Part shown: piece after piece, positions 1 to 64,000 of the stretch
Position numbering within the stretch: the stretch's first letter is position 1
Layout of the letters: each line of letters begins with the position of its first letter
Source of the DNA: Asparagopsis taxiformis
Taxonomy: Eukaryota; Rhodophyta; Florideophyceae; Bonnemaisoniales; Bonnemaisoniaceae
DNA: 64,000 bases
Assembly: GCA_030407315.1 (NCBI GenBank)
Contig: JALQPE010000348.1
Span: 1-64,000 of the forward strand
Direction of reading: 5' to 3'
Position numbers and translations under genes: made by a program
Notes under the pieces: generated by a model
Told to the model about the DNA's origin: nothing
The model's input: the letters and a program-made list of their open reading frames with translations, nothing else
The model's database searches: none

Positions 1-391
1 AAATGTAGACGGCCGTCACTTCGAGCGCGGTAGTTCGCGTATCCCGTGACGCGTGGCGCTGGCGTTCAGTGCCTAAGTTAAGCCTAGGGCGACCCATTGT
101 ACAGAGTCGCGCTGTGAGCGACACCGATTCATCTTGCACAGCGGGGGTATAGAGTATGCAGCGGCGATGGCCAGTTATGCGGGGCGCAGCGGCATCCGCT
201 TGGCGTCTCGCTTGTTCTTCCGGTGCGTCGCCACGTTTTTAGTTCGTGATGTGTGGCCCCGCGTGCGCGCAGGAGTGCGCTTGGTCGCGTCATCACTTTT
301 GCCGTGGTTCACCTGTCGGCGGCAGCTCTTACGGAGCCCGCGGCTGGCGATGATTTGTCGGAGCGCGTCTCTGGTCAAGCCCTGTCGGGCG

Positions 392-2105
392 TCAATTGCG
401 TGGCGTACGGGATTGCATCCTACGGCTCCTGAGTCGCGCGCTCGCGCGGCTGGGCGACGTGGTTCGCTGCGCGTCGTCGCGCTTCTTCCTGCGGGCTGGT
501 ACCTTCGGCGGGTTCTTTCGGCGGTTGTGCGGCGTTGCAGGCTGGCTCGCGATATCGTGCGCGGGGGCCTTAGGCGTGCGTCGGTTCAGGTCTTTGCGGA
601 AACGTGCGACCAACGGCGCGGGCAGCGAGCTCTCGGGCTCCCACGTATCTTCGCGCGGCGAATATCCTTTCCACCTTACGCGAAAGACGGATGCGCCAGC
701 GTCATCGATGCCTTCGGCCGTTACTTTGTCGATCATAAATTCGCGCGTCCCGTACCCAGACTCTGGGGTTGACCTTGCGCGTGTTCTCGAGGTCGCGTTC
801 GTCTCGCCGCGTCGCGGTCGGCGTTCTCCGCGTCGTTGGTATCTTCCTCGCCGCCGGGCGAATCAGGCGCGCTTGTCGCGTTACGCGGCGCGAAGCGGAT
901 ACGGTCGGAGCTAACGAGTTCGGGTACGCCGTCTATTACGATTTCGTAAGTATGGCCATGGCAACCTATTACGGGGAAAGGACCAGAGACGGGGTAATCC
1001 AGCTTCGATGCACGCGTCCCTTCGCTTCGCTGCGCTTGCGCTGTCGCTCCCGCGCGGGTATCCAAGTACACTTGGTCACCCACCTTAATATCCTTATTCA
1101 CCGCGCGTACGCCGCGGTCGAAGTCCCGTTTATATCGCGCTTGCGCCTTCTTCAACGCGCTTGCCGCGCGCGCGTAGGCGTCTGATAGCCGCGCTAGGAA
1201 TTCCATACGAAGGAATGGCGTACTGCGAATCGTGTCCACTTGTTCCGTACCCAGCGACACAGGGTAGCGCGTGAGCGTAAGCTCGAACGGCGACGTATTC
1301 GTCGAGCGGTGTATCGCGCGGTTGTAGGCGTACGCTAGCGCATCCAAATGCTCATCCCAGTCCTTTCGCTCTTCGTCGACGTAATGGCGCAGCGTCGCGA
1401 CGATGGTACGATTCATTCGCTCGACTTGTCCGTTCGATTGCGGGTGATACGTCGTCGTGAAATGTTTCGCGTTCCCATAAGCGCGCACGTTTCCTGAAAT
1501 AACTTCGAGCGAAACTGCGGTCCGTTGTCAGAAAGCAGCGTGCGCGGCGGTCCGTATACAAAGACCCAGTCTCTGCAAAAGGCCTTCGCGACGGCGAGCG
1601 CAGATACGCGTCCGAGCGCGATGAGTCGGCAAAGCTTGCTATAGCGATCGGCGATTACGAGTACGAAGCGGCGTTGGCGCGGAGTCTCGGGTAGCGGACC
1701 CAGAATATCGATAGCGACGTCTTCGAGCGGGCGCGTTGCGGGAAAGAGCTTCAGGGCGTTCGTGTGGCGATATTGCGTAACGCGGTTACGTGCGCACGCA
1801 TCGCACTGTCTCACTGTAGTGTAGACGTCTACGCTCATCATCGGCCAGTAGTACGCACGTCGAATTGCGTCGTACATGCATCGCGCGCCCGGGTGCCCTG
1901 CGGTTACCGCGTAGTGGTTAGCTCGCAGAATACGCCCCTTAATCGCTTCGGGAACGACTATCTGCGTGGCGTTGTCGAGCGGAGCGGTCCTCATGAGAAT
2001 CCCATCGGGGATAGGTGAAAACGCGATTGCGGCGCGGTTTCGACATCGCGCTTCGCGTTTTGGCAGAATTCGTCCGTCGCTTGCAATCCACTCGTCAGTG
2101 GACAC
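392..2105 (-). pseudogene. Gypsy integrase with C-terminal chromodomain (frameshifted)
   Basis: The part from 2105 to about 1490 holds the integrase zinc-binding region (an HPGARC segment followed by a CDAC pair), a core segment around VAIDILGPLP and the DNGPQF motif that carries the second catalytic aspartate. A frame change near 1490 continues into TTTYHPQSNGQVERMNRT, which contains the third catalytic residue, and then the integrase C-terminal barrel. A second frame change near 790 leads into a chromodomain (VRWKGYSPREDTWEPE) at about 690-560, the module that binds methylated histone tails and steers chromovirus insertion. Two frame changes mean that no intact protein is made. The family assignment is secure. 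Confidence 0.85.
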
Positions 2106-3680
2106 GGGCGGTTCGATGCACGACCGAGTTGCCAGTAGGCAGTCTAGACTCGGGTAATTCTGCGTAGTCGTATAGTAGCGCGGTGTCGGTTCGAGCGTAA
2201 GCGTCCGCGTGCGGTTCGACGATGTTCACGGCGCCGAAGCAGGGTATCTCGTCAGGTATTTCCGTTTCGTCGCCGCTTCGCGTGGCCATTCGCGAGAGCG
2301 CGTCGGCGATAACATGGCGTTTACCCTTTTTATATTCGACGTCGAACTCGAACTCGGCGAGTCGCAACCGCCAGCGCGCGAGTCGTCCTTCCGCAGAGGT
2401 CATGTTTAGAATCCAGCGCAGCGAATTGTGGTCCGTGCGAACCGTGAACTTCCGTCCTTCCAGATACGCGCGTAATAGTAACACTGCCCATACCACTGCG
2501 AGGCATTCGCGTTCCGTCGTCGAATAATTTCGCTCTGCGTCGTTAAGCGTGCGCGACCAGTATCCGACTGGATGTAATACGTCGTCGTCGGCGTCTAACT
2601 GTAGTAACGTGCATCCGATTTGGCCTTGCGACGCGTCAGTGTCGAGCACATACGGGTGCCCTTCGCGCGGTAGACGGAGGATAGGCGGAGATATCATCGC
2701 TTGTCGCAATGATTCGAACGCGCGCGTTTGCTCTGGCGTCGGCGCGGGTAGGTTATCTCCTTGGTCCTTCTTCAGCAGCTGCGTAAGCGGCGCGGCTATG
2801 AACGCGAATTTCTCGACGAATCGGCGGTATACGTTGCACGTCCCCAGGAAGCTGCGCAGCTGCGTTTCGTCGTCGGATACGTCGCATCGCGCAGCGCGTC
2901 GCATTTCGTCGTCGGTACGGATAGCTTCCCCGGCGAAATAGTATGTCCCAGGTAGTCCACCGAGCGCTTGAAGAACTCAGTCTTCGCGAATTTAAGCGAA
3001 ACGCCAGCGCGTCCGAGGATTCCCAGTATCTCGTCGACGTGATGGACGTGCGCGTTTACGTCGGCGGAGAAGATGATTACGTAATCCAGGTAAACAAGGC
3101 AGTGCTGCTATTTCACGTTCGCGAGCAAGATATCGAGCGCGCGCTGAAACGTCGCGGGCGCGTTCGATAGTCCAAAGGGCATACGGCGGAAGCGATACGT
3201 ACCAACGTGCGACGTAAAAGTAGTCTTGTCGCGGTCGGCGTGCCCTCCGCTACGGGATCTGCCAGTATCCCGAGTTGCAGTCCAGCGTGGTGAAAACCGT
3301 CGCGTTACCGAGCGAATCGACGCAATCGTCCATGCGCGGATCGGATACGCGTCCTTCACGGTAGCGGCGTTTAGACGGCGGTAGTCGATGCAGAAGCGAG
3401 AAGTCCCGTCCTTCTTGGGTAGACTACGACCGGGCTCACCCACTCCGACGTAGCAGGTTCGATCACTCCAGCGCGGAGCATCTTTTCCACTTGCGTACGG
3501 ATAATTCGCGCGACGCGTGTCCGGCGCGGTACGGCGGTTGGTTGACGGGGGTCGCCCCCGGAACCAGTTCGATGCGGTGTTCTGTCGCGTGGATGGCTCC
3601 GAGTGTGCCATTCCACATTCGCTCGTGCTTTCGCAGCATCTCGATAATTCGCGCGTGTAGGTCGTCGTCCACCCGCTCAT
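2095..3680 (-). pseudogene. Gypsy reverse transcriptase and RNase H (frameshifted)
   Basis: Reading from 3680 down, the RT core is recognisable: KKDGTSRFCIDYRRLN, then FRRMPFGLSNAPATFQ, then the catalytic loop at 3081-3092. That loop reads Tyr-Leu-Asp-Tyr where the family has Tyr-x-Asp-Asp, so an active-site aspartate is lost. RNase H follows from about 2900 (VLDTDASQGQIGCTLLQ, then TERECLAVVWAV and RTDHNSLRWIL, ending with DALSRM). At least one frame change separates RT from RNase H, and another separates RNase H from integrase. This is a dead polyprotein segment whose motif order still defines Ty3/Gypsy. Confidence 0.85.
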
Positions 3681-3725
3681 CGCGTAGCGTCGCGCGCAAG
3701 AGGTTTTCCCAATGCGGCGTCGCGT

Positions 3726-4891
3726 TCACAATTCCGTCGTGTCGCGTGGTGTCGCATTGTCGGGCGGTCGATCTTGCGGAGTTGGCGCCTCTTGCGCCAC
3801 TTGCAGGCAACCTACGGGGCTGGGCACTGCGGCGCCCACCTTCATGCCTTTGGGCAATACCTGTAGGCGGGTGCCGGCGTTGTGCACATGCACACTGAAG
3901 GGCACGTTCCTTTTAACCTGCGTTTCACCGTTGGCTAGACGAAGCAACTTCTGCCCGTAGAGGTCGGTCGCGGGTATCGTGATGCAGCGTCCGTCAGCGC
4001 CGTGGTGACTTCGATAGCTCGCGTCGCGTGCGGCGGAATCGACGTGCGGCGCGCAAAGAGGATTGGCGCGAAATCTGTTGGTCGGGTAGTCTTGGGGGTC
4101 GCGCGCGCTGCGGTTCGCGTTCGGTTTTCGCGCGCAGCGACGTTCGCGCGTTCAATATTGTCCTCCTCGCGGGAGTCCATCGTAGTGACGATTAGGTTGT
4201 GGACTTGCGCCCTCATCTGAGCCGTCAATCCACGTGATTGGCCCTTGATAGCGCGGTCCACCGCAGCTCGTACTTCTGCCTGGAGCATGCATTGGAACGT
4301 AGGGTCGTCCACTACTTGTCGAACCAAGCTCGGAAGCGTTGCGGACGGCGTAGCGTGCACGTCGGGAACGCGGAACTCGGCCTCGCGCTTCGTTGCGGCG
4401 CCATCTTCGGACGTTTGCGCGTCGTTGTCGATGCTCGCGAGCGCTTGCGTCGGTAGCGGCGGCCAGGGTGAAGCGGTAGGGTCAGGGATGTGTGAAGCGA
4501 CCAGTTGCGTCGACTGTGTGCGTTTGCGACGCGACTGGCGGCGGTTCGGTCGGCGCATTCGATCGCTCGGGCGCGGATGGATCCATCGGCGCGGGTGCGT
4601 TCGATCGTCGCCTAGGGAAAAGGAAAAAGGATGATGAGGAAGGAGAAAAGGGAATTCGGCGCGCGTCAAAATCGAGCGTCGGCGCGTCGAAAAATTGGCA
4701 AGTAAAAAGGGAAGCGCTTCCCGAAATTTGTCTGCGTATCGGGCGCGCGTAGTAGGAGTGAGGGGGACGAGTTCGCTCGCAGGAGGGCTTCTTCCTCGCT
4801 CGGAACGCGCAAAGACGGGTCTCGATTGTCCGCGAACCCCAATTTTCGGCACCGCCGAACCCGCGTTAGGGTTGCGAACTAGCGCGCGCAC
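3726..4891 (-). pseudogene. Gypsy gag-like and protease-linker region
   Basis: The frame from 4891 to 3935 has a basic, Arg/Pro-rich N-terminal half and a more ordered stretch (PSLVRQVVDDPTFQCMLQAE and onward) that could be gag. It then changes frame near 3960 into a segment, to 3726, resembling the beta-rich linker that precedes RT in some Gypsy elements. I could not see a D-S/T-G protease motif or a CCHC zinc knuckle. The gag assignment therefore rests on position upstream of RT, not on domain recognition. Confidence 0.5.
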
Positions 4892-5946
4892 GCGCTGCGT
4901 CTTCGATCGCTTCGTTCCGCGCTGCGAACCGTCGTAGTAGAGATATGGTAGTTATACAAACCAGAGAGGCTATAGCACCGTTTCCGAGATAGCGATACGC
5001 GCGCACGCGTCAATCGCCCTCGCTGTCGCGCACGACGAACGGATAAAGGAGGAATTAGAGTAAGCGATAGGTTTGGCGTCCCGTGTTTTCCCCAAGCGGA
5101 GTTTCTGTGCTTCGCTGAGTTCGCACGTCGGTTCGCGCAATTCTAGGTCGAGAGACCGGTTGTAGGACCAGCCGGGTGGCGATCGCTAAGGGAGTTCTAG
5201 AATTGCAGCCGTGTCAGGGCGAGGTGAACCGTAACGCGCTGGTTGAACTTGCGTTCGCGCGTCGCTCGGTCGCGCTGGCGAACGGGTGGTACAACGGCGG
5301 AACGCGTAGGGAACGATCGCAACACGGGATTCGCGGGCCGGCGCAAGCCGTGATCTCAGGGTGAGATCACCGAGTAAACTCGAGCACAACGCGATCCACA
5401 CAGGGGTCGTAAATCCCTGGCCTAGTGGCGTGCGACGCAACGCGCGCTATCGCGGTGCGACGCGGTTCGAAGATCGGTTTATGCGCAGCGCGCACGCGAA
5501 CGTCGGCGATCGTGAGCAACCCGCACGCAACGTTGTAACGCAATCGGTCCTCGCGATTCGCTAAACGCTTAACTCGTAGCTGCGAAGATGCTGGCCGTTT
5601 ATTGGTAAGGTGCGAAGCAGAACAACCATTAGTAGCTAACTACCTAGGACAGGTTGTCCTTGCGCGGCCGGCCGGCGGCCGCTCGCTCGCACGCAAAAAA
5701 AGGGAAATACTTGGGAAAAAGACTTTCGTCATAAAAAAACCCAAAAAGGGAAAATAAAGGGAAATTCGCAAAAAACGCTACACGTGGCGCCAAGCTCGCA
5801 GGTTCGTTCGCGCGCACGCGTTCGCTCAGGCGTGCCGTGACGTAATCGGATCGCTACGCGTACGCTCGCTTACTAACTAATTCGCGGATGCATGCGGACT
5901 CAGCCAGACGCAGTCGTTACGAGCGCGCGCGCGTCGACCGAATAAA
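4892..5946. other. Probable Gypsy leader/5' LTR zone, not delimited
   Basis: This gene-free stretch is CpG-rich, with an A/G-rich tract at about 5694-5780 and a GC-only palindromic stretch near 5665-5685. The 5' LTR and primer-binding site of the minus-strand Gypsy element should lie here. I could not match any part of it to 1-390, so no LTR is called. Confidence 0.4.
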
Positions 5947-7463
5947 TTGTACCACAATCATGATCCATATTATACAGGTGGGAGAAAGGTGGCGTTTTCG
6001 GATGTAAGGTCTTGGAGATTTTCGGGTAGCGTGCAGCCGAAATTCGTGGAAGAGATCATCGCTGAAGGCAGGATTCTGTACGATGCAATGCCCGAAAAGG
6101 GATATCCCTGCGTGGGGTATGATGATGGAACGTTCCTACTCGGGCGGAAAATTATGTGCGCAGGATAGCAGCCGACTGCGTGGCGCAGAGGAAAATGCTC
6201 TGTCGGAAACGTTGACGGTCACGATGAGCGGGAAGAGATTGAACTGTCGGAGGAGTCCAGCTACAGTAGCGCTGAGGATAGTCGTAAAGCTGGGGAGCCG
6301 GATTACAAGCGTGTTAAAACCGAAGATGGAGAAGTGAGGGCATAGAGGACGTCGAATGAGAGGCAGCTGGAGACCAGGGTGCGAGTTCTGGAGGATGCAA
6401 TGTCGTTGTTGGACGCTGGGAAGTTGAATTGTTCAGCAGCATCGTCGATAATGTTTATCTGATGCTGTTGTCGATGATGCGGAGAGGAGTGGAGAAGATG
6501 GTAGAACAGGCTGTACGAATACCGACTGGAAGCTCTAGTCGCGTGTTCTCTACAAGTATGGTGGACGGAGCTATGATGTGCGGAAATCTGGTGACTTCTC
6601 CGATACAAGTTCCTGCTGCATTGTGCAGCGGGATATTCAGAGAGTTACTGAAGGGAACAATAGACCTATACGGTGAAGGTCGGTACGATGTGTATCCTAA
6701 TTTACACTCGGCAGTGCATGGAACTGAAACGAAGCGATCACAGTGGTTTGCAGTAACTTTGCTGTGCAATCCGACATGCTAGGAATATATCTTTATTGCA
6801 GTGCAGCGAAATGCTTGTTCACACCCATAACGTGTCTACTACTGACGGGAAAGATGGAGAAGAAGTGAATGGAGAGAGCTTTTGGAAGCAGGGCAGCCTG
6901 CAAATATTGGGGACGGCACTTTGTGAGGATGATGGAGGGAATAGTGAGAATGGACCGGTATCGATGAGCATCGGGAGCAGCATGTTCTGTGCGTTGCGGA
7001 GGGAACAATCTGCACAGTGTGCAGTTCGACGGGATCGCAAAATAGTGCAGGGACAGTACGTTTCGAAGATGGAGGTTGAGAGTCGGGAGGGGGCATGCCC
7101 AATTCATTCAGAGGTTCGCAGTGGATGTTTCAATGGAGGCAGAACTCGAAGGAACGGAGTTGTAAGAGTTCCGGGTGGAATGGGGCCTGTTGGGCAGAGG
7201 AAACGTGGAAGGAATGGAGAGGGGCAGGGGGTTATTTGTGAGTTTACGTACCATATGTTTTAATCCATGGTGTTGGAGAACCGCGAAGGATAGCCAGACT
7301 GCTGTCCGAAGAAGTAGTGAACAGGGCAGTAGGGGCGGAAAGAATGGAAAAGCTAGCCGAGAAGTACCTGATATAAAATGATAAACAAATGGATGAGTAG
7401 AATATGAAAGGAGAACGGTAAAGGTTTGAAGGTTTCAAAGAAGACTACAGTTTACATTATAGT
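5947..7463. other. Unassigned, possibly decayed coding sequence
   Basis: Only short open frames occur on the plus strand, for example 5947-6168 and 6796-7263. Their composition is moderately protein-like, but I recognise no family motif and the frame changes repeatedly. This could be a decayed gene or accessory element ORF. I do not assign a function. Confidence 0.25.
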
Positions 7464-8477
7464 TTGAAGCTACTAGGTATAAGCGGAAAGGAGAAGTCAC
7501 ATGACGAGGGATATTCCAAGCTCGTCAGCCTCCTGCAAAGCTTGATAGTCTTCTGTAACGTTGCAGGGAGGATCGAGGTCCTCAGTTGCTATGGAACGAA
7601 TATCTGTTCTGTCGAATTGATTGCATCATATTCGTGGGCGGATATATTCTTCTTCTTTCGAATGAAGCTGGAGAGTAGTTCGCCACCAGAAATAGTCGCG
7701 GAGGTCAAGGCATCCGTGACTTCCAACAAGCGGGAAGCCATCTCTACCATATTCATCGGAGTCTATCATTGTGCAGAATAGTGATTTTAAGCATATAGCT
7801 ATCTTGTAAGAGAACACTGATTTGCATATGAACAGAATGTACTTCCGGAAACAGAATCTGAAAATTTTTCGATGTTGATTGACTAATCGTAAAGTGATTG
7901 AAGTGTGGCCAATGAGATGAACATATTGACTGATTGGCCGGAATTGCGCTGACAGCTCCAAGTTCATCACTGCCCCAACCCAATTTGTTTGTCTTACAAC
8001 CAGTCGCAGCTTGGTTCGTTTACAATCCTCTGACAGCCTGTCGACAATCTGCTCGCTTCTGCCTTGAAAGTCGCGTTTCAACCGTATTGGTAGTTTTCAA
8101 AACAATCTGACCATACTAGAGTTCTTATTTGATAACATTATCTGTATTTATTTTATAAAAAACTATATGTGCACCGTGGTTCTATTGTTAATATTTGCTC
8201 GCCGTGTTGGTGCAGCAGCATGAAAGCGATCCATTTCATGTCTGCCGATGCATCGCACCCATGCGCATAGGGAGATAAATGAATAGTTTAACTGGAACAT
8301 GCGAGTGCATATCCCTTGTCTAAACGCACAGGATCCGTATGGCGCGCTTGGTGGGTTTGTCGAAATATAGTTGCCTGGTAAGACAACCTGCTAGAGTAGA
8401 CGAAACATATTTGTAGTACAAAATGACTACCGCCAATCCAAGGTCGCATTCAATACATCACGACGAGTCTGTGTTGC
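7464..8477. other. Intergenic, nothing recognised
   Basis: AT-richer DNA between the decayed region and the TOG gene. Short ORFs on both strands lack recognisable motifs. No repeat or RNA gene was seen. Confidence 0.4.
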
Positions 8478-11400
8478 TCATACTGGCCGAGGAACTTGAT
8501 CGCTTTGTATCCCAATATCTCCACGTAGCCTTGGTATGAGCCATTCTAATAAATCCTTCCTGAAACCGGAGTTCAGGTTATCGAAAGGCAGATGACAGTA
8601 TGGAATAAGGGGTGCAAGACCGACTGTGTCAAACCAGCTATCCAGACATTTCATCGCAGACTCTCTCACACTCTTCTTGATGTCTACACATCCCTGCCCG
8701 AGAACAGCCGGTACTAATGCTTTCACATGTATGATTGCACCTGGTCCCATCGCTTGAACAAAGCGACCGACAACAGAAAACGTCATTGTAGCTAAGTTAC
8801 GATTGCTATCGCTCAGCCGTGCCCTCAATGCTGAAATGATCTCACTACCGACATTCGGCTTGACGAAATCACCAGCGTTCTCCAGAATGAGAGTAATGGC
8901 TGTCAACGCATCTTGCCTTTTCTTCCAGTTGGAGTTCTTCAAGTCCAGGAAAATTCTAGAGTTGGGCGCGAATTCGTTGGCAATAGATACCCGAACAGTT
9001 GGCTTCACCTGTGGCTGTGATTCTTCTTCATGTTCTTCAGGAGGATGTTCATGGGTTTCCTCAGGAATGTGTTCTGGTGGTCCATCACGAGGTTGTTCTG
9101 GGATAATCTTTGAAGGTTTATGAATAGGAGTACCCACCTTCGGTGGCATACGTTCGGCCTTCACGGTTTCCATGGGAGGTTCGGGTTCTTCCGGAACTTC
9201 TTCGACTGCTGGTGAAGGATTCTGTGAGACACCAAATCGCTTTTTCCTAGTGGGAGGATCTGGATCACGGGTGTACTTCTGCATTTCTGTATCAAACAGT
9301 TCTAATGATTCTTGCGGGGTTTCAGCTTCTTCCAGTAGCTTCCTGAATTTCTCAGCTCCATATCGTAAAGCTGTTTTGCAACCTAAGGCCAAGGCCGCGG
9401 TTCTCGCTGCTGGTGCGGCGAACCCTATAGAGATTGAAGTTAGTTTTGCGCTCGTTTTTCCAGGAACAGCCGGAACGCTAAAGTCCTCGACAAGAGAAGA
9501 ACCAAATTTCAGAATTCCAACGACTGCTCTACTATTCTTTGTTTCTTGAATTGCTTGGGACAAGATTTCAAAAAGGTAACGCGCACTCGTGGCTCCGCAA
9601 ATGAAATCATTATTGCGCTTGCTATCTTCGCACATTTGATATCCCCAATCTTCTCAACAGCAATAAGCAACAACGGCTTGAGAGTTTTGCGGGGCAAGTG
9701 GGAAGTACATTTTGTGGCAACCATACCGAAAAGTTCAAGCTTTGGTTCTAACGCCATGAAATTACTGTCGTTGAGGCCTGGTTCACAAGCTAAGAGAGCA
9801 AGGCAAATAGCTATGTCTTCATCTGTGAATGTCTCTTTCGGCTCTAGAACGCTGGTGACCGTAGATACTGCAGCAACTCGACCCTTGAAGCTCTTTCCAC
9901 TCCATTGATCGGGCTGGAAACCCTCAAAGCGCTCTTCAGCTATACTAAGAATATCATCAGATTTGAGGGATATCTCACCCTCATCATCACTTTCCTCGAT
10001 AACTGGTTTCTTAGGGGGTAGAGGTTTCGCGCGTTTTGGTGCTGAGGATAGCTTCTTTGCAGCAGCAGCCTTTGCTGCTTTTGCTTCAGCTGCCTGCTTC
10101 GCTGCTTTGGAACGGGTTGTTACGGATGACTGCGCAGTAGGGGCTTTCGAAGACGAAACTTTCTTAGGTTCAGGTAAATCTGCAACTATTGTAGCAACTT
10201 TGTCTTTTCGTTTCTTGTCGAGCTTCTCCATGAAAGCAGCGACATTTCGGTCACCCAACAGTTTCTGTAGCGAAGCTAAACCAGCAAGCGCAGCCTCACG
10301 AACCTCTGGAGATTAATCGTCAGTTGCTTTGACAAACATGTTACCAAAACATTTCAGGGGATTACCCTTCAAGTCGACAGGAGCCATGCCAGTTCTAATA
10401 CATCGTCCAACCCACTTCAAAAGTTCACTACGAGCTTTTGGAACTTTGTGTGATGCGGCAGTGGTGATTTCATCCAAAAACTTCACGATGAGCAAGCATT
10501 TCTTTTCGTGCAGAGCGTCAAGAGCTGCAGACACAGCATCTACAAGGATTCGATTCTTCTCTTTCAGTGTACCAAATAGATCCACGCTAAGTCCCTTTGA
10601 AGCACCGCTCGGAAAAGCTTTCTTGAGTCCGTAACACATGGCTCGGATAAGCTTTGCGGCCGAAGCAACAACGTTGACGTTGGAGTCCTTTGTAAGTATC
10701 TTTCGAAGGCGAACAAAGATTTCTTGGTGGGTCCCAGGGACTAGTCTGGCATCACCAATGATACTGATCGCAGCGTCCAGTGCTTGTTTACGAGCACTCC
10801 ACTTTTTCGAATCGAGCGCAAAGTACCAATCTTTGGTGACCTCTTCTTCAATCTCAATCTTGACTTTGCTGAGTTTTTCAAGAAGGTCGATTTCCTCTGC
10901 AAGATCAATTTCCTCTTCTTCGGCGATTCCGTCGCCGAATCCATCGTCTTCATCGCTACCACCGCCCTCTTGTGCGCTGGCACGAACACGCTACTCCATA
11001 GCGCGAGTTAGTTTCTTGGGTTTAGGTTTTCGATTTTTCGCGTTGGCTTCGAAGGCGGCTTCGACCTCTTCGACAGTGACCTCTTTCGCGTTCTTCACGA
11101 CGACTTTATCTTTGTCGCCTATCCAACGGTGCAATTCGATGACCAGTGCTTTAGCAGCGTTACGAACCGTTTCCTGAGAATGTCCGAAAAGTGGGGGGAG
11201 TTTTGTTGTAATCGCAAGAATAGGTACTGCGGAGCTTCCATACGTCGAAAGAGCTTGTAAGATGCTGTCCACAGAAGCGGAAACAACTTTGGGGGTTCTG
11301 TGCTTGAAACCGTTAGCAGCCATGGTTTCCACCGCCACATCACCCGCGTCTGCGCCAACAAACATTAAAAACGCATCAATTACTTTGCTCTTATTAAGAG

Positions 11401-11719
11401 GCCGACCAGCCAAACCTTTGTCTACGATGCCCATGACAACGTCTGTGGCGACTCGCTTGACTAGCGGCGGAGGAGCGGTATCCGCAAACTTTGCAATAGC
11501 TTCGAAGCCAATGAGCTGAGCGGGGGCATTTGCGTCGCGAGCAATTTTTGGAAGTGCAGCCACAAAGTCTGTGTAAATCTTGCTGTCCTCTGGAGCGACA
11601 TTGAATTTGTCAGTGAGTTCGCGGTAGGCGGCTTCTCTAACCTTCCAGTTTTTGTGCGAGGTACGTTCAGAGAGCGGTAGCTTTGCAGCTTCTGCAACGG
11701 GATCAACGTCCGGTTTCAT
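8478..11719 (-). pseudogene. TOG-domain microtubule polymerase homologue (XMAP215/CKAP5/Stu2 type), disrupted
   Basis: From the ATG at 11719, a TOG1-like array of HEAT helices is followed by a basic linker, an acidic segment and a second TOG array (to about 9.95 kb). A Lys/Ala-rich linker, a third array, a Pro/Glu-rich linker (about 9.0-9.25 kb) and a fourth TOG-like domain (for example NSNWKKRQDALTAI) follow. Family proteins bind tubulin with these arrays and add it to microtubule plus ends. One frame holds from 11719 to about 9600 but is interrupted by an in-frame TAG at 10991-10993 and TAA at 10313-10315. A frame change follows near 9600, where the homology crosses to the frame that ends at 8478. 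The protein also stops within or just after TOG4, so TOG5 and the C-terminus are missing. A pseudogene is most likely; assembly error or stop readthrough are alternatives. Confidence 0.8.
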
Positions 11720-12230
11720 GTGTGTTTAAGAAGTTGGGTACGTCAGGTGTGAGATGAGTGATGAAGCGCACGGTATAGAAACAAGCACAGAGAGCCGCAT
11801 ATGAGTGCTGGGATAGATGCAGGCGAAAGCGAGTGACAGAGTTCAGCGCTGACCAAAAATTGGCGCTCGTTGCGCCGACCCATTTGAAGTTTTGAATCTG
11901 AGCATTACAGTATTGAATTAAGCAGCGATTGCTGGAATAATGGAATTAATTTCTGGGCATTGCAGGATAGATTCAACTGTTTCTTTGCACATGTTGCGAG
12001 CACAACTTTTCAACTTGTTTCCGCCCGTCGCTACGGGGGAAAAGGTCTCTATTGTCGTTGTCGCGATTCATTCGCACACCCTTTAAAAACGACGACTGCA
12101 ATGCCAATCAAATGCGCTTGGCAAGTTCTCAAACCGGCTTGCAGTGCATCTACGAGTGATACGAATCTCACATGATTTCGTTCACAATTGTGACGCACAC
12201 ATTTGGTTTTCGTTTAATTGGACTACTGCA
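11720..12230. other. Intergenic between TOG gene and tail-anchored gene
   Basis: Upstream region of the TOG gene and downstream region of the small membrane-protein gene. No gene, repeat or clear regulatory motif was seen. Confidence 0.4.
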
Positions 12231-12437
12231 CTACACGCTTTTTCGCAAGCCCAGCAGATAATAAATGAGGTAGGCCACTAAGCCGAGCAGAAGAGTGACT
12301 ATAAGGAACATGACGAAATGATCTGGATCATCATGACGACTCTCGGCATGGGCTTTGGAGTGGCGCTCACTTGGCTGGCGTCTCCTTCTCGCAGTTGTAG
12401 AATCTCCGTTGGTCGTATCCATCGCGCTCTGTTTCAC
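12231..12437 (-). CDS. Small tail-anchored membrane protein
   Basis: A 68-residue protein. The N-terminal half is hydrophilic and rich in Arg, Ser and Asp (an RRRRQPSERHSKAH segment), and is followed by one strongly hydrophobic helix (about residues 43-63, VMFLIVTLLLGLVAYLIYYLL) and a short basic tail. This is the layout of tail-anchored proteins of the ER or mitochondrial outer membrane. I do not recognise the family. It is divergent from the M50 gene fragment, with only 21 bp between the two start codons; if the second Met (12422) is the real start, the gap is 36 bp. Confidence 0.55.
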   Translation of the reverse strand: MKQSAMDTTNGDSTTARRRRQPSERHSKAHAESRHDDPDHFVMFLIVTLLLGLVAYLIYYLLGLRKSV

Positions 12438-12458
12438 AACATTCTAACCTTGCGGTGA

Positions 12459-12680
12459 ATGGCGCTCGACAACCGGCAGCGAAGCACGAGTGCCGGCATC
12501 TTCCTGCTCGGATTTATCATTTTCATTCACGAAAGCGGTCATTATCTAGCCGCTAGACTACAGGGGAGTCGGGTGAAGAACTTTTCTATTGGGTTTGGTC
12601 CCAAGCTATTCTCATTCACGGCGGACGATTCGGAGATGGAATTCACTGTAAGAGCTGTAAAAACGCTTATCAGCAGATAA
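12459..12680 (+). pseudogene. N-terminal fragment of an M50 (site-2 protease/RseP-like) metalloprotease
   Basis: The 73-residue ORF opens with a hydrophobic helix containing [10 protein letters not shown], the HExxH zinc site that M50 intramembrane proteases have at their N-terminus. It continues with [15 protein letters not shown], the conserved following block of bacterial and plastid RseP-type enzymes. The match runs to FTVRA (about codon 66) and then stops with a few unrelated residues and TAA; complete members have several hundred residues, including a PDZ domain and a second catalytic motif. The break is next to element I, so insertion or a linked rearrangement probably removed the rest. 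I found no remaining 3' part in this window. Confidence 0.7.
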
Positions 12681-12743
12681 CCTCCTGTCGTCGCTATTCA
12701 CTAGCATGAAGGAAGAGTAAAATGGTTGCTGACATTTATGTTT

Positions 12744-14042
12744 CTACTCCCATAGATCTAGTTGACGTCGAAGTGTTTCGAAAGTAAATGTATCTAGCAC
12801 TCCTCCTCGAAGATAAGGTACATCTAGAATAGCAGAACTTACACTAACTGAATCTGTCCAAGCACGACCAGTCTTTGGTAGCACACAAGGTTGGTACTTG
12901 CAGGTTAGTGCATGACCTGCACACTTCTTGTACCAGTGCAATTTGAAGTGGGAGACGTTGCCTTCTCGATCTTTCTTCGTTGAGAGAATCTTGCCAAGCC
13001 AGAAAGGCTCCTCAGATGTACAACCGTCTCCTTTGATAATAACAAATGAATTGGTTGCATATTTTTCATCACTATCACCACGTTCGACACAATCGTCTTC
13101 ATCGGAACCATTAATACCATTATCACCGCATCCATCGCCACCACCATCACCACGTTCGACACAATCGTCTTCATCGGAACCATTAATACCATTATCACCG
13201 CATCCATCGCCACCACCATCACCACGTTCGACACAATCGTCTTCATCGGAACCATTAATACCATTATCACCGCATCCATCGCCACCACCATCACCACGTT
13301 CGACACAATCGTCTTCATCGGAACCATTAATACCATTATCACCGCATCCATCGCCACCACCATCACCACGTTCGACACAATCGTCTTCATCGGAACCATT
13401 ACTACCATTATCACCGCATCCATCGCCACCACCATCTCCGAAATCAATGCACTGCTCAGATATATTGTCTTGTTCATCGCCCTGCTGTTCTTCTACGTTG
13501 TTACCTGACAATATCCTCTTAGTCTTCCATAGAATATCTCTTGAATAAAGGAACGTAGACATTAGAAACACATAACAAACTCGTATTGTGCCATATTTGT
13601 AACACTTGAAATCCTTCACGAACAGTGATTCCAGAAATAAACGCCGCTCCGCTTTGTTCATTTTCGCAACTCTTTTCAGGTCTTCACAGAGCTTTTTTCC
13701 ATCAACATGCTTGAAGCAGAAATCCTTACAGCAGGTTAAATTTTTTAGCTCCTTGTCATTTACCCTTTTCTCAATTTCAATGGCTTTGGTAACCCTCTTC
13801 GCCTTTAGGCCGCTAGCCTGAGCTTCTTGGATGCGTTTCCCAGAGCGGGAGGAGCCAGAGTTGGCTGAACGTGGCGCTTTCCTCCCTACCGTAGAACGGA
13901 TATTGACGACCGGGGATGTGCGAGGAGACTTTTTCGCTAGAGTCTTCCGTTTCACTGTACCTTCCATGGATCCATCCTTGACGACCGGGGATGTGCGAGG
14001 AGACTTTCTCGCTAGAGTCTTCCGTTTCACTGTACCTTCCAT
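12744..14042 (-). CDS. Transposase-related protein lacking the DDE core
   Basis: 432 residues. The N-terminus holds a 25-residue near-repeat (a basic MEGTVKRKTLA segment twice). Residues about 100-180 contain a Cys-containing region (CCKDFCFKH, then FLESLFV and CYVFLMSTFLYSRDI) that parallels residues about 195-265 of the 874-residue transposase-like protein. The centre is a five-unit 24-residue Gly/Asp-rich tandem repeat. Residues about 320-430 (GCTSEEPFWLGKIL, then HFKLHWYKKC) parallel the C-terminal domain of that same transposase. The catalytic DDE core is absent. It could be an internally deleted copy, or a retained regulator that competes with the full transposase. It is divergent from the ParB-methyltransferase gene. 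Confidence 0.6.
   Translation of the reverse strand: MEGTVKRKTLARKSPRTSPVVKDGSMEGTVKRKTLAKKSPRTSPVVNIRSTVGRKAPRSANSGSSRSGKRIQEAQASGLKAKRVTKAIEIEKRVNDKELKNLTCCKDFCFKHVDGKKLCEDLKRVAKMNKAERRLFLESLFVKDFKCYKYGTIRVCYVFLMSTFLYSRDILWKTKRILSGNNVEEQQGDEQDNISEQCIDFGDGGGDGCGDNGSNGSDEDDCVERGDGGGDGCGDNGINGSDEDDCVERGDGGGDGCGDNGINGSDEDDCVERGDGGGDGCGDNGINGSDEDDCVERGDGGGDGCGDNGINGSDEDDCVERGDSDEKYATNSFVIIKGDGCTSEEPFWLGKILSTKKDREGNVSHFKLHWYKKCAGHALTCKYQPCVLPKTGRAWTDSVSVSSAILDVPYLRGGVLDTFTFETLRRQLDLWE
13081..13438 (-). repeat. 72-bp coding minisatellite, five units
   Basis: Units start at 13081, 13153, 13225, 13297 and 13369 and are nearly identical. The period of 72 bp (24 codons) preserves the frame and gives a Gly/Asp-rich acidic repeat containing GDGGGDGCGDNG. 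The opposite strand is also open through the array, only because the period is a multiple of three. Confidence 0.95.
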
Positions 14043-14055
14043 GGTGTTTCTGACA
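13906..14055 (-). repeat. 75-bp tandem duplication at the 5' end of the gene
   Basis: Two nearly identical 75-bp units (from 13906 and 13981) duplicate the start codon and the first 25 codons of the 432-residue protein, so translation could begin at either copy. Confidence 0.85.
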
Positions 14056-15118
14056 ACCCATCACATTTCGCCAACGTAGAGTAGCAGCTACAACGCAATT
14101 AAATAAAAACAGAACGATGTTCTGAAATTTGTATCATAACGTCGCTCTGGCTGGAAGCTTCCAGCAACACAATTGATATTTGATACGAACTTAAAATTTT
14201 TAATGTTCTGTAAACTTTCCAAAAACCTTTACACTTGTACAGAAAGGTGCACAACTTCTTCCCGAGCCCAAAAACACTACGAGACTATCCAAATTCCCTT
14301 TGTAGATTGCAAGAAATTTAAGTAACACTGAACTGTGTTCTGGTTCTCGCATCAGAACCTTGTTCTGTCTCGAAGCGTCCCGCCCAAAAATGACCAGAAC
14401 GGTTTAGACCCAGTAACCGTTGCGAAGCTATTAAAATCCCATATGTACTCTCCATAAAGTTTAGGTGAAAAGAACTGTGTTCTGGTTATATCATCAGAAT
14501 GACTTTCTGTTCAGAAGCTTCCAGCCCAAAAGAGACGTTCGGAATTAATTGGAACTATTTTTCTGTCGACTATGCGGACCGGAAAATGTGACACGGGAGG
14601 TGAATACATCCTCCAAGTTGGACAAGATTGATACCTATCCGCGAATATTGATATTTGATGCATAGGTTTCATGTTCTAAGATTAGCTTGAGCATTCTGAC
14701 ACATCATCTCGGGACGATTATTTCCATTTGAATGTAACCTCGCGAGACTATACCCTTCAAAATTGCCACCGGAATATCAAAAAATTTTGGGCCCTAAGCC
14801 CACCAATTATGGTCACTCAATGCAGTCTATGTGAAAAACGTTTCTATTGGTTATGCGAAGGATAGGACAAAATATCTGTTGTCAAATATTGATATTTTCT
14901 AGACAGATAAACGACACCATTGGCCCGGCTTTCTATTCCATATATCACTTCCATATAGTTTCTCATCTCTCTGATGACCATGTGATTGCCAGGTGTGCCG
15001 AAAGTACTACTCCCGAAATGCAGATTGATTGGGAGGAATGAAATCTGACTGGAATGCAACTTTACAAATTTTGAACTCGTAAAAGGTTCACTGACTTACT
15101 TATCATGGAACTCAACAC
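14043..15118. promoter_or_regulatory. Divergent intergenic region with palindrome cluster
   Basis: This 1.08-kb AT-rich region separates two divergent genes of element I. It holds three perfect AGAAC-N3-GTTCT palindromes (14111-14123, 14354-14366, 14471-14483) and one imperfect site (14329-14341). A short direct motif, (A)ATTGATATTT, recurs near 14170, 14645 and 14884. This is the likely promoter region of both genes. Confidence 0.55.
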
Positions 15119-18100
15119 TTGCGAGAAAACTCTTCATGTAGCAAAAGGAGGCTCCAATCATTCAATTATCCTGTCGTTTTCGTTCCTCGTTTCTGGACAA
15201 AGGTTCAGCCTGGTCAAGTTCACAGCGCGAAACCACAGTTTTACTCAGAGCTCGATTGTGACCAGAAGATGAGTAAGCGATTCTTTCAAGCAAAACACAA
15301 AATAAGCTCGACAGAACCTAGTTCTGGTCGGGAGGATGCATCCGTTAAAGCATTGTTCGCTGATATCATGGAAGGCTCGACAAACAGCCGTGTAGATCCT
15401 CGATCTTGCATTCCGTTGACATCAATTCGTCAAATATCCCGCTCTGGTGTCTTGAGATTGAAGTCTATATTCAGTGGAGGTTCCACAGTTTCTTCGGGAA
15501 AGAGAGATGGAATGCCCATAGAGAATATTGGAGATGGATTTGTTGCTGGATCTGATAATGCTATTGTTGTAGAGCTAACGGGAGGTTTGAAAAGACATGT
15601 GTTGGACTTCTTCCGATCTAAACTCGGCTCGGACGGGGAACCTATCTCTGAATCCCAAGCCGCAGAAAAAGCAGAAGATCGTTCTGTCTGGTACGGAGTA
15701 GTAGACGGAATGCACAGAATGACTGCTATTCGTGAGTTAATAGACGAAGATCCAGAACACTGGGAGTCTTTCTTGTGGCCTGTGACTATTCTGAAAGGCG
15801 GACACAGCTTGCAAACTTTGAAGCAATTAGGAAGGCATCAGAATAAGAAACATGATGCATCCTTTTACATCGAATCAACTTTCTATGATACTTTGGTCGG
15901 TTTAAGAGATGAAGCTGACCGATTGAAGACCATGTCGAATGGTAGAGCTCCATCTGCGAAACAGATCGCTTCAGCGTATGATGGTTGTACGCATCTGAAG
16001 GATAATACTATAAGACAAGCAGCAACAACAGCAGTTAGACTTCCACTAAGTGTAATACATGAGATCGGAGTAATCATGAACGAAGAGCACCCGGATTTGG
16101 CAGAACCAAGTTCTGCTGAATATAAACCGCTGGAAAAATCCATGAATATGCGATGCACCGATTGTCGAGTATACAGGAAATTCATCAACATAACTTCAAT
16201 CAAGTCCGCGACAAAGTTCATGAGAGCCTCAGGTCCGGACGGAGAAAAGAATCAAATCAACACGCTCCACCGGCTGAGGGAAATTTCTAGAACGAACAAG
16301 TTCAAAGCAGCATCGTATAAGGTAACAGTGGAGCAGTTTGAGAGTGCTTGTAGTGCAATGAGGGAGGCTCGAAAGTTTGAAGCTCTTTTAGAAGATGATG
16401 AATGGCCGTCTGGAATGGAAGTAGTCAAGCACAACTTACTCCGTACCACAAAATTTGATTGTGAAGTTACTGCCAATTTCGGGAATGATGGAGATGTTTT
16501 AGATTCTCTTCTTAAACAATATCGGAAAGTTTGTCCTGAGGCTGCACCGCTTAAAGAAAAAAAGTTTTCCGAGAATTTCACCAGGGAGAAAGAACTTCAG
16601 GCTAAAGACAATTGTACTGCCTTAGCTTCCGCGGATGATTCTCTTCCAATCGCAGCTGAAGATATCACTAAAGGGGGTGAAGTTCCTGAAGATCAAGTTC
16701 CACATCCAGTGCCGAGCATCACTATAGAAGGAAAGGCACCAAGAACATTACCACAGGATCTAGGCGATATGCCTGAATCAGAAGTCTTGACCAAACCTAA
16801 TTCGGAACCAAATTCCGTTCAACCGAAGCAGGTTAACAGGAATAATTCCGCTCCATCAAACGCTCCGAGTGCCAATTCTGTCCGACTGAATACGCGTCCA
16901 AAACGAGTTGCTTGTACTACAGAAGTGCTGGATGAGAAAATTAACTATCTTGACGAATTGGGTGTTTCATGCCACCAGATGAAATGGCAAGATTTTGATA
17001 AGACCGTTTGGACAGATGGTGATGCTCTCTTCGATCTTATACTGACAGATCCACCGTATGGGACGCCTAAATCTCGTTCTTTGCGAAACACTTCTTACGA
17101 TAACTTCATAGATGACAAGGAAGTGAAAGAGATATGTCAGTTTGCCAGGCGCGTCTTGAAGCCGGGAGGGTGGTTTCTTGCATTTGTTTCATTTCGAAAC
17201 TTCGAACTTTTCTACAACGAACTTCACCGCATCGGATTTGCCGGACCAGAATACCCATTCGTAATTATGAAGGATACCAGTACGATGCAAGCTCACAGAG
17301 GTGATCAGTTTCCTCAGAACGCTTGTGAATTTTCTGTCATTGCAAGGGCACCAGGAATTTCGAAAAGTGCATTCAAGCCAGATTTGAGGAGCCCTTACAA
17401 CTTCGTTCCTTCAAAGACAAGCAGACGGTTTGCTGCTATGTCAGGTATACCCGTTTCAAAAGAAAAGCTCCTTTTGCCAGGCACGAAATCTCCCGTCCTA
17501 ACAGAGGAGAAAAATGTGGGTCTGCTTGCTGAACTAATCAATACATTTTGTCCAGAACGGGGTTCTGTTTTGGATATTTACGGAGGTACTTTCACTACTG
17601 GAATAGCTTCGTTGCGAACTGCACGTTCATGTGTAGTAATCGAGTCAAGCGCATCTACATTTCGTCTTGCCCATGAGAGGCTACGTGCAGTGGCAGAGAT
17701 ACTGTACCGAAAAAGTCCATCCTCACACCACGCAATGAAGAAGAGAAAGACGCGAGAGAATTCAAAAGCTGAAAGCAGTGGAGAAATCACGAAGATGATC
17801 GAAAAGAGCAGTACTATTGTTCAAAGTGGAAACGATATGCTGAAAGGAGGGGACGGAGTTGAATTACTCCTTGATGGAATCACTATTGGTCATGCAAAGC
17901 TTCTGTCAGCTCCAGATAATGACAGTGATTTACATACTTCTATTCATAATGTTCCTCTCTCTGAGTACGAGAAAGATGGCCAGAAGCTAGTTGCATGCTA
18001 TTCCTTCAAAGTTAAGGAGGATGCTGGCGATAAAAAATACCCATATGGTTATGGAGGCATCGAGAAGCCTCCGGGAAACCTGAAGGGCTTAGCGGGAATA

Positions 18101-20252
18101 TTCTCTTGGGACCTACACAGCATGAGATGTTCCAATTGAGATAAAGATGTTTGCGAATGAGTACTATTTTTGTACATTGCACTACTGAAGAGCGATTCCA
18201 AACATCTAGAGAAGAATGGAATAAATCTTTTCACATCGATCATTACCGTTGTACAATATTTGGCGCCAAATTTGTTCTCTGTTTTTGTAAGTTTGAATTA
18301 TATGCTCTATCAGTACTTACAAATTTTGCCCGCCTTCTGTTCACCTCTCAATGAAAGTGAGCGTTCGAAGTGAAAACCACTGCAAACTCATGGAGGACAC
18401 ATTTTGCCTCTCCGACACCAACCGCAAACTGATTCACAAAAGTGCTGTCGGTATTCTTGCAACGCTGGGGATCGAAGCCGAAGCTGAACAATGCACCAGC
18501 GAGAACTCATTTCCGCATCATCCAAACCGATCAAAATCATCTGCAAACCAAGGAATTCCATTGAGCAATGATATAATTCCAATTCGTTTCAACAGAAACC
18601 GCCAAGAATATGTCAGAGGTTCATTGAATCGTTCGGAATCTGGAATTCTTTTGGAGCGTAATGACGGTTACGGAAATATTCCATTTCAATCACCGCTGGA
18701 AGTAAAACAAGCTTCTGTATCTGACTGCTTATCTCCAAGTACTGCAACAGAAAGATATTCTGATTCTTGTGCGTCATCTTGTCCAATTGGAAAACCATCC
18801 ATCTATCAGTTGGATACAAGTCCACGAAAAAGCCATGATAGCGACAAGAGGAGTAATGGAAATCGTGTGAGCAAAAGGATGATCGAGAAGAGGAAGCATG
18901 TCACGTCTTTATCTAATCTAGACATCAGAAAACAGTTCTGTTGTAAGAAAAGGAGATGCTTTCGAAGTACAGACCCAACGTTTCTGAGGTCTGAAGTCAG
19001 CCGAGTACTTTTATGGGGAAGGATTGATCGGCGAAGATACTTGGAGAAATTATTCGATCCCAGCTCTAAAGTTTACCTTTTTTGCGGGAGGAAAGTCTGC
19101 TACAAATTCCTGGAGTCTTCCTTCATGTTTTCTAGACACATGCAACGATCAGTGAAGATTTCATGGGCAAATGGAAGATCAGTCTGTTTTTCATCAGCTC
19201 AAAAAGACCCAGAGAGTCCACAGAGGGACTCTGTTATATGTTTCCTGGACAGATTTGCGGATTCTACAGCGGAGCGAATGCCTGACACCAACGAAAGACA
19301 CCTTCCACTCTTTCAAAAGAAATCTGTCTATGAAGTTTTCCGAGAACAGTACACTGTTCTGCATGGATATCATAATATACCTTCTTTGGCATACTTCTAC
19401 ACAACTTGGAAGAAGTATTGCGGTGATATCAAAGTAAGAAGAATTCAGCGATTCACAAAATGTACTGATTGTGAGTATATTCGGGACGCTCTAGCCAAGT
19501 ATGGAACAGACAAGAAGAGTACAGCTCCTCTTCTTGAACGGAGACGTTTGCATATAGAGATGGTTTCTCGGGAACGTAGAGAGTATCAGAAGAGGTGTGA
19601 GCTAGCGGCGTTGTACCCTTCGCAGTATACATCACTTATCGTGGATGGTGCAGACCAGTCTGGATATGGGCTTCCCCATTTCACTGTCAATACAAAAGCG
19701 ACAGTTGGGCATAGTTTGAAGGTCAGGCTGATAGGTGTACTAGAGCATGGTGCCCGAAAACATCTCTCGTTGTACACCATGACCGCAGAATTTGAAACTG
19801 GTGCTAACCATATCGTGGAAGCGCTTCACAGAACGCTTTCAAGCAAAGCATTAGGATCTAAACTACAGGGAAAACTTTTTTTGCAAGTTGACAATTGCAC
19901 ACGGGAGAACAAAAATTCATTCTTGTTCTGCTACTTGGAATGCTTAGTGGCATGGGGTGTGTACGAAGAGATATTTGTGTCTTTCCTTCCTATAGGACAC
20001 ACTCACTCTGATATCGACCAAGCCTTCAGTTGTACATCAAGGAGACTGAAATTCAATAACGCAGCAACTATGGAGGATCTCCACGATGAACTGCGAAAGT
20101 CTTTCACGCCTGAACCATCTGTCTCCCGCATGCTACACATTATCAATTTCTCGGGTTTATGTAAGATGGAAAACTGTATTGGGAAGGTGAAACCTTTTTC
20201 AAAGTACCGCTACTTCAGATTCTTCAGAGATCCCGAAACAGAACGGGGTTCT
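14111..20252. repeat. Dispersed palindrome AGAAC-N3-GTTCT, seven perfect sites
   Basis: Perfect sites are at 14111-14123, 14354-14366, 14471-14483, 15313-15325, 16102-16114, 17554-17566 and 20240-20252. Four lie inside coding sequence. Ten fixed bases predict about 0.006 chance occurrences in 6.1 kb. A longer variant with 8-bp arms and a 2-base spacer occurs near 19343-19360. The spacer bases vary (GAT, CTT, TGT, CTA, CAA, GGG, GGG), as expected for a protein-binding dyad. Confidence 0.85.
15119..18139 (+). CDS. ParB-like domain fused to beta-class N6-adenine DNA methyltransferase
   Basis: 1006 residues. Residues about 105-330 form a ParB/sulfiredoxin-like region with VVDGMHRMTAI (about 196-206), equivalent to the DGxHR box of ParB, followed by a helical part. 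A Pro/Ser/Glu-rich linker (about 480-600) leads to the methyltransferase. Its motif IV is DPPYG (Asp644), then come LKPGGWFLAF and, later, the AdoMet-binding motif I DIYGGTFTTG (Asp819). Motif IV before motif I is the beta order of amino-methyltransferases, and DPPY favours N6-adenine. The ParB-methyltransferase fusion is common in phages and bacterial mobile DNA. The last 110 residues form an unrecognised domain. The gene lies 211 bp upstream of the transposase-like gene on the same strand. Alternative starts lie at the Met codons just downstream of 15119. Confidence 0.8.
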   Translation: MRENSSCSKRRLQSFNYPVVFVPRFWTKVQPGQVHSAKPQFYSELDCDQKMSKRFFQAKHKISSTEPSSGREDASVKALFADIMEGSTNSRVDPRSCIPLTSIRQISRSGVLRLKSIFSGGSTVSSGKRDGMPIENIGDGFVAGSDNAIVVELTGGLKRHVLDFFRSKLGSDGEPISESQAAEKAEDRSVWYGVVDGMHRMTAIRELIDEDPEHWESFLWPVTILKGGHSLQTLKQLGRHQNKKHDASFYIESTFYDTLVGLRDEADRLKTMSNGRAPSAKQIASAYDGCTHLKDNTIRQAATTAVRLPLSVIHEIGVIMNEEHPDLAEPSSAEYKPLEKSMNMRCTDCRVYRKFINITSIKSATKFMRASGPDGEKNQINTLHRLREISRTNKFKAASYKVTVEQFESACSAMREARKFEALLEDDEWPSGMEVVKHNLLRTTKFDCEVTANFGNDGDVLDSLLKQYRKVCPEAAPLKEKKFSENFTREKELQAKDNCTALASADDSLPIAAEDITKGGEVPEDQVPHPVPSITIEGKAPRTLPQDLGDMPESEVLTKPNSEPNSVQPKQVNRNNSAPSNAPSANSVRLNTRPKRVACTTEVLDEKINYLDELGVSCHQMKWQDFDKTVWTDGDALFDLILTDPPYGTPKSRSLRNTSYDNFIDDKEVKEICQFARRVLKPGGWFLAFVSFRNFELFYNELHRIGFAGPEYPFVIMKDTSTMQAHRGDQFPQNACEFSVIARAPGISKSAFKPDLRSPYNFVPSKTSRRFAAMSGIPVSKEKLLLPGTKSPVLTEEKNVGLLAELINTFCPERGSVLDIYGGTFTTGIASLRTARSCVVIESSASTFRLAHERLRAVAEILYRKSPSSHHAMKKRKTRENSKAESSGEITKMIEKSSTIVQSGNDMLKGGDGVELLLDGITIGHAKLLSAPDNDSDLHTSIHNVPLSEYEKDGQKLVACYSFKVKEDAGDKKYPYGYGGIEKPPGNLKGLAGIFSWDLHSMRCSN

Positions 20253-20975
20253 GCCTTCTTCAAAACTGCTTGTGATGTCAAAATTTCTTGTGATGACCAG
20301 TGGAGAAGCCTTCCAGCATTGACCAATGGTCTCAAAGGATTTACTCGATCTCCACCAAACCTTCACGCGGCACCCTGTAACTCTGTTGTCTGTCCACCAG
20401 ATAAGGAAAAAATTCTTCTAAGGCTCAGATCAGAGGAGGTAAGGGTGAACAGTGTCGCTAAAATGAGATCACTTCATGCACTGGTTGCTCAAGTGTACAG
20501 AGACAGAGACGAACCACTACATTGGAACTTGGAAGAGTGCGTAGAGCTGAATGGAATTTACAGTAATCAGAGTTTTTCCAACCATGGGTTTGACGAGGAT
20601 GAAGAAAATTTACAGGAAATGATGGCTCAAACAGACCTACCTTATTCTAGGAATCGATTTGTTGCTGTTAATGGATACGGATGTACGAAGGAAATGCCTT
20701 TCTGGCTAGGACAGATTATCGAATGTATCCAGGATGGAAGTGGCGTGACAAGAAATCTGTTCATAAGATGGTATGAAGTGTATGACAAAGGGGATGCATG
20801 GAGTGGTAAGTATCGTCCGGCGACAGTTGGAAGAGGAAAAAATATAGACCCTTGGCAAGGGAATATTTCTGTGGATACAGTAATAGCTGAGTTTGATTCT
20901 TTGACGAACAAGAAACTCAGAGCAGGAGTAGAGAAGGAAATTAGAGCAGGTTTAGTAGCATTGGGGAAATACTGA
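18351..20975 (+). CDS. DDE/RNase-H-fold transposase-like protein with C-terminal reader-like domain
   Basis: 874 residues (39 nt shorter if the second Met, at 18390, is used). After a basic N-terminal part, a Cys-rich region (about 195-265) is shared with the 432-residue protein. The core shows acidic motifs in the usual order: SLIVDGADQSGYGLPH (about 428), FLQVDNCTRENKN (about 511) and GHTHSDIDQAFS (about 548). This pattern is known from a family of eukaryotic transposon proteins annotated in databases as large uncharacterised or DDE-type domains. The C-terminus (about 765-870; PFWLGQIIE, then LFIRWYEV) resembles a small barrel such as a BAH- or Tudor-like reader, also by inference. The frame is intact. 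The exact transposase superfamily is uncertain. Confidence 0.65.
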   Translation: MKVSVRSENHCKLMEDTFCLSDTNRKLIHKSAVGILATLGIEAEAEQCTSENSFPHHPNRSKSSANQGIPLSNDIIPIRFNRNRQEYVRGSLNRSESGILLERNDGYGNIPFQSPLEVKQASVSDCLSPSTATERYSDSCASSCPIGKPSIYQLDTSPRKSHDSDKRSNGNRVSKRMIEKRKHVTSLSNLDIRKQFCCKKRRCFRSTDPTFLRSEVSRVLLWGRIDRRRYLEKLFDPSSKVYLFCGRKVCYKFLESSFMFSRHMQRSVKISWANGRSVCFSSAQKDPESPQRDSVICFLDRFADSTAERMPDTNERHLPLFQKKSVYEVFREQYTVLHGYHNIPSLAYFYTTWKKYCGDIKVRRIQRFTKCTDCEYIRDALAKYGTDKKSTAPLLERRRLHIEMVSRERREYQKRCELAALYPSQYTSLIVDGADQSGYGLPHFTVNTKATVGHSLKVRLIGVLEHGARKHLSLYTMTAEFETGANHIVEALHRTLSSKALGSKLQGKLFLQVDNCTRENKNSFLFCYLECLVAWGVYEEIFVSFLPIGHTHSDIDQAFSCTSRRLKFNNAATMEDLHDELRKSFTPEPSVSRMLHIINFSGLCKMENCIGKVKPFSKYRYFRFFRDPETERGSAFFKTACDVKISCDDQWRSLPALTNGLKGFTRSPPNLHAAPCNSVVCPPDKEKILLRLRSEEVRVNSVAKMRSLHALVAQVYRDRDEPLHWNLEECVELNGIYSNQSFSNHGFDEDEENLQEMMAQTDLPYSRNRFVAVNGYGCTKEMPFWLGQIIECIQDGSGVTRNLFIRWYEVYDKGDAWSGKYRPATVGRGKNIDPWQGNISVDTVIAEFDSLTNKKLRAGVEKEIRAGLVALGKY

Positions 20976-21079
20976 ACTGTTCTTTGTAATATTTCTGCAC
21001 CACGGAAATGAAATAACCATGAGATCAATCGATTTCGGAACATTTATGAAAAGGTCAATCAATATCAGAATATGGAAAT

Positions 21080-21917
21080 TTATTCAATCATTTTCGAAAC
21101 AAATTTATTCTTAACTCGAAAATATATTCTGTTCATACAAAAATCAGTGTTAGAGGCAAGAATAGCTTCCGAATTGTAGCAGAGAAGATGGCGTTGAGGG
21201 CATTGGCAGAAACTGGTGAGTAGTACCATTGCAGTGGTGAGGAAGGAGAATTTGGTCAGAGCTTTTCTTTGCTGTGAGGAACGAGAAGGAGAGGAGTCGG
21301 CCACAGAGTCTTTGACAGAAACTGCATAGATGACCTGAATAATGAGCTCCTGACAGTCGAGTGTGAAAGTATTGAAGATTCTGTCGTTTCCTTCATATAC
21401 CTTGTTTGCTTCTGCACTGTTCCCGTACGCTCTAGCAGTGGTAGGAATAGAATCATTGCAACGAAGGGGAAAGTCGTTATTAAACGTCATGAACGATGCT
21501 TGATTACTATCTGGGGAGTTGTCCAGAATAACGGCGTCGAAATCTTGGTGAAGAAGAAAGAAACATGATTTGAGAAGTTCTTGTTTCAAAGTCTTTCTAG
21601 AGTTTTTAAAGAACTTTGTAAGGGCACGCAGCGCGGACGTAGCCAAAATAACGGGTCCAGTATCTGCTGCAGCGATAGCAAAATTTCTGGATGTCGAGGA
21701 AGAGGCGGGGGGGGGGAGCTCGGATGGAGTCTCCATCGGTGCCGGTAGATAGTCGCTTCCGCTTTGAAGGAGGGAAAACGATGTTGTCTTCGTCGGTGGG
21801 CATTGCCAGTGCAAAGGCTTCAAGAAGAGCATGAGGAGGGAGGCGCACCCAGGCGGGCTTATCCTGAGTTGCAACGGTGGCGTTGCGGAGGGGGTAGCTG
21901 CGGATGGCTGTCGACAT
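21080..21917 (-). pseudogene. Small unrecognised gene with frameshift at a ten-base homopolymer
   Basis: From the ATG at 21917 a plausible N-terminus (MSTAIRSYPLRNATVATQDK) runs about 65 codons to a run of ten G on the plus strand (21707-21716). The protein-like reading then continues in another frame (RNFAIAAADTGPVILATSAL and onward) to the stop at 21080. The joined product would be about 280 residues with a hydrophobic segment near the end. No family is recognised. The homopolymer makes either a true indel or a sequencing error possible. Confidence 0.35.
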
Positions 21918-21988
21918 GTTGAGGTCATCCTCTCTCCAGGGTCTACGTTGCCGGCTTTACGTGATGTCGAGTCCTTCCACCTAACGAC

Positions 21989-22486
21989 CTAGTCGTTGGC
22001 CATTGAGAAGAAAGCGGAACCGACGATTGAGCGCTGGGCTTGAAATGAGGGAACGCTTGGACTTTGCGGAGTCTGCGGTAGTGGAAGAGATTGGGAAAAG
22101 GACAGTGCAGCGAGGATCAGAGTTGGACAGGAGTCGGAAGGATGGGAGGAACTAGAATTGCTAGTCTCGAACGGAGCGCCAGTCCTGGCCAACTCCTTGA
22201 CCGTGCAGTGATCCACGAAGCGAGAGAAGGTTCCTTTGTTGCTGAAAATGCTGTTCACAAGCTGACAGGAAACATGAACATTCCTACATGGGTCCTCAGC
22301 ATTGGCGGCTGGAACACGTCTGTGTTTTCGGAAGTGGACGCGGACGTCCAGTCTCTCTAGTACGGGTCCTAGTTGGCCCCGAGATTTACAAGAACAAATG
22401 AACGTCCGCGTCCGAAAACAAAAAATTTTTTGGATGCGGATGTCCACTTTCTCTAGTACGTTCGGCGGAATACTAGGGCCCGACAT
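21989..22486 (-). CDS. Possible hypothetical protein, weak
   Basis: A 165-codon ORF that begins inside short repeats and ends in a Ser/Pro-rich tail. No motif is recognised, and its upstream end overlaps the 22.30-22.53 kb repeats. It is listed only because it occupies otherwise unexplained DNA. Confidence 0.2.
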   Translation of the reverse strand: MSGPSIPPNVLEKVDIRIQKIFCFRTRTFICSCKSRGQLGPVLERLDVRVHFRKHRRVPAANAEDPCRNVHVSCQLVNSIFSNKGTFSRFVDHCTVKELARTGAPFETSNSSSSHPSDSCPTLILAALSFSQSLPLPQTPQSPSVPSFQAQRSIVGSAFFSMAND

Positions 22487-22535
22487 CCACTTTCTCTAGT
22501 ACATACAGCGGGATCCTAGGACCCGACATCCAGTA
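22300..22535. repeat. Short degenerate direct and inverted repeats
   Basis: Copies of a segment containing CTCTAGTAC followed by a CCTAG or ACTAG box recur about every 50 bases, with a GTCC/GACATCC flank. A hairpin pairs the GACGCGGACGT stretch near 22335 with the inverted copy near 22405. Confidence 0.6.
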
Positions 22536-22639
22536 TACAATATATCAGCGAAAACCGGGAGGGAAGAAATTACAGCGGATGGTAAATTCAGGGCCCATAT
22601 CGGACCGTATTTTATTCTCTCATTTACGAAACTGCTGGT

Positions 22640-22856
22640 ATAGAATACGTCTCTCTAGAATAGGAAATACATATATGGTCAGAATAGGAAATAAATACCC
22701 GGTTAGAATAGGAAATACGTATCCAGCCAGAATACGGAATATATATATATATATATATTCTGGCTGGATACATATGTATCCAGTCAGAATACGGAATATG
22801 TATCCAGCCAGAATATGAAATACGTATCCAGCCAGAATACAACATACCTGTCAGCA
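22640..22856. repeat. AT-rich tandem repeat with (TA)n core
   Basis: A 20-25 bp unit built on AGAATA-GGAAATA-CGTATCCAGCC recurs about nine times and flips orientation around a (TA) run at 22741-22766, so the array can fold into a long hairpin. Confidence 0.8.
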
Positions 22857-23202
22857 TATCGTCGATCACCCATCTCCCTCACTATCGCGTTCTCCCTACC
22901 ATCCGAACGCCATGCACCACCATCCGCACATACTTCAAGAACCCTCACGACCTAGATTACAAAAAATCCGCTCCTTCCCAATACCATCCCCGCTTTCCTC
23001 GACACCACCCCAGCCCATTAAATCATCAAGACATCAAACACGAACATGGTCAGCAAAATCTTACACCACTTGAAACCCACTCTCACTTCTATCGTATGCC
23101 CCAAAATATACACATACCAGAAACACCTCACAGCTCCATTCTCCATCTTCCTAGATCCCTTTCTCACTCTCCTTGAGTCCTACCGTTCCTGTTTCACCAC
23201 TC

Positions 23203-23640
23203 CTGCATCACATACAAAACATTAACCCCAACAGTCAGATTGAAAACCAACGTTTCCCTCGCTACATACCCTGAGAACTCGCAAATGTACCTCTCATCCA
23301 TCCTACACACAATACAAACCATGATCCAAAAACCTTGCAATGAATAATAATCATAGTCAGCAGTCCATATCTTCGCAAAGCACATCTTGGCACTCAATGA
23401 AACTTACCTTCCGTCATCAACATTCCTGCATCATCTATACAACATCAGAATCAACCACAACAGTCAGACTCAAAACCAACCTTCCCTCACAGCATACTTT
23501 CAAAACTTCACGTACCTCTCTTCCATCCTCCGCTCAATACACACCATGAGTCAACAGGCTTGCAATGAAAAATATCGCATCAACGGAAATAGTCAGACTC
23601 AAAACCCACGCTTCCCTCAACGCATACCCTCGAGGGTAGA
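23203..23640. repeat. Degenerate ~222-bp tandem duplication
   Basis: Segments beginning CCTGCATCA at 23203 and 23425 are similar over most of their length. Each contains a TCAGA-TCAAAACC core and a TTGCAATGAA end. A third partial unit starts near 23570. No gene is visible in 22.86-23.65 kb. Confidence 0.6.
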
Positions 23641-23653
23641 GGATGGAACGAAG

Positions 23654-23691
23654 GTACGTGCGCGAATCGTGATCAAGATTCGCGCACGTAC
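23654..23691. repeat. Perfect hairpin, 15-bp arms and 8-base loop
   Basis: Arms 23654-23668 and 23677-23691 are exact inverted copies (GTACGTGCGCGAATC). They sit between tandem repeats and the start of element II homology and could mark an element end or a structured 3' end. Confidence 0.85.
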
Positions 23692-24291
23692 AAAGCAAAG
23701 TCGGTCAAAGAATATCAGTCGGTGATGAGGGCGGAGTGGAGCCTGCGGCGTCGACCGGACAGCTTTCAGCGTCCGCTTAAGTCTTGCTGTGCATACTCGA
23801 AATCATCGCCGGCAGTGAGATTGAGTATGGCCCAAGCCATGGTCTCTGATTCCCCGAACAATGAGATCCGGATCGAGAACAACGAATATAAACATATAAT
23901 CATATATATGAGAATCCATTTGCTTTCCTTACATGATCCGTGGCATATCCGCTGTAAAGCACATTCAGATTCCACGAAGTTTGGAAATAAAAAAGTTTAT
24001 TATTACAAATGAATTAATTGAAAATTCATCTCCCAGGGCAGTCGTTCGTCCTTCCATGCACACGTTGCCAGCACGCAATGTGATGTAACAGTTGGAAATG
24101 ATTGAACTCTCGGTTAAATTCCACCGTTGGGATGTCAGCTGGAGTGAGCACAAAACTACTACCCACAAAACTACGAACGAACACGTTACATTCCAAGTCT
24201 CGAAAGCACCACAAAATAAAATTGGTCGCATCTGGACGGCACAGTCTCCCCTGTTCAGCTCGCAATCCTCCCTTTTGCGTCAAAACTCGAC

Positions 24292-27200
24292 ATGGAATGC
24301 AAGTATGAAGGATGCTTCTACTACTGCGTAGATGCTTATGCGCTCGCGCTGCATGAGCGAACGTGTCGCTACCGTTTCAACCCCTCTCCCCAACATTTCA
24401 ACAACGCTCGTGTCCCTGCCGTCACCCATGAGCCTGCTCGAAACGGCGACCATGATTCCCCGCAACCCAGCTCCTCAGACCCAGAATCTGGTCGTGCTTC
24501 CTCCAGCGACTCACCCTGTGACGCTCCACTGCCACCAACCTCAACCCCCTCCCGCGCAGACCTCCTCGTGCAATCCCTCGCCGCCAGTCTCACAACCCTC
24601 GAGTACAAGGCCGGCGCTGGCCGCGTGAGCGAAGTCATCACCATCCTACAAGACCCCGCATTCTCCCTAGAAAAGTTCAACAGCGCCGTTCGCACCGTAG
24701 AAGAATGTCGCCACGTTACCGCTTCCATGGTCGAAACACATTTCCGCACCGAAGGTTACAAGAGCCACATCATTCCAGACAAAACTGGTAAGTACTCGGC
24801 ACAGCTGTACCTCCGCGACCCAGTCGACATGCTCCGCAGGCAGTTAGCACTGGCTAACGACCAAAATACTCTCTTCCACCCCTCCCCACAGACCGCCCCA
24901 GACGGCACCGCAATATTTTCTCATCCCCTACACACAGAATTCGCGAAAACGCTGCACCAGGTTACTAGACAGCGCGTGCAGCTCTCGGAAGATCCACAGG
25001 TCGTATGGGCAGAGGAAACTGATCCCACCGCTTCCTCCTTTGCCGGCCTCCTCCAAGTGTACTCCGACAAGAGCAGCACAAGCCTCAAGAGCTCCGCAAT
25101 CGTCGCATACCCCATACACGTCACACTGCTCAACTTCTCCGCCCCCCTCCGTCGCCACTGCATCCGTACCGGCCTCACCATCGTCGGGTATCTTCCGTAC
25201 ATTGTTAACCCTTCGTCCAACGCCTTGTTCGGTGATGAAATGCCGACAACCTCTAGTTCTGCTAGTCGCGCTCGCAAAATTGATATTCTTCATAAAGCAC
25301 TCGAAAAAGTGTTTTCGTCCCTATCCACCGCGTTCTCTTCCGGGTTCCCCTGCACAGACTCCACTGCAACTGCCCGCCAATGCTTTCCCATCCTAGCCAA
25401 TTATTGCTGCGACTTTCCAGAGGCCAAAGAGCTGTCATGCACTCGCAACAGCACTACCACCACACATCCCTGCCACCGCTGCTACATCCCCGCCACTCAA
25501 CTTGAATCCACCGCGCCACACCAGCCCCGCTCCCTCGATGATACACGCTCTGCACGCCAAGAGAGCGCTCAGGAGCATACAACTGCTCCGCTCGAAGCTC
25601 TCTCCCTCCTCGAACAACACTCTGTCCTCGAATCGACCGCTCTTTTACCCACCAACAGTCCCCTAGACCCCTACAACATTTTCTCCTTCGAGCCTCTGCA
25701 CAATCTCCACCTCGGCATCTCAAAGCTCATCAAACAGTGCATTGTCCACCGCCTCAGCTCCCCAGACCTCACCACCACCACTGCCTCCCATTCCGGGACA
25801 CCTCGCACCTTCAAGAAGGTGAAAAAATCCATCCTCGCCGGCTCAAACAGCATTCTGTCCGCTATCGAACGCGACTACTACATCACCGGTCTTCATGTCG
25901 ACTTCTCCAAGGGTGAGAAGGGCACCAATTTGAACGGCCTCTTCACGGAGGACGGCATACGCGGCATGCTCGCAGCCAAAGACTATCACCATGTCGACAT
26001 GGTGTTCCCTTTCATCGCAGCATTCATTGACACATGCTGTGACGAAGTAGAGACAGCCCCCCTCACTTCCATCTGCACGCAATACTCTGACCTCGTCGCA
26101 TGGGTCATGAAACGCGGTCGCATCAAGCACTGGACTGCCGCCGAACTCGAAAGCCTCCAGAACTCCATTTCCTATTTCAAACAATCAATGCTCTCCACCC
26201 TCGGCCCATTCCACACCACAGGTCTCAAAACTTTCAAGTTCCATCTTCTTGACCATCTTCCCGGTGACTTGCAGAGATATGGCGCCCTGGAACACATTGA
26301 TGCAGGCCCCTACGAACACTCGCATCTTCTGTTCAAACAGAGTTATAGGAAAACCTCTCGAAGGCGCTCCACAGCCATGGAAGAGACTATTCGCCACATG
26401 GAATTCTCCTTGGCCACTCCAACTGGTCACACCCCATCCAACACATTGGGAAACGCACGCATGATATCGCCCACAGACGGTGCAGTACTCGTTCGCGACG
26501 GATTCACCGTTGCACTGCACGACTTTGCCTCCCTGCTGCCCGATGCAACCCTCCTCGTTGCAGATATCGACGGACAGCCCGATCCTGCCACTCTTTTGCC
26601 TCTGCACAACTCCTCGTTCCCGTCTGGCACCATAACGCTATTCCAGCAACTCGGTGACACAGCTGCACAAGCGTTCCTCACCCTCGCTAGACTGCGCGCC
26701 ACGGCAGAAGGCCCTCCAATACATGACATGGACATTTCCGTCACCGTGGTAAAGTCCGCCTACGTCATGGGAGGGTACGTCCCAGATGCCGACGACTTTG
26801 ACCCGCACAGTGGCATGCTTCGCCCCACAAACGTGTCGAGGCACAAGCAGCAGCGCGTCTTTGCAACTTCATCATTCGGCCCCGCAAAGAGATCGCAGTA
26901 CTCCTTTGTCGTCATCTCCGGAACTGCCGATGACTACAGAACCATATGGGTAGGGCGCGTCCTGGCACTGGTACGCCTGCAGTCTCCAAACCTGTTTCAA
27001 CCTGTAGAACTCGCTTTCGTTCAGTATATGACCTGCTTTGCCCCAAAAACCGCTGTGGAAAAATCACTTGGGTGCATTTGTTTAAAGTGGTCCACATGGG
27101 ACCCGGACAACGGATCCGTTGACAGCAATGACACTGCATCCCACAGTGCAGGTGGTCCTTGGTTTGACCTCATTCCTGCATCTACTATATCTGGCACCGT

Positions 27201-27333
27201 GCACATCGTACGAAGTAACTTTCCAGTCAAGCCATTTACGAAACAAATGCACTGGTCGGACCACCGTTTCTATCTCAACCGCTTCTACACCAACACTGAT
27301 TACCAGTTCACAGATGATAATGAAGAAGAATAA
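24292..27333 (+). CDS. Tnp2/Plavaka-like (CACTA superfamily) transposase
   Basis: 1013 residues, intact. The N-terminus has a C-x4-C-x12-H-x4-C zinc-finger-like motif (residues 3-25). Typical blocks of Tnp2/Plavaka transposases follow: DFPEAKEL then PCHRCYIP (about 375-395), EPLHNLHLGISKLI (about 465), VFPFIAAFIDTC (about 570), and KTFKFHLLDHL followed by GPYEHSHLLFKQSYRKTS (about 646-690). The last block parallels the conserved E-x3-H-x3-K-x2-YR-x-T signature of these enzymes. The C-terminal part (about 870-960, TIWVGRVLAL then ELAFVQYM) resembles a chromatin-reader barrel. It is convergent with the coiled-coil gene, with a 77-bp gap. The inverted copy at 59831-62868 is frameshifted. Confidence 0.75.
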   Translation: MECKYEGCFYYCVDAYALALHERTCRYRFNPSPQHFNNARVPAVTHEPARNGDHDSPQPSSSDPESGRASSSDSPCDAPLPPTSTPSRADLLVQSLAASLTTLEYKAGAGRVSEVITILQDPAFSLEKFNSAVRTVEECRHVTASMVETHFRTEGYKSHIIPDKTGKYSAQLYLRDPVDMLRRQLALANDQNTLFHPSPQTAPDGTAIFSHPLHTEFAKTLHQVTRQRVQLSEDPQVVWAEETDPTASSFAGLLQVYSDKSSTSLKSSAIVAYPIHVTLLNFSAPLRRHCIRTGLTIVGYLPYIVNPSSNALFGDEMPTTSSSASRARKIDILHKALEKVFSSLSTAFSSGFPCTDSTATARQCFPILANYCCDFPEAKELSCTRNSTTTTHPCHRCYIPATQLESTAPHQPRSLDDTRSARQESAQEHTTAPLEALSLLEQHSVLESTALLPTNSPLDPYNIFSFEPLHNLHLGISKLIKQCIVHRLSSPDLTTTTASHSGTPRTFKKVKKSILAGSNSILSAIERDYYITGLHVDFSKGEKGTNLNGLFTEDGIRGMLAAKDYHHVDMVFPFIAAFIDTCCDEVETAPLTSICTQYSDLVAWVMKRGRIKHWTAAELESLQNSISYFKQSMLSTLGPFHTTGLKTFKFHLLDHLPGDLQRYGALEHIDAGPYEHSHLLFKQSYRKTSRRRSTAMEETIRHMEFSLATPTGHTPSNTLGNARMISPTDGAVLVRDGFTVALHDFASLLPDATLLVADIDGQPDPATLLPLHNSSFPSGTITLFQQLGDTAAQAFLTLARLRATAEGPPIHDMDISVTVVKSAYVMGGYVPDADDFDPHSGMLRPTNVSRHKQQRVFATSSFGPAKRSQYSFVVISGTADDYRTIWVGRVLALVRLQSPNLFQPVELAFVQYMTCFAPKTAVEKSLGCICLKWSTWDPDNGSVDSNDTASHSAGGPWFDLIPASTISGTVHIVRSNFPVKPFTKQMHWSDHRFYLNRFYTNTDYQFTDDNEEE

Positions 27334-27410
27334 ATCTAAATCGCAGCACTCTATTGATAATGTACTACATGATAAGCCTTCTAGTCAACGTCACATTTAC
27401 TGCACTAATT

Positions 27411-29705
27411 TCAACCATCCTCCATTACGCCAAAACTGTTATCAGCAGTTGCTGCATGGCGCCGCTCCATGCCCCCATACTGTGGGGCATTGATTTCTAC
27501 ATTCAGGTTTGCACTCAGGTGTCCAGCATATGGGTCAACGACGAAAAGTTCTGCGCCAATTAGTCCTTGCGCAATCACACAATCCATTACAGCACCGAGG
27601 TTTGACGTAATATGCGATTGAATCCAATCCTCGGACACTAGAACAAGTGATGAGCAACGGTTTACATCATCAACGACATGAACAATTCCAGACCCCTCTC
27701 CGCTTTGCCACACTTCAACAGCCTCTCTCGTCACAGTACGGCTTGCAAACACATGCCGTGACTGTGCACTAGTCCGCTGTTCGCTCTCGACAACGTCCGT
27801 TTCTTCCCTTGCTTGCGAGCCTTGGAGACAAGACATGCAGTACACCACCATACCAACTAATTGCTGAAAAGCTACCCCCACATATTGACTGTACCGCCTT
27901 GTAAACTCCTTCTGCCGTGCACCTCCTTTCCCCTTCGGTTCATCCAAACACTCCACAGTAGTCACTAGCCAAGCATCCAGGCGCGCCAGCGTTAGTATGC
28001 TCGTCTCTATGTCCATTACTTGTTCTGGTCGTATCGAATAACCCCTGAAGATGTCCAGCACATTCACAGCTACTCGGTTGTTAAACCATGCATCACCATT
28101 CACTTCCATTTCGAAGCTGTCAGGAACCATGCCTTTGCTGTATCGCAGCTCTGAGAACGGTGCCGTTCGCCACCTCCCCATATCCAAATCACCGTTGCTT
28201 TCCCGTTTCAAAAGCTTCTCAGACGCTTCGCGCTTTTGATCCTCTCGCTCGTCCATCTCAGCTCGCGTCGTCAGCATCGTGCATCTAGACATTAATTTCG
28301 TGTACCCCAGCGAACCGAACAATCTGTCCCTCGCATTACGCTTCCGTGCACTCATCACGTCGGACAGTTTCTGCGTCACCTTCACTTTCAATTCCTTGCT
28401 CCCCGCCACAGCCTCTTGACAGCACACACGCTGCTCCTCATCGGAAAACACATCACACCACGGACTTTGACGCAGTACGTGTCGCACCAAGTCATTCAGC
28501 AGATCACTCTCGTCCCTGTACGAAGGTGTACGAAGGTGTATACCACTGCAGATTCTTGATGATATAGCCCGGAGGGGTAGCAATATATCCTACACCGTTT
28601 TCGCTCCAAAGTGTCCCTTCTACCGGCTCTACCTCGATGGTACGTCCAGTCCAACGTCTCTGCGTTTGTTCCGCTATAGGGTCCAGCTCCATAGTCTCGT
28701 TCTTGCACCACTTTGTCAGGTTTTCCTCAACCGCCCTAAGAACTCCAAGGTATTTCACAGGAATGGCTTTCTGTATTTTCGACTTACCGCCACCGTGATC
28801 ACTGATTCTACCTGTTCTCGCAATTGCAGTAAGGCTGGCATTTTCCGCCTGCAGAGTCTTCACCTTAGCCTCCAACGCAACTATCTCCGTGGTGAGCGCC
28901 TTGTTTGCTATGTCCTGGCTAAACACTTTTTTTCCAGCTCCGCGATCTTCTTCTTCTGCGCATTGATGCGACTCGCCATTAAATCGATGGATTCCGGCGG
29001 ATGCAACCTCTCTGCCCTCACCGTCCCCCCATCTCGCACGCTATCGGGATTATGATGTCCTCCATCGGCAATAGCCTGACGTCGCGGGGGCGTTACGCGC
29101 ATATTTGGCACCAATGACAGTCTGTTGTGACGAGGCCCGCACTCCGGCTGCTCTCTCCCCTCAGTACCACCTGACCGCCGATGATAGTTGGCATCCTGTG
29201 AACGTTGCTCAGAAACAACATCCCTTGCCGCTATCCTCGGGTCCCTGACTGCATTACCTGCTGGGGCTGATGTACTCGGCATAGTTGGCGCAGTGGGGGT
29301 CACAGCCTCCAGTGTCTCGCGAACCCCCGGCTGGGACTCCGTCTGCAGCACCTCCGCATCTGCCAACCCGGGAGGAACTACCTTTGCCATAGCACTCTGC
29401 CGCAATTCCAACATGTTTTGAGCCACTATCATGTCATCATCATGATGTTCACTGTCCCTGCGAGCACGCTTGCCTCGGTCAAGCCCCATCTCTCTCCGCG
29501 CCGTTCCTCCTTCCTCACTTTCTCGCTGCGGATCCCCAGTTCTGCGCCGGTCCGTCTTGCGACTACCGGACCGCGGTTCAATGCTGCCGGTAGGCCCAGA
29601 CCGCTTCTTCGCACGGGATTGTCGGGCACTCGATACAGCAGCTGCTGACCGGGTTTTCTGGAGGCCCGGAGGCTTTGGAGCTTTCTTCGCAATACGCGGC
29701 GGCAT
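27411..29705 (-). pseudogene. Coiled-coil protein of element II, expressed in three frames or broken
   Basis: Three consecutive open segments form one protein of about 760 residues. Segment A (29705-28908) starts with a basic N-terminus (MPPRIAKKAPKPPG) and ends in a heptad-rich helix. Segment B (28926-28504) continues the coiled coil (ALEAKVKTLQAENASL). Segment C (to 27411) is a helical, acidic/basic protein with no recognised domain. A passes to B by a -1 shift at an A-AAA-AAG heptamer present in both copies. B passes to C across a 10-bp tandem duplication (28520-28539) that breaks an otherwise continuous frame (WYTPSY then RDESDLL). A DNA-binding or transposase-partner role is possible. 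The family is not recognised. Confidence 0.5.
28926..28932 (-). promoter_or_regulatory. Candidate -1 ribosomal frameshift site A-AAA-AAG
   Basis: In the frame of segment A the codons read GAA AAA AAG, a canonical X-XXY-YYZ heptamer. A -1 slip continues with GTG TTT AGC CAG into the coiled-coil frame, while the zero frame stops six codons later. The same arrangement is present at 58231-58237 in copy 2. Confidence 0.45.
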
Positions 29706-30360
29706 AATGAAGCTTTCCCCGAAGCGATGGAACGATTGAGTTGCACGAGATACAAAAAAGATTGCTGTATAGTGTCGGTAACCACAACGGTCTGCGATGA
29801 ACGTTCAGGTCAAGTACCGGAGAATACGCCAACAGCCCAGATTGTATACGGTAGGCAGTCATCAACAGTATTTAATGAGGTACAATTACAGCTGTCGAGC
29901 TAGGCCGCGAGCACCCCTATGTCCGGAAGACGTCCTGATTTGAATTAAAATTTGGGCTATTCTCAAAAACATGCACATGTGAACATGTTTTTGAGATGGG
30001 GGTGTGCCGTACGGCACAATCGACCCGCTGAAATCGATGTTTTTTGCAATATTTTTTTCTGCCCTGAATTGTAGAATTTCTGGGCTGGACAGCAATGCAA
30101 CTGAGCTGGACATCCACCGGGCGTCCATTTCAACTTGGTCTTGTATTTTGCATCTGCACGCATAACAGCATCCAAGCAGTCAGGTTCACTGCTCGGACGA
30201 AGTGCACCTAGAGTGTGAACGATTGGTTTTTGACAGGCGAGTACTGCTCAATAGGTTTCACCCTGGACTAATGGTGGCTGGACATGCTGCATTATATGAT
30301 ATACTTCAACTCTGGAACGTAGCTTTATTTGTAGTCGAAATGAAAACATCTTTCGTGACC
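29706..30360. other. Intergenic with module A
   Basis: This region lies between the 5' end of the coiled-coil gene and the 3' end of the MTase-SET gene. It contains the palindromic module at 29936-30120. In copy 2 the corresponding DNA has a CCTGA unit expanded to four copies (57337-57358). Confidence 0.5.
29936..30120 (-). repeat. Palindromic module A of element II
   Basis: ~185-bp noncoding module. It holds the 16-bp perfect palindrome TGTGCCGTACGGCACA at 30003-30018 and, beside it, a hairpin whose 12-bp arms CTCAAAAACATG and CATGTTTTTGAG flank a CACATGTG core. Confidence 0.95.
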
Positions 30361-33300
30361 CTAATTCCATGCTCTAAACGCTGTCCCATAATGAACGTAG
30401 AGCTCCTGCCCTGGACGGATATCGCGGATTGCACGTACTACAATGATCTTCGGATTTTCTAGGTCCTTCGCCTTGAGCTTCTTCCCCGTCGAACCGCTGC
30501 TGTAGTTCTCGACAAACTCGACGTTGGCCATCCGCCTGGTGTCTTCCGCCGGAGTGTCCTCACCTCGCAAATACCGCGGGTCGTTGATGAACTGCGCCGA
30601 ACAGAACGGAGCCGGAACAATCCAAATTGGATGCTCGATGTTTTCGTCGTCCTCCGCTGTTGCATACAGCTTGATGGCATACATCAAGAATGTTTCCTTC
30701 GTTATCGCCATGTGACCCTCTCCGTACGCGAACCTCATCGACTCCTTGCTCATATCAGAGTACACAACAGTTCCGTAGTATGCACATACTTCGTCGCCAA
30801 CATTAAATGTCTGTTCAGCGAAGAGCCCTCTTCCTGCATTTGGATGCTTAATCAGCGATGGTCGAACGCTCAATTTTTTCGCAACACAATCGTGTGCCCG
30901 CATCACGCGAGGGTTTTCAGTTTGCAACCAGCGGCGCAGGGAAGGTGGCCAATAATGTACCGGTTTTTCCATGTGCTCGTGCGACGCAATCGACTCTGGG
31001 CACAGCTGCCAGAGGTACTGCCGAATATATTTCGGGAACCTCTGGTACAGGGGAAGGCCAGGTGGGGGTTCGATGATCCTGCGTTCCCTCTGTGTACGCA
31101 TCGTGACAGAGGGGGACGCCAAGAACTTCTCAGCACTCTGTTTCGCTTCTGTCGTGACCCTCATGTCAGTGTTGTTTGAAAGAATTACACGTGACATGAC
31201 TGCACACAGCTTTGGAAGCGATCGTGCCACACACAATTTGTCCATGTCACTGCCGACGAAAACACGGTGCTCAGGCAAGCTCATAGCTGCTTTTCCCGTT
31301 GCGAAAGTGCCAGAGAATGGATCGACAACAATATCACCAGGCTGTGAATGCTGGCTGATCAACTCCATCATGAGAGCGACGCTCTTCTGCTCTGCACGAA
31401 CTCTGACCGTAGCACCGGTTGTGCTCCTTGTTCGCCACACCATCTCATTCGAATCGATGGCGGGCATATTGATGGTGACGTTGCACCACGCCGGGTACGT
31501 GCCGTCCATGTATCCGTGGTTCCTATAGGCCACCATCTCGCTTCCAGTCTTGAACGGAACACCTCGCTTCCAGAAGTGGATAGCGACCTCTGCCATGTTC
31601 ATGCGTTGGTACCTCTTCCGCCCCGGCATTTGATAGAGGTGCCCAGGTAGTCGGACAAACAACAGAGGTACCTCGTCAACGAAGAAAACTGAATTCCGAA
31701 CGACGTCCTCCTCCTCCTCCTCCTCCTCATCCGCACTTTCTTCGCCACTGTGCTGCGATGCTTCGGAGTCCGAATTCATGGACGTAACCTCTTCTTCATC
31801 CGACCCGTCATCACTGGCAGCAGCATCGGTTGGGCCTTCTGACTGCGGTCCTTTGTACGTTTCCAAGTAATGGAACCATTCGTAGAACTGCAAAACGGAG
31901 CAGAACACGATGCCGTGGCCACCGGGGCGCAACAGCTCGTCAAACACTTCGATGCTAGCCTGCATATCTTCTGCAGTTAGCCTGTCGTACGAAGAGTTGG
32001 AATCGTTCCTCTTACGACGAACATTGTAGGGCGGATCAGTCAGAATGAGCTGAACGTTGCCCGTGATGGGCACGTGTTCTCGGCTCTCGTCGGCACTGAC
32101 CAAATCTTCGAAAGGGACGTCGTACACCCGGCAATACTGACTCATTTTCGAAAGAAAGTCCTTTGCGAGAGCCTGCCCTTCACTTTCCTGCTCTTCTGTC
32201 GCATGGGGTGACGGTGACGGGGGAGACGGCCCTTGGGCAGTAAGACTGGTCCTCCCAGGTCCAAGTTGAAGCCTGGTTGTGTGTCTTGTCGACGGAACCA
32301 AACCTCTCCCTCCTGTGTTGCGACGAGTGGGAGTGTCATCAACCGGCTTGGGGACCTTTTCTGCGTCCGCGGCTTGTGGTGCCGGGCGGAGGACAGCCAT
32401 AACGTCTTCGTCGAGGGTGTCAAAGTACGCTGGCAGCTTGTCCGGATTTCCGCTTGACAAGTATATTTCCAGCGCCCCCCAGCGGTCGGACTCCGGCCAG
32501 GTGTACAGGTCCGGGTTGACGATAAGAAACTGCAACCGGTCGAAGAACTTCCTCACAAGGTCCCTAAATGCACTGTGCTGCGCACTGGTTCTTGTCTCTA
32601 CTTTTCCACCATATCCATCAGGATGAGATAGGGGAGCTTTGTCGTGGTAGAGATCTAGCTTCTGCTCCATCGGTGCGAATAGACCTTCATCGAGCACGTC
32701 AAACCAATGCTCACTGCTGTCGAAAATGATGTACGGCGCCATCAACTCTTCGAAGCTGGAAAACTTTGCGGCGAAGGCCACATCGGTCCAAGCATGGTAT
32801 AAAACTTGAACCACGTAACAAGCTCGATTAGTGCTTTTCCGATGGGCTGGGACGCGTGCGGCTTCGTTCCCCTCTTCGGCCGCGTCGCCTATTCGGCGAC
32901 GCGGCAGGTTCTTGTTGTGATTTCGGATGATAGACAACGCTTGGAAATACATCAATACCTCGAACGTTTCCGGTGGAGCAAGAACGAAGGCGCTTGGTTC
33001 CCCGCGCTGCGGCGCCTGTAGTGGCGAAGGAAGCATGTTACATCCAATAAGGAAGGTCTGCGGCACGATCCCAGAAAGGATGCAGTGCTCAACCCATTGC
33101 CCGATACGCTCATCCTGTCTTGAAAACTCGGCAATCGGTAATGCCAGACGAACAATCTGCTTGGCTCGCTCAACGTTCATCTCTGCCATGACGATTTCGG
33201 CAACATCCGCCTCGACTCCAGCATTCTTCGAACGACCGCTGAAGGCCATGCTGAGTCGACCTTGCAGCGCCAGAAATTGTTCTTCCGTGCCCTGCGCAAC

Positions 33301-33555
33301 CCAAGCGCCAAGGTCCGCGTATGTGAAACCTCCCGGCTTGTCCGTCAAGTCTGCGAAACTTGAGTGGGCGAATAAATCCAGCAAGAGGCGGAGGAAGTCT
33401 TTGCCAGCGAGAGTAGTTTCGCGGGCGGCGCGACCTACGTTTCGACGTGTACCCATGTCACTAGAATCCTCCCAAGGGCTAGCGGGTTCGCGCAGAATTG
33501 GCACGGTTGCGTCGTCAACGATCGGATTGCTGTTGCGCCTGCGCTTATTCGTCAT
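30361..33555 (-). CDS. N6-adenine DNA methyltransferase-SET domain fusion
   Basis: 1064 residues, intact. Residues about 45-370 form a helical domain I do not recognise. A Pro/Thr-rich linker precedes the methyltransferase: motif IV DPPYN (Asp507), ELLRPGGHGIVF, an acidic insert (about 580-620), then motif I VVDPFSGTFATG (Asp745). Motif order IV to I marks the beta class, with N6-adenine the likely target. Residues about 895-1060 form a SET domain: NAGRGLFAEQ, YYGTVVY, FINDPRY, NVEFV and ELYVHYG correspond to the AdoMet- and lysine-binding blocks, although the usual NHSC is replaced. SET proteins methylate protein lysines, usually on histones. One polypeptide could therefore mark both DNA and histones, by inference. 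The gene is divergent from the ParB gene across a 2.56-kb region. In copy 2 it is split by a Copia insertion. Confidence 0.85.
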   Translation of the reverse strand: MTNKRRRNSNPIVDDATVPILREPASPWEDSSDMGTRRNVGRAARETTLAGKDFLRLLLDLFAHSSFADLTDKPGGFTYADLGAWVAQGTEEQFLALQGRLSMAFSGRSKNAGVEADVAEIVMAEMNVERAKQIVRLALPIAEFSRQDERIGQWVEHCILSGIVPQTFLIGCNMLPSPLQAPQRGEPSAFVLAPPETFEVLMYFQALSIIRNHNKNLPRRRIGDAAEEGNEAARVPAHRKSTNRACYVVQVLYHAWTDVAFAAKFSSFEELMAPYIIFDSSEHWFDVLDEGLFAPMEQKLDLYHDKAPLSHPDGYGGKVETRTSAQHSAFRDLVRKFFDRLQFLIVNPDLYTWPESDRWGALEIYLSSGNPDKLPAYFDTLDEDVMAVLRPAPQAADAEKVPKPVDDTPTRRNTGGRGLVPSTRHTTRLQLGPGRTSLTAQGPSPPSPSPHATEEQESEGQALAKDFLSKMSQYCRVYDVPFEDLVSADESREHVPITGNVQLILTDPPYNVRRKRNDSNSSYDRLTAEDMQASIEVFDELLRPGGHGIVFCSVLQFYEWFHYLETYKGPQSEGPTDAAASDDGSDEEEVTSMNSDSEASQHSGEESADEEEEEEEDVVRNSVFFVDEVPLLFVRLPGHLYQMPGRKRYQRMNMAEVAIHFWKRGVPFKTGSEMVAYRNHGYMDGTYPAWCNVTINMPAIDSNEMVWRTRSTTGATVRVRAEQKSVALMMELISQHSQPGDIVVDPFSGTFATGKAAMSLPEHRVFVGSDMDKLCVARSLPKLCAVMSRVILSNNTDMRVTTEAKQSAEKFLASPSVTMRTQRERRIIEPPPGLPLYQRFPKYIRQYLWQLCPESIASHEHMEKPVHYWPPSLRRWLQTENPRVMRAHDCVAKKLSVRPSLIKHPNAGRGLFAEQTFNVGDEVCAYYGTVVYSDMSKESMRFAYGEGHMAITKETFLMYAIKLYATAEDDENIEHPIWIVPAPFCSAQFINDPRYLRGEDTPAEDTRRMANVEFVENYSSGSTGKKLKAKDLENPKIIVVRAIRDIRPGQELYVHYGTAFRAWN

Positions 33556-33902
33556 AATGGAATGAGTGGAAATTCGGTACAGGATGGCGACCGCTCGGCG
33601 AGACAGTCAAATTTGACGACGTATCTCGTGACGTTTGCACTCTTTCGTGAGGAACACTGGTTGATATCGAACGGAACAGAGTATACGGGTACACAGCACT
33701 GGAAAGGTCTTGAAACCCGTAACCGGTGTAGGTAATAAGTTGTGACGGATACGTGGTAGAGAAAAATTTAAAAAGATTGTGATTCCCTGTCTTTGAGTGT
33801 TGTACTGCACGGCCGCCATGGCGGCTGTGACTGCAGTCACATAGGTTGTCACAGGTGCATCACGCTTACCAGGTGAGCGACATCCGGACGGCCACTGGAC
33901 AT

Positions 33903-34081
33903 GGGGATGTCCAGCTCAGATGCATTGCTGGCCAGACCAGAAATTCTACATTTCGGGCAGAAAAAATATTGCAAAAAACATCGATTTCGGCGGTCGATTG
34001 TGCCGTACGGCACATCCCCATCTCAAAAACATGTTCACATGTGCATGTTTTTGAGAATAGCCCAAATTTTAATTCAAATCA
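33903..34081 (+). repeat. Palindromic module B of element II
   Basis: Same module as A, with the 16-bp palindrome at 33999-34014. It lies about 350 bp upstream of the MTase-SET start codon. Confidence 0.95.
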
Positions 34082-34109
34082 GGATGCAGATATTCGTCTT
34101 CTAGCATTG

Positions 34110-34358
34110 TCAGAACACATTCGTATAACCAAATTTGGAGAACCTGAGCCCAGAGCTATCGGTTTTGGCGGGAGCTAAGCCATATCTCATATAATCAGTA
34201 ACTACTTCCCGCCAGCTGAGTGGTGGAACCCCTGCTATTTCTACCAACGAGACATACGGGGTGTCAACTCGGCAATCGTATATGATTTGGGTGCTAAATT
34301 TATTCAAGAGACGAATGGGCTTCGAAAAGGAGCCCAACAACGTTTTCTTGTGATCCAT
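34110..34358 (-). CDS. Possible 82-residue protein
   Basis: The ORF MDHKKTLLGSF to the stop at 34110 has protein-like composition (for example STQIIYDCRVDTPYVSLVEI) and is preserved in copy 2 (46818-47066). Its start lies in the repeat unit that twice more presents an in-frame-like ATG followed by GATGAGAAGAAA. The function is unknown. It may be the last exon or relic of a gene. Confidence 0.3.
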   Translation of the reverse strand: MDHKKTLLGSFSKPIRLLNKFSTQIIYDCRVDTPYVSLVEIAGVPPLSWREVVTDYMRYGLAPAKTDSSGLRFSKFGYTNVF

Positions 34359-34690
34359 GGGTATAGGACTATTCTATTCTTCTCCAGGCTTCCACCATAG
34401 CCTCCTCCACCTCCGTTAATGGAAAGAATATCCGAACCGCACCTCAACATGTTTTTCTTCTCATCCATGGGTACTGACATCTCCGAGATGTGAGTCACAT
34501 GTTCTGCAGGCTTCCACCGTAGCCGCCTCCTCCGCCTCCGTTAATGGCAACAATATCCGAACCGGACCTGAACATGTTTTTCTTCTCATCCATGGGTACT
34601 GACATCTCACATGTTCAACATGTGAGATGTCAGTACCGGAGAAGTTCTCCAGGCTTCCTCCGTAGCCACCTCCTCCACCTCCGTCTGTGG
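34354..34690 (-). repeat. Three-unit 110-125-bp repeat, Gly-rich when translated
   Basis: Units begin at TCCATGG in 34354, 34464 and 34589. On the minus strand each contains GGAGGCGGAGGA-type codons giving GGGGYGGSL. Frame and stops differ between units, so this is a decayed coding repeat or a structural repeat. Confidence 0.7.
34596..34638. repeat. 43-bp palindrome: 21-bp arms, 1-base spacer
   Basis: Arm 34596-34616 and arm 34618-34638 are exact inverted copies around a single C. It is retained in copy 2 at about 46537-46579. It would extrude a cruciform or form a strong RNA hairpin. Confidence 0.9.
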
Positions 34691-35223
34691 GAATCAACAC
34701 AACATCACCACTGCGTCTTACCTCACATCCACATCTCTCCGGGATGAAAACGGACGGACGACATAGGGTTTGTAGACGTTTAGAATCTTGTTAGAAAAAA
34801 GTAAACGAAAGAGAACTTCTCTTTCATTGAATGATATCTCGTCCCTGTCGCAATATGTTCCATTTTCAATTTCTCGGGTTGCACACCCATCATGGGTGAT
34901 CAAGGCCTGGATCGAACCCTCCGAGGGTCTTCGATGGATAGGACAGATAGTGGAAGGCTTTTAAGCCTGTGACCAAGCGGCTATTGATTGGTTGGAGGAA
35001 GGAAATTACAGAGGAAATATAGCTGAGTACGGTGCTCGCGATAGCTGTTAGGTTGAAGTCAAATATGTTTTTCGATTATTTTTCGTACGGAAATGCCTTG
35101 GAAAAGACGATGCTTTGTCGTTCTCTTGGAGGGAGTCCGTTGCATTGCACTCAATTCGAGAGCATCGTGATGAAGGAGAGGATTCTTTCTGCTTGTTAGA
35201 ATCGGTTTAGAGCATATAGCTAT

Positions 35224-35385
35224 TGCATTGCTGGCCAGCCCAGAAATTGTAGAATTTAGGGCAGAAAAAATATTGCAAAAAACATCGATTTGGGCGGTCG
35301 ATTGTGCCGTACGGCACACCCCCATCTCAAAAACATGTTCACATGTGCATGTTTTTGAGAATAGCCCAAATTTTAATTCAAATCA
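35224..35385 (+). repeat. Palindromic module C of element II
   Basis: Same module as A, without its first 25 bases; the palindrome is at 35303-35318. It is followed by a ~190-bp secondary segment (35386-35575) that is also found after module E. Confidence 0.95.
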
Positions 35386-35589
35386 TGGTGTCTAATTTGG
35401 CCACAACGGCCCCATGCACCGGCCGCCGCCCCGAGTGGGGTTGTCACTGGCTTCTGTAAGCACTACCTGTAAGGCTAAATGGCGTCTCACGAAGGGTCGA
35501 TTTCAGGCTCAATACGCCAGGGACAGGTCTTGGTCCTTGTTCCATCATGGTCCCACCCCACTCTCTCACGACCAACCTGAAATGGACGT

Positions 35590-35773
35590 CCGGTGGATGT
35601 CCAGCTCGATTGCACTGCTGGCCAGCCCAGAAATTCTAAAATTTCGGGCACAAAAAATATTGCAAAAAATCTTGATTTCGGCGGGTCGATTGTGCCGTAC
35701 GGCACACCCCCATCTCAAAAACATGTTCACATGTGCATGTTTTTGAGAATAGCCCAAATTTTAACTCAAATCA
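35590..35773 (+). repeat. Palindromic module D of element II
   Basis: Palindrome at 35691-35706. With module C and the segment between them, it forms a repeat-spacer-repeat array about 350 bp upstream of the ParB start codon. Confidence 0.95.
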
Positions 35774-36118
35774 GGGTGTCCCCCGGATAAAGGGGTGCTC
35801 GCAGCCGCCCCAAAAGCCGCCTAGCTTGACAGCTGTAATTTTAACACATTACACATCAAGGAAACTGCCTGCTTCACGCCACCTCGTCAGGTTTCGAGAG
35901 CCCGACTCGGGCCCGTTCCGAACGGACACTCACATCTCGATTGCCTCTCTTGCATTCCAGCGGTCACGATAGGTCTGTACCTAACAAAATTTCGGTTGTA
36001 TTGTGTTATTATTTCCAGCGATTGGCGTTCACGACCATTCTTCAACGTGAAACATACCATCCACATCACTCCAATACGTCAACGTCAACCATCTCTTTTC
36101 CTTTCCAACTCAACAACC

Positions 36119-38161
36119 ATGGCGGATACGCATTTCAGCAGTTTGACGGTTTGCGGCGATCAAGTGAGCGCGTCAGCGGAGTCGCGCGGACTCAAGCGCG
36201 GCGTCGATGTCAATTTGTTTGCGGACGTGGACGGTGCGGCTGTGCATATTGGGACGGCTTCGGTGAGCACTGCTGGTGGCGATGTTGGCCTTCCGCGCAC
36301 GCTGCACAACCACAAGCTGCCGGAAACCGACGAGGCGGACTATATCGTCGTGCGCAACATTGCGACTAAGGACAAGTTCAAGGACCTCCCGTTCCCGTAC
36401 ATGTTTGATGGCGCTGAGGGACCGCCGGAGACGATGGGTGGAGCATACGCCGCGGCGTTTTACCCTTGGGATACTCGGATGATGCGCCCCGCTGCGGAGG
36501 ATGGCCCTAGCGACATTCGTACCCCTGCTGCAGCGTCAAACTTCAACGCAGCGACGAACCAGGCCAGCTCGGGACGGATGCCCAGTACCGGTCCAGCAGG
36601 CGAAATCACTGGTTCGGGGGGTACGAAGCATCCAGCACGCTCCATTCCGGTTTCGGGAGGCACGAAGCACCCTGCTCGCTCCAACGTCACCGAAGCTACT
36701 ACGCAGGACGTAACCGAGGTGGACGACGAACCGGAGGTGGCGGAAAGCATTCGTGAGCAGCAGGGGACGCAAATTACGGTGCCCAAGTTTGTGACGTCGG
36801 ATTACGTCGGAGAAGGAGCGACTGTGTTGGTGAGGCAGCTAGTGGAACCGGCCGTGACCCTTCGGGATGTGAAAGAAGACCACGTGGAGGACTTGCGCAA
36901 CAATATGTTGGCTGTGGGGTATGTGAGCTCTTCGCGTATCACTGTGACGGTGCTGAGGTCGCAGGACACGCATCTGCCCGCCGACACGCGTCTGTTCCAG
37001 AATGGCAAATTCCATGCCAATGCGAACGTGACCGTGATCGACGGACTGCATCGTCTCAATGCTATGCATAGCATTGCGGATGACTTCACGCGCCTCACCC
37101 GTATGCACAGAACCAAGCTGCCACAGGACGCAAACCGCTTGCGCTGGGTTACTCAGCCTCTGGATGTGTACTACCTTCGCCGCAAGGACGACAGTGATCT
37201 TCAGCCTCATGAGATCATCCACAAGAGTGCAGAGTCGAACCATACGACTGGGACGCAACTGACGGAGCGCTCCCTGGTTCGAATCTTGTCGTCCATCCAG
37301 CAGTTCATCCGTACGATTGCTGTTGCAAATAACGTGGAAAACGCTGGCGACTTGCGTGAGTCTGATGTCATCCGAACATTGTTCGAGGCGCAGTTCATGG
37401 GGATGATGAATTCAACGAACACGGCCCGGCGGTGGACGCGTTTGGCTATAGCAACGCTGAAGCATCCTGTTCTCGACGAAGTGTTGCGTGAGCTGAACAA
37501 TTCCGAGCGCCGCAACGAGATTGGGATAACGCACCTGGACCACAAGATAGTGCGCGAGTTGCTGGAAGAAAACTTTGTCTTCGTCTTGCGTGGTCTTTCG
37601 GAGTACTTGAACCCTGCTCATGGTGGACGTCCGGATGGACGCTTTGACGTGAACGACTTCTATACATACGTCCGTCGCGTCACTGCAATAGCAAATTCTC
37701 TGTACGATGCGTTTGGGCGCCCAAAGAGTATTATGCGCAAGTCATTTCTGAGCACAGAGATGGCAATTGGGTCTGTTAAGCAGCCGAAGGAGTTGCAATG
37801 GCATCTCACCAATGCCATTGCAATGTATAGAGGGGACGACCGGAGCAGTGAGGTTCGAATGCGACGGAGAACCACGCGTTTACAGGATTTGGAAACGAAC
37901 TTCAAAGAGTTTTTCAATCCGACATTGAAGAAGAAGACTAAGGCTCGACGCAAACGCCGCCCTTCTGCTGCCAATGTGACACTCACTCACAAGAAGCAGC
38001 GGAATGTCGAACATGAGCCTGCTTCGCATGGCATCCGCCGCCGTTCACAGCGACTTCGCTCGACGGGGAGCACACGCCTCGAGGAAGAAGAGCCGGTTGT
38101 GGTACAACAATCCGCCGGGGAAGAAGAGCAGGCCGTTGTTGATAAACCCACCGATCAATAA
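36119..38161 (+). CDS. ParB-like protein of element II
   Basis: 680 residues from the ATG at 36119, chosen for its ACCATGG context; an upstream in-frame ATG at 35996 adds 41 residues of unlikely sequence. Residues about 235-330 look like the ParB/sulfiredoxin fold, with VTVIDGLHRLNAM (Asp308), the DGxHR box that in ParB proteins binds CTP or acts in the nuclease-like site. A helical region follows (about 380-560) that may hold the DNA-binding part, then a basic/acidic tail. The frame continues past the TAA at 38159-38161 as acidic protein-like sequence into the dioxygenase-like gene, with one further TAA (38273-38275), so the two were probably one fusion protein. In bacteria ParB binds palindromic parS sites; here the palindromic modules are candidates. 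Confidence 0.7.
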   Translation: MADTHFSSLTVCGDQVSASAESRGLKRGVDVNLFADVDGAAVHIGTASVSTAGGDVGLPRTLHNHKLPETDEADYIVVRNIATKDKFKDLPFPYMFDGAEGPPETMGGAYAAAFYPWDTRMMRPAAEDGPSDIRTPAAASNFNAATNQASSGRMPSTGPAGEITGSGGTKHPARSIPVSGGTKHPARSNVTEATTQDVTEVDDEPEVAESIREQQGTQITVPKFVTSDYVGEGATVLVRQLVEPAVTLRDVKEDHVEDLRNNMLAVGYVSSSRITVTVLRSQDTHLPADTRLFQNGKFHANANVTVIDGLHRLNAMHSIADDFTRLTRMHRTKLPQDANRLRWVTQPLDVYYLRRKDDSDLQPHEIIHKSAESNHTTGTQLTERSLVRILSSIQQFIRTIAVANNVENAGDLRESDVIRTLFEAQFMGMMNSTNTARRWTRLAIATLKHPVLDEVLRELNNSERRNEIGITHLDHKIVRELLEENFVFVLRGLSEYLNPAHGGRPDGRFDVNDFYTYVRRVTAIANSLYDAFGRPKSIMRKSFLSTEMAIGSVKQPKELQWHLTNAIAMYRGDDRSSEVRMRRRTTRLQDLETNFKEFFNPTLKKKTKARRKRRPSAANVTLTHKKQRNVEHEPASHGIRRRSQRLRSTGSTRLEEEEPVVVQQSAGEEEQAVVDKPTDQ

Positions 38162-38458
38162 CAAGCCACTGCTTCTGGTGATGAGGTTGACGAAGACTCC
38201 GCCCGTTCCCCCGATTCTGCCGTTGAGATTGTCCCCCAAGATAACCAACGTGCTGGTGCGACTCCCTCCAACTAAGAATCTGACCATACTGCTTCGGACG
38301 AGGAAGACAAAAACGGTGCAGACGAAGGCCAAGTCGAAAGCAAGGGGGTCCGCGAAGTGACAATTACATTCACTGTTCCGGAAGGAGAGGAAGTCGATGA
38401 AGACGGTTACATCGTTCGCGACTCTCCATCTGAACACGACCTCCTGTTCGACGACCGT

Positions 38459-39997
38459 ATGCCATCTCTTCCTGACGATTTCGAAGTCAAAGACCGAGCC
38501 GAAGGGCATCATCTGGCGCAGCGTCCCGCGGACGTCATCGCATCGGTGAGGGTTGGCTGTCTGCCCCCGATTGAGCTCAGGTTGTTATTGGAGAGTGTGG
38601 AAATCGATGAGGAGGGCAGAGAGGTGAAGTATTTGAAGCAAGTGGCGATGGACCCTGTGTTTGAGGGGCTGCATATTCCGGAACAACATCGGGCTCGTCA
38701 TCTTGTTTTGGAGATCGACACCATCTATCCGATGTTTTTCGCAGCGTGGAAGATGGCTGCCAAGGCGATGTGTGAGCCTACATCGACGTTTCTACCCTCG
38801 AGGCTGGATTTCGCTCAGGTTGCGCGAATGTCTACAAGCTGGAAGGATTCGTATGAGGCCGGCACTGGTATGGCGTACTTCCACAATTGCCGAACGGAAA
38901 TCAACGAGCGAGGGTATACGGTGATGCACAATTTCGCGGATGTAAGCTACCTCGATGCGTCGGACAAGTTCCCATTTGACTTGGGTCTCATGGAAGAAAT
39001 TCCTAACCAGGAATTGTTTCGGTACTTCTTGGGAACATGGGAGGGGGAGCAGGTGCACAAGGACCCTGGGAACCGGCAGCTGTGGAGTCCCATTGTCAAT
39101 ACGGGGGACGATGAAACAGATGAGAAGAACCGGAATGAGGGGAGGGCTCGCTTCACGTCTACGCGCCACTGCCTGGTTGACTATGCCGAGAACGATGAGA
39201 CGCATATCGACCGGTTCAAGTTTGTGACGCGGCGAGCCCTGCTGGATGTGTGGTTGGGAATCCTTGTCCGGCTGATAGGGCTGGAGGAGTGCGGTTTACC
39301 GGGAGAAAAACTTGTCATGCCGGCATCTGGGGGACGGTTTTTGATAACGGGAAAGGGGTGTCCTCGGCAGGTCCCACACAATGATTTCCCTGTTCTTCCT
39401 CGCGACCGCAAAGATCAACTTCCGGGTTACTTTGTTATTGCCAACGGAGATGACCCATTCCCTATCTGGGTGTGTCCAGGGTCCCACAAGTACGTCTTTT
39501 CCAAAGCGCTGGAATTAGATATGTACGCCAAGACGATGAAGCTGAAGAAGGTAATCGTTCCGCCACGTTCAGTCTTCATCGGTCACGGCCATGTACAACA
39601 TGCCGGGGCAGGGCATGTCGACAGAGTTGTGTCACACACGACAACGAGGTATCACACGTATTTCAGGAATGCGTCGTATCCGATTCCCGACAATTTTTCG
39701 TTTGGTTTCATCAGGCGGTTGGGATTCGAAGAAGAAGTAATCGCCAATGCTCCGCGCCGGTCTGCCAGGCAAAGTCAACCGGCACCTGTCAATGTTCGCC
39801 ACAAGACAGTTGTTCCCATCCCGGTCAAGAAAGATCGTAGGCCGAAGACAGGGCAGCTCGGAATGATGCGGATGAAGACGACAGAACCTCGCAAGCCTAT
39901 ATCCTACACAATTAGTGGGGTCCCGGTGATGCCTATTCTGCCGGGAGATCCTGATTATAGTGGGGACGAAGAGGAAGAACAATTTTCCGACGGCTAG
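38459..39997 (+). CDS. Candidate 2OG-Fe(II) dioxygenase (PhyH/JBP-like)
   Basis: 512 residues from the first ATG (38459). The open frame starts earlier, right after the TAA at 38273-38275, with no ATG, which supports its origin as the C-terminal half of a ParB fusion. The proposed iron site is His-Asn-Asp in QVPHNDFPVL (the H-x-D triad start, codons at 39377-39385) and a distal His in GHGHVQHAGAG (near 39581-39605), followed by an Arg-rich strand (VVSHTTTRYHTYF) that could bind 2-oxoglutarate. Spacing of about 70 residues fits the double-stranded beta-helix fold. JBP/TET-type enzymes oxidise methylated bases and travel with some fungal transposons, so a DNA or histone demethylase role is possible. 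The subfamily is not certain. Confidence 0.5.
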   Translation: MPSLPDDFEVKDRAEGHHLAQRPADVIASVRVGCLPPIELRLLLESVEIDEEGREVKYLKQVAMDPVFEGLHIPEQHRARHLVLEIDTIYPMFFAAWKMAAKAMCEPTSTFLPSRLDFAQVARMSTSWKDSYEAGTGMAYFHNCRTEINERGYTVMHNFADVSYLDASDKFPFDLGLMEEIPNQELFRYFLGTWEGEQVHKDPGNRQLWSPIVNTGDDETDEKNRNEGRARFTSTRHCLVDYAENDETHIDRFKFVTRRALLDVWLGILVRLIGLEECGLPGEKLVMPASGGRFLITGKGCPRQVPHNDFPVLPRDRKDQLPGYFVIANGDDPFPIWVCPGSHKYVFSKALELDMYAKTMKLKKVIVPPRSVFIGHGHVQHAGAGHVDRVVSHTTTRYHTYFRNASYPIPDNFSFGFIRRLGFEEEVIANAPRRSARQSQPAPVNVRHKTVVPIPVKKDRRPKTGQLGMMRMKTTEPRKPISYTISGVPVMPILPGDPDYSGDEEEEQFSDG

Positions 39998-40683
39998 ATA
40001 GCTTAACAACAACTACTAGTAGTACTTTAGCAAACAATTATCAAGAATATAATCATCTCCTTTATCACTTTGAATCTATGAACCTAGTATAATGTACTTC
40101 CGTTCCATGCTTTCAAACTAGATTGTCCATTCCCTCGTGGGTTGGAGCATGATTTCCAGGACGATTCCCTCACATCTGTAGACTCGATGGTCTATGGTAG
40201 AAATAGCAGAACAATTGGGTTTGTACGTGCTTCATCGCCTACTTGCTTCCGGTAATGGGTGGACGTGCACGATACACGATCAACCTGAAATAGACGTCCG
40301 GTGGATGTCCAGCTCAGATGCATTGCTGGCCAGCCCAGAAATTCTACAATTTCAGGCACAAAAAAAGATTGCAAAAAACATCGATTTGGGCGGTTGATTG
40401 TGCCGTACGGCACACCCCCATCTCAAAAACATGTTCACATGTGCATGTTTTTGAGAATAGCCCAAATTTTAATTCAAATGAATGTGTCTTAATTTGGCCA
40501 CAACGGCCCCAGGAAACGACCGCCGCCCCGATCGGGGCTATCACTGGCTTCTATAAGCACCAACTGTAAGCCAAAATCGCGTCTTACGAAGGTTCGATTC
40601 CAGGCTTTAAGCCTAAGTTATGCTAGGGTGACATCTTTTTCCCTGTTTCATCATGGTCCCGCCTTATTCCTTCACGACAAACA
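39998..40683. other. Right flank of element II with module E
   Basis: Gene-free. It contains module E and the secondary segment that also follows module C. That segment carries GGTTCGATTCC near 40594, which matches an RNA polymerase III B box. The similarity to element II stops at about 40682, where truncated Copia sequence begins. Confidence 0.55.
40298..40480 (+). repeat. Palindromic module E of element II
   Basis: Palindrome at 40399-40414, about 300-480 bp downstream of the dioxygenase stop codon. This is the only module without a partner in copy 2. Confidence 0.95.
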
Positions 40684-42420
40684 CTACTCACCCATCACGT
40701 TACTCATATTCCGTAGTTGACGAAGTTGGCATCCTGTTTGAGTTTCAGTGAGGCGCAGAAATCGTTGGAATGCATCGAAACAATCCGACTTACGGTGGAG
40801 CGGATACACAGTTAGCCAGCGAGACTTATCATCGATAAAGGTCACGAAGTATCGAGCTCCCCCTTTCGAACGTATTTCCATTGGCCCTGCCAGATCTGTA
40901 TGGATCAGTTGGAGAAGCTCGGAGGCTCTTGTGTCGGAGAATTTCGGGATAGCAGCACGAGGCATTTTACCAGTAACAAACCCTTCACATAGATTTGCAG
41001 GTGGGGACTGCTCAGGTTTGATTCGGAGTCCTTTGACCGCTGATGTCTTTGCCATACGAGAGATTCCGTTTTTGTGAACATGCCCAAGTCGCTCATGCCA
41101 CAGCTGCAGTGACGCGATGCAAGCTAACTCAAAGGTCTGTTTATTTCTGGAGGGCATGTAGAGGTCAATTGCATAGAGCCCGTGGCGTCTATAGCCAATA
41201 GCTATTGATTCCCCGTTTTGGGTAAAGAGGACTGCATTGTTCGTGAACTGAACTCCAATTCCTCGAGCCGTGAGAGTACTAACGGATATGAGTGAGAATA
41301 GGAAGGAGGGGACGTGGAGAACGTCCTGGAGTATGCAGATTCTTGCCTTCCCATTGACAAGGAGTGACAGTTTGACATCGCCACATCCTACTGCTACAGA
41401 AGTGGATTTGTCTCCGAGAATCACTTGGAACGGAGTCACGGAACGGTACGAGACAAACATTGAGCGATCGAAGGTCATGTGTGAGGTAGCAGCGGAGTCG
41501 ATGTACCATGTAGATGAGATTTGTACCGACTTATTTGAATCCGAACAGGCTGACAAAAGGCAGACGTACTCCTTTTCTTCATCATTGCTCGGTTCAGTCT
41601 CGGTGGCTACGGCTGCCATAGAGCCAATATTCCCCTGCGCCAGAGACAAGTTCGGAGAACTGCGTGGTTTATTATTCGAGCGGGAGCGAGATGGTCTTCC
41701 ATACTTCTGCCAGCAATATGGCTCGGTGTGATTTGTTCGACCGCAATGGGTACACTTCTTCCGGTTGTTCCCAAACTGTTTTCCAGACTTGGAAAGTAGA
41801 GCGGCTGTGTCTGTTGAGGAACTTCCCGGTTTTAAAATAGCTGCCCTGCGTTCTTCCTGAAGGAGGAGACTGCGAACTTTGTCGAATGTGAAGGTAGGAT
41901 CTTCATCTCCAATTGCATCAAGAGCGGTTATCAGCGTCTGGAAGGAAGATGGGAGGCCATTGAGAACAGCCATAGCCATTTCTTTATCATCAATGTCGAC
42001 GCCCATTGCTGATAGTACGGTTGCCATTTGTCGAACACGGTTGATGTATACGAGCATCTGTTCACCTGGCTTCATAGTCGCTGTGTAAAAGTCGCGCCTT
42101 GCAGCGAGTTTGTTTAGGAGAGTGTGCCTTTGATGCACGTTGCAGATCTCTTGCCACATTTCTAAGGCAGTCGTGGTGTGTGCAACGTTTTTGAGCATTT
42201 CATCCGACAAGGTAATTCCGATGGCCATTCGAGCTGACTTGTCTTTGCGGAGCCATTTTAAGAGCTCTTCTTGGTCTGTCGGACGTCTAGGGCGAAGATT
42301 AGGATCAATCATGTCGTCCACCTCGCGGTGGCCAAGGATGAGTTCCATCTTCTGCTTCCATGAGTGGAAGTTTGAATAATCCAGCTTCTCGATGCGGATG
42401 CCGGAAGTATTACTCTCCAT
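40684..42420 (-). CDS. Copia gag-protease-integrase, truncated
   Basis: 578 codons. Residues 1-200 are a typical UBN2-type Copia gag (LDYSNFHSWKQKMELIL, then MLVYINRVRQMATVL and LNGLPSSFQTLI). A CCHC zinc knuckle follows (C-T-H-C-G-R-T-N-H-T-E-P-Y-C). The protease site reads WYIDSAATSHM (D-S-A in place of the usual D-S-G), then comes the pre-integrase zinc region (LWHERLGHVHKNG) and the first integrase block (LLQLIHTDLAGPM, then YFVTFIDDKSRW). The protein ends after QLRQLR, exactly before the expected T-D-N-G block, so the integrase is catalytically incomplete. Confidence 0.85.
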   Translation of the reverse strand: MESNTSGIRIEKLDYSNFHSWKQKMELILGHREVDDMIDPNLRPRRPTDQEELLKWLRKDKSARMAIGITLSDEMLKNVAHTTTALEMWQEICNVHQRHTLLNKLAARRDFYTATMKPGEQMLVYINRVRQMATVLSAMGVDIDDKEMAMAVLNGLPSSFQTLITALDAIGDEDPTFTFDKVRSLLLQEERRAAILKPGSSSTDTAALLSKSGKQFGNNRKKCTHCGRTNHTEPYCWQKYGRPSRSRSNNKPRSSPNLSLAQGNIGSMAAVATETEPSNDEEKEYVCLLSACSDSNKSVQISSTWYIDSAATSHMTFDRSMFVSYRSVTPFQVILGDKSTSVAVGCGDVKLSLLVNGKARICILQDVLHVPSFLFSLISVSTLTARGIGVQFTNNAVLFTQNGESIAIGYRRHGLYAIDLYMPSRNKQTFELACIASLQLWHERLGHVHKNGISRMAKTSAVKGLRIKPEQSPPANLCEGFVTGKMPRAAIPKFSDTRASELLQLIHTDLAGPMEIRSKGGARYFVTFIDDKSRWLTVYPLHRKSDCFDAFQRFLRLTETQTGCQLRQLRNMSNVMGE

Positions 42421-42605
42421 GGCTCTGCAGTAAGTCTTATCTGTTCGACCCTTCCCAAGTGGACAACCGATAGTCGTCGAGGACCAAGCTGGGATCTGTA
42501 GGATAGAGACTGTCTAGCTAAGAGCGAAGTGGATGGAGAACAAGAAAGCAAGGTTTAACGATACGAAATCAGCTAGATTTCTAGTGTCTAGAGGAGAGAG
42601 AGAAA

Positions 42606-43025
42606 CTACTTATCGGAGGAAGAAGAAGCTTTGGAAGCTTTGGTGATTTCCAGGGCCTTCGCAATACTGCGATGGCGGTTGCCGCGAAGATGGTTGTCGA
42701 ACTCACTCTGAGTCCGGACGATGACACCACAGGGCCTGCAAACTTTTAGAGGACCCTCCTTGAGGCGCTCGATGGTTTTCTTGTGTCTGGATCCGTTGAG
42801 ATGAGCAGCTCTGGACTCAGCGGAATTGAGATATACGTTGCAGTGAGAGCACCTGGAACGGTTTGCAGCCTTGTGAGCGGCGTATTTCGTCTTATTGTCC
42901 CTTCTTTCTGCGATGCTATACGCCTTTCGGAATACGCGGTCGCGAAGAGACTCACCGTCGCGTCGAAGCCTCGGAGCTGGCTGCTCGTTATTAGGCTCGA
43001 TGCGATCCTCGTCACTACTAGACAC
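42606..43025 (-). CDS. Two-zinc-finger (U1/matrin-type C2H2) protein upstream of Copia gag
   Basis: 139 residues. Two units of the form C-x2-C-x12-H-x5-H occur, CSHCNVYLNSAESRAAHLNG and CRPCGVIVRTQSEFDNHLRG, each ending in a RH-basic stretch. This spacing is that of U1/matrin-type fingers, which bind RNA or double-stranded nucleic acid. The Ser/Lys-rich tail and acidic N-terminus are low complexity. It lies between the leader and gag on the same strand, 185 bp from gag, and appears to belong to the element as an extra ORF. It may also be a separate captured gene. Its function is inferred only. Confidence 0.6.
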   Translation of the reverse strand: MSSSDEDRIEPNNEQPAPRLRRDGESLRDRVFRKAYSIAERRDNKTKYAAHKAANRSRCSHCNVYLNSAESRAAHLNGSRHKKTIERLKEGPLKVCRPCGVIVRTQSEFDNHLRGNRHRSIAKALEITKASKASSSSDK

Positions 43026-43059
43026 TATGGAGATAGAGAGAGAGAAGAGGTTAGCAGTT

Positions 43060-43250
43060 ATACCGATCAGTACTAAGGTCTAAACCTTGAAATTGACCGA
43101 AAGATGAAAGGTATAACTTACTTTTGAAGATGAATGAGTAGGTTAACCAATGCAGAAGTTTATTGTTGTGTGACTTCTTAATGCTATACCGATCAGGACA
43201 AGGTTGCTGACTTACAAGAGCAGAACCGAGTTGAGAAAGGTATAGACAAG
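43060..43250. repeat. Degenerate direct repeat in Copia leader
   Basis: The string TATACCGATCAG...AAGGT occurs twice (about 43060 and 43184), and GAAAGGTATA occurs twice (about 43107 and 43234), giving a ~125-bp duplicated segment. Confidence 0.6.
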
Positions 43251-43292
43251 TCTTTTATTAGGAGCAGTCTATTCCAGTATGTTGGCCTTAAG

Positions 43293-43372
43293 TGGGCCAG
43301 TAGCTCAGCGGTTAAGCCGTGCTGTGCAGCGCGGAATCTCGCGGTCGTGCGTTCGAGTCCCAGCGAGAGCGG
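43293..43372 (+). other. tRNA-like sequence / SINE head
   Basis: The A-box-like TAGCTCAGCGGTTAAG and the B-box-like CGTTCGAGTCCC lie about 40 bases apart, as in tRNA genes. The T-stem does not pair well (GTGCG against CCCAG) and the acceptor stem does not close, so a functional tRNA is unlikely. A tRNA-derived SINE head or decayed tRNA gene fits best. It is antisense to the Copia leader. Confidence 0.45.
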
Positions 43373-43518
43373 GAAGAAATTTTTGTATTTGGCGCGAGAT
43401 AGCTCCAGCGAGAGATCCGATGTGTTCCAAGAGATGTCACTTGATGACAGAATTTTTGTGTCACGATGGCAGTAGATGTTGTCACTGTGACAGTCAGATG
43501 ACACGATGGTACGCCGAG

Positions 43519-43564
43519 CGTCAGCGAGACGGACGCCGGGTGGCGAGACGGACGCCGGGTGGCG
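43519..43564. repeat. Tandem duplication of a ~19-bp GC-rich unit
   Basis: GAGACGGACGCCGGGTGGC occurs twice in direct succession, with a third partial unit. Confidence 0.75.
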
Positions 43565-43771
43565 AGGCGAGACCGCGGCGCCGCAGGAGGGAGCGCGACG
43601 AACGCGACGCGCAGGCGAGCGAAAGGGCACGGAGGCGCAGAACGGGAGCAGGAGGATGCGCAGGAAAAAAGACAAAACGAGAAGAAACAAGGCGAGAAAG
43701 GTAAGGCACACGCCGACGCGAAAGAGACACTCACCGCAGCGCTAGAGAATAAGAAACGACCCGAGCGAGCG

Positions 43772-43787
43772 CACTGGGCCCATAACC
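43772..43787 (-). other. Primer-binding site, initiator-tRNA half type
   Basis: Immediately inside the LTR the minus strand reads GGTTATGGGCCCAGTG. This can pair with the anticodon stem-loop of an initiator Met tRNA (CCCATAACC contains the CAT anticodon), as in Drosophila copia. Confidence 0.55.
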
Positions 43788-44275
43788 TGTTGATAAAGTT
43801 TGGTCGCTTACCGAGCGTTTACTGATTCTGCGAGCTCACTACATAATTTGTATTCTCGCCGAGGTGCGCCGGCGGTGCTAAGGACAGCCTGTTCAAGGCT
43901 GCTCCAGACAGACTGTCACTGACAGTCTGTCCTAGCAAGCACCCGCTGCCAATCTGGTACACGTGGGCTTCTCTATCATATCATCCACACGTGTACACTT
44001 ATCATAACATTTTCCCTGTGCCATGATGGCAACCCATCTTGGCATTTCTACTTACTAATTGAAACTATGACAAACAAATTGAAACTTCAGAGGCCAGTTA
44101 CTCCGTAATGGAGTGTCGTAGGAGCCCCGGAGAAGTTGCTACCCGACTAATTCGGGCACGCTGAATACGATGAGATAGGTGTCAGAGCGCTCAGACCACT
44201 CCTTCTAGGAGAAAACGAGGGTCAAAGTTTTCTCACGGAATTAGGCCTACCAGGCCCATTCTCAGTGAGTCAACA
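43788..44275 (-). repeat. Copia 488-bp LTR (5' LTR)
   Basis: It begins TGTTGA and ends TCAACA (6-bp inverted ends). It contains a dyad with 12-bp arms around GACAGACTGTCA and another around GTACACGTG. It is similar over its length to 63323-63810, which has the same length. Confidence 0.95.
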
Positions 44276-45057
44276 TTGCGCACGTCCTCCACGTGGTCTT
44301 CTTTCACATCCCGAAGGGTCACGGCCGGTTCCACTAGCTGCCTCACCAACACAGTCGCTCCTTCTCCGACGTAATCCGACGTCACAAACTTGGGCACCGT
44401 AATTTGCGTCCCCAGCTGCTCACGAATGCTTTCCGCCACCTCCGGTTCGTCGTCCACCTCGGTTACGTCCTGCGTAGTAGCTTCGGTGACGTTGGAGCGA
44501 GCAGGGTGCTTCGTGCCTCCCGAAACCGGAATGGAGCGTGCTGGATGCTTCGTACCCCCCGAACCAGTGATTTCGCCTGCTGGACCGGTACTGGGCATCC
44601 GTCCCGAGCTGGCCTGGTTCGTCGCTGCGTTGAAGTTTGACGCTGCAGCAGGGGTACGAATGTCGCTAGGGCCATCCTCCGCAGCGGGGCGCATCATCCG
44701 AGTATCCCAAGGGTAAAACGCCGCGGCGTATGCTCCACCCATCGTCTCCGGCGGTCCCTCAGCACCATCAAACATGTACGGGAACGGGAGGTCCTTGAAC
44801 TTGTCCTTAGTCGCAATGTTGCGCACGACGATATAGTCCGCCTCGTCGGTTTCCGGCAGCTTGTGGTTGTGCAGCGTGCGCGGAAGGCCAACATCGCCAC
44901 CAGCAGTGCTCACCGAAGCCGTCCCAATATGCACAGCCGCACCGTCCACGTCCGCAAACAAATTGACATCGACGCCGCGCTTGAGTCCGCGCGACTCCGC
45001 TGACGCGCTCACTTGATCGCCGCAAACCGTCAAACTGCTGAAATGCGTATCCGCCAT
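44276..45057 (-). pseudogene. ParB-like protein, 5' fragment of copy 2
   Basis: The fragment starts at the ATG at 45057 and is almost identical to copy 1 for about 260 codons. It breaks at the Copia LTR just before the DGxHR box, so the ParB-fold core is missing. The frame runs on 14 codons into the LTR and stops at 44233. Confidence 0.9.
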
Positions 45058-45401
45058 GGTTGTTGAGTTGGAAAGGAAAAGAGATGGTTGACGTTGACGT
45101 ATTGGAGTGATGTGGATGGTATGTTTCACGTTGAAGAATGGTCGTGAACGCCAATCGCTGGAAATAATAACACAATACAACCGAAATTTTGTTAGGTACA
45201 GACCTATCGTGACCGCTGGAATGCAAGAGAGGCAATCGAGATGTGAGTGTCCGTTCGGAACGGGCCCGAGTCGGGCTCTCGAAACCTGACGAGGTGGCGT
45301 GAAGCAGGCAGTTTCCTTGATGTGTAATGTGTTAAAATTACAGCTGTCAAGCTAGGCGGCTTTTGGGGCGGCTGCGAGCACCCCTTTATCCGGGGGACAC
45401 C

Positions 45402-45586
45402 CTGATTTGAGTTAAAATTTGGGCTATTCTCAAAAACATGCACATGTGAACATGTTTTTGAGATGGGGGTGTGCCGTACGGCACAATCGACCCGCCGAAA
45501 TCAAGATTTTTTGCAATATTTTTTGTGCCCGAAATTTTAGAATTTCTGGGCTGGCCAGCAGTGCAATCGAGCTGGACATCCACCGG
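45402..45586 (-). repeat. Palindromic module F (copy of D)
   Basis: Palindrome at 45470-45485, identical to the other modules. Confidence 0.95.
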
Positions 45587-45789
45587 ACGTCCATTTCAGG
45601 TTGGTCGTGAGAGAGTGGGGTGGGACCATGATGGAACAAGGACCAAGACCTGTCCCTGGCGTATTGAGCCTGAAATCGACCCTTCGTGAGACGCCATTTA
45701 GCCTTACAGGTAGTGCTTACAGAAGCCAGTGACAACCCCACTCGGGGCGGCGGCCGGTGCATGGGGCCGTTGTGGCCAAATTAGACACC

Positions 45790-45952
45790 ATGATTTGAAT
45801 TAAAATTTGGGCTATTCTCAAAAACATGCACATGTGAACATGTTTTTGAGATGGGGGTGTGCCGTACGGCACAATCGACCGCCCAAATCGATGTTTTTTG
45901 CAATATTTTTTCTGCCCTAAATTCTACAATTTCTGGGCTGGCCAGCAATGCA
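45790..45952 (-). repeat. Palindromic module G (copy of C)
   Basis: Palindrome at 45858-45873. Confidence 0.95.
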
Positions 45953-47094
45953 ATAGCTATATGCTCTAAACCGATTCTAACAAGCAGAAAGAATACTCTC
46001 CTTCATCACGATGCTCTCGAATTGAGTGCAATGCAACGGACTCCCTCCAAGAGAACGACAAAGCATCGTCTTTTCCAAGGCATTTCCGTACGAAAAATAA
46101 TCGAAAAACATATTTGACTTCAACCTAACAGCTATCGCGAGCACCGTACTCAGCTATATTTCCTCTGTAATTTCCTTCCTCCAACCAATCAATAGCCGCT
46201 TGGTCACAGGCTTAAAAGCCTTCCACTATCTGTCCTATCCATCGAAGACCCTCGGAGGGTTCGATCCAGGCCTTGATCACCCATGATGGGTGTGCAACCC
46301 GAGAAATTGAAAATGGAACATATTGCGACAGGGACGAGATATCATTCAATGAAAGAGAAGTTCTCTTTCGTTTACTTTTTTCTAACAAGATTCTAAACGT
46401 CTACAAACCCTATGTCGTCCGTCCGTTTTCATCCCGGAGAGATGTGGATGTGAGGTAAGACGCAGTGGTGATGTTGTGTTGATTCCCACAGACGGAGGTG
46501 GAGGAGGTGGCTACGGAGGAAGCCTGGAGAACTTCTCCGGTACTGACATCTCACATGTTGAACATGTGAGATGTCAGTACCCATGGATGAGAAGAAAAAC
46601 ATGTTCAGGTCCGGTTCGGATATTGTTGCCATTAACGGAGGCGGAGGAGGCGGCTACGGTGCAAGCCTGGAGAACATGTGACTCACATCTCGGAGATGTC
46701 AGTACCCATGGATGAGAAGAAAAACATGTTCAGGTCCGGTTCGGATATTCTTTCCATTTACGGAGGTGGAGGAGGCTATGGTGGAAGCCTGGAGAAGAAT
46801 AGAATAGTCCTATACCCATGGATCACAAGAAAACGTTGTTGGGCTCCTTTTCGAAGCCCATTCGTCTCTTGAATAAATTTAGCACCCAAATCATATACGA
46901 TTGCCGAGTTGACACCCCGTATGTCTCGTTGGTAGAAATAGCAGGGGTTCCACCACTCAGCTGGCGGGAAGTAGTTACTGATTATATGAGATATGGCTTA
47001 GCTCCCGCCAAAACCGATAGCTCTGGGCTCAGGTTCTCCAAATTTGGTTATACGAATGTGTTCTGACAATGCTAGAAGACGAATATCTGCATCC

Positions 47095-47272
47095 TGATTT
47101 GAATTAAAATTTGGGCTATTCTCAAAAACATGCACATGTGAACATGTTTTTGAGATGGGGATGTGCCGTACGGCACAATCGACCGCCGAAATCGATGTTT
47201 TTTGCAATATTTTTTCTGCCCGAAATGTAGAATTTCTGGTCTGGCCAGCAATGCATCTGAGCTGGACATCCC
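47095..47272 (-). repeat. Palindromic module H (copy of B)
   Basis: Palindrome at 47162-47177. Confidence 0.95.
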
Positions 47273-48804
47273 CATGTCCAGTGGCCGTCCGGATGTCGCT
47301 CACCTGGTAAGCGTGATGCACCTGTGACAACCTATGTGACTGCAGTCACAGCCGCCATGGCGGCCGTGCAGTACAACACTCAAAGGCAGGGAATCACAAT
47401 CTTTTTAAATTTTTTCTCTACCACGTATCCGTCACAACTTATTACCTACACCGGTTACGGGTTTCAAGACCTTTCCAGTGCTGTGTACCCGTATACTCTG
47501 TTCCGTTCGATATCAGCCAGTGTTCCTCACGAAAGAGTGCAAACGTCACGAGATACGTCGTCAAATTTGACTGTCTCGCCGAGCGGTCGCCATCCTGTAC
47601 CGAATTTCCACTCATTCCATTATGACGAATAAGCGCAGGCGCAACAGCAATCCGATCGTTGACGACGCAACCGTGCCAATTCTGCGCGAACCCGCTAGCC
47701 CTTGGGAGGATTCTAGTGACATGGGTACACGTCGAAACGTAGGTCGCGCCGCCCGCGAAACTACTCTCGCTGGCAAAGACTTCCTCCGCCTCTTGCTGGA
47801 TTTATTCGCCCATTCAAGTTTCGCAGACTTGACGGACAAGCCGGGAGGTTTCACATACGCGGACCTCGGCGCTTGGGTTGCGCAGGGCACGGAAGAACAA
47901 TTTCTGGCGCTGCAAGGTCGACTCAGCATGTCCTTCAGCGGTCGTTCGAAGAATGCTGGAGTCGAGGCGGATGTTGCCGAAATCGTCATGGCAGAGATGA
48001 ACGTTGAGCGAGCCAAGCAGATTGTTCGTCTGGCATTACCGATTGCCGAGTTTTCAAGACAGGATGAGCGTATCGGGCAATGGGTTGAGCACTGCATCCT
48101 TTCTGGGATCGTGCCGCAGACCTTCCTTATTGGATGTAACATGCTTCCTTCGCCACTACAGGCGCCGCAGCGCGGGGAACCAAGCGCCTTCGTTCTTGCT
48201 CCACCGGAAACGTTCGAGGTATTGATGTATTTCCAAGCGTTGTCTATCATCCGAAATCACAACAAGAACCTGCCGCGTCGCCGAATAGGCGACGCGGCCG
48301 AAGAGGGGAACGAAGCCGCACGCGTCCCAGCCCATCGGAAAAGCACTAATCGAGCTTGTTACGTGGTTCAAGTTTTATACCATGCTTGGACCGATGTGGC
48401 CTTCGCCGCAAAGTTTTCCAGCTTCGAAGAGTTGATGGCGCCGTACATCATTTTCGACAGCAGTGAGCATTGGTTCGACGTGCTCGATGAAGGTCTATTC
48501 GCACCGATGGAGCAGAAGCTAGATCTCTACCACGACAAAGCTCCCCTATCTCATCCTGATGGATATGGTGGAAAAGTAGAGACAAGAACCAGTGCGCAGC
48601 ACAGTGCATTTAGGGACCTTGTGAGGAAGTTCTTCGACCGGTTGCAGTTTCTTATCGTCAACCCGGACCTGTACACCTGGCCGGAGTCCGACCGCTGGGG
48701 GGCGCTGGAAATATACTTGTCAAGCGGAAATCCGGACAAGCTGCCAGCGTACTTTGACACCCTCGACGAAGACGTTATGGCTGTCCTCCGCCCGGCACCA
48801 CAAG

Positions 48805-48809
48805 CCGCG
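48805..48809. other. Target-site duplication CCGCG, left
   Basis: CCGCG here and at 54778-54782 flanks the Copia LTRs. The uninterrupted copy 1 gene has a single CCGCG at the corresponding place. Confidence 0.95.
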
Positions 48810-49222
48810 TGTTGATGTGGGCACCTCAGAATGGCATATGGTTTCCAGCTGGATTCCAAGTGTGAGTACTATTGGAATTTGATACAATATGGATTATTGA
48901 TTACTTGCATTGTTGTGCCTGTAGAGACGAATCTAGTGGACTACGTGACATCTAACCCGGTAGACTTTGTTCAGGGCAATGAGCTGGTGATTTTACCATT
49001 TTGGTCGAATCGGGATTGACACGTGGATACTGATCTGGATTCGGGCCAGCTAGGGTTACGCCGTCGTGTATGCGGCGCGCTGCAGGTTGGAACTCTGAAA
49101 ATCCGAAATTGGGAAATTCCAGTAGTATAAGTAGTGGTGTTGCGAGGCGATCCGATAGTAAACCAAGTCAAGCGACATCTTTCCTGCTCTTCTCAACCTC
49201 TCCAACTGTCTCAACCTTCACA
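48810..49222 (+). repeat. Copia 5' LTR, 413 bp
   Basis: TGTTGATG...CTTCACA. One mismatch to the 3' LTR. Confidence 0.98.
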
Positions 49223-49239
49223 GGTTATGGGCCCAGAGG
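49223..49239 (+). other. Primer-binding site, initiator-tRNA half type
   Basis: GGTTATGGGCCCAGAGG directly follows the LTR and matches the complement of an initiator Met tRNA anticodon arm. The same core is used by the other Copia family here. Confidence 0.6.
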
Positions 49240-50079
49240 ATCAACTATAGCAGATTCAATCGCTTCCTGCTTCGGTCTCAGTTTTCAGTTTTTGTTGCTC
49301 GTGTTGCTCTGTCTCAGTGTCCGGTCTCTGTTTGTCTCAGTTTTGTCTCAGTCTGTCTCTGTTGTCCGTGATTGTCCCTATCGATCGTGTTGATCTTGTC
49401 TCTGTGTCACCACCTCGGTTCGTCTCCGCGCGAATTCAGTTCCGCCTGTCTTCGTGTGGCCCGCCCGTGTGTGTTTGTCGTCTCCGGTGCAAGTAACTTT
49501 GGTTCTTCACCGGTCCGCCAGTGACTTCGTTGACCTTGTGATTGACTGTCCCAGTGTGTCCCAGTATCCCAGAGCAGACTGAGTGAGTGTCCGAGTGTTC
49601 CTGACCCTTCCGTGTTCTCGTAGAGTTCACGTGCCGCGCACCCTTCCTGCAAGAGTCTAGCTTGGATTTTCTGGTGAAAGCTTATGCTCAGTGAGTAACC
49701 TCCTTGGGACGAATCGTAAGGATTATATGCGCTTGTGTCTGTGTGCGCACGACCAAGCGAGGCAGCTGTAGTCGCATCTCGCCGGGAGAGTGCGTTCCCG
49801 GGGTCACAGAGTCCGACTCTGAGGGGGTGTCCTTATTTCCCCGATACCAGAACCAACCCAACTCTCTGCTTCTATTGGTGTCGAGACATCTCCACCACCA
49901 CACCACCATCATCAACATCTTGAAACGTCGAGTTTAACTCCGTTTCTGTCACCATCCCAAAATTTTGAACGTCGAAGCTATCTCCGTTCGAGTCGATTCA
50001 CTGTTTCTACAATCGAATTGTTTGCCTCCGCTCACGTGCTTTTCGTTTCATCTGGACCCTGCTCCTCTACTTTGGCACA
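49240..50079 (+). other. Copia leader, no gene
   Basis: 840-bp untranslated leader between the primer-binding site and the gag start, with CT-rich runs of TCTCAGTTT type near 49.27-49.37 kb. No ORF is supported. Confidence 0.6.
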
Positions 50080-50766
50080 ATGTCCGACACCGACAATGAC
50101 GTTGGAACCTCTGGCTCCATCAAACTTCCCCGCTTTCACGGTCGTCGTGATGAGGACTATGGCTTGTGGCGTCTTCGCCTCCGTGCTGCATGTCGTGTCA
50201 AGGGTGTCTGGTCTGTTGTTGACCCCAATGCTGCCTCTTCTGCAAGCTCCGCTTCCACTGCCGACTCCATCATCGACGCTTCCAAGCGTCTCTCGAAGCG
50301 CGAAAAGGCCTCTGGAATCATCATTACCGCTCTCGGCGACTCTCCTCTTCGCGTTGTCATTGATGCCGACGATGATCCAGCTCGCATGCTTCAGCTTTTG
50401 GATGCCCGGTATGCTTCCAGTCGCACTGTCTCTCGCATCGCAGTGCAAACACAGCTGTTTCGTATGAGGTATTCTGGCCAAGACATGGCCGCGTATGTTG
50501 ACCAGTACACATCTCTGTTTGCTCAACTGGAACGCATGGGTAAGGGCGCTGGCATTCCGGAGGCTCACAAGGCACCGATGCTGCTTGCGTCTATCGATCC
50601 TTCGAGTGAATTGGAAGTCACTGCTGCTGCATTGCGCACTAAGGACGTCGAAGAGCTCACCTGGGACTATGTTGCTACCACCCTCATCGATGAGTACAAC
50701 GCAAAAAAATCTCAATATGGCCGAGTCCAAACGTCGCCGCCGAAAGAAGAGAGCTGGCATTGCTAA
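50080..50766 (+). CDS. Copia gag
   Basis: 228 codons. The ORF begins MSDTDNDVGTSGSIKLPRFH and contains gag blocks of the Copia type (DEDYGLWRLRLRAACRVKG, ARMLQLLDARYASS, QLFRMRYSGQDMAAYVDQY). The CCHC zinc knuckle is in the other frame, downstream. The frame stops at 50766. The shift to pol occurs near an A7 run (50703-50709); pol lies +1 relative to gag. Confidence 0.85.
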   Translation: MSDTDNDVGTSGSIKLPRFHGRRDEDYGLWRLRLRAACRVKGVWSVVDPNAASSASSASTADSIIDASKRLSKREKASGIIITALGDSPLRVVIDADDDPARMLQLLDARYASSRTVSRIAVQTQLFRMRYSGQDMAAYVDQYTSLFAQLERMGKGAGIPEAHKAPMLLASIDPSSELEVTAAALRTKDVEELTWDYVATTLIDEYNAKKSQYGRVQTSPPKEESWHC

Positions 50767-53700
50767 ATCAAACCAGCAAGCTCATCTTTCTCATCTCTCC
50801 GACTCCGACTCTGACGTTCCATCCGATCTCCGGGGTGCCGCCAAAGCATTTGCTGCTTCTCTCAACGTCTCCAAAGCATCCTCATCAAAGCGCAATGCCG
50901 TTCGCTGCGACTTATGTGAGCGTCCTGGACACACACAAGACCGCTGCTACATCAACCCCCACAATTCAAACAACCATCTTTCTCCTGATATCATGAAGAA
51001 AATCATTGCATCTTCATCAGGCACAAAACATGACACCTCTCTTGTCAGTGTTGAGAAGAAGGTGAACAAATCCGGGAAGGTTGAAATTGCTGCAGTCAGT
51101 GTGGAACGAACAACAGTGAAGCCGCCATGCGACAATCGGTGCTATGCAGACTCCGGAGCAACCACCCATGTGTGCCACTCATTGTCTGTATTCGTCCCTG
51201 GCTCTATCACATCATGTGAGCCTCGCACAATCAAGCTCGCGGACAACTCCTCAGTCACTGCTACACAGTCTGGAGATGTTCTGATACCGTTCGAGCATGT
51301 CAACTTGCGTCTCTCTGATGTACTATTGGTGCCGGGTCTCGGATACAATCTTGTGTCAGTTGGTCAAATGTGTGACAAAGGAGTCAATTCATCTTTCGAC
51401 TCTGGTCATGTGCATCTCTCTCGAGCATCAGATGGAATGGAAATCGGGAGTGGTCACCGTGACAGACAGTCCGGGTTGTACGTTTTGCCACAACCGGAGG
51501 AGGCTGCACCCATTTCTGGAACTGCCCTTGTCTTGTCTACTGCTTCCGAAACGGAGTTATGGCACAGGAGACTCGCACATGTCAACTTCCGAGACCTGTC
51601 TGATGTGCACAAACACACGACTGATGTTCCACAATTGCAGCCTTCCAGCGATGTATGTCGGGCGTGCCGTCTTGGCAAAGCACACAAACTTCCGTTCACC
51701 AGCCACTTTGCTACCAGCTCCAGCGTCGGGGACATCCTCCACTCGGACATCATTGGTCCTCTTCCGCTATCGTTCCCCGATGGTCACCGCTATGCAGCCT
51801 CGTTTCTGGATGATCATTCACGGTTTCTGTTCTTCGGAATGATGCAGCGCAAAAGCGATATAGCCAATGTGTACACGGGAGTTTGCAACCAACTGGGAAA
51901 TGCAGGTTTCAACGTTGGTCGTGTGCATCCGGATTGTGCAAAGGAGTATGTGAGTTTGCAAGATGCCTTCCGGGGGGAGGGAGTGGAAAAGACATTCTCT
52001 CCACCATACACTCCTGAGCACAATGGAATTGCCGAGCGTGTCAATCGCACCGTTATTGAGGCGTCCAGGTCTCTGCTCATCCAGGCTAATCTTCCGAGTT
52101 CATTGTGGCCGTTTGCTCTGAAACACGTTGTGTACGTCCGCAACCGCATCCCACACTCTGCCATTAAGTCGACTGCATTCGAGGTTGTTCATGGTACAAA
52201 ACCATCACTGAAGGATATCAAAGTGTTTGGATGCTCGGCATACGTGCTACGTCTTCCGCGAGGATCGAAGTTTGAGCCTCGAGCGGTGGAAGGTGTCCTT
52301 CTGGAGTGTCTGCCACACGGGATCTACAGAGTGTTGGTGATTCAGGACTCGTCTGCCAACATTATTGAGTCTCGCCATGTCACCTTTGACGAGAATCGCT
52401 TCCCTGGAGCACCTGACCTTGAGCACTGCATGTCTGACGAAGCCGATTCAGACTCGGATGTATCCAGTGACACTGTTTCAGATGTTGGCATATCATTTGA
52501 CGATGGTACCCATGAAGCTAGGAACCCTCCCGTCACGGATCAGGACTCCAGCTCGCACAAATCTATTGGCAAAGATTCATTCACCAGCGATGAAGATGAG
52601 TGGGATGACGCAGCTTCCAATGATGATGATGCACGTGGTGATGGTGCTACCGAACCTACGCAAAACAACGATACTCTGGGTGATGGAGATGGTTCACAAA
52701 GGCGTTACCCGGTCCGAGAGCGTAAACGTCCTCAGGCGTGGTTCATGCTAACCTCTGCTCAACGTGATGGTGCAATCGAGGTCACTACTAGCGATGAACC
52801 AACCCTTCGAGAGGCTATGAACGCCACTCCTTCCGAGTGTGACTTGTGGAAGCAGGCCATTGATGACGAGTTCAAGTCATTGAAATCCAAGTGCACATGG
52901 ACTCGAGACGACTCACCGGGTGCACAGCCGCTACCTACTCATATTGTTCTCAAGGTGAAACGCAACTCGGATGGTACAGTGGATCGGTTCAAAGCACGCA
53001 TCGTTGCTGGTGGTAACTTCCAGACCTATGGCACAGACTACATGGAAACGTATGCCCCTGTGGTGTCCTTCAGCCTCGTTCGCACATTCCTCTACATTGC
53101 TATCATGCTGCAACTCTATGTGGCACAGCTGGATGTGAAAACAGCTTTCCTCAATGGAGACCTGGACGAGGATGTGTGGGTAATGTCTCCTCGCGGAGTA
53201 CCCGGTGTGCGGTGTGAGAGCTATCGTCTGCTCAAAGCACTTTACGGTCTGAAGCAAGCTCACCTTGCGTGGCACAAACGTCTGTACAGTGACTTGGAGA
53301 CGCTCGGATTCACAGAACTTCCCAGTGCCCCATGCGTGTTTGTCAGGGCATTATCACCCGGAAAATGCTTTGTCCTGGTATACGTGGATGACTTGATTGT
53401 GATGAGCACTTCAGAACGTGAGTTGGGCACAGTGGTGAACTGCCTCAAGGACTTGTACGAAGTTCGAGTGAGTGACAACGCCGGCTTCTTCCTTGGAGTT
53501 CAGCTTGAGTGGAAACGTGGAACGGATGGCCAATCTCAGTTGTTGCGTCTGTCTCAGCCCTTGTACACCCGAAGCGTCCTTCGCCGATTCGGAATGTGCG
53601 GGTCTAGACCGGCAATCACTCCAATGGTTGAATCGTTCTTCACTGGTTTGGCTTCGGAGGAGGATAAAAGTGCTGTCTCGGCTGAGCTCTACCAGCAGAT

Positions 53701-54370
53701 GATTGGGTCCCTGCTCTACCTTGCTCTCCGCACTCGACCGGACATTCTTGCACCCGTCCTCATCCTAGCTCGTTTCCAAAAGGCCCCCACTGCATATTGC
53801 CATCGTGGCGTTAAACGTGTTCTTCGGTACCTCAACGGAACAACTGACCTTGTGATATGTTACTCGGCTTCGGGTCTCGCAATGATAGCTCACGTTGACT
53901 CTGACTATGCCGGAGACACCATGGACCGCAAATCAATGTCTGGGTACCTTGTGAAAATCGGAGGAGCTATGGTCATCTGGGGTGCTAAGAAGCAGAATGC
54001 TTTGTCCTTGTCCACATGTGAGGCTGAGTACCATGCAATGCCTCTGGCTGCAACGGAACTTGTTTGGCTAAAAAGGGTGCTGTGTGAAGCTGGAGTGGTG
54101 GATTCGACGAGCCCAATTGTACTAAAGTCTGACAACCAGTCTGCAATTGCTTGGGCAACAGGTGAACGCTGCCCCTCTGGACGTGCCAAGCACATTGATG
54201 TTCGCATTCACTACATTCGTGACTTGGTGCAGCAGCGCGTTCTGGAAGTCGAATACATTGCCTCTGGAGACAATGATGCTGATATGCTGACGAAGCCGCT
54301 TGGACGTATTGCTCTGAGGAACGTATGCGGTCGAATTGGACTTGGAAGTACAGCTGCGGAGGAGTGTTGA
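50712..54370 (+). CDS. Copia pol polyprotein (zinc knuckle, PR, IN, RT, RNase H)
   Basis: The open frame extends from 50495, but its protein-like part begins after the gag overlap, near the basic stretch following 50712. In order: a zinc knuckle (CDLCERPGHTQDRC), protease (CYADSGATTHVCH), the pre-integrase zinc region (LWHRRLAHVNF), and integrase with HSDIIGPL, HPDCAKEYVS and HNGIAERVNRT carrying the D-D-E residues. Then come RT with QLDVKTAFLNGDL and YVDDLIVMS, and RNase H with HVDSDYAGD, CEAEYHAM and HIDVRIHYIRD. This order defines Ty1/Copia. The stop TGA lies inside the 3' LTR (GAG TGT TGA). The catalytic motifs are intact. Confidence 0.95.
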
Positions 54371-54777
54371 TGTGGGCACCTCAGAATGGCATATGGTTTC
54401 CAGCTGGATTCCAAGTGTGAGTACTATTGGAATTTGATACAATATGGATTATTGATTACTTGCATTGTTGTGCCTGTAGAGACGAATCTAGTGGACTACG
54501 TGACATCTAACCCGGTAGACTTTGTTCAGGGCAATGAGCTGGTGATTTTACCATTTTGGTCGAATCGGGATTGACACGTGGATACTGATCTGGATTCGGG
54601 CCAGCTAGGGTTACGCCGTCGTGTATGCGGCGCGCTGCAGGTTGGAACTCTGAAAATCCGAAATTGGGAAATTCCAGTAGTATAAGTAGTGGTGTTGCGA
54701 GGCGATCCGATAGTAAACCAAGTCAAGCGACATCTTTCCTTCTCTTCTCAACCTCTCCAACTGTCTCAACCTTCACA
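54365..54777 (+). repeat. Copia 3' LTR, 413 bp
   Basis: Near-identical to the 5' LTR. It is preceded by the purine run CGGAGGAG (probable polypurine tract). Confidence 0.98.
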
Positions 54778-57028
54778 CCGCGGACGCAGAAAAGGTCCCC
54801 AAGCCAGTTGATGACACTCCCACTCGTCGCAACACAGGAGGGAGAGGTTTGGTTCCGTCGACAAGACACACAACCAGGCTTCAACTTGGACCTGGGAGGA
54901 CCAGTCTTACTGCCCAAGGGCCGTCTCCCCCGTCACCGTCACCCCATGCGACAGAAGAGCAGGAAAGTGAAGGGCAGGCTCTCGCAAAGGACTTTCTTTC
55001 GAAAATGAGTCAGTATTGCCGGGTGTACGACGTCCCTTTCGAAGATTTGGTCAGTGCCGACGAGAGCCGAGAACACGTGCCCATCACGGGCAACGTTCAG
55101 CTCATTCTGACTGATCCGCCTTACAATGTTCGTCGTAAGAGGAACGATTCCAACTCTTCGTACGACAGGCTAACTGCAGAAGATATGCAGGCTAGCATCG
55201 AAGTGTTTGACGAGCTGTTGCGCCCCGGTGGCCACGGCATCGTGTTCTGCTCCGTTTTGCAGTTCTACGAATGGTTCCATTACTTGGAAACGTACAAAGG
55301 ACCGCAGTCAGAAGGCCCAACCGATGCTGCTGCCAGTGATGACGGGTCGGATGAAGAAGAGGTTACGTCCATGAATTCGGACTCCGAAGCATCGCAGCAC
55401 AGTGGCGAAGAAAGTGCGGATGAGGAGGAGGAGGAGGAGGAGGACGTCGTTCGGAATTCAGTTTTCTTCGTTGACGAAGTACCTCTGTTGTTTGTCCGAC
55501 TACCTGGGTACCTCTATCAAATGCCGGGGCGGAAGAGGTACCAACGCATGAACATGGCAGAGGTCGCTATCCACTTCTGGAAGCGAGGTGTTCCGTTCAA
55601 GACTGGAAGCGAGATGGTGGCCTATAGGAACCACGGATACATGGACGGCACGTACCCGGCGTGGTGCAACGTCACCATCAATATGCCCGCCATCGATTCG
55701 AATGAGATGGTGTGGCGAACAAGGAGCACAACCGGTGCTACGGTCAGAGTTCGTGCAGAGCAGAAGAGCGTCGCTCTCATGATGGAGTTGATCAGCCAGC
55801 ATTCACAGCCTGGTGATATTGTTGTCGATCCATTCTCTGGCACTTTCGCAACGGGAAAAGCAGCTATGAGCTTGCCTGAGCACCGTGTTTTCGTCGGCAG
55901 TGACATGGACAAATTGTGTGTGGCACGATCGCTTCCAAAGCTGTGTGCAGTCATGTCACGTGTAATTCTTTCAAACAACACTGACATGAGGGTCACGACA
56001 GAAGCGAAACAGAGTGCTGAGAAGTTCTTGGCGTCCCCCTCTGTCACGATGCGTACACAGAGGGAACGCAGGATCATCGAACCCCCACCTGGCCTTCCCC
56101 TGTACCAGAGGTTCCCGAAATATACTCGGCAGTACCTCTGGCAGCTGTGCCCAGAGTCGATTGCGTCGCACGAGCATATGGAAAAACCGGTACATTATTG
56201 GCCACCTTCCCTGCGCCGCTGGTTGCAAACTGAAAACCCTCGCGTGATGCGGGCACACGATTGTGTTGCCAAAAAATTGAGCGTTCGACCATCGCTGATT
56301 AAGCATCCAAATGCAGGAAGAGGGCTCTTCGCTGAACAGACATTTAATGTTGGCGACGAAGTATGTGCATACTACGGAACTGTTGTGTACTCTGATATGA
56401 GCAAGGAGTCGATGAGGTTCGCGTACGGAGAGGGTCACATGGCGATAACGAAGGAAACATTCTTGATGTATGCCATCAAGCTGTATGCAACGGCGGAGGA
56501 CGACGAAAACATCGAGCATCCAATTTGGATTGTTCCGGCTCCGTTCTGTTCGGCGCAGTTCATCAACGACCCGCGGTATTTGCGAGGTGAGGACACTCCG
56601 GCGGAAGACACCAGGCGGATGGCCAACGTCGAGTTTGTCGAGAACTACAGCAGCGGTTCGACGGGGAAGAAGCTCAAGGCCAAGGACCTAGAAAATCCGA
56701 AGATCATCGTAGTACGTGCAATCCGCGATATCCGTCCAGGGCAGGAGCTCTACGTTCATTATGGGACAGCGTTTAGAGCATGGAATTAGGGTCACGAAAG
56801 ATGTTTTCATTTCGACTACAAATAAAGCTACGTTCCAGAGTTGAAGTATATCATATAATGCAGCATGTCCAGCCACCATTAGTCCAGGGTGAAACCTATT
56901 GAGCAGTACTCGCCTGTCAAAAACCAATCGTTCACACTCTAGGTGCACTTCGTCCGAGCAGTGAACCTGACTGCTTGGTTGCTGTTATGCGTGCAGATGC
57001 AAAATACAAGACCAAGTTGAAATGGACG

Positions 57029-57213
57029 CCCGGTGGATGTCCAGCTCAGTTGCATTGCTGTCCAGCCCAGAAATTCTACAATTCAGGGCAGAAAAAAATA
57101 TTGCAAAAAACATCGATTTCAGCGGGTCGATTGTGCCGTACGGCACACCCCATCTCAAAAACATGTTCACATGTGCATGTTTTTGAGAATAGCCCAAATT
57201 TTAATTCAAATCA
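57029..57213 (+). repeat. Palindromic module I (copy of A)
   Basis: Palindrome at 57132-57147. One C is lost in the run after it compared with module A. Confidence 0.95.
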
Positions 57214-57336
57214 GGACGTCTTCCGGACATAGGGGTGCTCGCGGCCTAGCTCGACAGCTGTAATTGTACCTCATTAAATACTGTTGATGACTGCCTACCG
57301 TATACAATCTGGACTGTTGGCGTATTCTCCGGTACT

Positions 57337-57358
57337 TGACCTGACCTGACCTGACCTG
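57337..57358. repeat. (CCTGA)4 microsatellite expansion
   Basis: Copy 1 has a single unit at the corresponding place (about 29806-29814), so the expansion arose after duplication. Confidence 0.85.
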
Positions 57359-57458
57359 AACGTTCATCGCAGACCGTTGTGGTTACCGACACTATACAGC
57401 AATCTTTTTTGTATCTCGTGCAACTCAATCCTTCCATCGCTTCCGGGAAGGCTTCATT

Positions 57459-59753
57459 ATGCCGCCGCGTATTGCGAAGAAAGCTCCAAAGCCTCCGGGC
57501 CTCCAGAAAACCCGGTCAGCAGCTGCTGTATCGAGTGCCCGACAATCCCGTGCGAAGAAGCGGTCTGGGCCTACCGGCAGCATTGAACCGCGGTCCGGTA
57601 GTCGCAAGACGGACCGGCGCAGAACTGGGGATCCGCAGCGAGAAAGTGAGGAAGGAGGAACGGCGCGGAGAGAGATGGGGCTTGACCGAGGCAAGCGTGC
57701 TCGCAGGGACAGTGAACATCATGATGATGACATGATAGTGGCTCAAAACATGTTGGAATTGCGGCAGAGTGCTATGGCAAAGGTAGTTCCTCCCGGGTTG
57801 GCAGATGCGGAGGTGCTGCAGACGGCGTCCCAGCCGGGGGTTCGCGAGACACTGGAGGCTGTGACCCCACTGCGCCAACTATGCCGAGTACATCAGCCCC
57901 AGCAGGTAATGCAGTCAGGGACCCGAGGATAGCGGCAAGGGATGTTGTTTCTGAGCAACGTTCACAGGATGCCAACTATCATCGGCGGTCAGGTGGTACT
58001 GAGGGGAGAGAGCAGCCGGAGTGCGGACCTCGTCACAACAGACTGTCATTGGTGCCAAATATGCGCGTAACGCCCCCGCGACGTCAGGCTATTGCCGATG
58101 GAGGACATCATAATCCCGATAGCGTGCGAGATGGGGGGACGGTGAGGGCAGAGAGGTTGCATCCGCCGGAATCCATCGATTTAATGGCGAGTCGCATCAA
58201 TGCGCAGAAGAAGAAGATCGCGGAGCTGGAAAAAAAGTGTTTAGCCAGGACATAGCAAACAAGGCGCTCACCACGGAGATAGTTGCGTTAGAGGCTAAGG
58301 TGAAGACTCTGCAGGCGGAAAATGCCAGCCTTACTGCAATTGCGAGAACAGGTAGAATCAGTGATCACGGTGGCGGTAAGTCGAACATACAGAAAGCCAT
58401 TCCTGTGAAATACCTTGGAGTTCTTAGGGCGGTTGAGGAAAACCTGACAAAGTGGTGCAAGAACGAGACTATGGAGCTGGACCCTATAGCGGAACAAACG
58501 CAGAGACGTTGGACTGGACGTACCATCGAGGTAGAGCCGGTAGAAGGGACACTTTGGAGCGAAAACGGTGTAGGATATATTGCTACCCCTCCGGGCTATA
58601 TCATCAAGAATCTGCAGTGGTATACACCTTCGTTACACCTTCGTACAGGGACGAGAGTGATCTGCTGAATGACTTGGTGCGACACGTACTGCGTCAAAGT
58701 CCGTGGTGTGATGTGTTTTCAGATGAGGAGCAGCGTGTGTGCTGTCAAGAGGCTGTGGCGGGGAGCAAGGAATTGAAAGTGAAGGTGACGCAGAAACTGT
58801 CCGACGTGATGAGTGCACGGAAGCGTAATGCGAGGGACAGATTGTTCGGTTCGCTGGGGTACACGAAATTAATGTCTAGATGCACGATGCTGACGACGCG
58901 AGCTGAGATGGACGAGCGAGAGGATCAAAAGCGCGAAGCGTCTGAGAAGCTTTTGAAACGGGAAAGCAACGGTGATTTGGATATGGGGAGGTGGCGAACG
59001 GCTCCGTTCTCAGAGCTGCGATACAGCAAAGGCATGGTTCCTGACAGCTTCGAAATGGAAGTGAATGGTGATGCATGGTTTAACAACCGAGTAGCTGTGA
59101 ATGTGCTAGACATCTTCAGGGGTTATTCGATACGACCAGAATAAGTAATGGACATAGAGACGAGCATACTAACGCTGGCGCGCCTGGATGCTTGGCTAGT
59201 GACTACTGTGGAGTGTTTGGATGAACCGAAGGGGAAAGGAGGTGCACGGCAGAAGGAGTTTACAAGGCGGTACAGTCAATATGTGGGGGTAGCTTTTCAG
59301 CAATTAGTTGGTATGGTGGTGTACTGCATGTCTTGTCTCCAAGGCTCGCAAGCAAGGGAAGAAACGGACGTTGTCGAGAGCGAACAGCGGACTAGTGCAC
59401 AGTCACGGCATGTGTTTGCAAGCCGTACTGTGACGAGAGAGGCTGTTGAAGTGTGGCAAAGCGGAGAGGGGTCTGGAATTGTTCATGTCGTTGATGATGT
59501 AAACCGTTGCTCATCACTTGTTCTAGTGTCCGAGGATTGGATTCAATCGCATATTACGTCAAACCTGGGTGCTGTAATGGATTGTGTGATTGCGCAAGGA
59601 CTAATTGGCGCAGAACTTTTCGTCGTTGACCCATATGCTGGACACCTGAGTGCAAACCTGAATGTAGAAATCAATGCCCCACAGTATGGGGGCATGGAGC
59701 GGCGCCATGCAGCAACTGCTGATAACAGTTTTGGCGTAATGGAGGATGGTTGA
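57459..59753 (+). pseudogene. Coiled-coil gene of element II, copy 2
   Basis: It matches 29705-27411 on the other arm. Extra damage: one C is missing near 57868, shifting the frame; the duplication at the B/C border is 11 bp (58623-58644) rather than 10; and CAA became TAA at 59142-59144. The A-AAA-AAG heptamer (58231-58237) and its frame relation are preserved. Confidence 0.85.
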
Positions 59754-59830
59754 AATTAGTGCAGTAAATGTGACGTTGACTAGAAGGCTTATCATGTAGT
59801 ACATTATCAATAGAGTGCTGCGATTTAGAT

Positions 59831-62800
59831 TTATTCTTCTTCATTATCATCTGTGAACTGGTAATCAGTGTTGGTGTAGAAGCGGTTGAGATAGAAACGG
59901 TGGTCCGACCAGTGCATTTGTTTCGTAAATAGCTTGACTGGAAAGTTACTTCGTACGATGTGCACGGTGCCAGATATAGTAGATGCAGGAATGAGGTCAA
60001 ACCAAGGACCACCTGCACTGTGGGATGCAGTGTCATTGCTGTCAACGGATCCGTTGTCCGGGTCCCATGTGGACCACTTTAAACAAATGCACCCAAGTGA
60101 TTTTTCCACAGCGGTTTTTGGGGCAAAGCAGGTCATATACTGAACGAAAGCGAGTTCTACAGGTTGAAACAGGTTTGGAGACTGCAGGCGTACCAGTGCC
60201 AGGACGCGCCCTACCCATATGGTTCTGTAGTCATCGGCAGTTCCGGAGATGACGACAAAGGAGTACTGCGATCTCTTTGCGGGGCCGAATGATGAAGTTG
60301 CAAAGACGCGCTGCTGCTTGTGCCTCGACACGTTTGTGGGGCGAAGCATGCCACTGTGCGGGTCAAAGTCGTCGGCATCTGGGACGTACCCTCCCATGAC
60401 GTAGGCGGACTTTACCACGGTGACGGAAATGTCCATTTCATGTATTGGAGGGCCTTCTGCCGTGGCGCGCAGTCTAGCGAGGGTGAGGAACGCTTGTGCA
60501 GCTGTGTCACCGAGTTGCTGGAATAGCGTTATGGTGCCAGACGGGAACGAGGAGTTGTGCAGAGGCAAAAGAGTGGCAGGATCGGGCTGTCCGTCGATAT
60601 CTGCAACGAGGAGGGTTGCATCGGGCAGCAGGGAGGCAAAGTCGTGCAGTGCAACGGTGAATCCGTCGCGAACGAGTACTGCACCGTCTGTGGGCGATAT
60701 CATGCGTGCGTTTCCCAATGTGTTGGATGGGGTGTGACCAGTTGGAGTGGCCAAGGAGAATTCCATGTGGCGAATAGTCTCTTCCATGGCTGTGGAGCGC
60801 CTTCGAGAGGTTTTCCTATAACTCTGTTTGAACAGAAGATGGGAGTGTTCGTAGGGGCCTGCATCAATGTGTTCCGGGGCGCCATATCTCTGCAAGTCAC
60901 CGGGAAGATGGTCTAGAAGATGGAACTTGAAAGTTTTGAGACCTGTGGTGTGGAATGGGCCGAGGGTGGAGAGCATTGATTGTTTGAAATAGGAAATGGA
61001 GTTCTGGAGGCTTTCGAGTTCGGCGGCAGTCCAGTGCTTGCTGCGACCGCGTTTCATGACCCATGCGACGAGGTCAGAGTATTGCGTGCAGATGGAAGTG
61101 AGGGGGGCTGTCTCTACTTCGTCACAGCATGTGTCAATGAATGCTGCGATGAAAGGGAACACCATGTCGACATGGTGATAGTCTTTGGCTGCGAGCATGC
61201 CGCGTATGCCGTCCTCCGTGAAGAGGCCGTTCAAATTGGTGCCCTTCTCACCCTTGGAGAAGTCGACATGAAGACCGGTGATGTAGTAGTCGCGTTCGAT
61301 AGCGGACAGAATGCTGTTTGAGCCGGCGAGGATGGATTTTTTCACCTTCTTGAAGGTGCGAGGTGTCCCGGAATGGGAGGCAGTGGTGGTGAGGTCTGGG
61401 GAGCTGAGGCGGTGGACAATGCACTGTTTGATGAGCTTTGAGATGCCGAGGTGGAGATTGTGCAGAGGCTCGAAGGAGAAAATGTTGTAGGGGTCTAGGG
61501 GACTGTTGGTGGGTAAAAGAGCGGTCGATTCGAGGACAGAGTGTTGTTCGAGGAGGGAGAGAGCTTCGAGCGGAGCAGTTGTATGCTCCTGAGCGCTCTC
61601 TTGGCGTGCAGAGCGTGTATCATCGAGGGCGCGGGGCTGGTGTGGCGCGGTGGATTCAAGTTGAGTGGCGGGGATGTAGCAGCGGTGGCAGGGATGTGTG
61701 GTGGTAGTGCTGTTGCGAGTGCATGACAGCTCTTTGGCCTCTGGAAAGTCGCAGCAATAATTGGCTAGGATGGGAAAGCATTGGCGGGCAGTTGCAGTGG
61801 AGTCTGTGCAGGGGAACCCGGAAGAGAACGAGGTGGATAGGGACGAAAACACTTTTTCGAGTGCTTTATGAAGAATATCAATTTTGCGAGCGCGACTAGC
61901 AGAACTAGAGGTTGTCGGCATTTCATCACCGAACAAGGCGTTGGATGAAGGGTTAACAATGTACGGAAGATACCCGACGATGGTGAGGCCGGTACGGATG
62001 CAGTGGCGACGGAGGGGGGCGGAGAAGTTGAGCAGTGTGACGTGTATGGGGTATGCGACGATTGCGGAGCTCTTGAGGCTTGTGCTGCTCTTGTCGGAGT
62101 ACACTTGGAGGAGGCCGGCAAAGGATGAAGGTGTGGAATCAGTTTCCTCTGCCCATACGACCTGTGGATCTTCCGAGAGCTGCACGCGCTGTCTAGTAAC
62201 CTGGTGCAGCGTTTTCGCGAATTCTGTGTGTAGGGGATGAGAAAATATTGCGGTGCCGTCTGGGGCGGTCTGTGGGGAGGGGTGGAAGAGAGTATTTTGG
62301 TCGTTAGCCAGTGCTAACTGCCTGCGGAGCATGTCGACTGGGTCGCGGAGGTACAGCTGTGCCGAGTACTTACCAGTTTTGTCTGGAATGATGTGGCTCT
62401 TGTAACCTTCGGTGCGGAAATGTGTTTCGACCATGGAAGCGGTAACGTGGCGACATTCTTCTACGGTGCGAACGGCGCTGTTGAACTTTTCTAGGGAGAA
62501 TGCGGGGTCTTTTAGGATGGTGATGACTTCGCTCACGCGGCCAGCCCCCCCTTGTACTCGAGGGTTGTGAGACTGGCGGCGAGGGGTTGCACGAGGAGGT
62601 CTGCGCGGGAGGGGGTTGAGGTTGGTGGCAGTGGAGCGTCACAGGGTGAGTCGCTGGAGGAAGCACGACCAGATTCTGGGTCTGGGGAGCTGGGTTGCGG
62701 GGAATCATGGTCGCCGTTTCGAGCAGGCTCATGGGTGACGGCAGGGACACGAGCGTTGTTGAAATGTTGGGGAGAGGGGTTGAAACGGTACTGACACGTT

Positions 62801-62868
62801 CGCTCATGCAACGCAAGCGCATAAGCATCTACGCAGTAGTAGAAGCACCCTTCATACTTGCATTCCAT
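59831..62868 (-). pseudogene. Tnp2/Plavaka-like transposase, copy 2, frameshifted
   Basis: The ATG at 62868 opens the same zinc-finger N-terminus as copy 1. A one-base deletion near 62545 (GC-rich site after LEYK) ends that frame at 62533. The remaining 901 codons (62536-59831) are open and nearly identical to copy 1, apart from single substitutions such as Leu to Pro near the EHSHLLFK block. The intact-looking catalytic part suggests recent inactivation. Confidence 0.9.
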
Positions 62869-63322
62869 GTCGAGTTTTGACGCGAAAGGGAGGATTGCGA
62901 GCTGAACAGGGGAGACTGTGCCGTCCAGATGCGACCAATTTTATTTTTGTGGTGCTTTCGAGACTTGGAATGTAACGTGTTCGTAGTTTTGTGGGTAGTA
63001 GTTTTTGTGCTCACTCCAGCTGATATCCCAACGCTGGAATTTAACCGAGAGTTCAATCATTTCCAACTGTTACATCACATTGCGTGCTGGCAACGTGTGC
63101 ATGGAAGGACGAACGACCGCCCAGGGAGATGAATTTTCAATTAATTCATTTGTAATAATAAACTTTTTTATTTCCAAACTTCGTGGAATCTGAATGTGCT
63201 TTACAGCGGATATGCCACGGATCATGTAAGGAAAGCAAATGGATTCTCATATATATGATTATATGTTTATATTCGTTGTTCTCGATCCGGATCTCATTGT
63301 TCGGGGATTCAGAGACCATGGC
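62869..63322. other. Upstream flank of copy 2 transposase
   Basis: Matches 23836-24291 inverted. The AT-rich tract near 63246-63275 (ATATATGATTATATG) is a plausible core promoter position. No gene. Confidence 0.5.
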
Positions 63323-63810
63323 TGTTGAAACGAATTGGTCGCTTACCGAGCGTTTATTGAATCTGCGAGCTCACTACATCATTTGTATTCTCGCCGAGGT
63401 GCGTCGGCGGTGCTAAGGACAGCCTGTTCATGGCTGCTCCAGACAGACTGTCACTGACAGTCTGTCCTAGCAAACACCCGCTGCCAATCTGGTACACGTG
63501 GGCTTCTCAATCATATCACCCACACGTGTACACTTATCATAACATTTTCCCGCTGCCATGATGGCAACCCATCCTGGCATTTCTAATTACTAATTGAAAC
63601 AATGACAAACAAATTGAAACTTCAGACGCTATTATCTCCATGAAGAAAGGTCGTAGAAGCTTCGGAGAAGTTGCTACCCGACTAATTCGGGCAAACTGAA
63701 CACGATGAGATAGGTTTCGGAGCGCCTAGAGCACTCCTTCTAGGAGAAATCGAGGGTTAAAGTTTTCTCACGTAATTGAGCCCCCCAGGGCCAATTCCAG
63801 TGCTTCAACA
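63323..63810 (-). repeat. Copia 488-bp LTR (3' LTR of an element running off the right edge)
   Basis: Same length and 6-bp ends as 43788-44275, with scattered differences. It is inserted in element II copy 2, with flank ATGGC on its left. It is followed by the polypurine tract complement CTCCCCCTC. Confidence 0.95.
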
Positions 63811-64000
63811 CTCCCCCTCTTTGACCTTCTCGATTAATGATTTGGTAGTTACCCCCATAAGTTCACGAAGCTTGACGAACTGAATCCTTTGCGGAGGCTT
63901 AGTGAGGACATCCGCTACCATATCGGATGTTGGACAGTAGTCGATATCGAACATCCCTTCGAGGAGGCAATCCCAGACAAAGTGGTACCGAATGTCGATA
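63805..64000 (-). CDS. Copia pol C-terminus (RNase H), partial
   Basis: The minus strand encodes the end of RNase H: IDIRYHFVWD, then DMVADVLTKPP and LRELMGV, typical of Copia, with stop TGA inside the LTR. The gene continues beyond the right edge. Confidence 0.9.
   Translation of the reverse strand, partial: IDIRYHFVWDCLLEGMFDIDYCPTSDMVADVLTKPPQRIQFVKLRELMGVTTKSLIEKVKEGEC

Follow-up and report, generated by a model that had tools for sequence, protein, structure and literature searches.

Two large transposon-like elements were detected about 3 kb apart in the 64,000-nucleotide stretch of Asparagopsis taxiformis DNA analysed here (the window), one with a Plavaka-type transposase and the other, element A, with a DUF7869 protein that is presumed to be its transposase. 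Both carry ParB-like sequence, a DNA methyltransferase and a region termed domain X, and each has a short palindrome that recurs within it and nowhere else in the window. The best reading, which we regard as a serious candidate falling just short of probable, is sequence-specific self-marking, in which the two elements, with their different transposase proteins, would carry the same self-marking cassette. The features obtained are listed in Table 1.

Table 1. Genes, repeats and palindromic sites of the two elements, in window positions.
Feature	Position	Strand	Remarks
Element A accessory protein	12744..14042	-	N- and C-terminal regions common to DUF7869 protein, BLASTP E 4e-13
CAGAA-N5-TTCTG sites (starts)	14110, 14353, 14495, 15312, 15672, 16101, 17553, 18748, 18926, 20239		element A
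Element A ParB-like/methyltransferase/domain X protein	15119..18139	+	PF01555 E 4.8e-14; PHROG 67 E 1.1e-23
Element A DUF7869 protein, presumed transposase	18351..20975	+	PF25273 E 3.3e-48
Plavaka-type transposase, copy 1	24292..27333	+	1013 aa, open; PF18759 E 2.3e-24
Accessory gene, three overlapping ORFs (27411-28583, 28504-28926, 28908-29705)	27411..29705	-	frameshifted or spliced
Intergenic repeat 1	29873..30179	-	palindrome TGTGCCGTACGGCACA at 30003-30018; inverted repeat with 13-bp arms
Beta-class DNA methyltransferase with C-terminal SET (MTase-SET), one ORF	30361..33555	-	PF01555, PF00856
Intergenic repeat 2	33905..34086	+	palindrome 33999-34014
Intergenic repeat 3	35222..35392	+	palindrome 35303-35318
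Intergenic repeat 4	35567..35851	+	palindrome 35691-35706
ParB-like ORF (N-terminal domain X, DGLHR motif, HTH-like stretch)	36119..38161	+	motifs by eye; domain X match
2OG-Fe(II)-dioxygenase-like ORF, start codon uncertain	38357..39997	+	motif order HxD..PGSH..H..R only
Intergenic repeat 5, right-hand side of copy 1	40239..40682	+	palindrome 40399-40414
LTR-like repeat at one end of copy 2	43787..44275		89% like 63322-63810
Plavaka copy 2, inverted (copy-1 36900 to 23835)	44276..63323	-	LTR-like repeat at both ends

The match of the Plavaka transposase spans positions 24–318 of the 325 of its Pfam profile. The MTase-SET protein matches PF01555 (E 2.9e-15), PF00856 over the full profile, 1–105 (E 1e-6), and PHROG 67 (E 4.9e-17), with DPPY at residue 507, DPFSGT at residue 745 and the SET domain at residues 908–1057. 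The canonical SET catalytic motif, NHxxxPN, is absent, and the SET motif positions are unusual, with FIND at 989 and ANVEF at 1010; judged by its sequence, the domain is a probable protein-methylating domain, with a possible activity on histones. The first-pass annotation had linked the transposase to a DPPY methyltransferase–SET fusion in two inverted copies, and this was borne out, as the DNA writer and the probable protein-methylating domain lie beside the transposase in both copies, the second being about 99% identical to the first. The accessory ORFs matched no family at cut-off in Pfam and PHROG searches, and no Rfam family reached its gathering score anywhere in the window.

The identity of copy 2 to copy 1 is 99.05% over 23835–32372 and 99.65% over 32368–36900. 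Its MTase-SET gene is interrupted by a copia element of 5968 bp (48810–54777) with a 5-bp target duplication, and the copy ends within the ParB gene at an LTR-like repeat, window position 44276 corresponding to copy-1 position 36900. The other end likewise adjoins a member of this repeat family (63322–63810), and beyond this member a copia C terminus is encoded (match E 1.4e-4 at 63853–63999). The 2OG-like gene had been annotated in copy 1 and not in copy 2; its absence is real but due to truncation, because copy 2 stops inside the ParB gene, and copy 2 as an element naturally without this gene was therefore rejected. Between the copies, the MTase-SET gene has 11 synonymous and three nonsynonymous differences (binomial P 1.4e-5) and is under purifying selection; constraint on the ParB gene is not demonstrable because the differences are too few (one synonymous and two nonsynonymous in 301 codons).

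The borders first proposed for copy 1 (23650–40683) were not confirmed, as no convincing terminal inverted repeat was obtained by BLAST or in a comparison of 22300–24290 with 39998–40900, which gave only 14-mers with two mismatches, 11 of them listed. Terminal inverted repeats of Plavaka elements are described as TGT..ACA or CATCA..TGATG, with target duplications of 2–3 bp (PMC12730594). The element DNA may extend to the left of 23835, and because its ends were not found, the gene set cannot be called complete. A clean insertion of the element into a copia ORF ending at 40684 was rejected, as the other half of the copia was not seen to the left.

The ParB-like and 2OG-like ORFs of copy 1 had no significant match in Pfam, PHROG, NCBIfam or PDB, the few matches listed having E values of 0.05 or worse and unrelated names, and no match in protein searches of phages or plasmids. 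The nearest profile match bearing on the ParB assignment, DndB (E 0.018), is below threshold, a ParB match in PDB was not obtained, and tblastn searches of phages and plasmids with the ParB parts as queries returned nothing, or one match at E 3. The putative ParB identity comes from the DGxHR motif, found in both elements, and an HTH-like stretch, both identified by eye; for the ParB-like protein first annotated, a motif was seen and profile support did not emerge. The 2OG-like ORF is likewise a candidate dioxygenase by its motif order, read by eye as HxD (341–343), PGSH (374), H (412/415) and R (431), which we take to be reminiscent of PhyH-type dioxygenases. No Pfam family was matched by 38357–39997 at E 1 or by 38357–39700 at E 10, a TET/JBP profile match in Pfam was absent, and the AlphaFold model (pLDDT 32) is useless. 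The earlier 2OG-dioxygenase-like label agrees with the motif order, and the suggestion of a possible eraser was not supported, as the ORF is not a recognised TET/JBP.

Element A harbors the same pieces in a single protein, with a ParB-like N-terminal part (DGMHR at residue 196 and an HTH-like stretch, by eye; AlphaFold pLDDT 36 for this region, too low a quality to search by fold), a DPPY methyltransferase at 639–851 and domain X at the C terminus. The methyltransferases of the two elements are alike (BLASTP E 2e-7) and have PHROG 67 as their top PHROG, and domain X is common to this protein and the Plavaka ParB-like ORF (E 3e-7). A resemblance of domain X to plant DUF8039 was dropped, there being no such Pfam match even at E 10. 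The N6A/N4C methyltransferase domain PF01555 lies beside PF18759 in the Plavaka element, a DNA transposon, and beside PF25273 in element A, which would itself be mobile. DUF7869 (PF25273) is a family of unknown function, and the DUF7869 protein does not match the Plavaka transposase significantly (best E 0.69). The accessory gene of element A holds 72-bp tandem repeats.

Distant relatives of the element-A methyltransferase were found in phages (11 records) and plasmids (432 records), with 24–30% identity in the best matches, and fusions of ParB with N6_N4 methyltransferases are described as typical of phages (PMC12704722). Both would suit a restriction-like conflict, in which the element marks itself and spares itself, or its remnant, or passive bacterial DNA without a role, an explanation that we consider improbable. 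Passive carriage is countered by the purifying selection on MTase-SET, the recurrence in two elements and the in-ORF fusion to SET. The explanation is also opposed by the 17 ORFs scanned, among which no restriction partner was recognised, and by the MTase-SET protein, which had zero matches in a protein search of phages. The phage tblastn matches were rejected as ParB fusions, since the records inspected (5/11) carry plain methyltransferases of 230–263 aa. With a Chlorohelix plasmid methyltransferase as query for a ParB-methyltransferase profile, no relatives were found in viral and genome contigs, and its N-terminal part had no ParB match in Pfam. Scans of viral contigs with five window proteins and one DNA pattern gave no relative, records very near the window possibly being excluded.

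All ten exact window sites of CAGAA-N5-TTCTG lie within 14110–20253 of element A (6.1 kb), with zero elsewhere in the 64 kb, compared with a mean of 0.09 and a largest count of two in 100 shuffled sequences. Any five-base dyad with a spacer of 0–12 reached at most four copies in 100 first-order resamplings of 11800–22500, and the dyad maxima in five control stretches of the window were 2, 2, 1, 2 and 1. Seven of the sites are inside ORFs, more than the protein sequences demand, as four were observed against a mean of 0.11 in synonymous-codon shuffles (reached by 0/5000) and three against 0.14 (reached by 1/5000). The Plavaka copies contain all nine window sites of TGTGCCGTACGGCACA, a 16-bp TGTG..CACA palindrome, with five in copy 1 and four in copy 2. 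The repeats around it in copy 1 have a core of 85 columns, its limits picked after viewing the alignment, with 83–85 identities in 10/10 pairs, while the aligned left flank has 62–65 identities of 71–73; because the blocks partly duplicate each other, the Plavaka count is not independent evidence. GGAC-TCC words were dropped as sites of the Plavaka element, as they are also present outside it. Within this 64 kb, a short motif dense in its element and rare elsewhere, as in the VANC system, was found for both elements (10/10 and 9/9 sites), suggesting that the elements label their own DNA; a DNA-binding organiser would be the natural partner of such sites.

Alternatively, the palindromes might be sites for the transposase or for transcription regulators (promoter, insulator or terminator hairpins), with the methyltransferase aimed otherwise, which appears rather doubtful. 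The five palindromes of Plavaka copy 1 point in this direction, as all are intergenic and three fall in the divergent MTase-SET/ParB spacer, as does the hairpin-capable inverted repeat also held in the repeat block; CACTA-type elements commonly contain internal repeats that resemble enhancers. The sites of element A, in contrast, extend over 6.1 kb and mostly lie in ORFs, above synonymous expectation, a spread unlike that of subterminal transposase sites or promoters.

Under self-marking, the preferred reading, the ParB-like protein or domain would bind the palindromes of its own element, CAGAA-N5-TTCTG in element A and the 16-bp palindrome in the Plavaka element, and once bound would concentrate the bacterial-type methyltransferase on element DNA, together with the SET lysine methyltransferase in the Plavaka element. 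We infer that the enzymes are active and that their products, 6mA or 4mC together with a histone mark, would most likely keep the chromatin accessible, or shield it from host silencing, by analogy with VANC of the VANDAL elements in Arabidopsis. Of the earlier proposal that the element encodes writers, a possible eraser and a DNA-binding organiser, the linked writers were retained and the private palindromes fit the organiser, the eraser being unsupported, as above.

SET enzymes often write repressive marks, and the cassette could instead restrain its own element, writing such marks on it and gaining quiet tolerance by the host. We judge this quite improbable. PMC8885841 treats 4mC of bdelloid rotifers alongside amplified SETDB1 variants that contain MBD, and PMC12695648 mentions the proposal that 6mA silences TEs in animals, both of which would agree with self-restraint. 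However, the latter source associates 6mA with permissive chromatin and with expressed genes in the species it names, and selection at the level of the element would hardly maintain a self-silencing gene. The enzymes of that study are of the MT-A70 type, a class other than the methyltransferases here.

A bolder form of self-marking, unlikely but deserving attention, is that eukaryotic DNA transposons have co-opted a bacterial DNA clamp of the ParB/parS type as a means of addressing. A separate parS-like palindrome would evolve in every element family, that of element A being written even into coding sequences; the ParB clamp would load at the palindrome, spread, and deposit adenine or cytosine methylation and the SET mark along its own element, and a cassette moving between transposase families would provide a self/non-self epigenetic code.

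Giant Plavaka elements with a Plavaka transposase were reportedly described in the red alga Bostrychia moritziana by Petroll et al. (2025, Curr Biol). That algal transposons can carry ParB-methyltransferase proteins has already been published: PMC12477816 cites the Bostrychia study and green and red algal relatives for such proteins, and describes Sola1-1_Ec32 of Ectocarpus, a large DNA transposon (21.5 kb) with a single ParB-like/N6A-or-N4C methyltransferase protein of about 1000 aa, which the element-A protein fits. Its authors proposed self-binding and self-modification, and no binding motif is named in the available part of that source. The present elements differ from it, by description rather than by sequence, in having DUF7869 and Plavaka proteins instead of a Sola1 transposase, and the Plavaka element further differs in its separate ParB ORF, its methyltransferase–SET fusion and its added 2OG-like ORF.

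The VANC protein of VANDAL elements recognises a short motif that clusters in the element encoding it and is seldom present in other TEs, with arrays spread by tandem repeats (PMC5735166). This element-private motif is the likeness to the present case, whereas YAGTATTAY, the motif of VANC21, lacks palindromic symmetry and occurs mostly outside coding sequences, the VANDAL transposase is of the MuDR type, and VANC is not described as a methyltransferase in the available part of PMC5735166. Fungal Plavaka and KDZ elements bear TET/JBP, and HarbingerS and MuDR elements bear SET (PMC12730594); these are also DNA transposons with chromatin- or DNA-modifying enzymes, one of them Plavaka too, but they are described with an eraser or a SET gene, in contrast to the DNA methyltransferase–SET fusion found here. 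The phage fusions of ParB-CTPase with N6_N4 methyltransferase have the same fold pairing and are enriched in prophage regions, but are bacterial, and neither a transposase nor SET is named with them in the available text of PMC12704722, which gives sulfiredoxin as the commonest eukaryotic representative of the fold.

It has long been asked how transposons evade silencing by their hosts. If every family carries writers together with private address sites, self-marking becomes directly testable, as the predicted binding sites have been named and are both short and few in number. If true, it would explain the bacterial-type ParB-methyltransferase proteins in several kinds of algal transposon.

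The window DNA is eukaryotic, since it carries copia retrotransposons and a gene for a TOG-domain protein (XMAP215/CLASP profile, E 7.5e-50), along with two large transposon-like elements, namely a Plavaka element present in two inverted copies and element A, which lies about 3 kb away. A red-algal host is possible, going by published descriptions of Plavaka and ParB-methyltransferase elements. The ORFs were called without splicing.

Principal features of element A, copy 1 of the Plavaka element and an inserted retrotransposon
Element	Feature	Coordinates	Strand	Evidence
Element A	ParB-MTase protein, 1006 aa	15119-18139		PF01555 E 4.8e-14
Element A	DUF7869 protein, presumed transposase	18351-20975		E 3.3e-48
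Plavaka, copy 1	Plavaka transposase	24292-27333	+	PF18759 E 2.3e-24
Plavaka, copy 1	Accessory gene in three overlapping frames	27411-29705	-	ORFs
Plavaka, copy 1	DNA methyltransferase fused to SET (MTase-SET)	30361-33555	-	PF01555 E 2.9e-15, PF00856 E 1e-6
Plavaka, copy 1	ParB-like ORF	36119-38161	+	motif-level call
Plavaka, copy 1	2OG-dioxygenase-like ORF	38357-39997	+	motif-level call
Copia	Retrotransposon, 5968 bp	48810-54777		LTRs 99.8% identical, 5-bp target duplication

Element A extends over about 12.7-21 kb; its ends were not found. Its DUF7869 protein and the Plavaka transposase show no significant similarity (best E 0.69). The 1006-aa protein comprises a ParB-like N part with DGMHR, a DPPY methyltransferase and a C-terminal domain, here called domain X, which also forms the N terminus of the Plavaka-element ParB-like protein (31/102 identical, E 3e-7). 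The methyltransferases of the two elements match each other as well (E 2e-7), and PHROG 67 is the best PHROG of both (1.1e-23 in element A, 4.9e-17 in the Plavaka element). The same pieces thus adjoin transposase-type proteins of two different kinds, arranged either as a single ParB-MTase-X chain or as X-ParB plus MTase-SET. The proteins of 12744-14042 and 18351-20975 resemble each other in an N-terminal region and again near the C terminus (FVxxxGxGCTxExPFWLGxI..WY). The gene of the former, the accessory gene, contains six 72-bp tandem repeats (12995-13511), seen in the protein as acidic GDGGGDGCGDN repeats.

The linkage of a transposase to a methyltransferase-SET fusion, proposed in the first-pass annotation, was upheld by the tabulated profile matches, and so was a second, inverted copy, with blocks 99.05% identical to 23835-32372 and 99.65% identical to 32368-36900. 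The proposed ParB-like and 2OG-like cargo stood as ORFs and motifs, but neither identity was confirmed by profiles, PDB or PHROG, or by searching phages and plasmids, and AlphaFold models of the 2OG-like protein and the element-A ParB region were both unusable. DPPY of the MTase-SET methyltransferase (residue 507) precedes DPFSGT (745), the motif permutation of the beta class of N6A/N4C enzymes; among PDB sequences the top matches were to DpnA (E 4e-8) and to CcrM (E 0.0019). The C-terminal domain matches PF00856 over the full profile length, with FIND..ANVEF at the usual place of NHxxxPN, the customary motif in SET domains, and SET enzyme function is therefore only putative. Within the accessory gene, the frame shifts between ORFs 28908-29705 and 28504-28926 at an A-rich run (28850-28960, minus strand), possibly through an indel, splicing or a -1 frameshift.

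Copy 2 lacks the 2OG gene, as first described, but this is a truncation and no true element difference, since both its ends abut LTR-like repeats (43787-44275 and 63322-63810, 89% alike). These are read as LTRs because of their TGTTGA..TCAACA ends and the copia C terminus encoded directly right of the latter (E 1.4e-4). The 5968-bp copia interrupts the copy 2 MTase-SET gene. A search for the terminal inverted repeats of copy 1 gave nothing convincing, so the borders first assigned to it, 23650-40683, do not delimit an established element. A 15-bp-arm inverted repeat, GTACGTGCGCGAATC, lies close to its left side (23654-23691). Between the two elements, 22643-22840 holds 24-bp tandem repeats with hairpins (CTGGATACATATGTATCCAG, an AT run bounded by CCAGAATA/TATTCTGG), possibly the terminal array of one of them.

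Comparison of the two copies revealed 11 synonymous and 3 nonsynonymous codons in MTase-SET (P 1.4e-5 in a binomial test on the proportion of nonsynonymous sites, ignoring transition bias) and 9 and 12, respectively, in the transposase (P 0.044; 3 gap codons excluded). Maintenance of the cargo enzyme was thus no poorer than that of the transposase. The ParB frame, with 1 synonymous and 2 nonsynonymous changes over 301 codons (41 of them 5' of the first ATG), gives no power. The 27411 ORF has 4 synonymous changes and 1 nonsynonymous, a stop in copy 2, and the 28908 ORF has 1 of each, with 1 gap codon apiece. The comparison covered these five reading frames; the 2OG gene occurs in copy 1 only.

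Each element also carries a private palindrome. That of element A, CAGAA-N5-TTCTG, was first noticed in repeats 5' of the ParB-MTase gene and then came first in the element when every gapped inverted word was scanned for. Ten exact sites (starts 14110-20239) and none elsewhere in the 64 kb were observed, against a mean of 0.09 and a largest value of 2 in 100 shuffles. No dyad (5-base half-sites, spacer 0-12) exceeded four copies in 100 resampled versions of 11800-22500, and the maxima in five control stretches of the window were 2, 2, 1, 2 and 1. ORFs contain seven of the ten sites: four in the ParB-MTase gene (synonymous-codon-shuffle mean 0.11, reached in 0/5000), three in the DUF7869 gene (mean 0.14, reached in 1/5000) and none in the accessory gene 12744-14042. 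The stricter CAGAAC-N3-GTTCTG is weaker in the DUF7869 gene (1 site, reached in 59/5000). With at most one mismatch it has 11 matches, all within element A; exactly two mismatches add six, three of them outside (3.2 expected). In the spacer 5' of the ParB-MTase gene, sites are paired 25 bp apart (14328/14353 and 14470/14495), with a further pair at 14110/14135 whose second site has two mismatches.

The Plavaka-element counterpart, TGTGCCGTACGGCACA, is a perfect 16-bp palindrome with five occurrences in copy 1, four in copy 2 and none elsewhere in the window; its length and TGT..ACA ends resemble those of bacterial parS. All five copy 1 sites lie within intergenic repeats, each with a 13-bp-arm inverted repeat. 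An 85-column core, delimited post hoc on the viewed alignment, has 83-85 identities in 10/10 pairs, versus 62-65 of 71-73 in the left flanks and 14-67 of 77-89 in the right. This conservation is independent evidence; the number of repeats is not, because the palindrome blocks are partly duplicates. No dispersed dyad was found in the Plavaka-element coding sequences. The palindromes are possibly transposase- or promoter-binding sites, a reading strongest for the Plavaka element, all of whose sites are intergenic. A second 16-bp palindrome of TGTG..CACA form, TGTGACTGCAGTCACA (33826-33841), lies upstream of MTase-SET in both copies, and the divergent MTase-SET/ParB spacer contains a 125-bp tandem repeat (34380-34684) with a 21-bp-arm inverted repeat (34595-34637).

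Giant Plavaka elements were reportedly found in red algae by Petroll in 2025, and the present one may be among them. Giant Plavaka-flanked repeats are already described for Amoebidium (PMC11244446). No paper among the open-access matches listed has the exact gene set. New, as far as checked, are a Plavaka cargo that combines the MTase-SET fusion, a separate ParB and a 2OG-like ORF, the cassette common to two elements lying close together, and the private palindrome of each.

Gene linkage, recurrence in two elements, private sites and constraint on the enzyme gene are established. In the mechanism we propose, the ParB-like domain would bind its element's own palindromes and recruit the methyltransferase to that element, in the Plavaka element bringing the SET domain along too. 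Anti-silencing is favoured over self-silencing, because 6mA is associated with permissive chromatin in many eukaryotes according to PMC12695648, which concerns MT-A70 enzymes and also mentions a proposed silencing role in animals. The nearest functional parallel of such an anti-silencing mechanism is VANC of Arabidopsis (PMC5735166).
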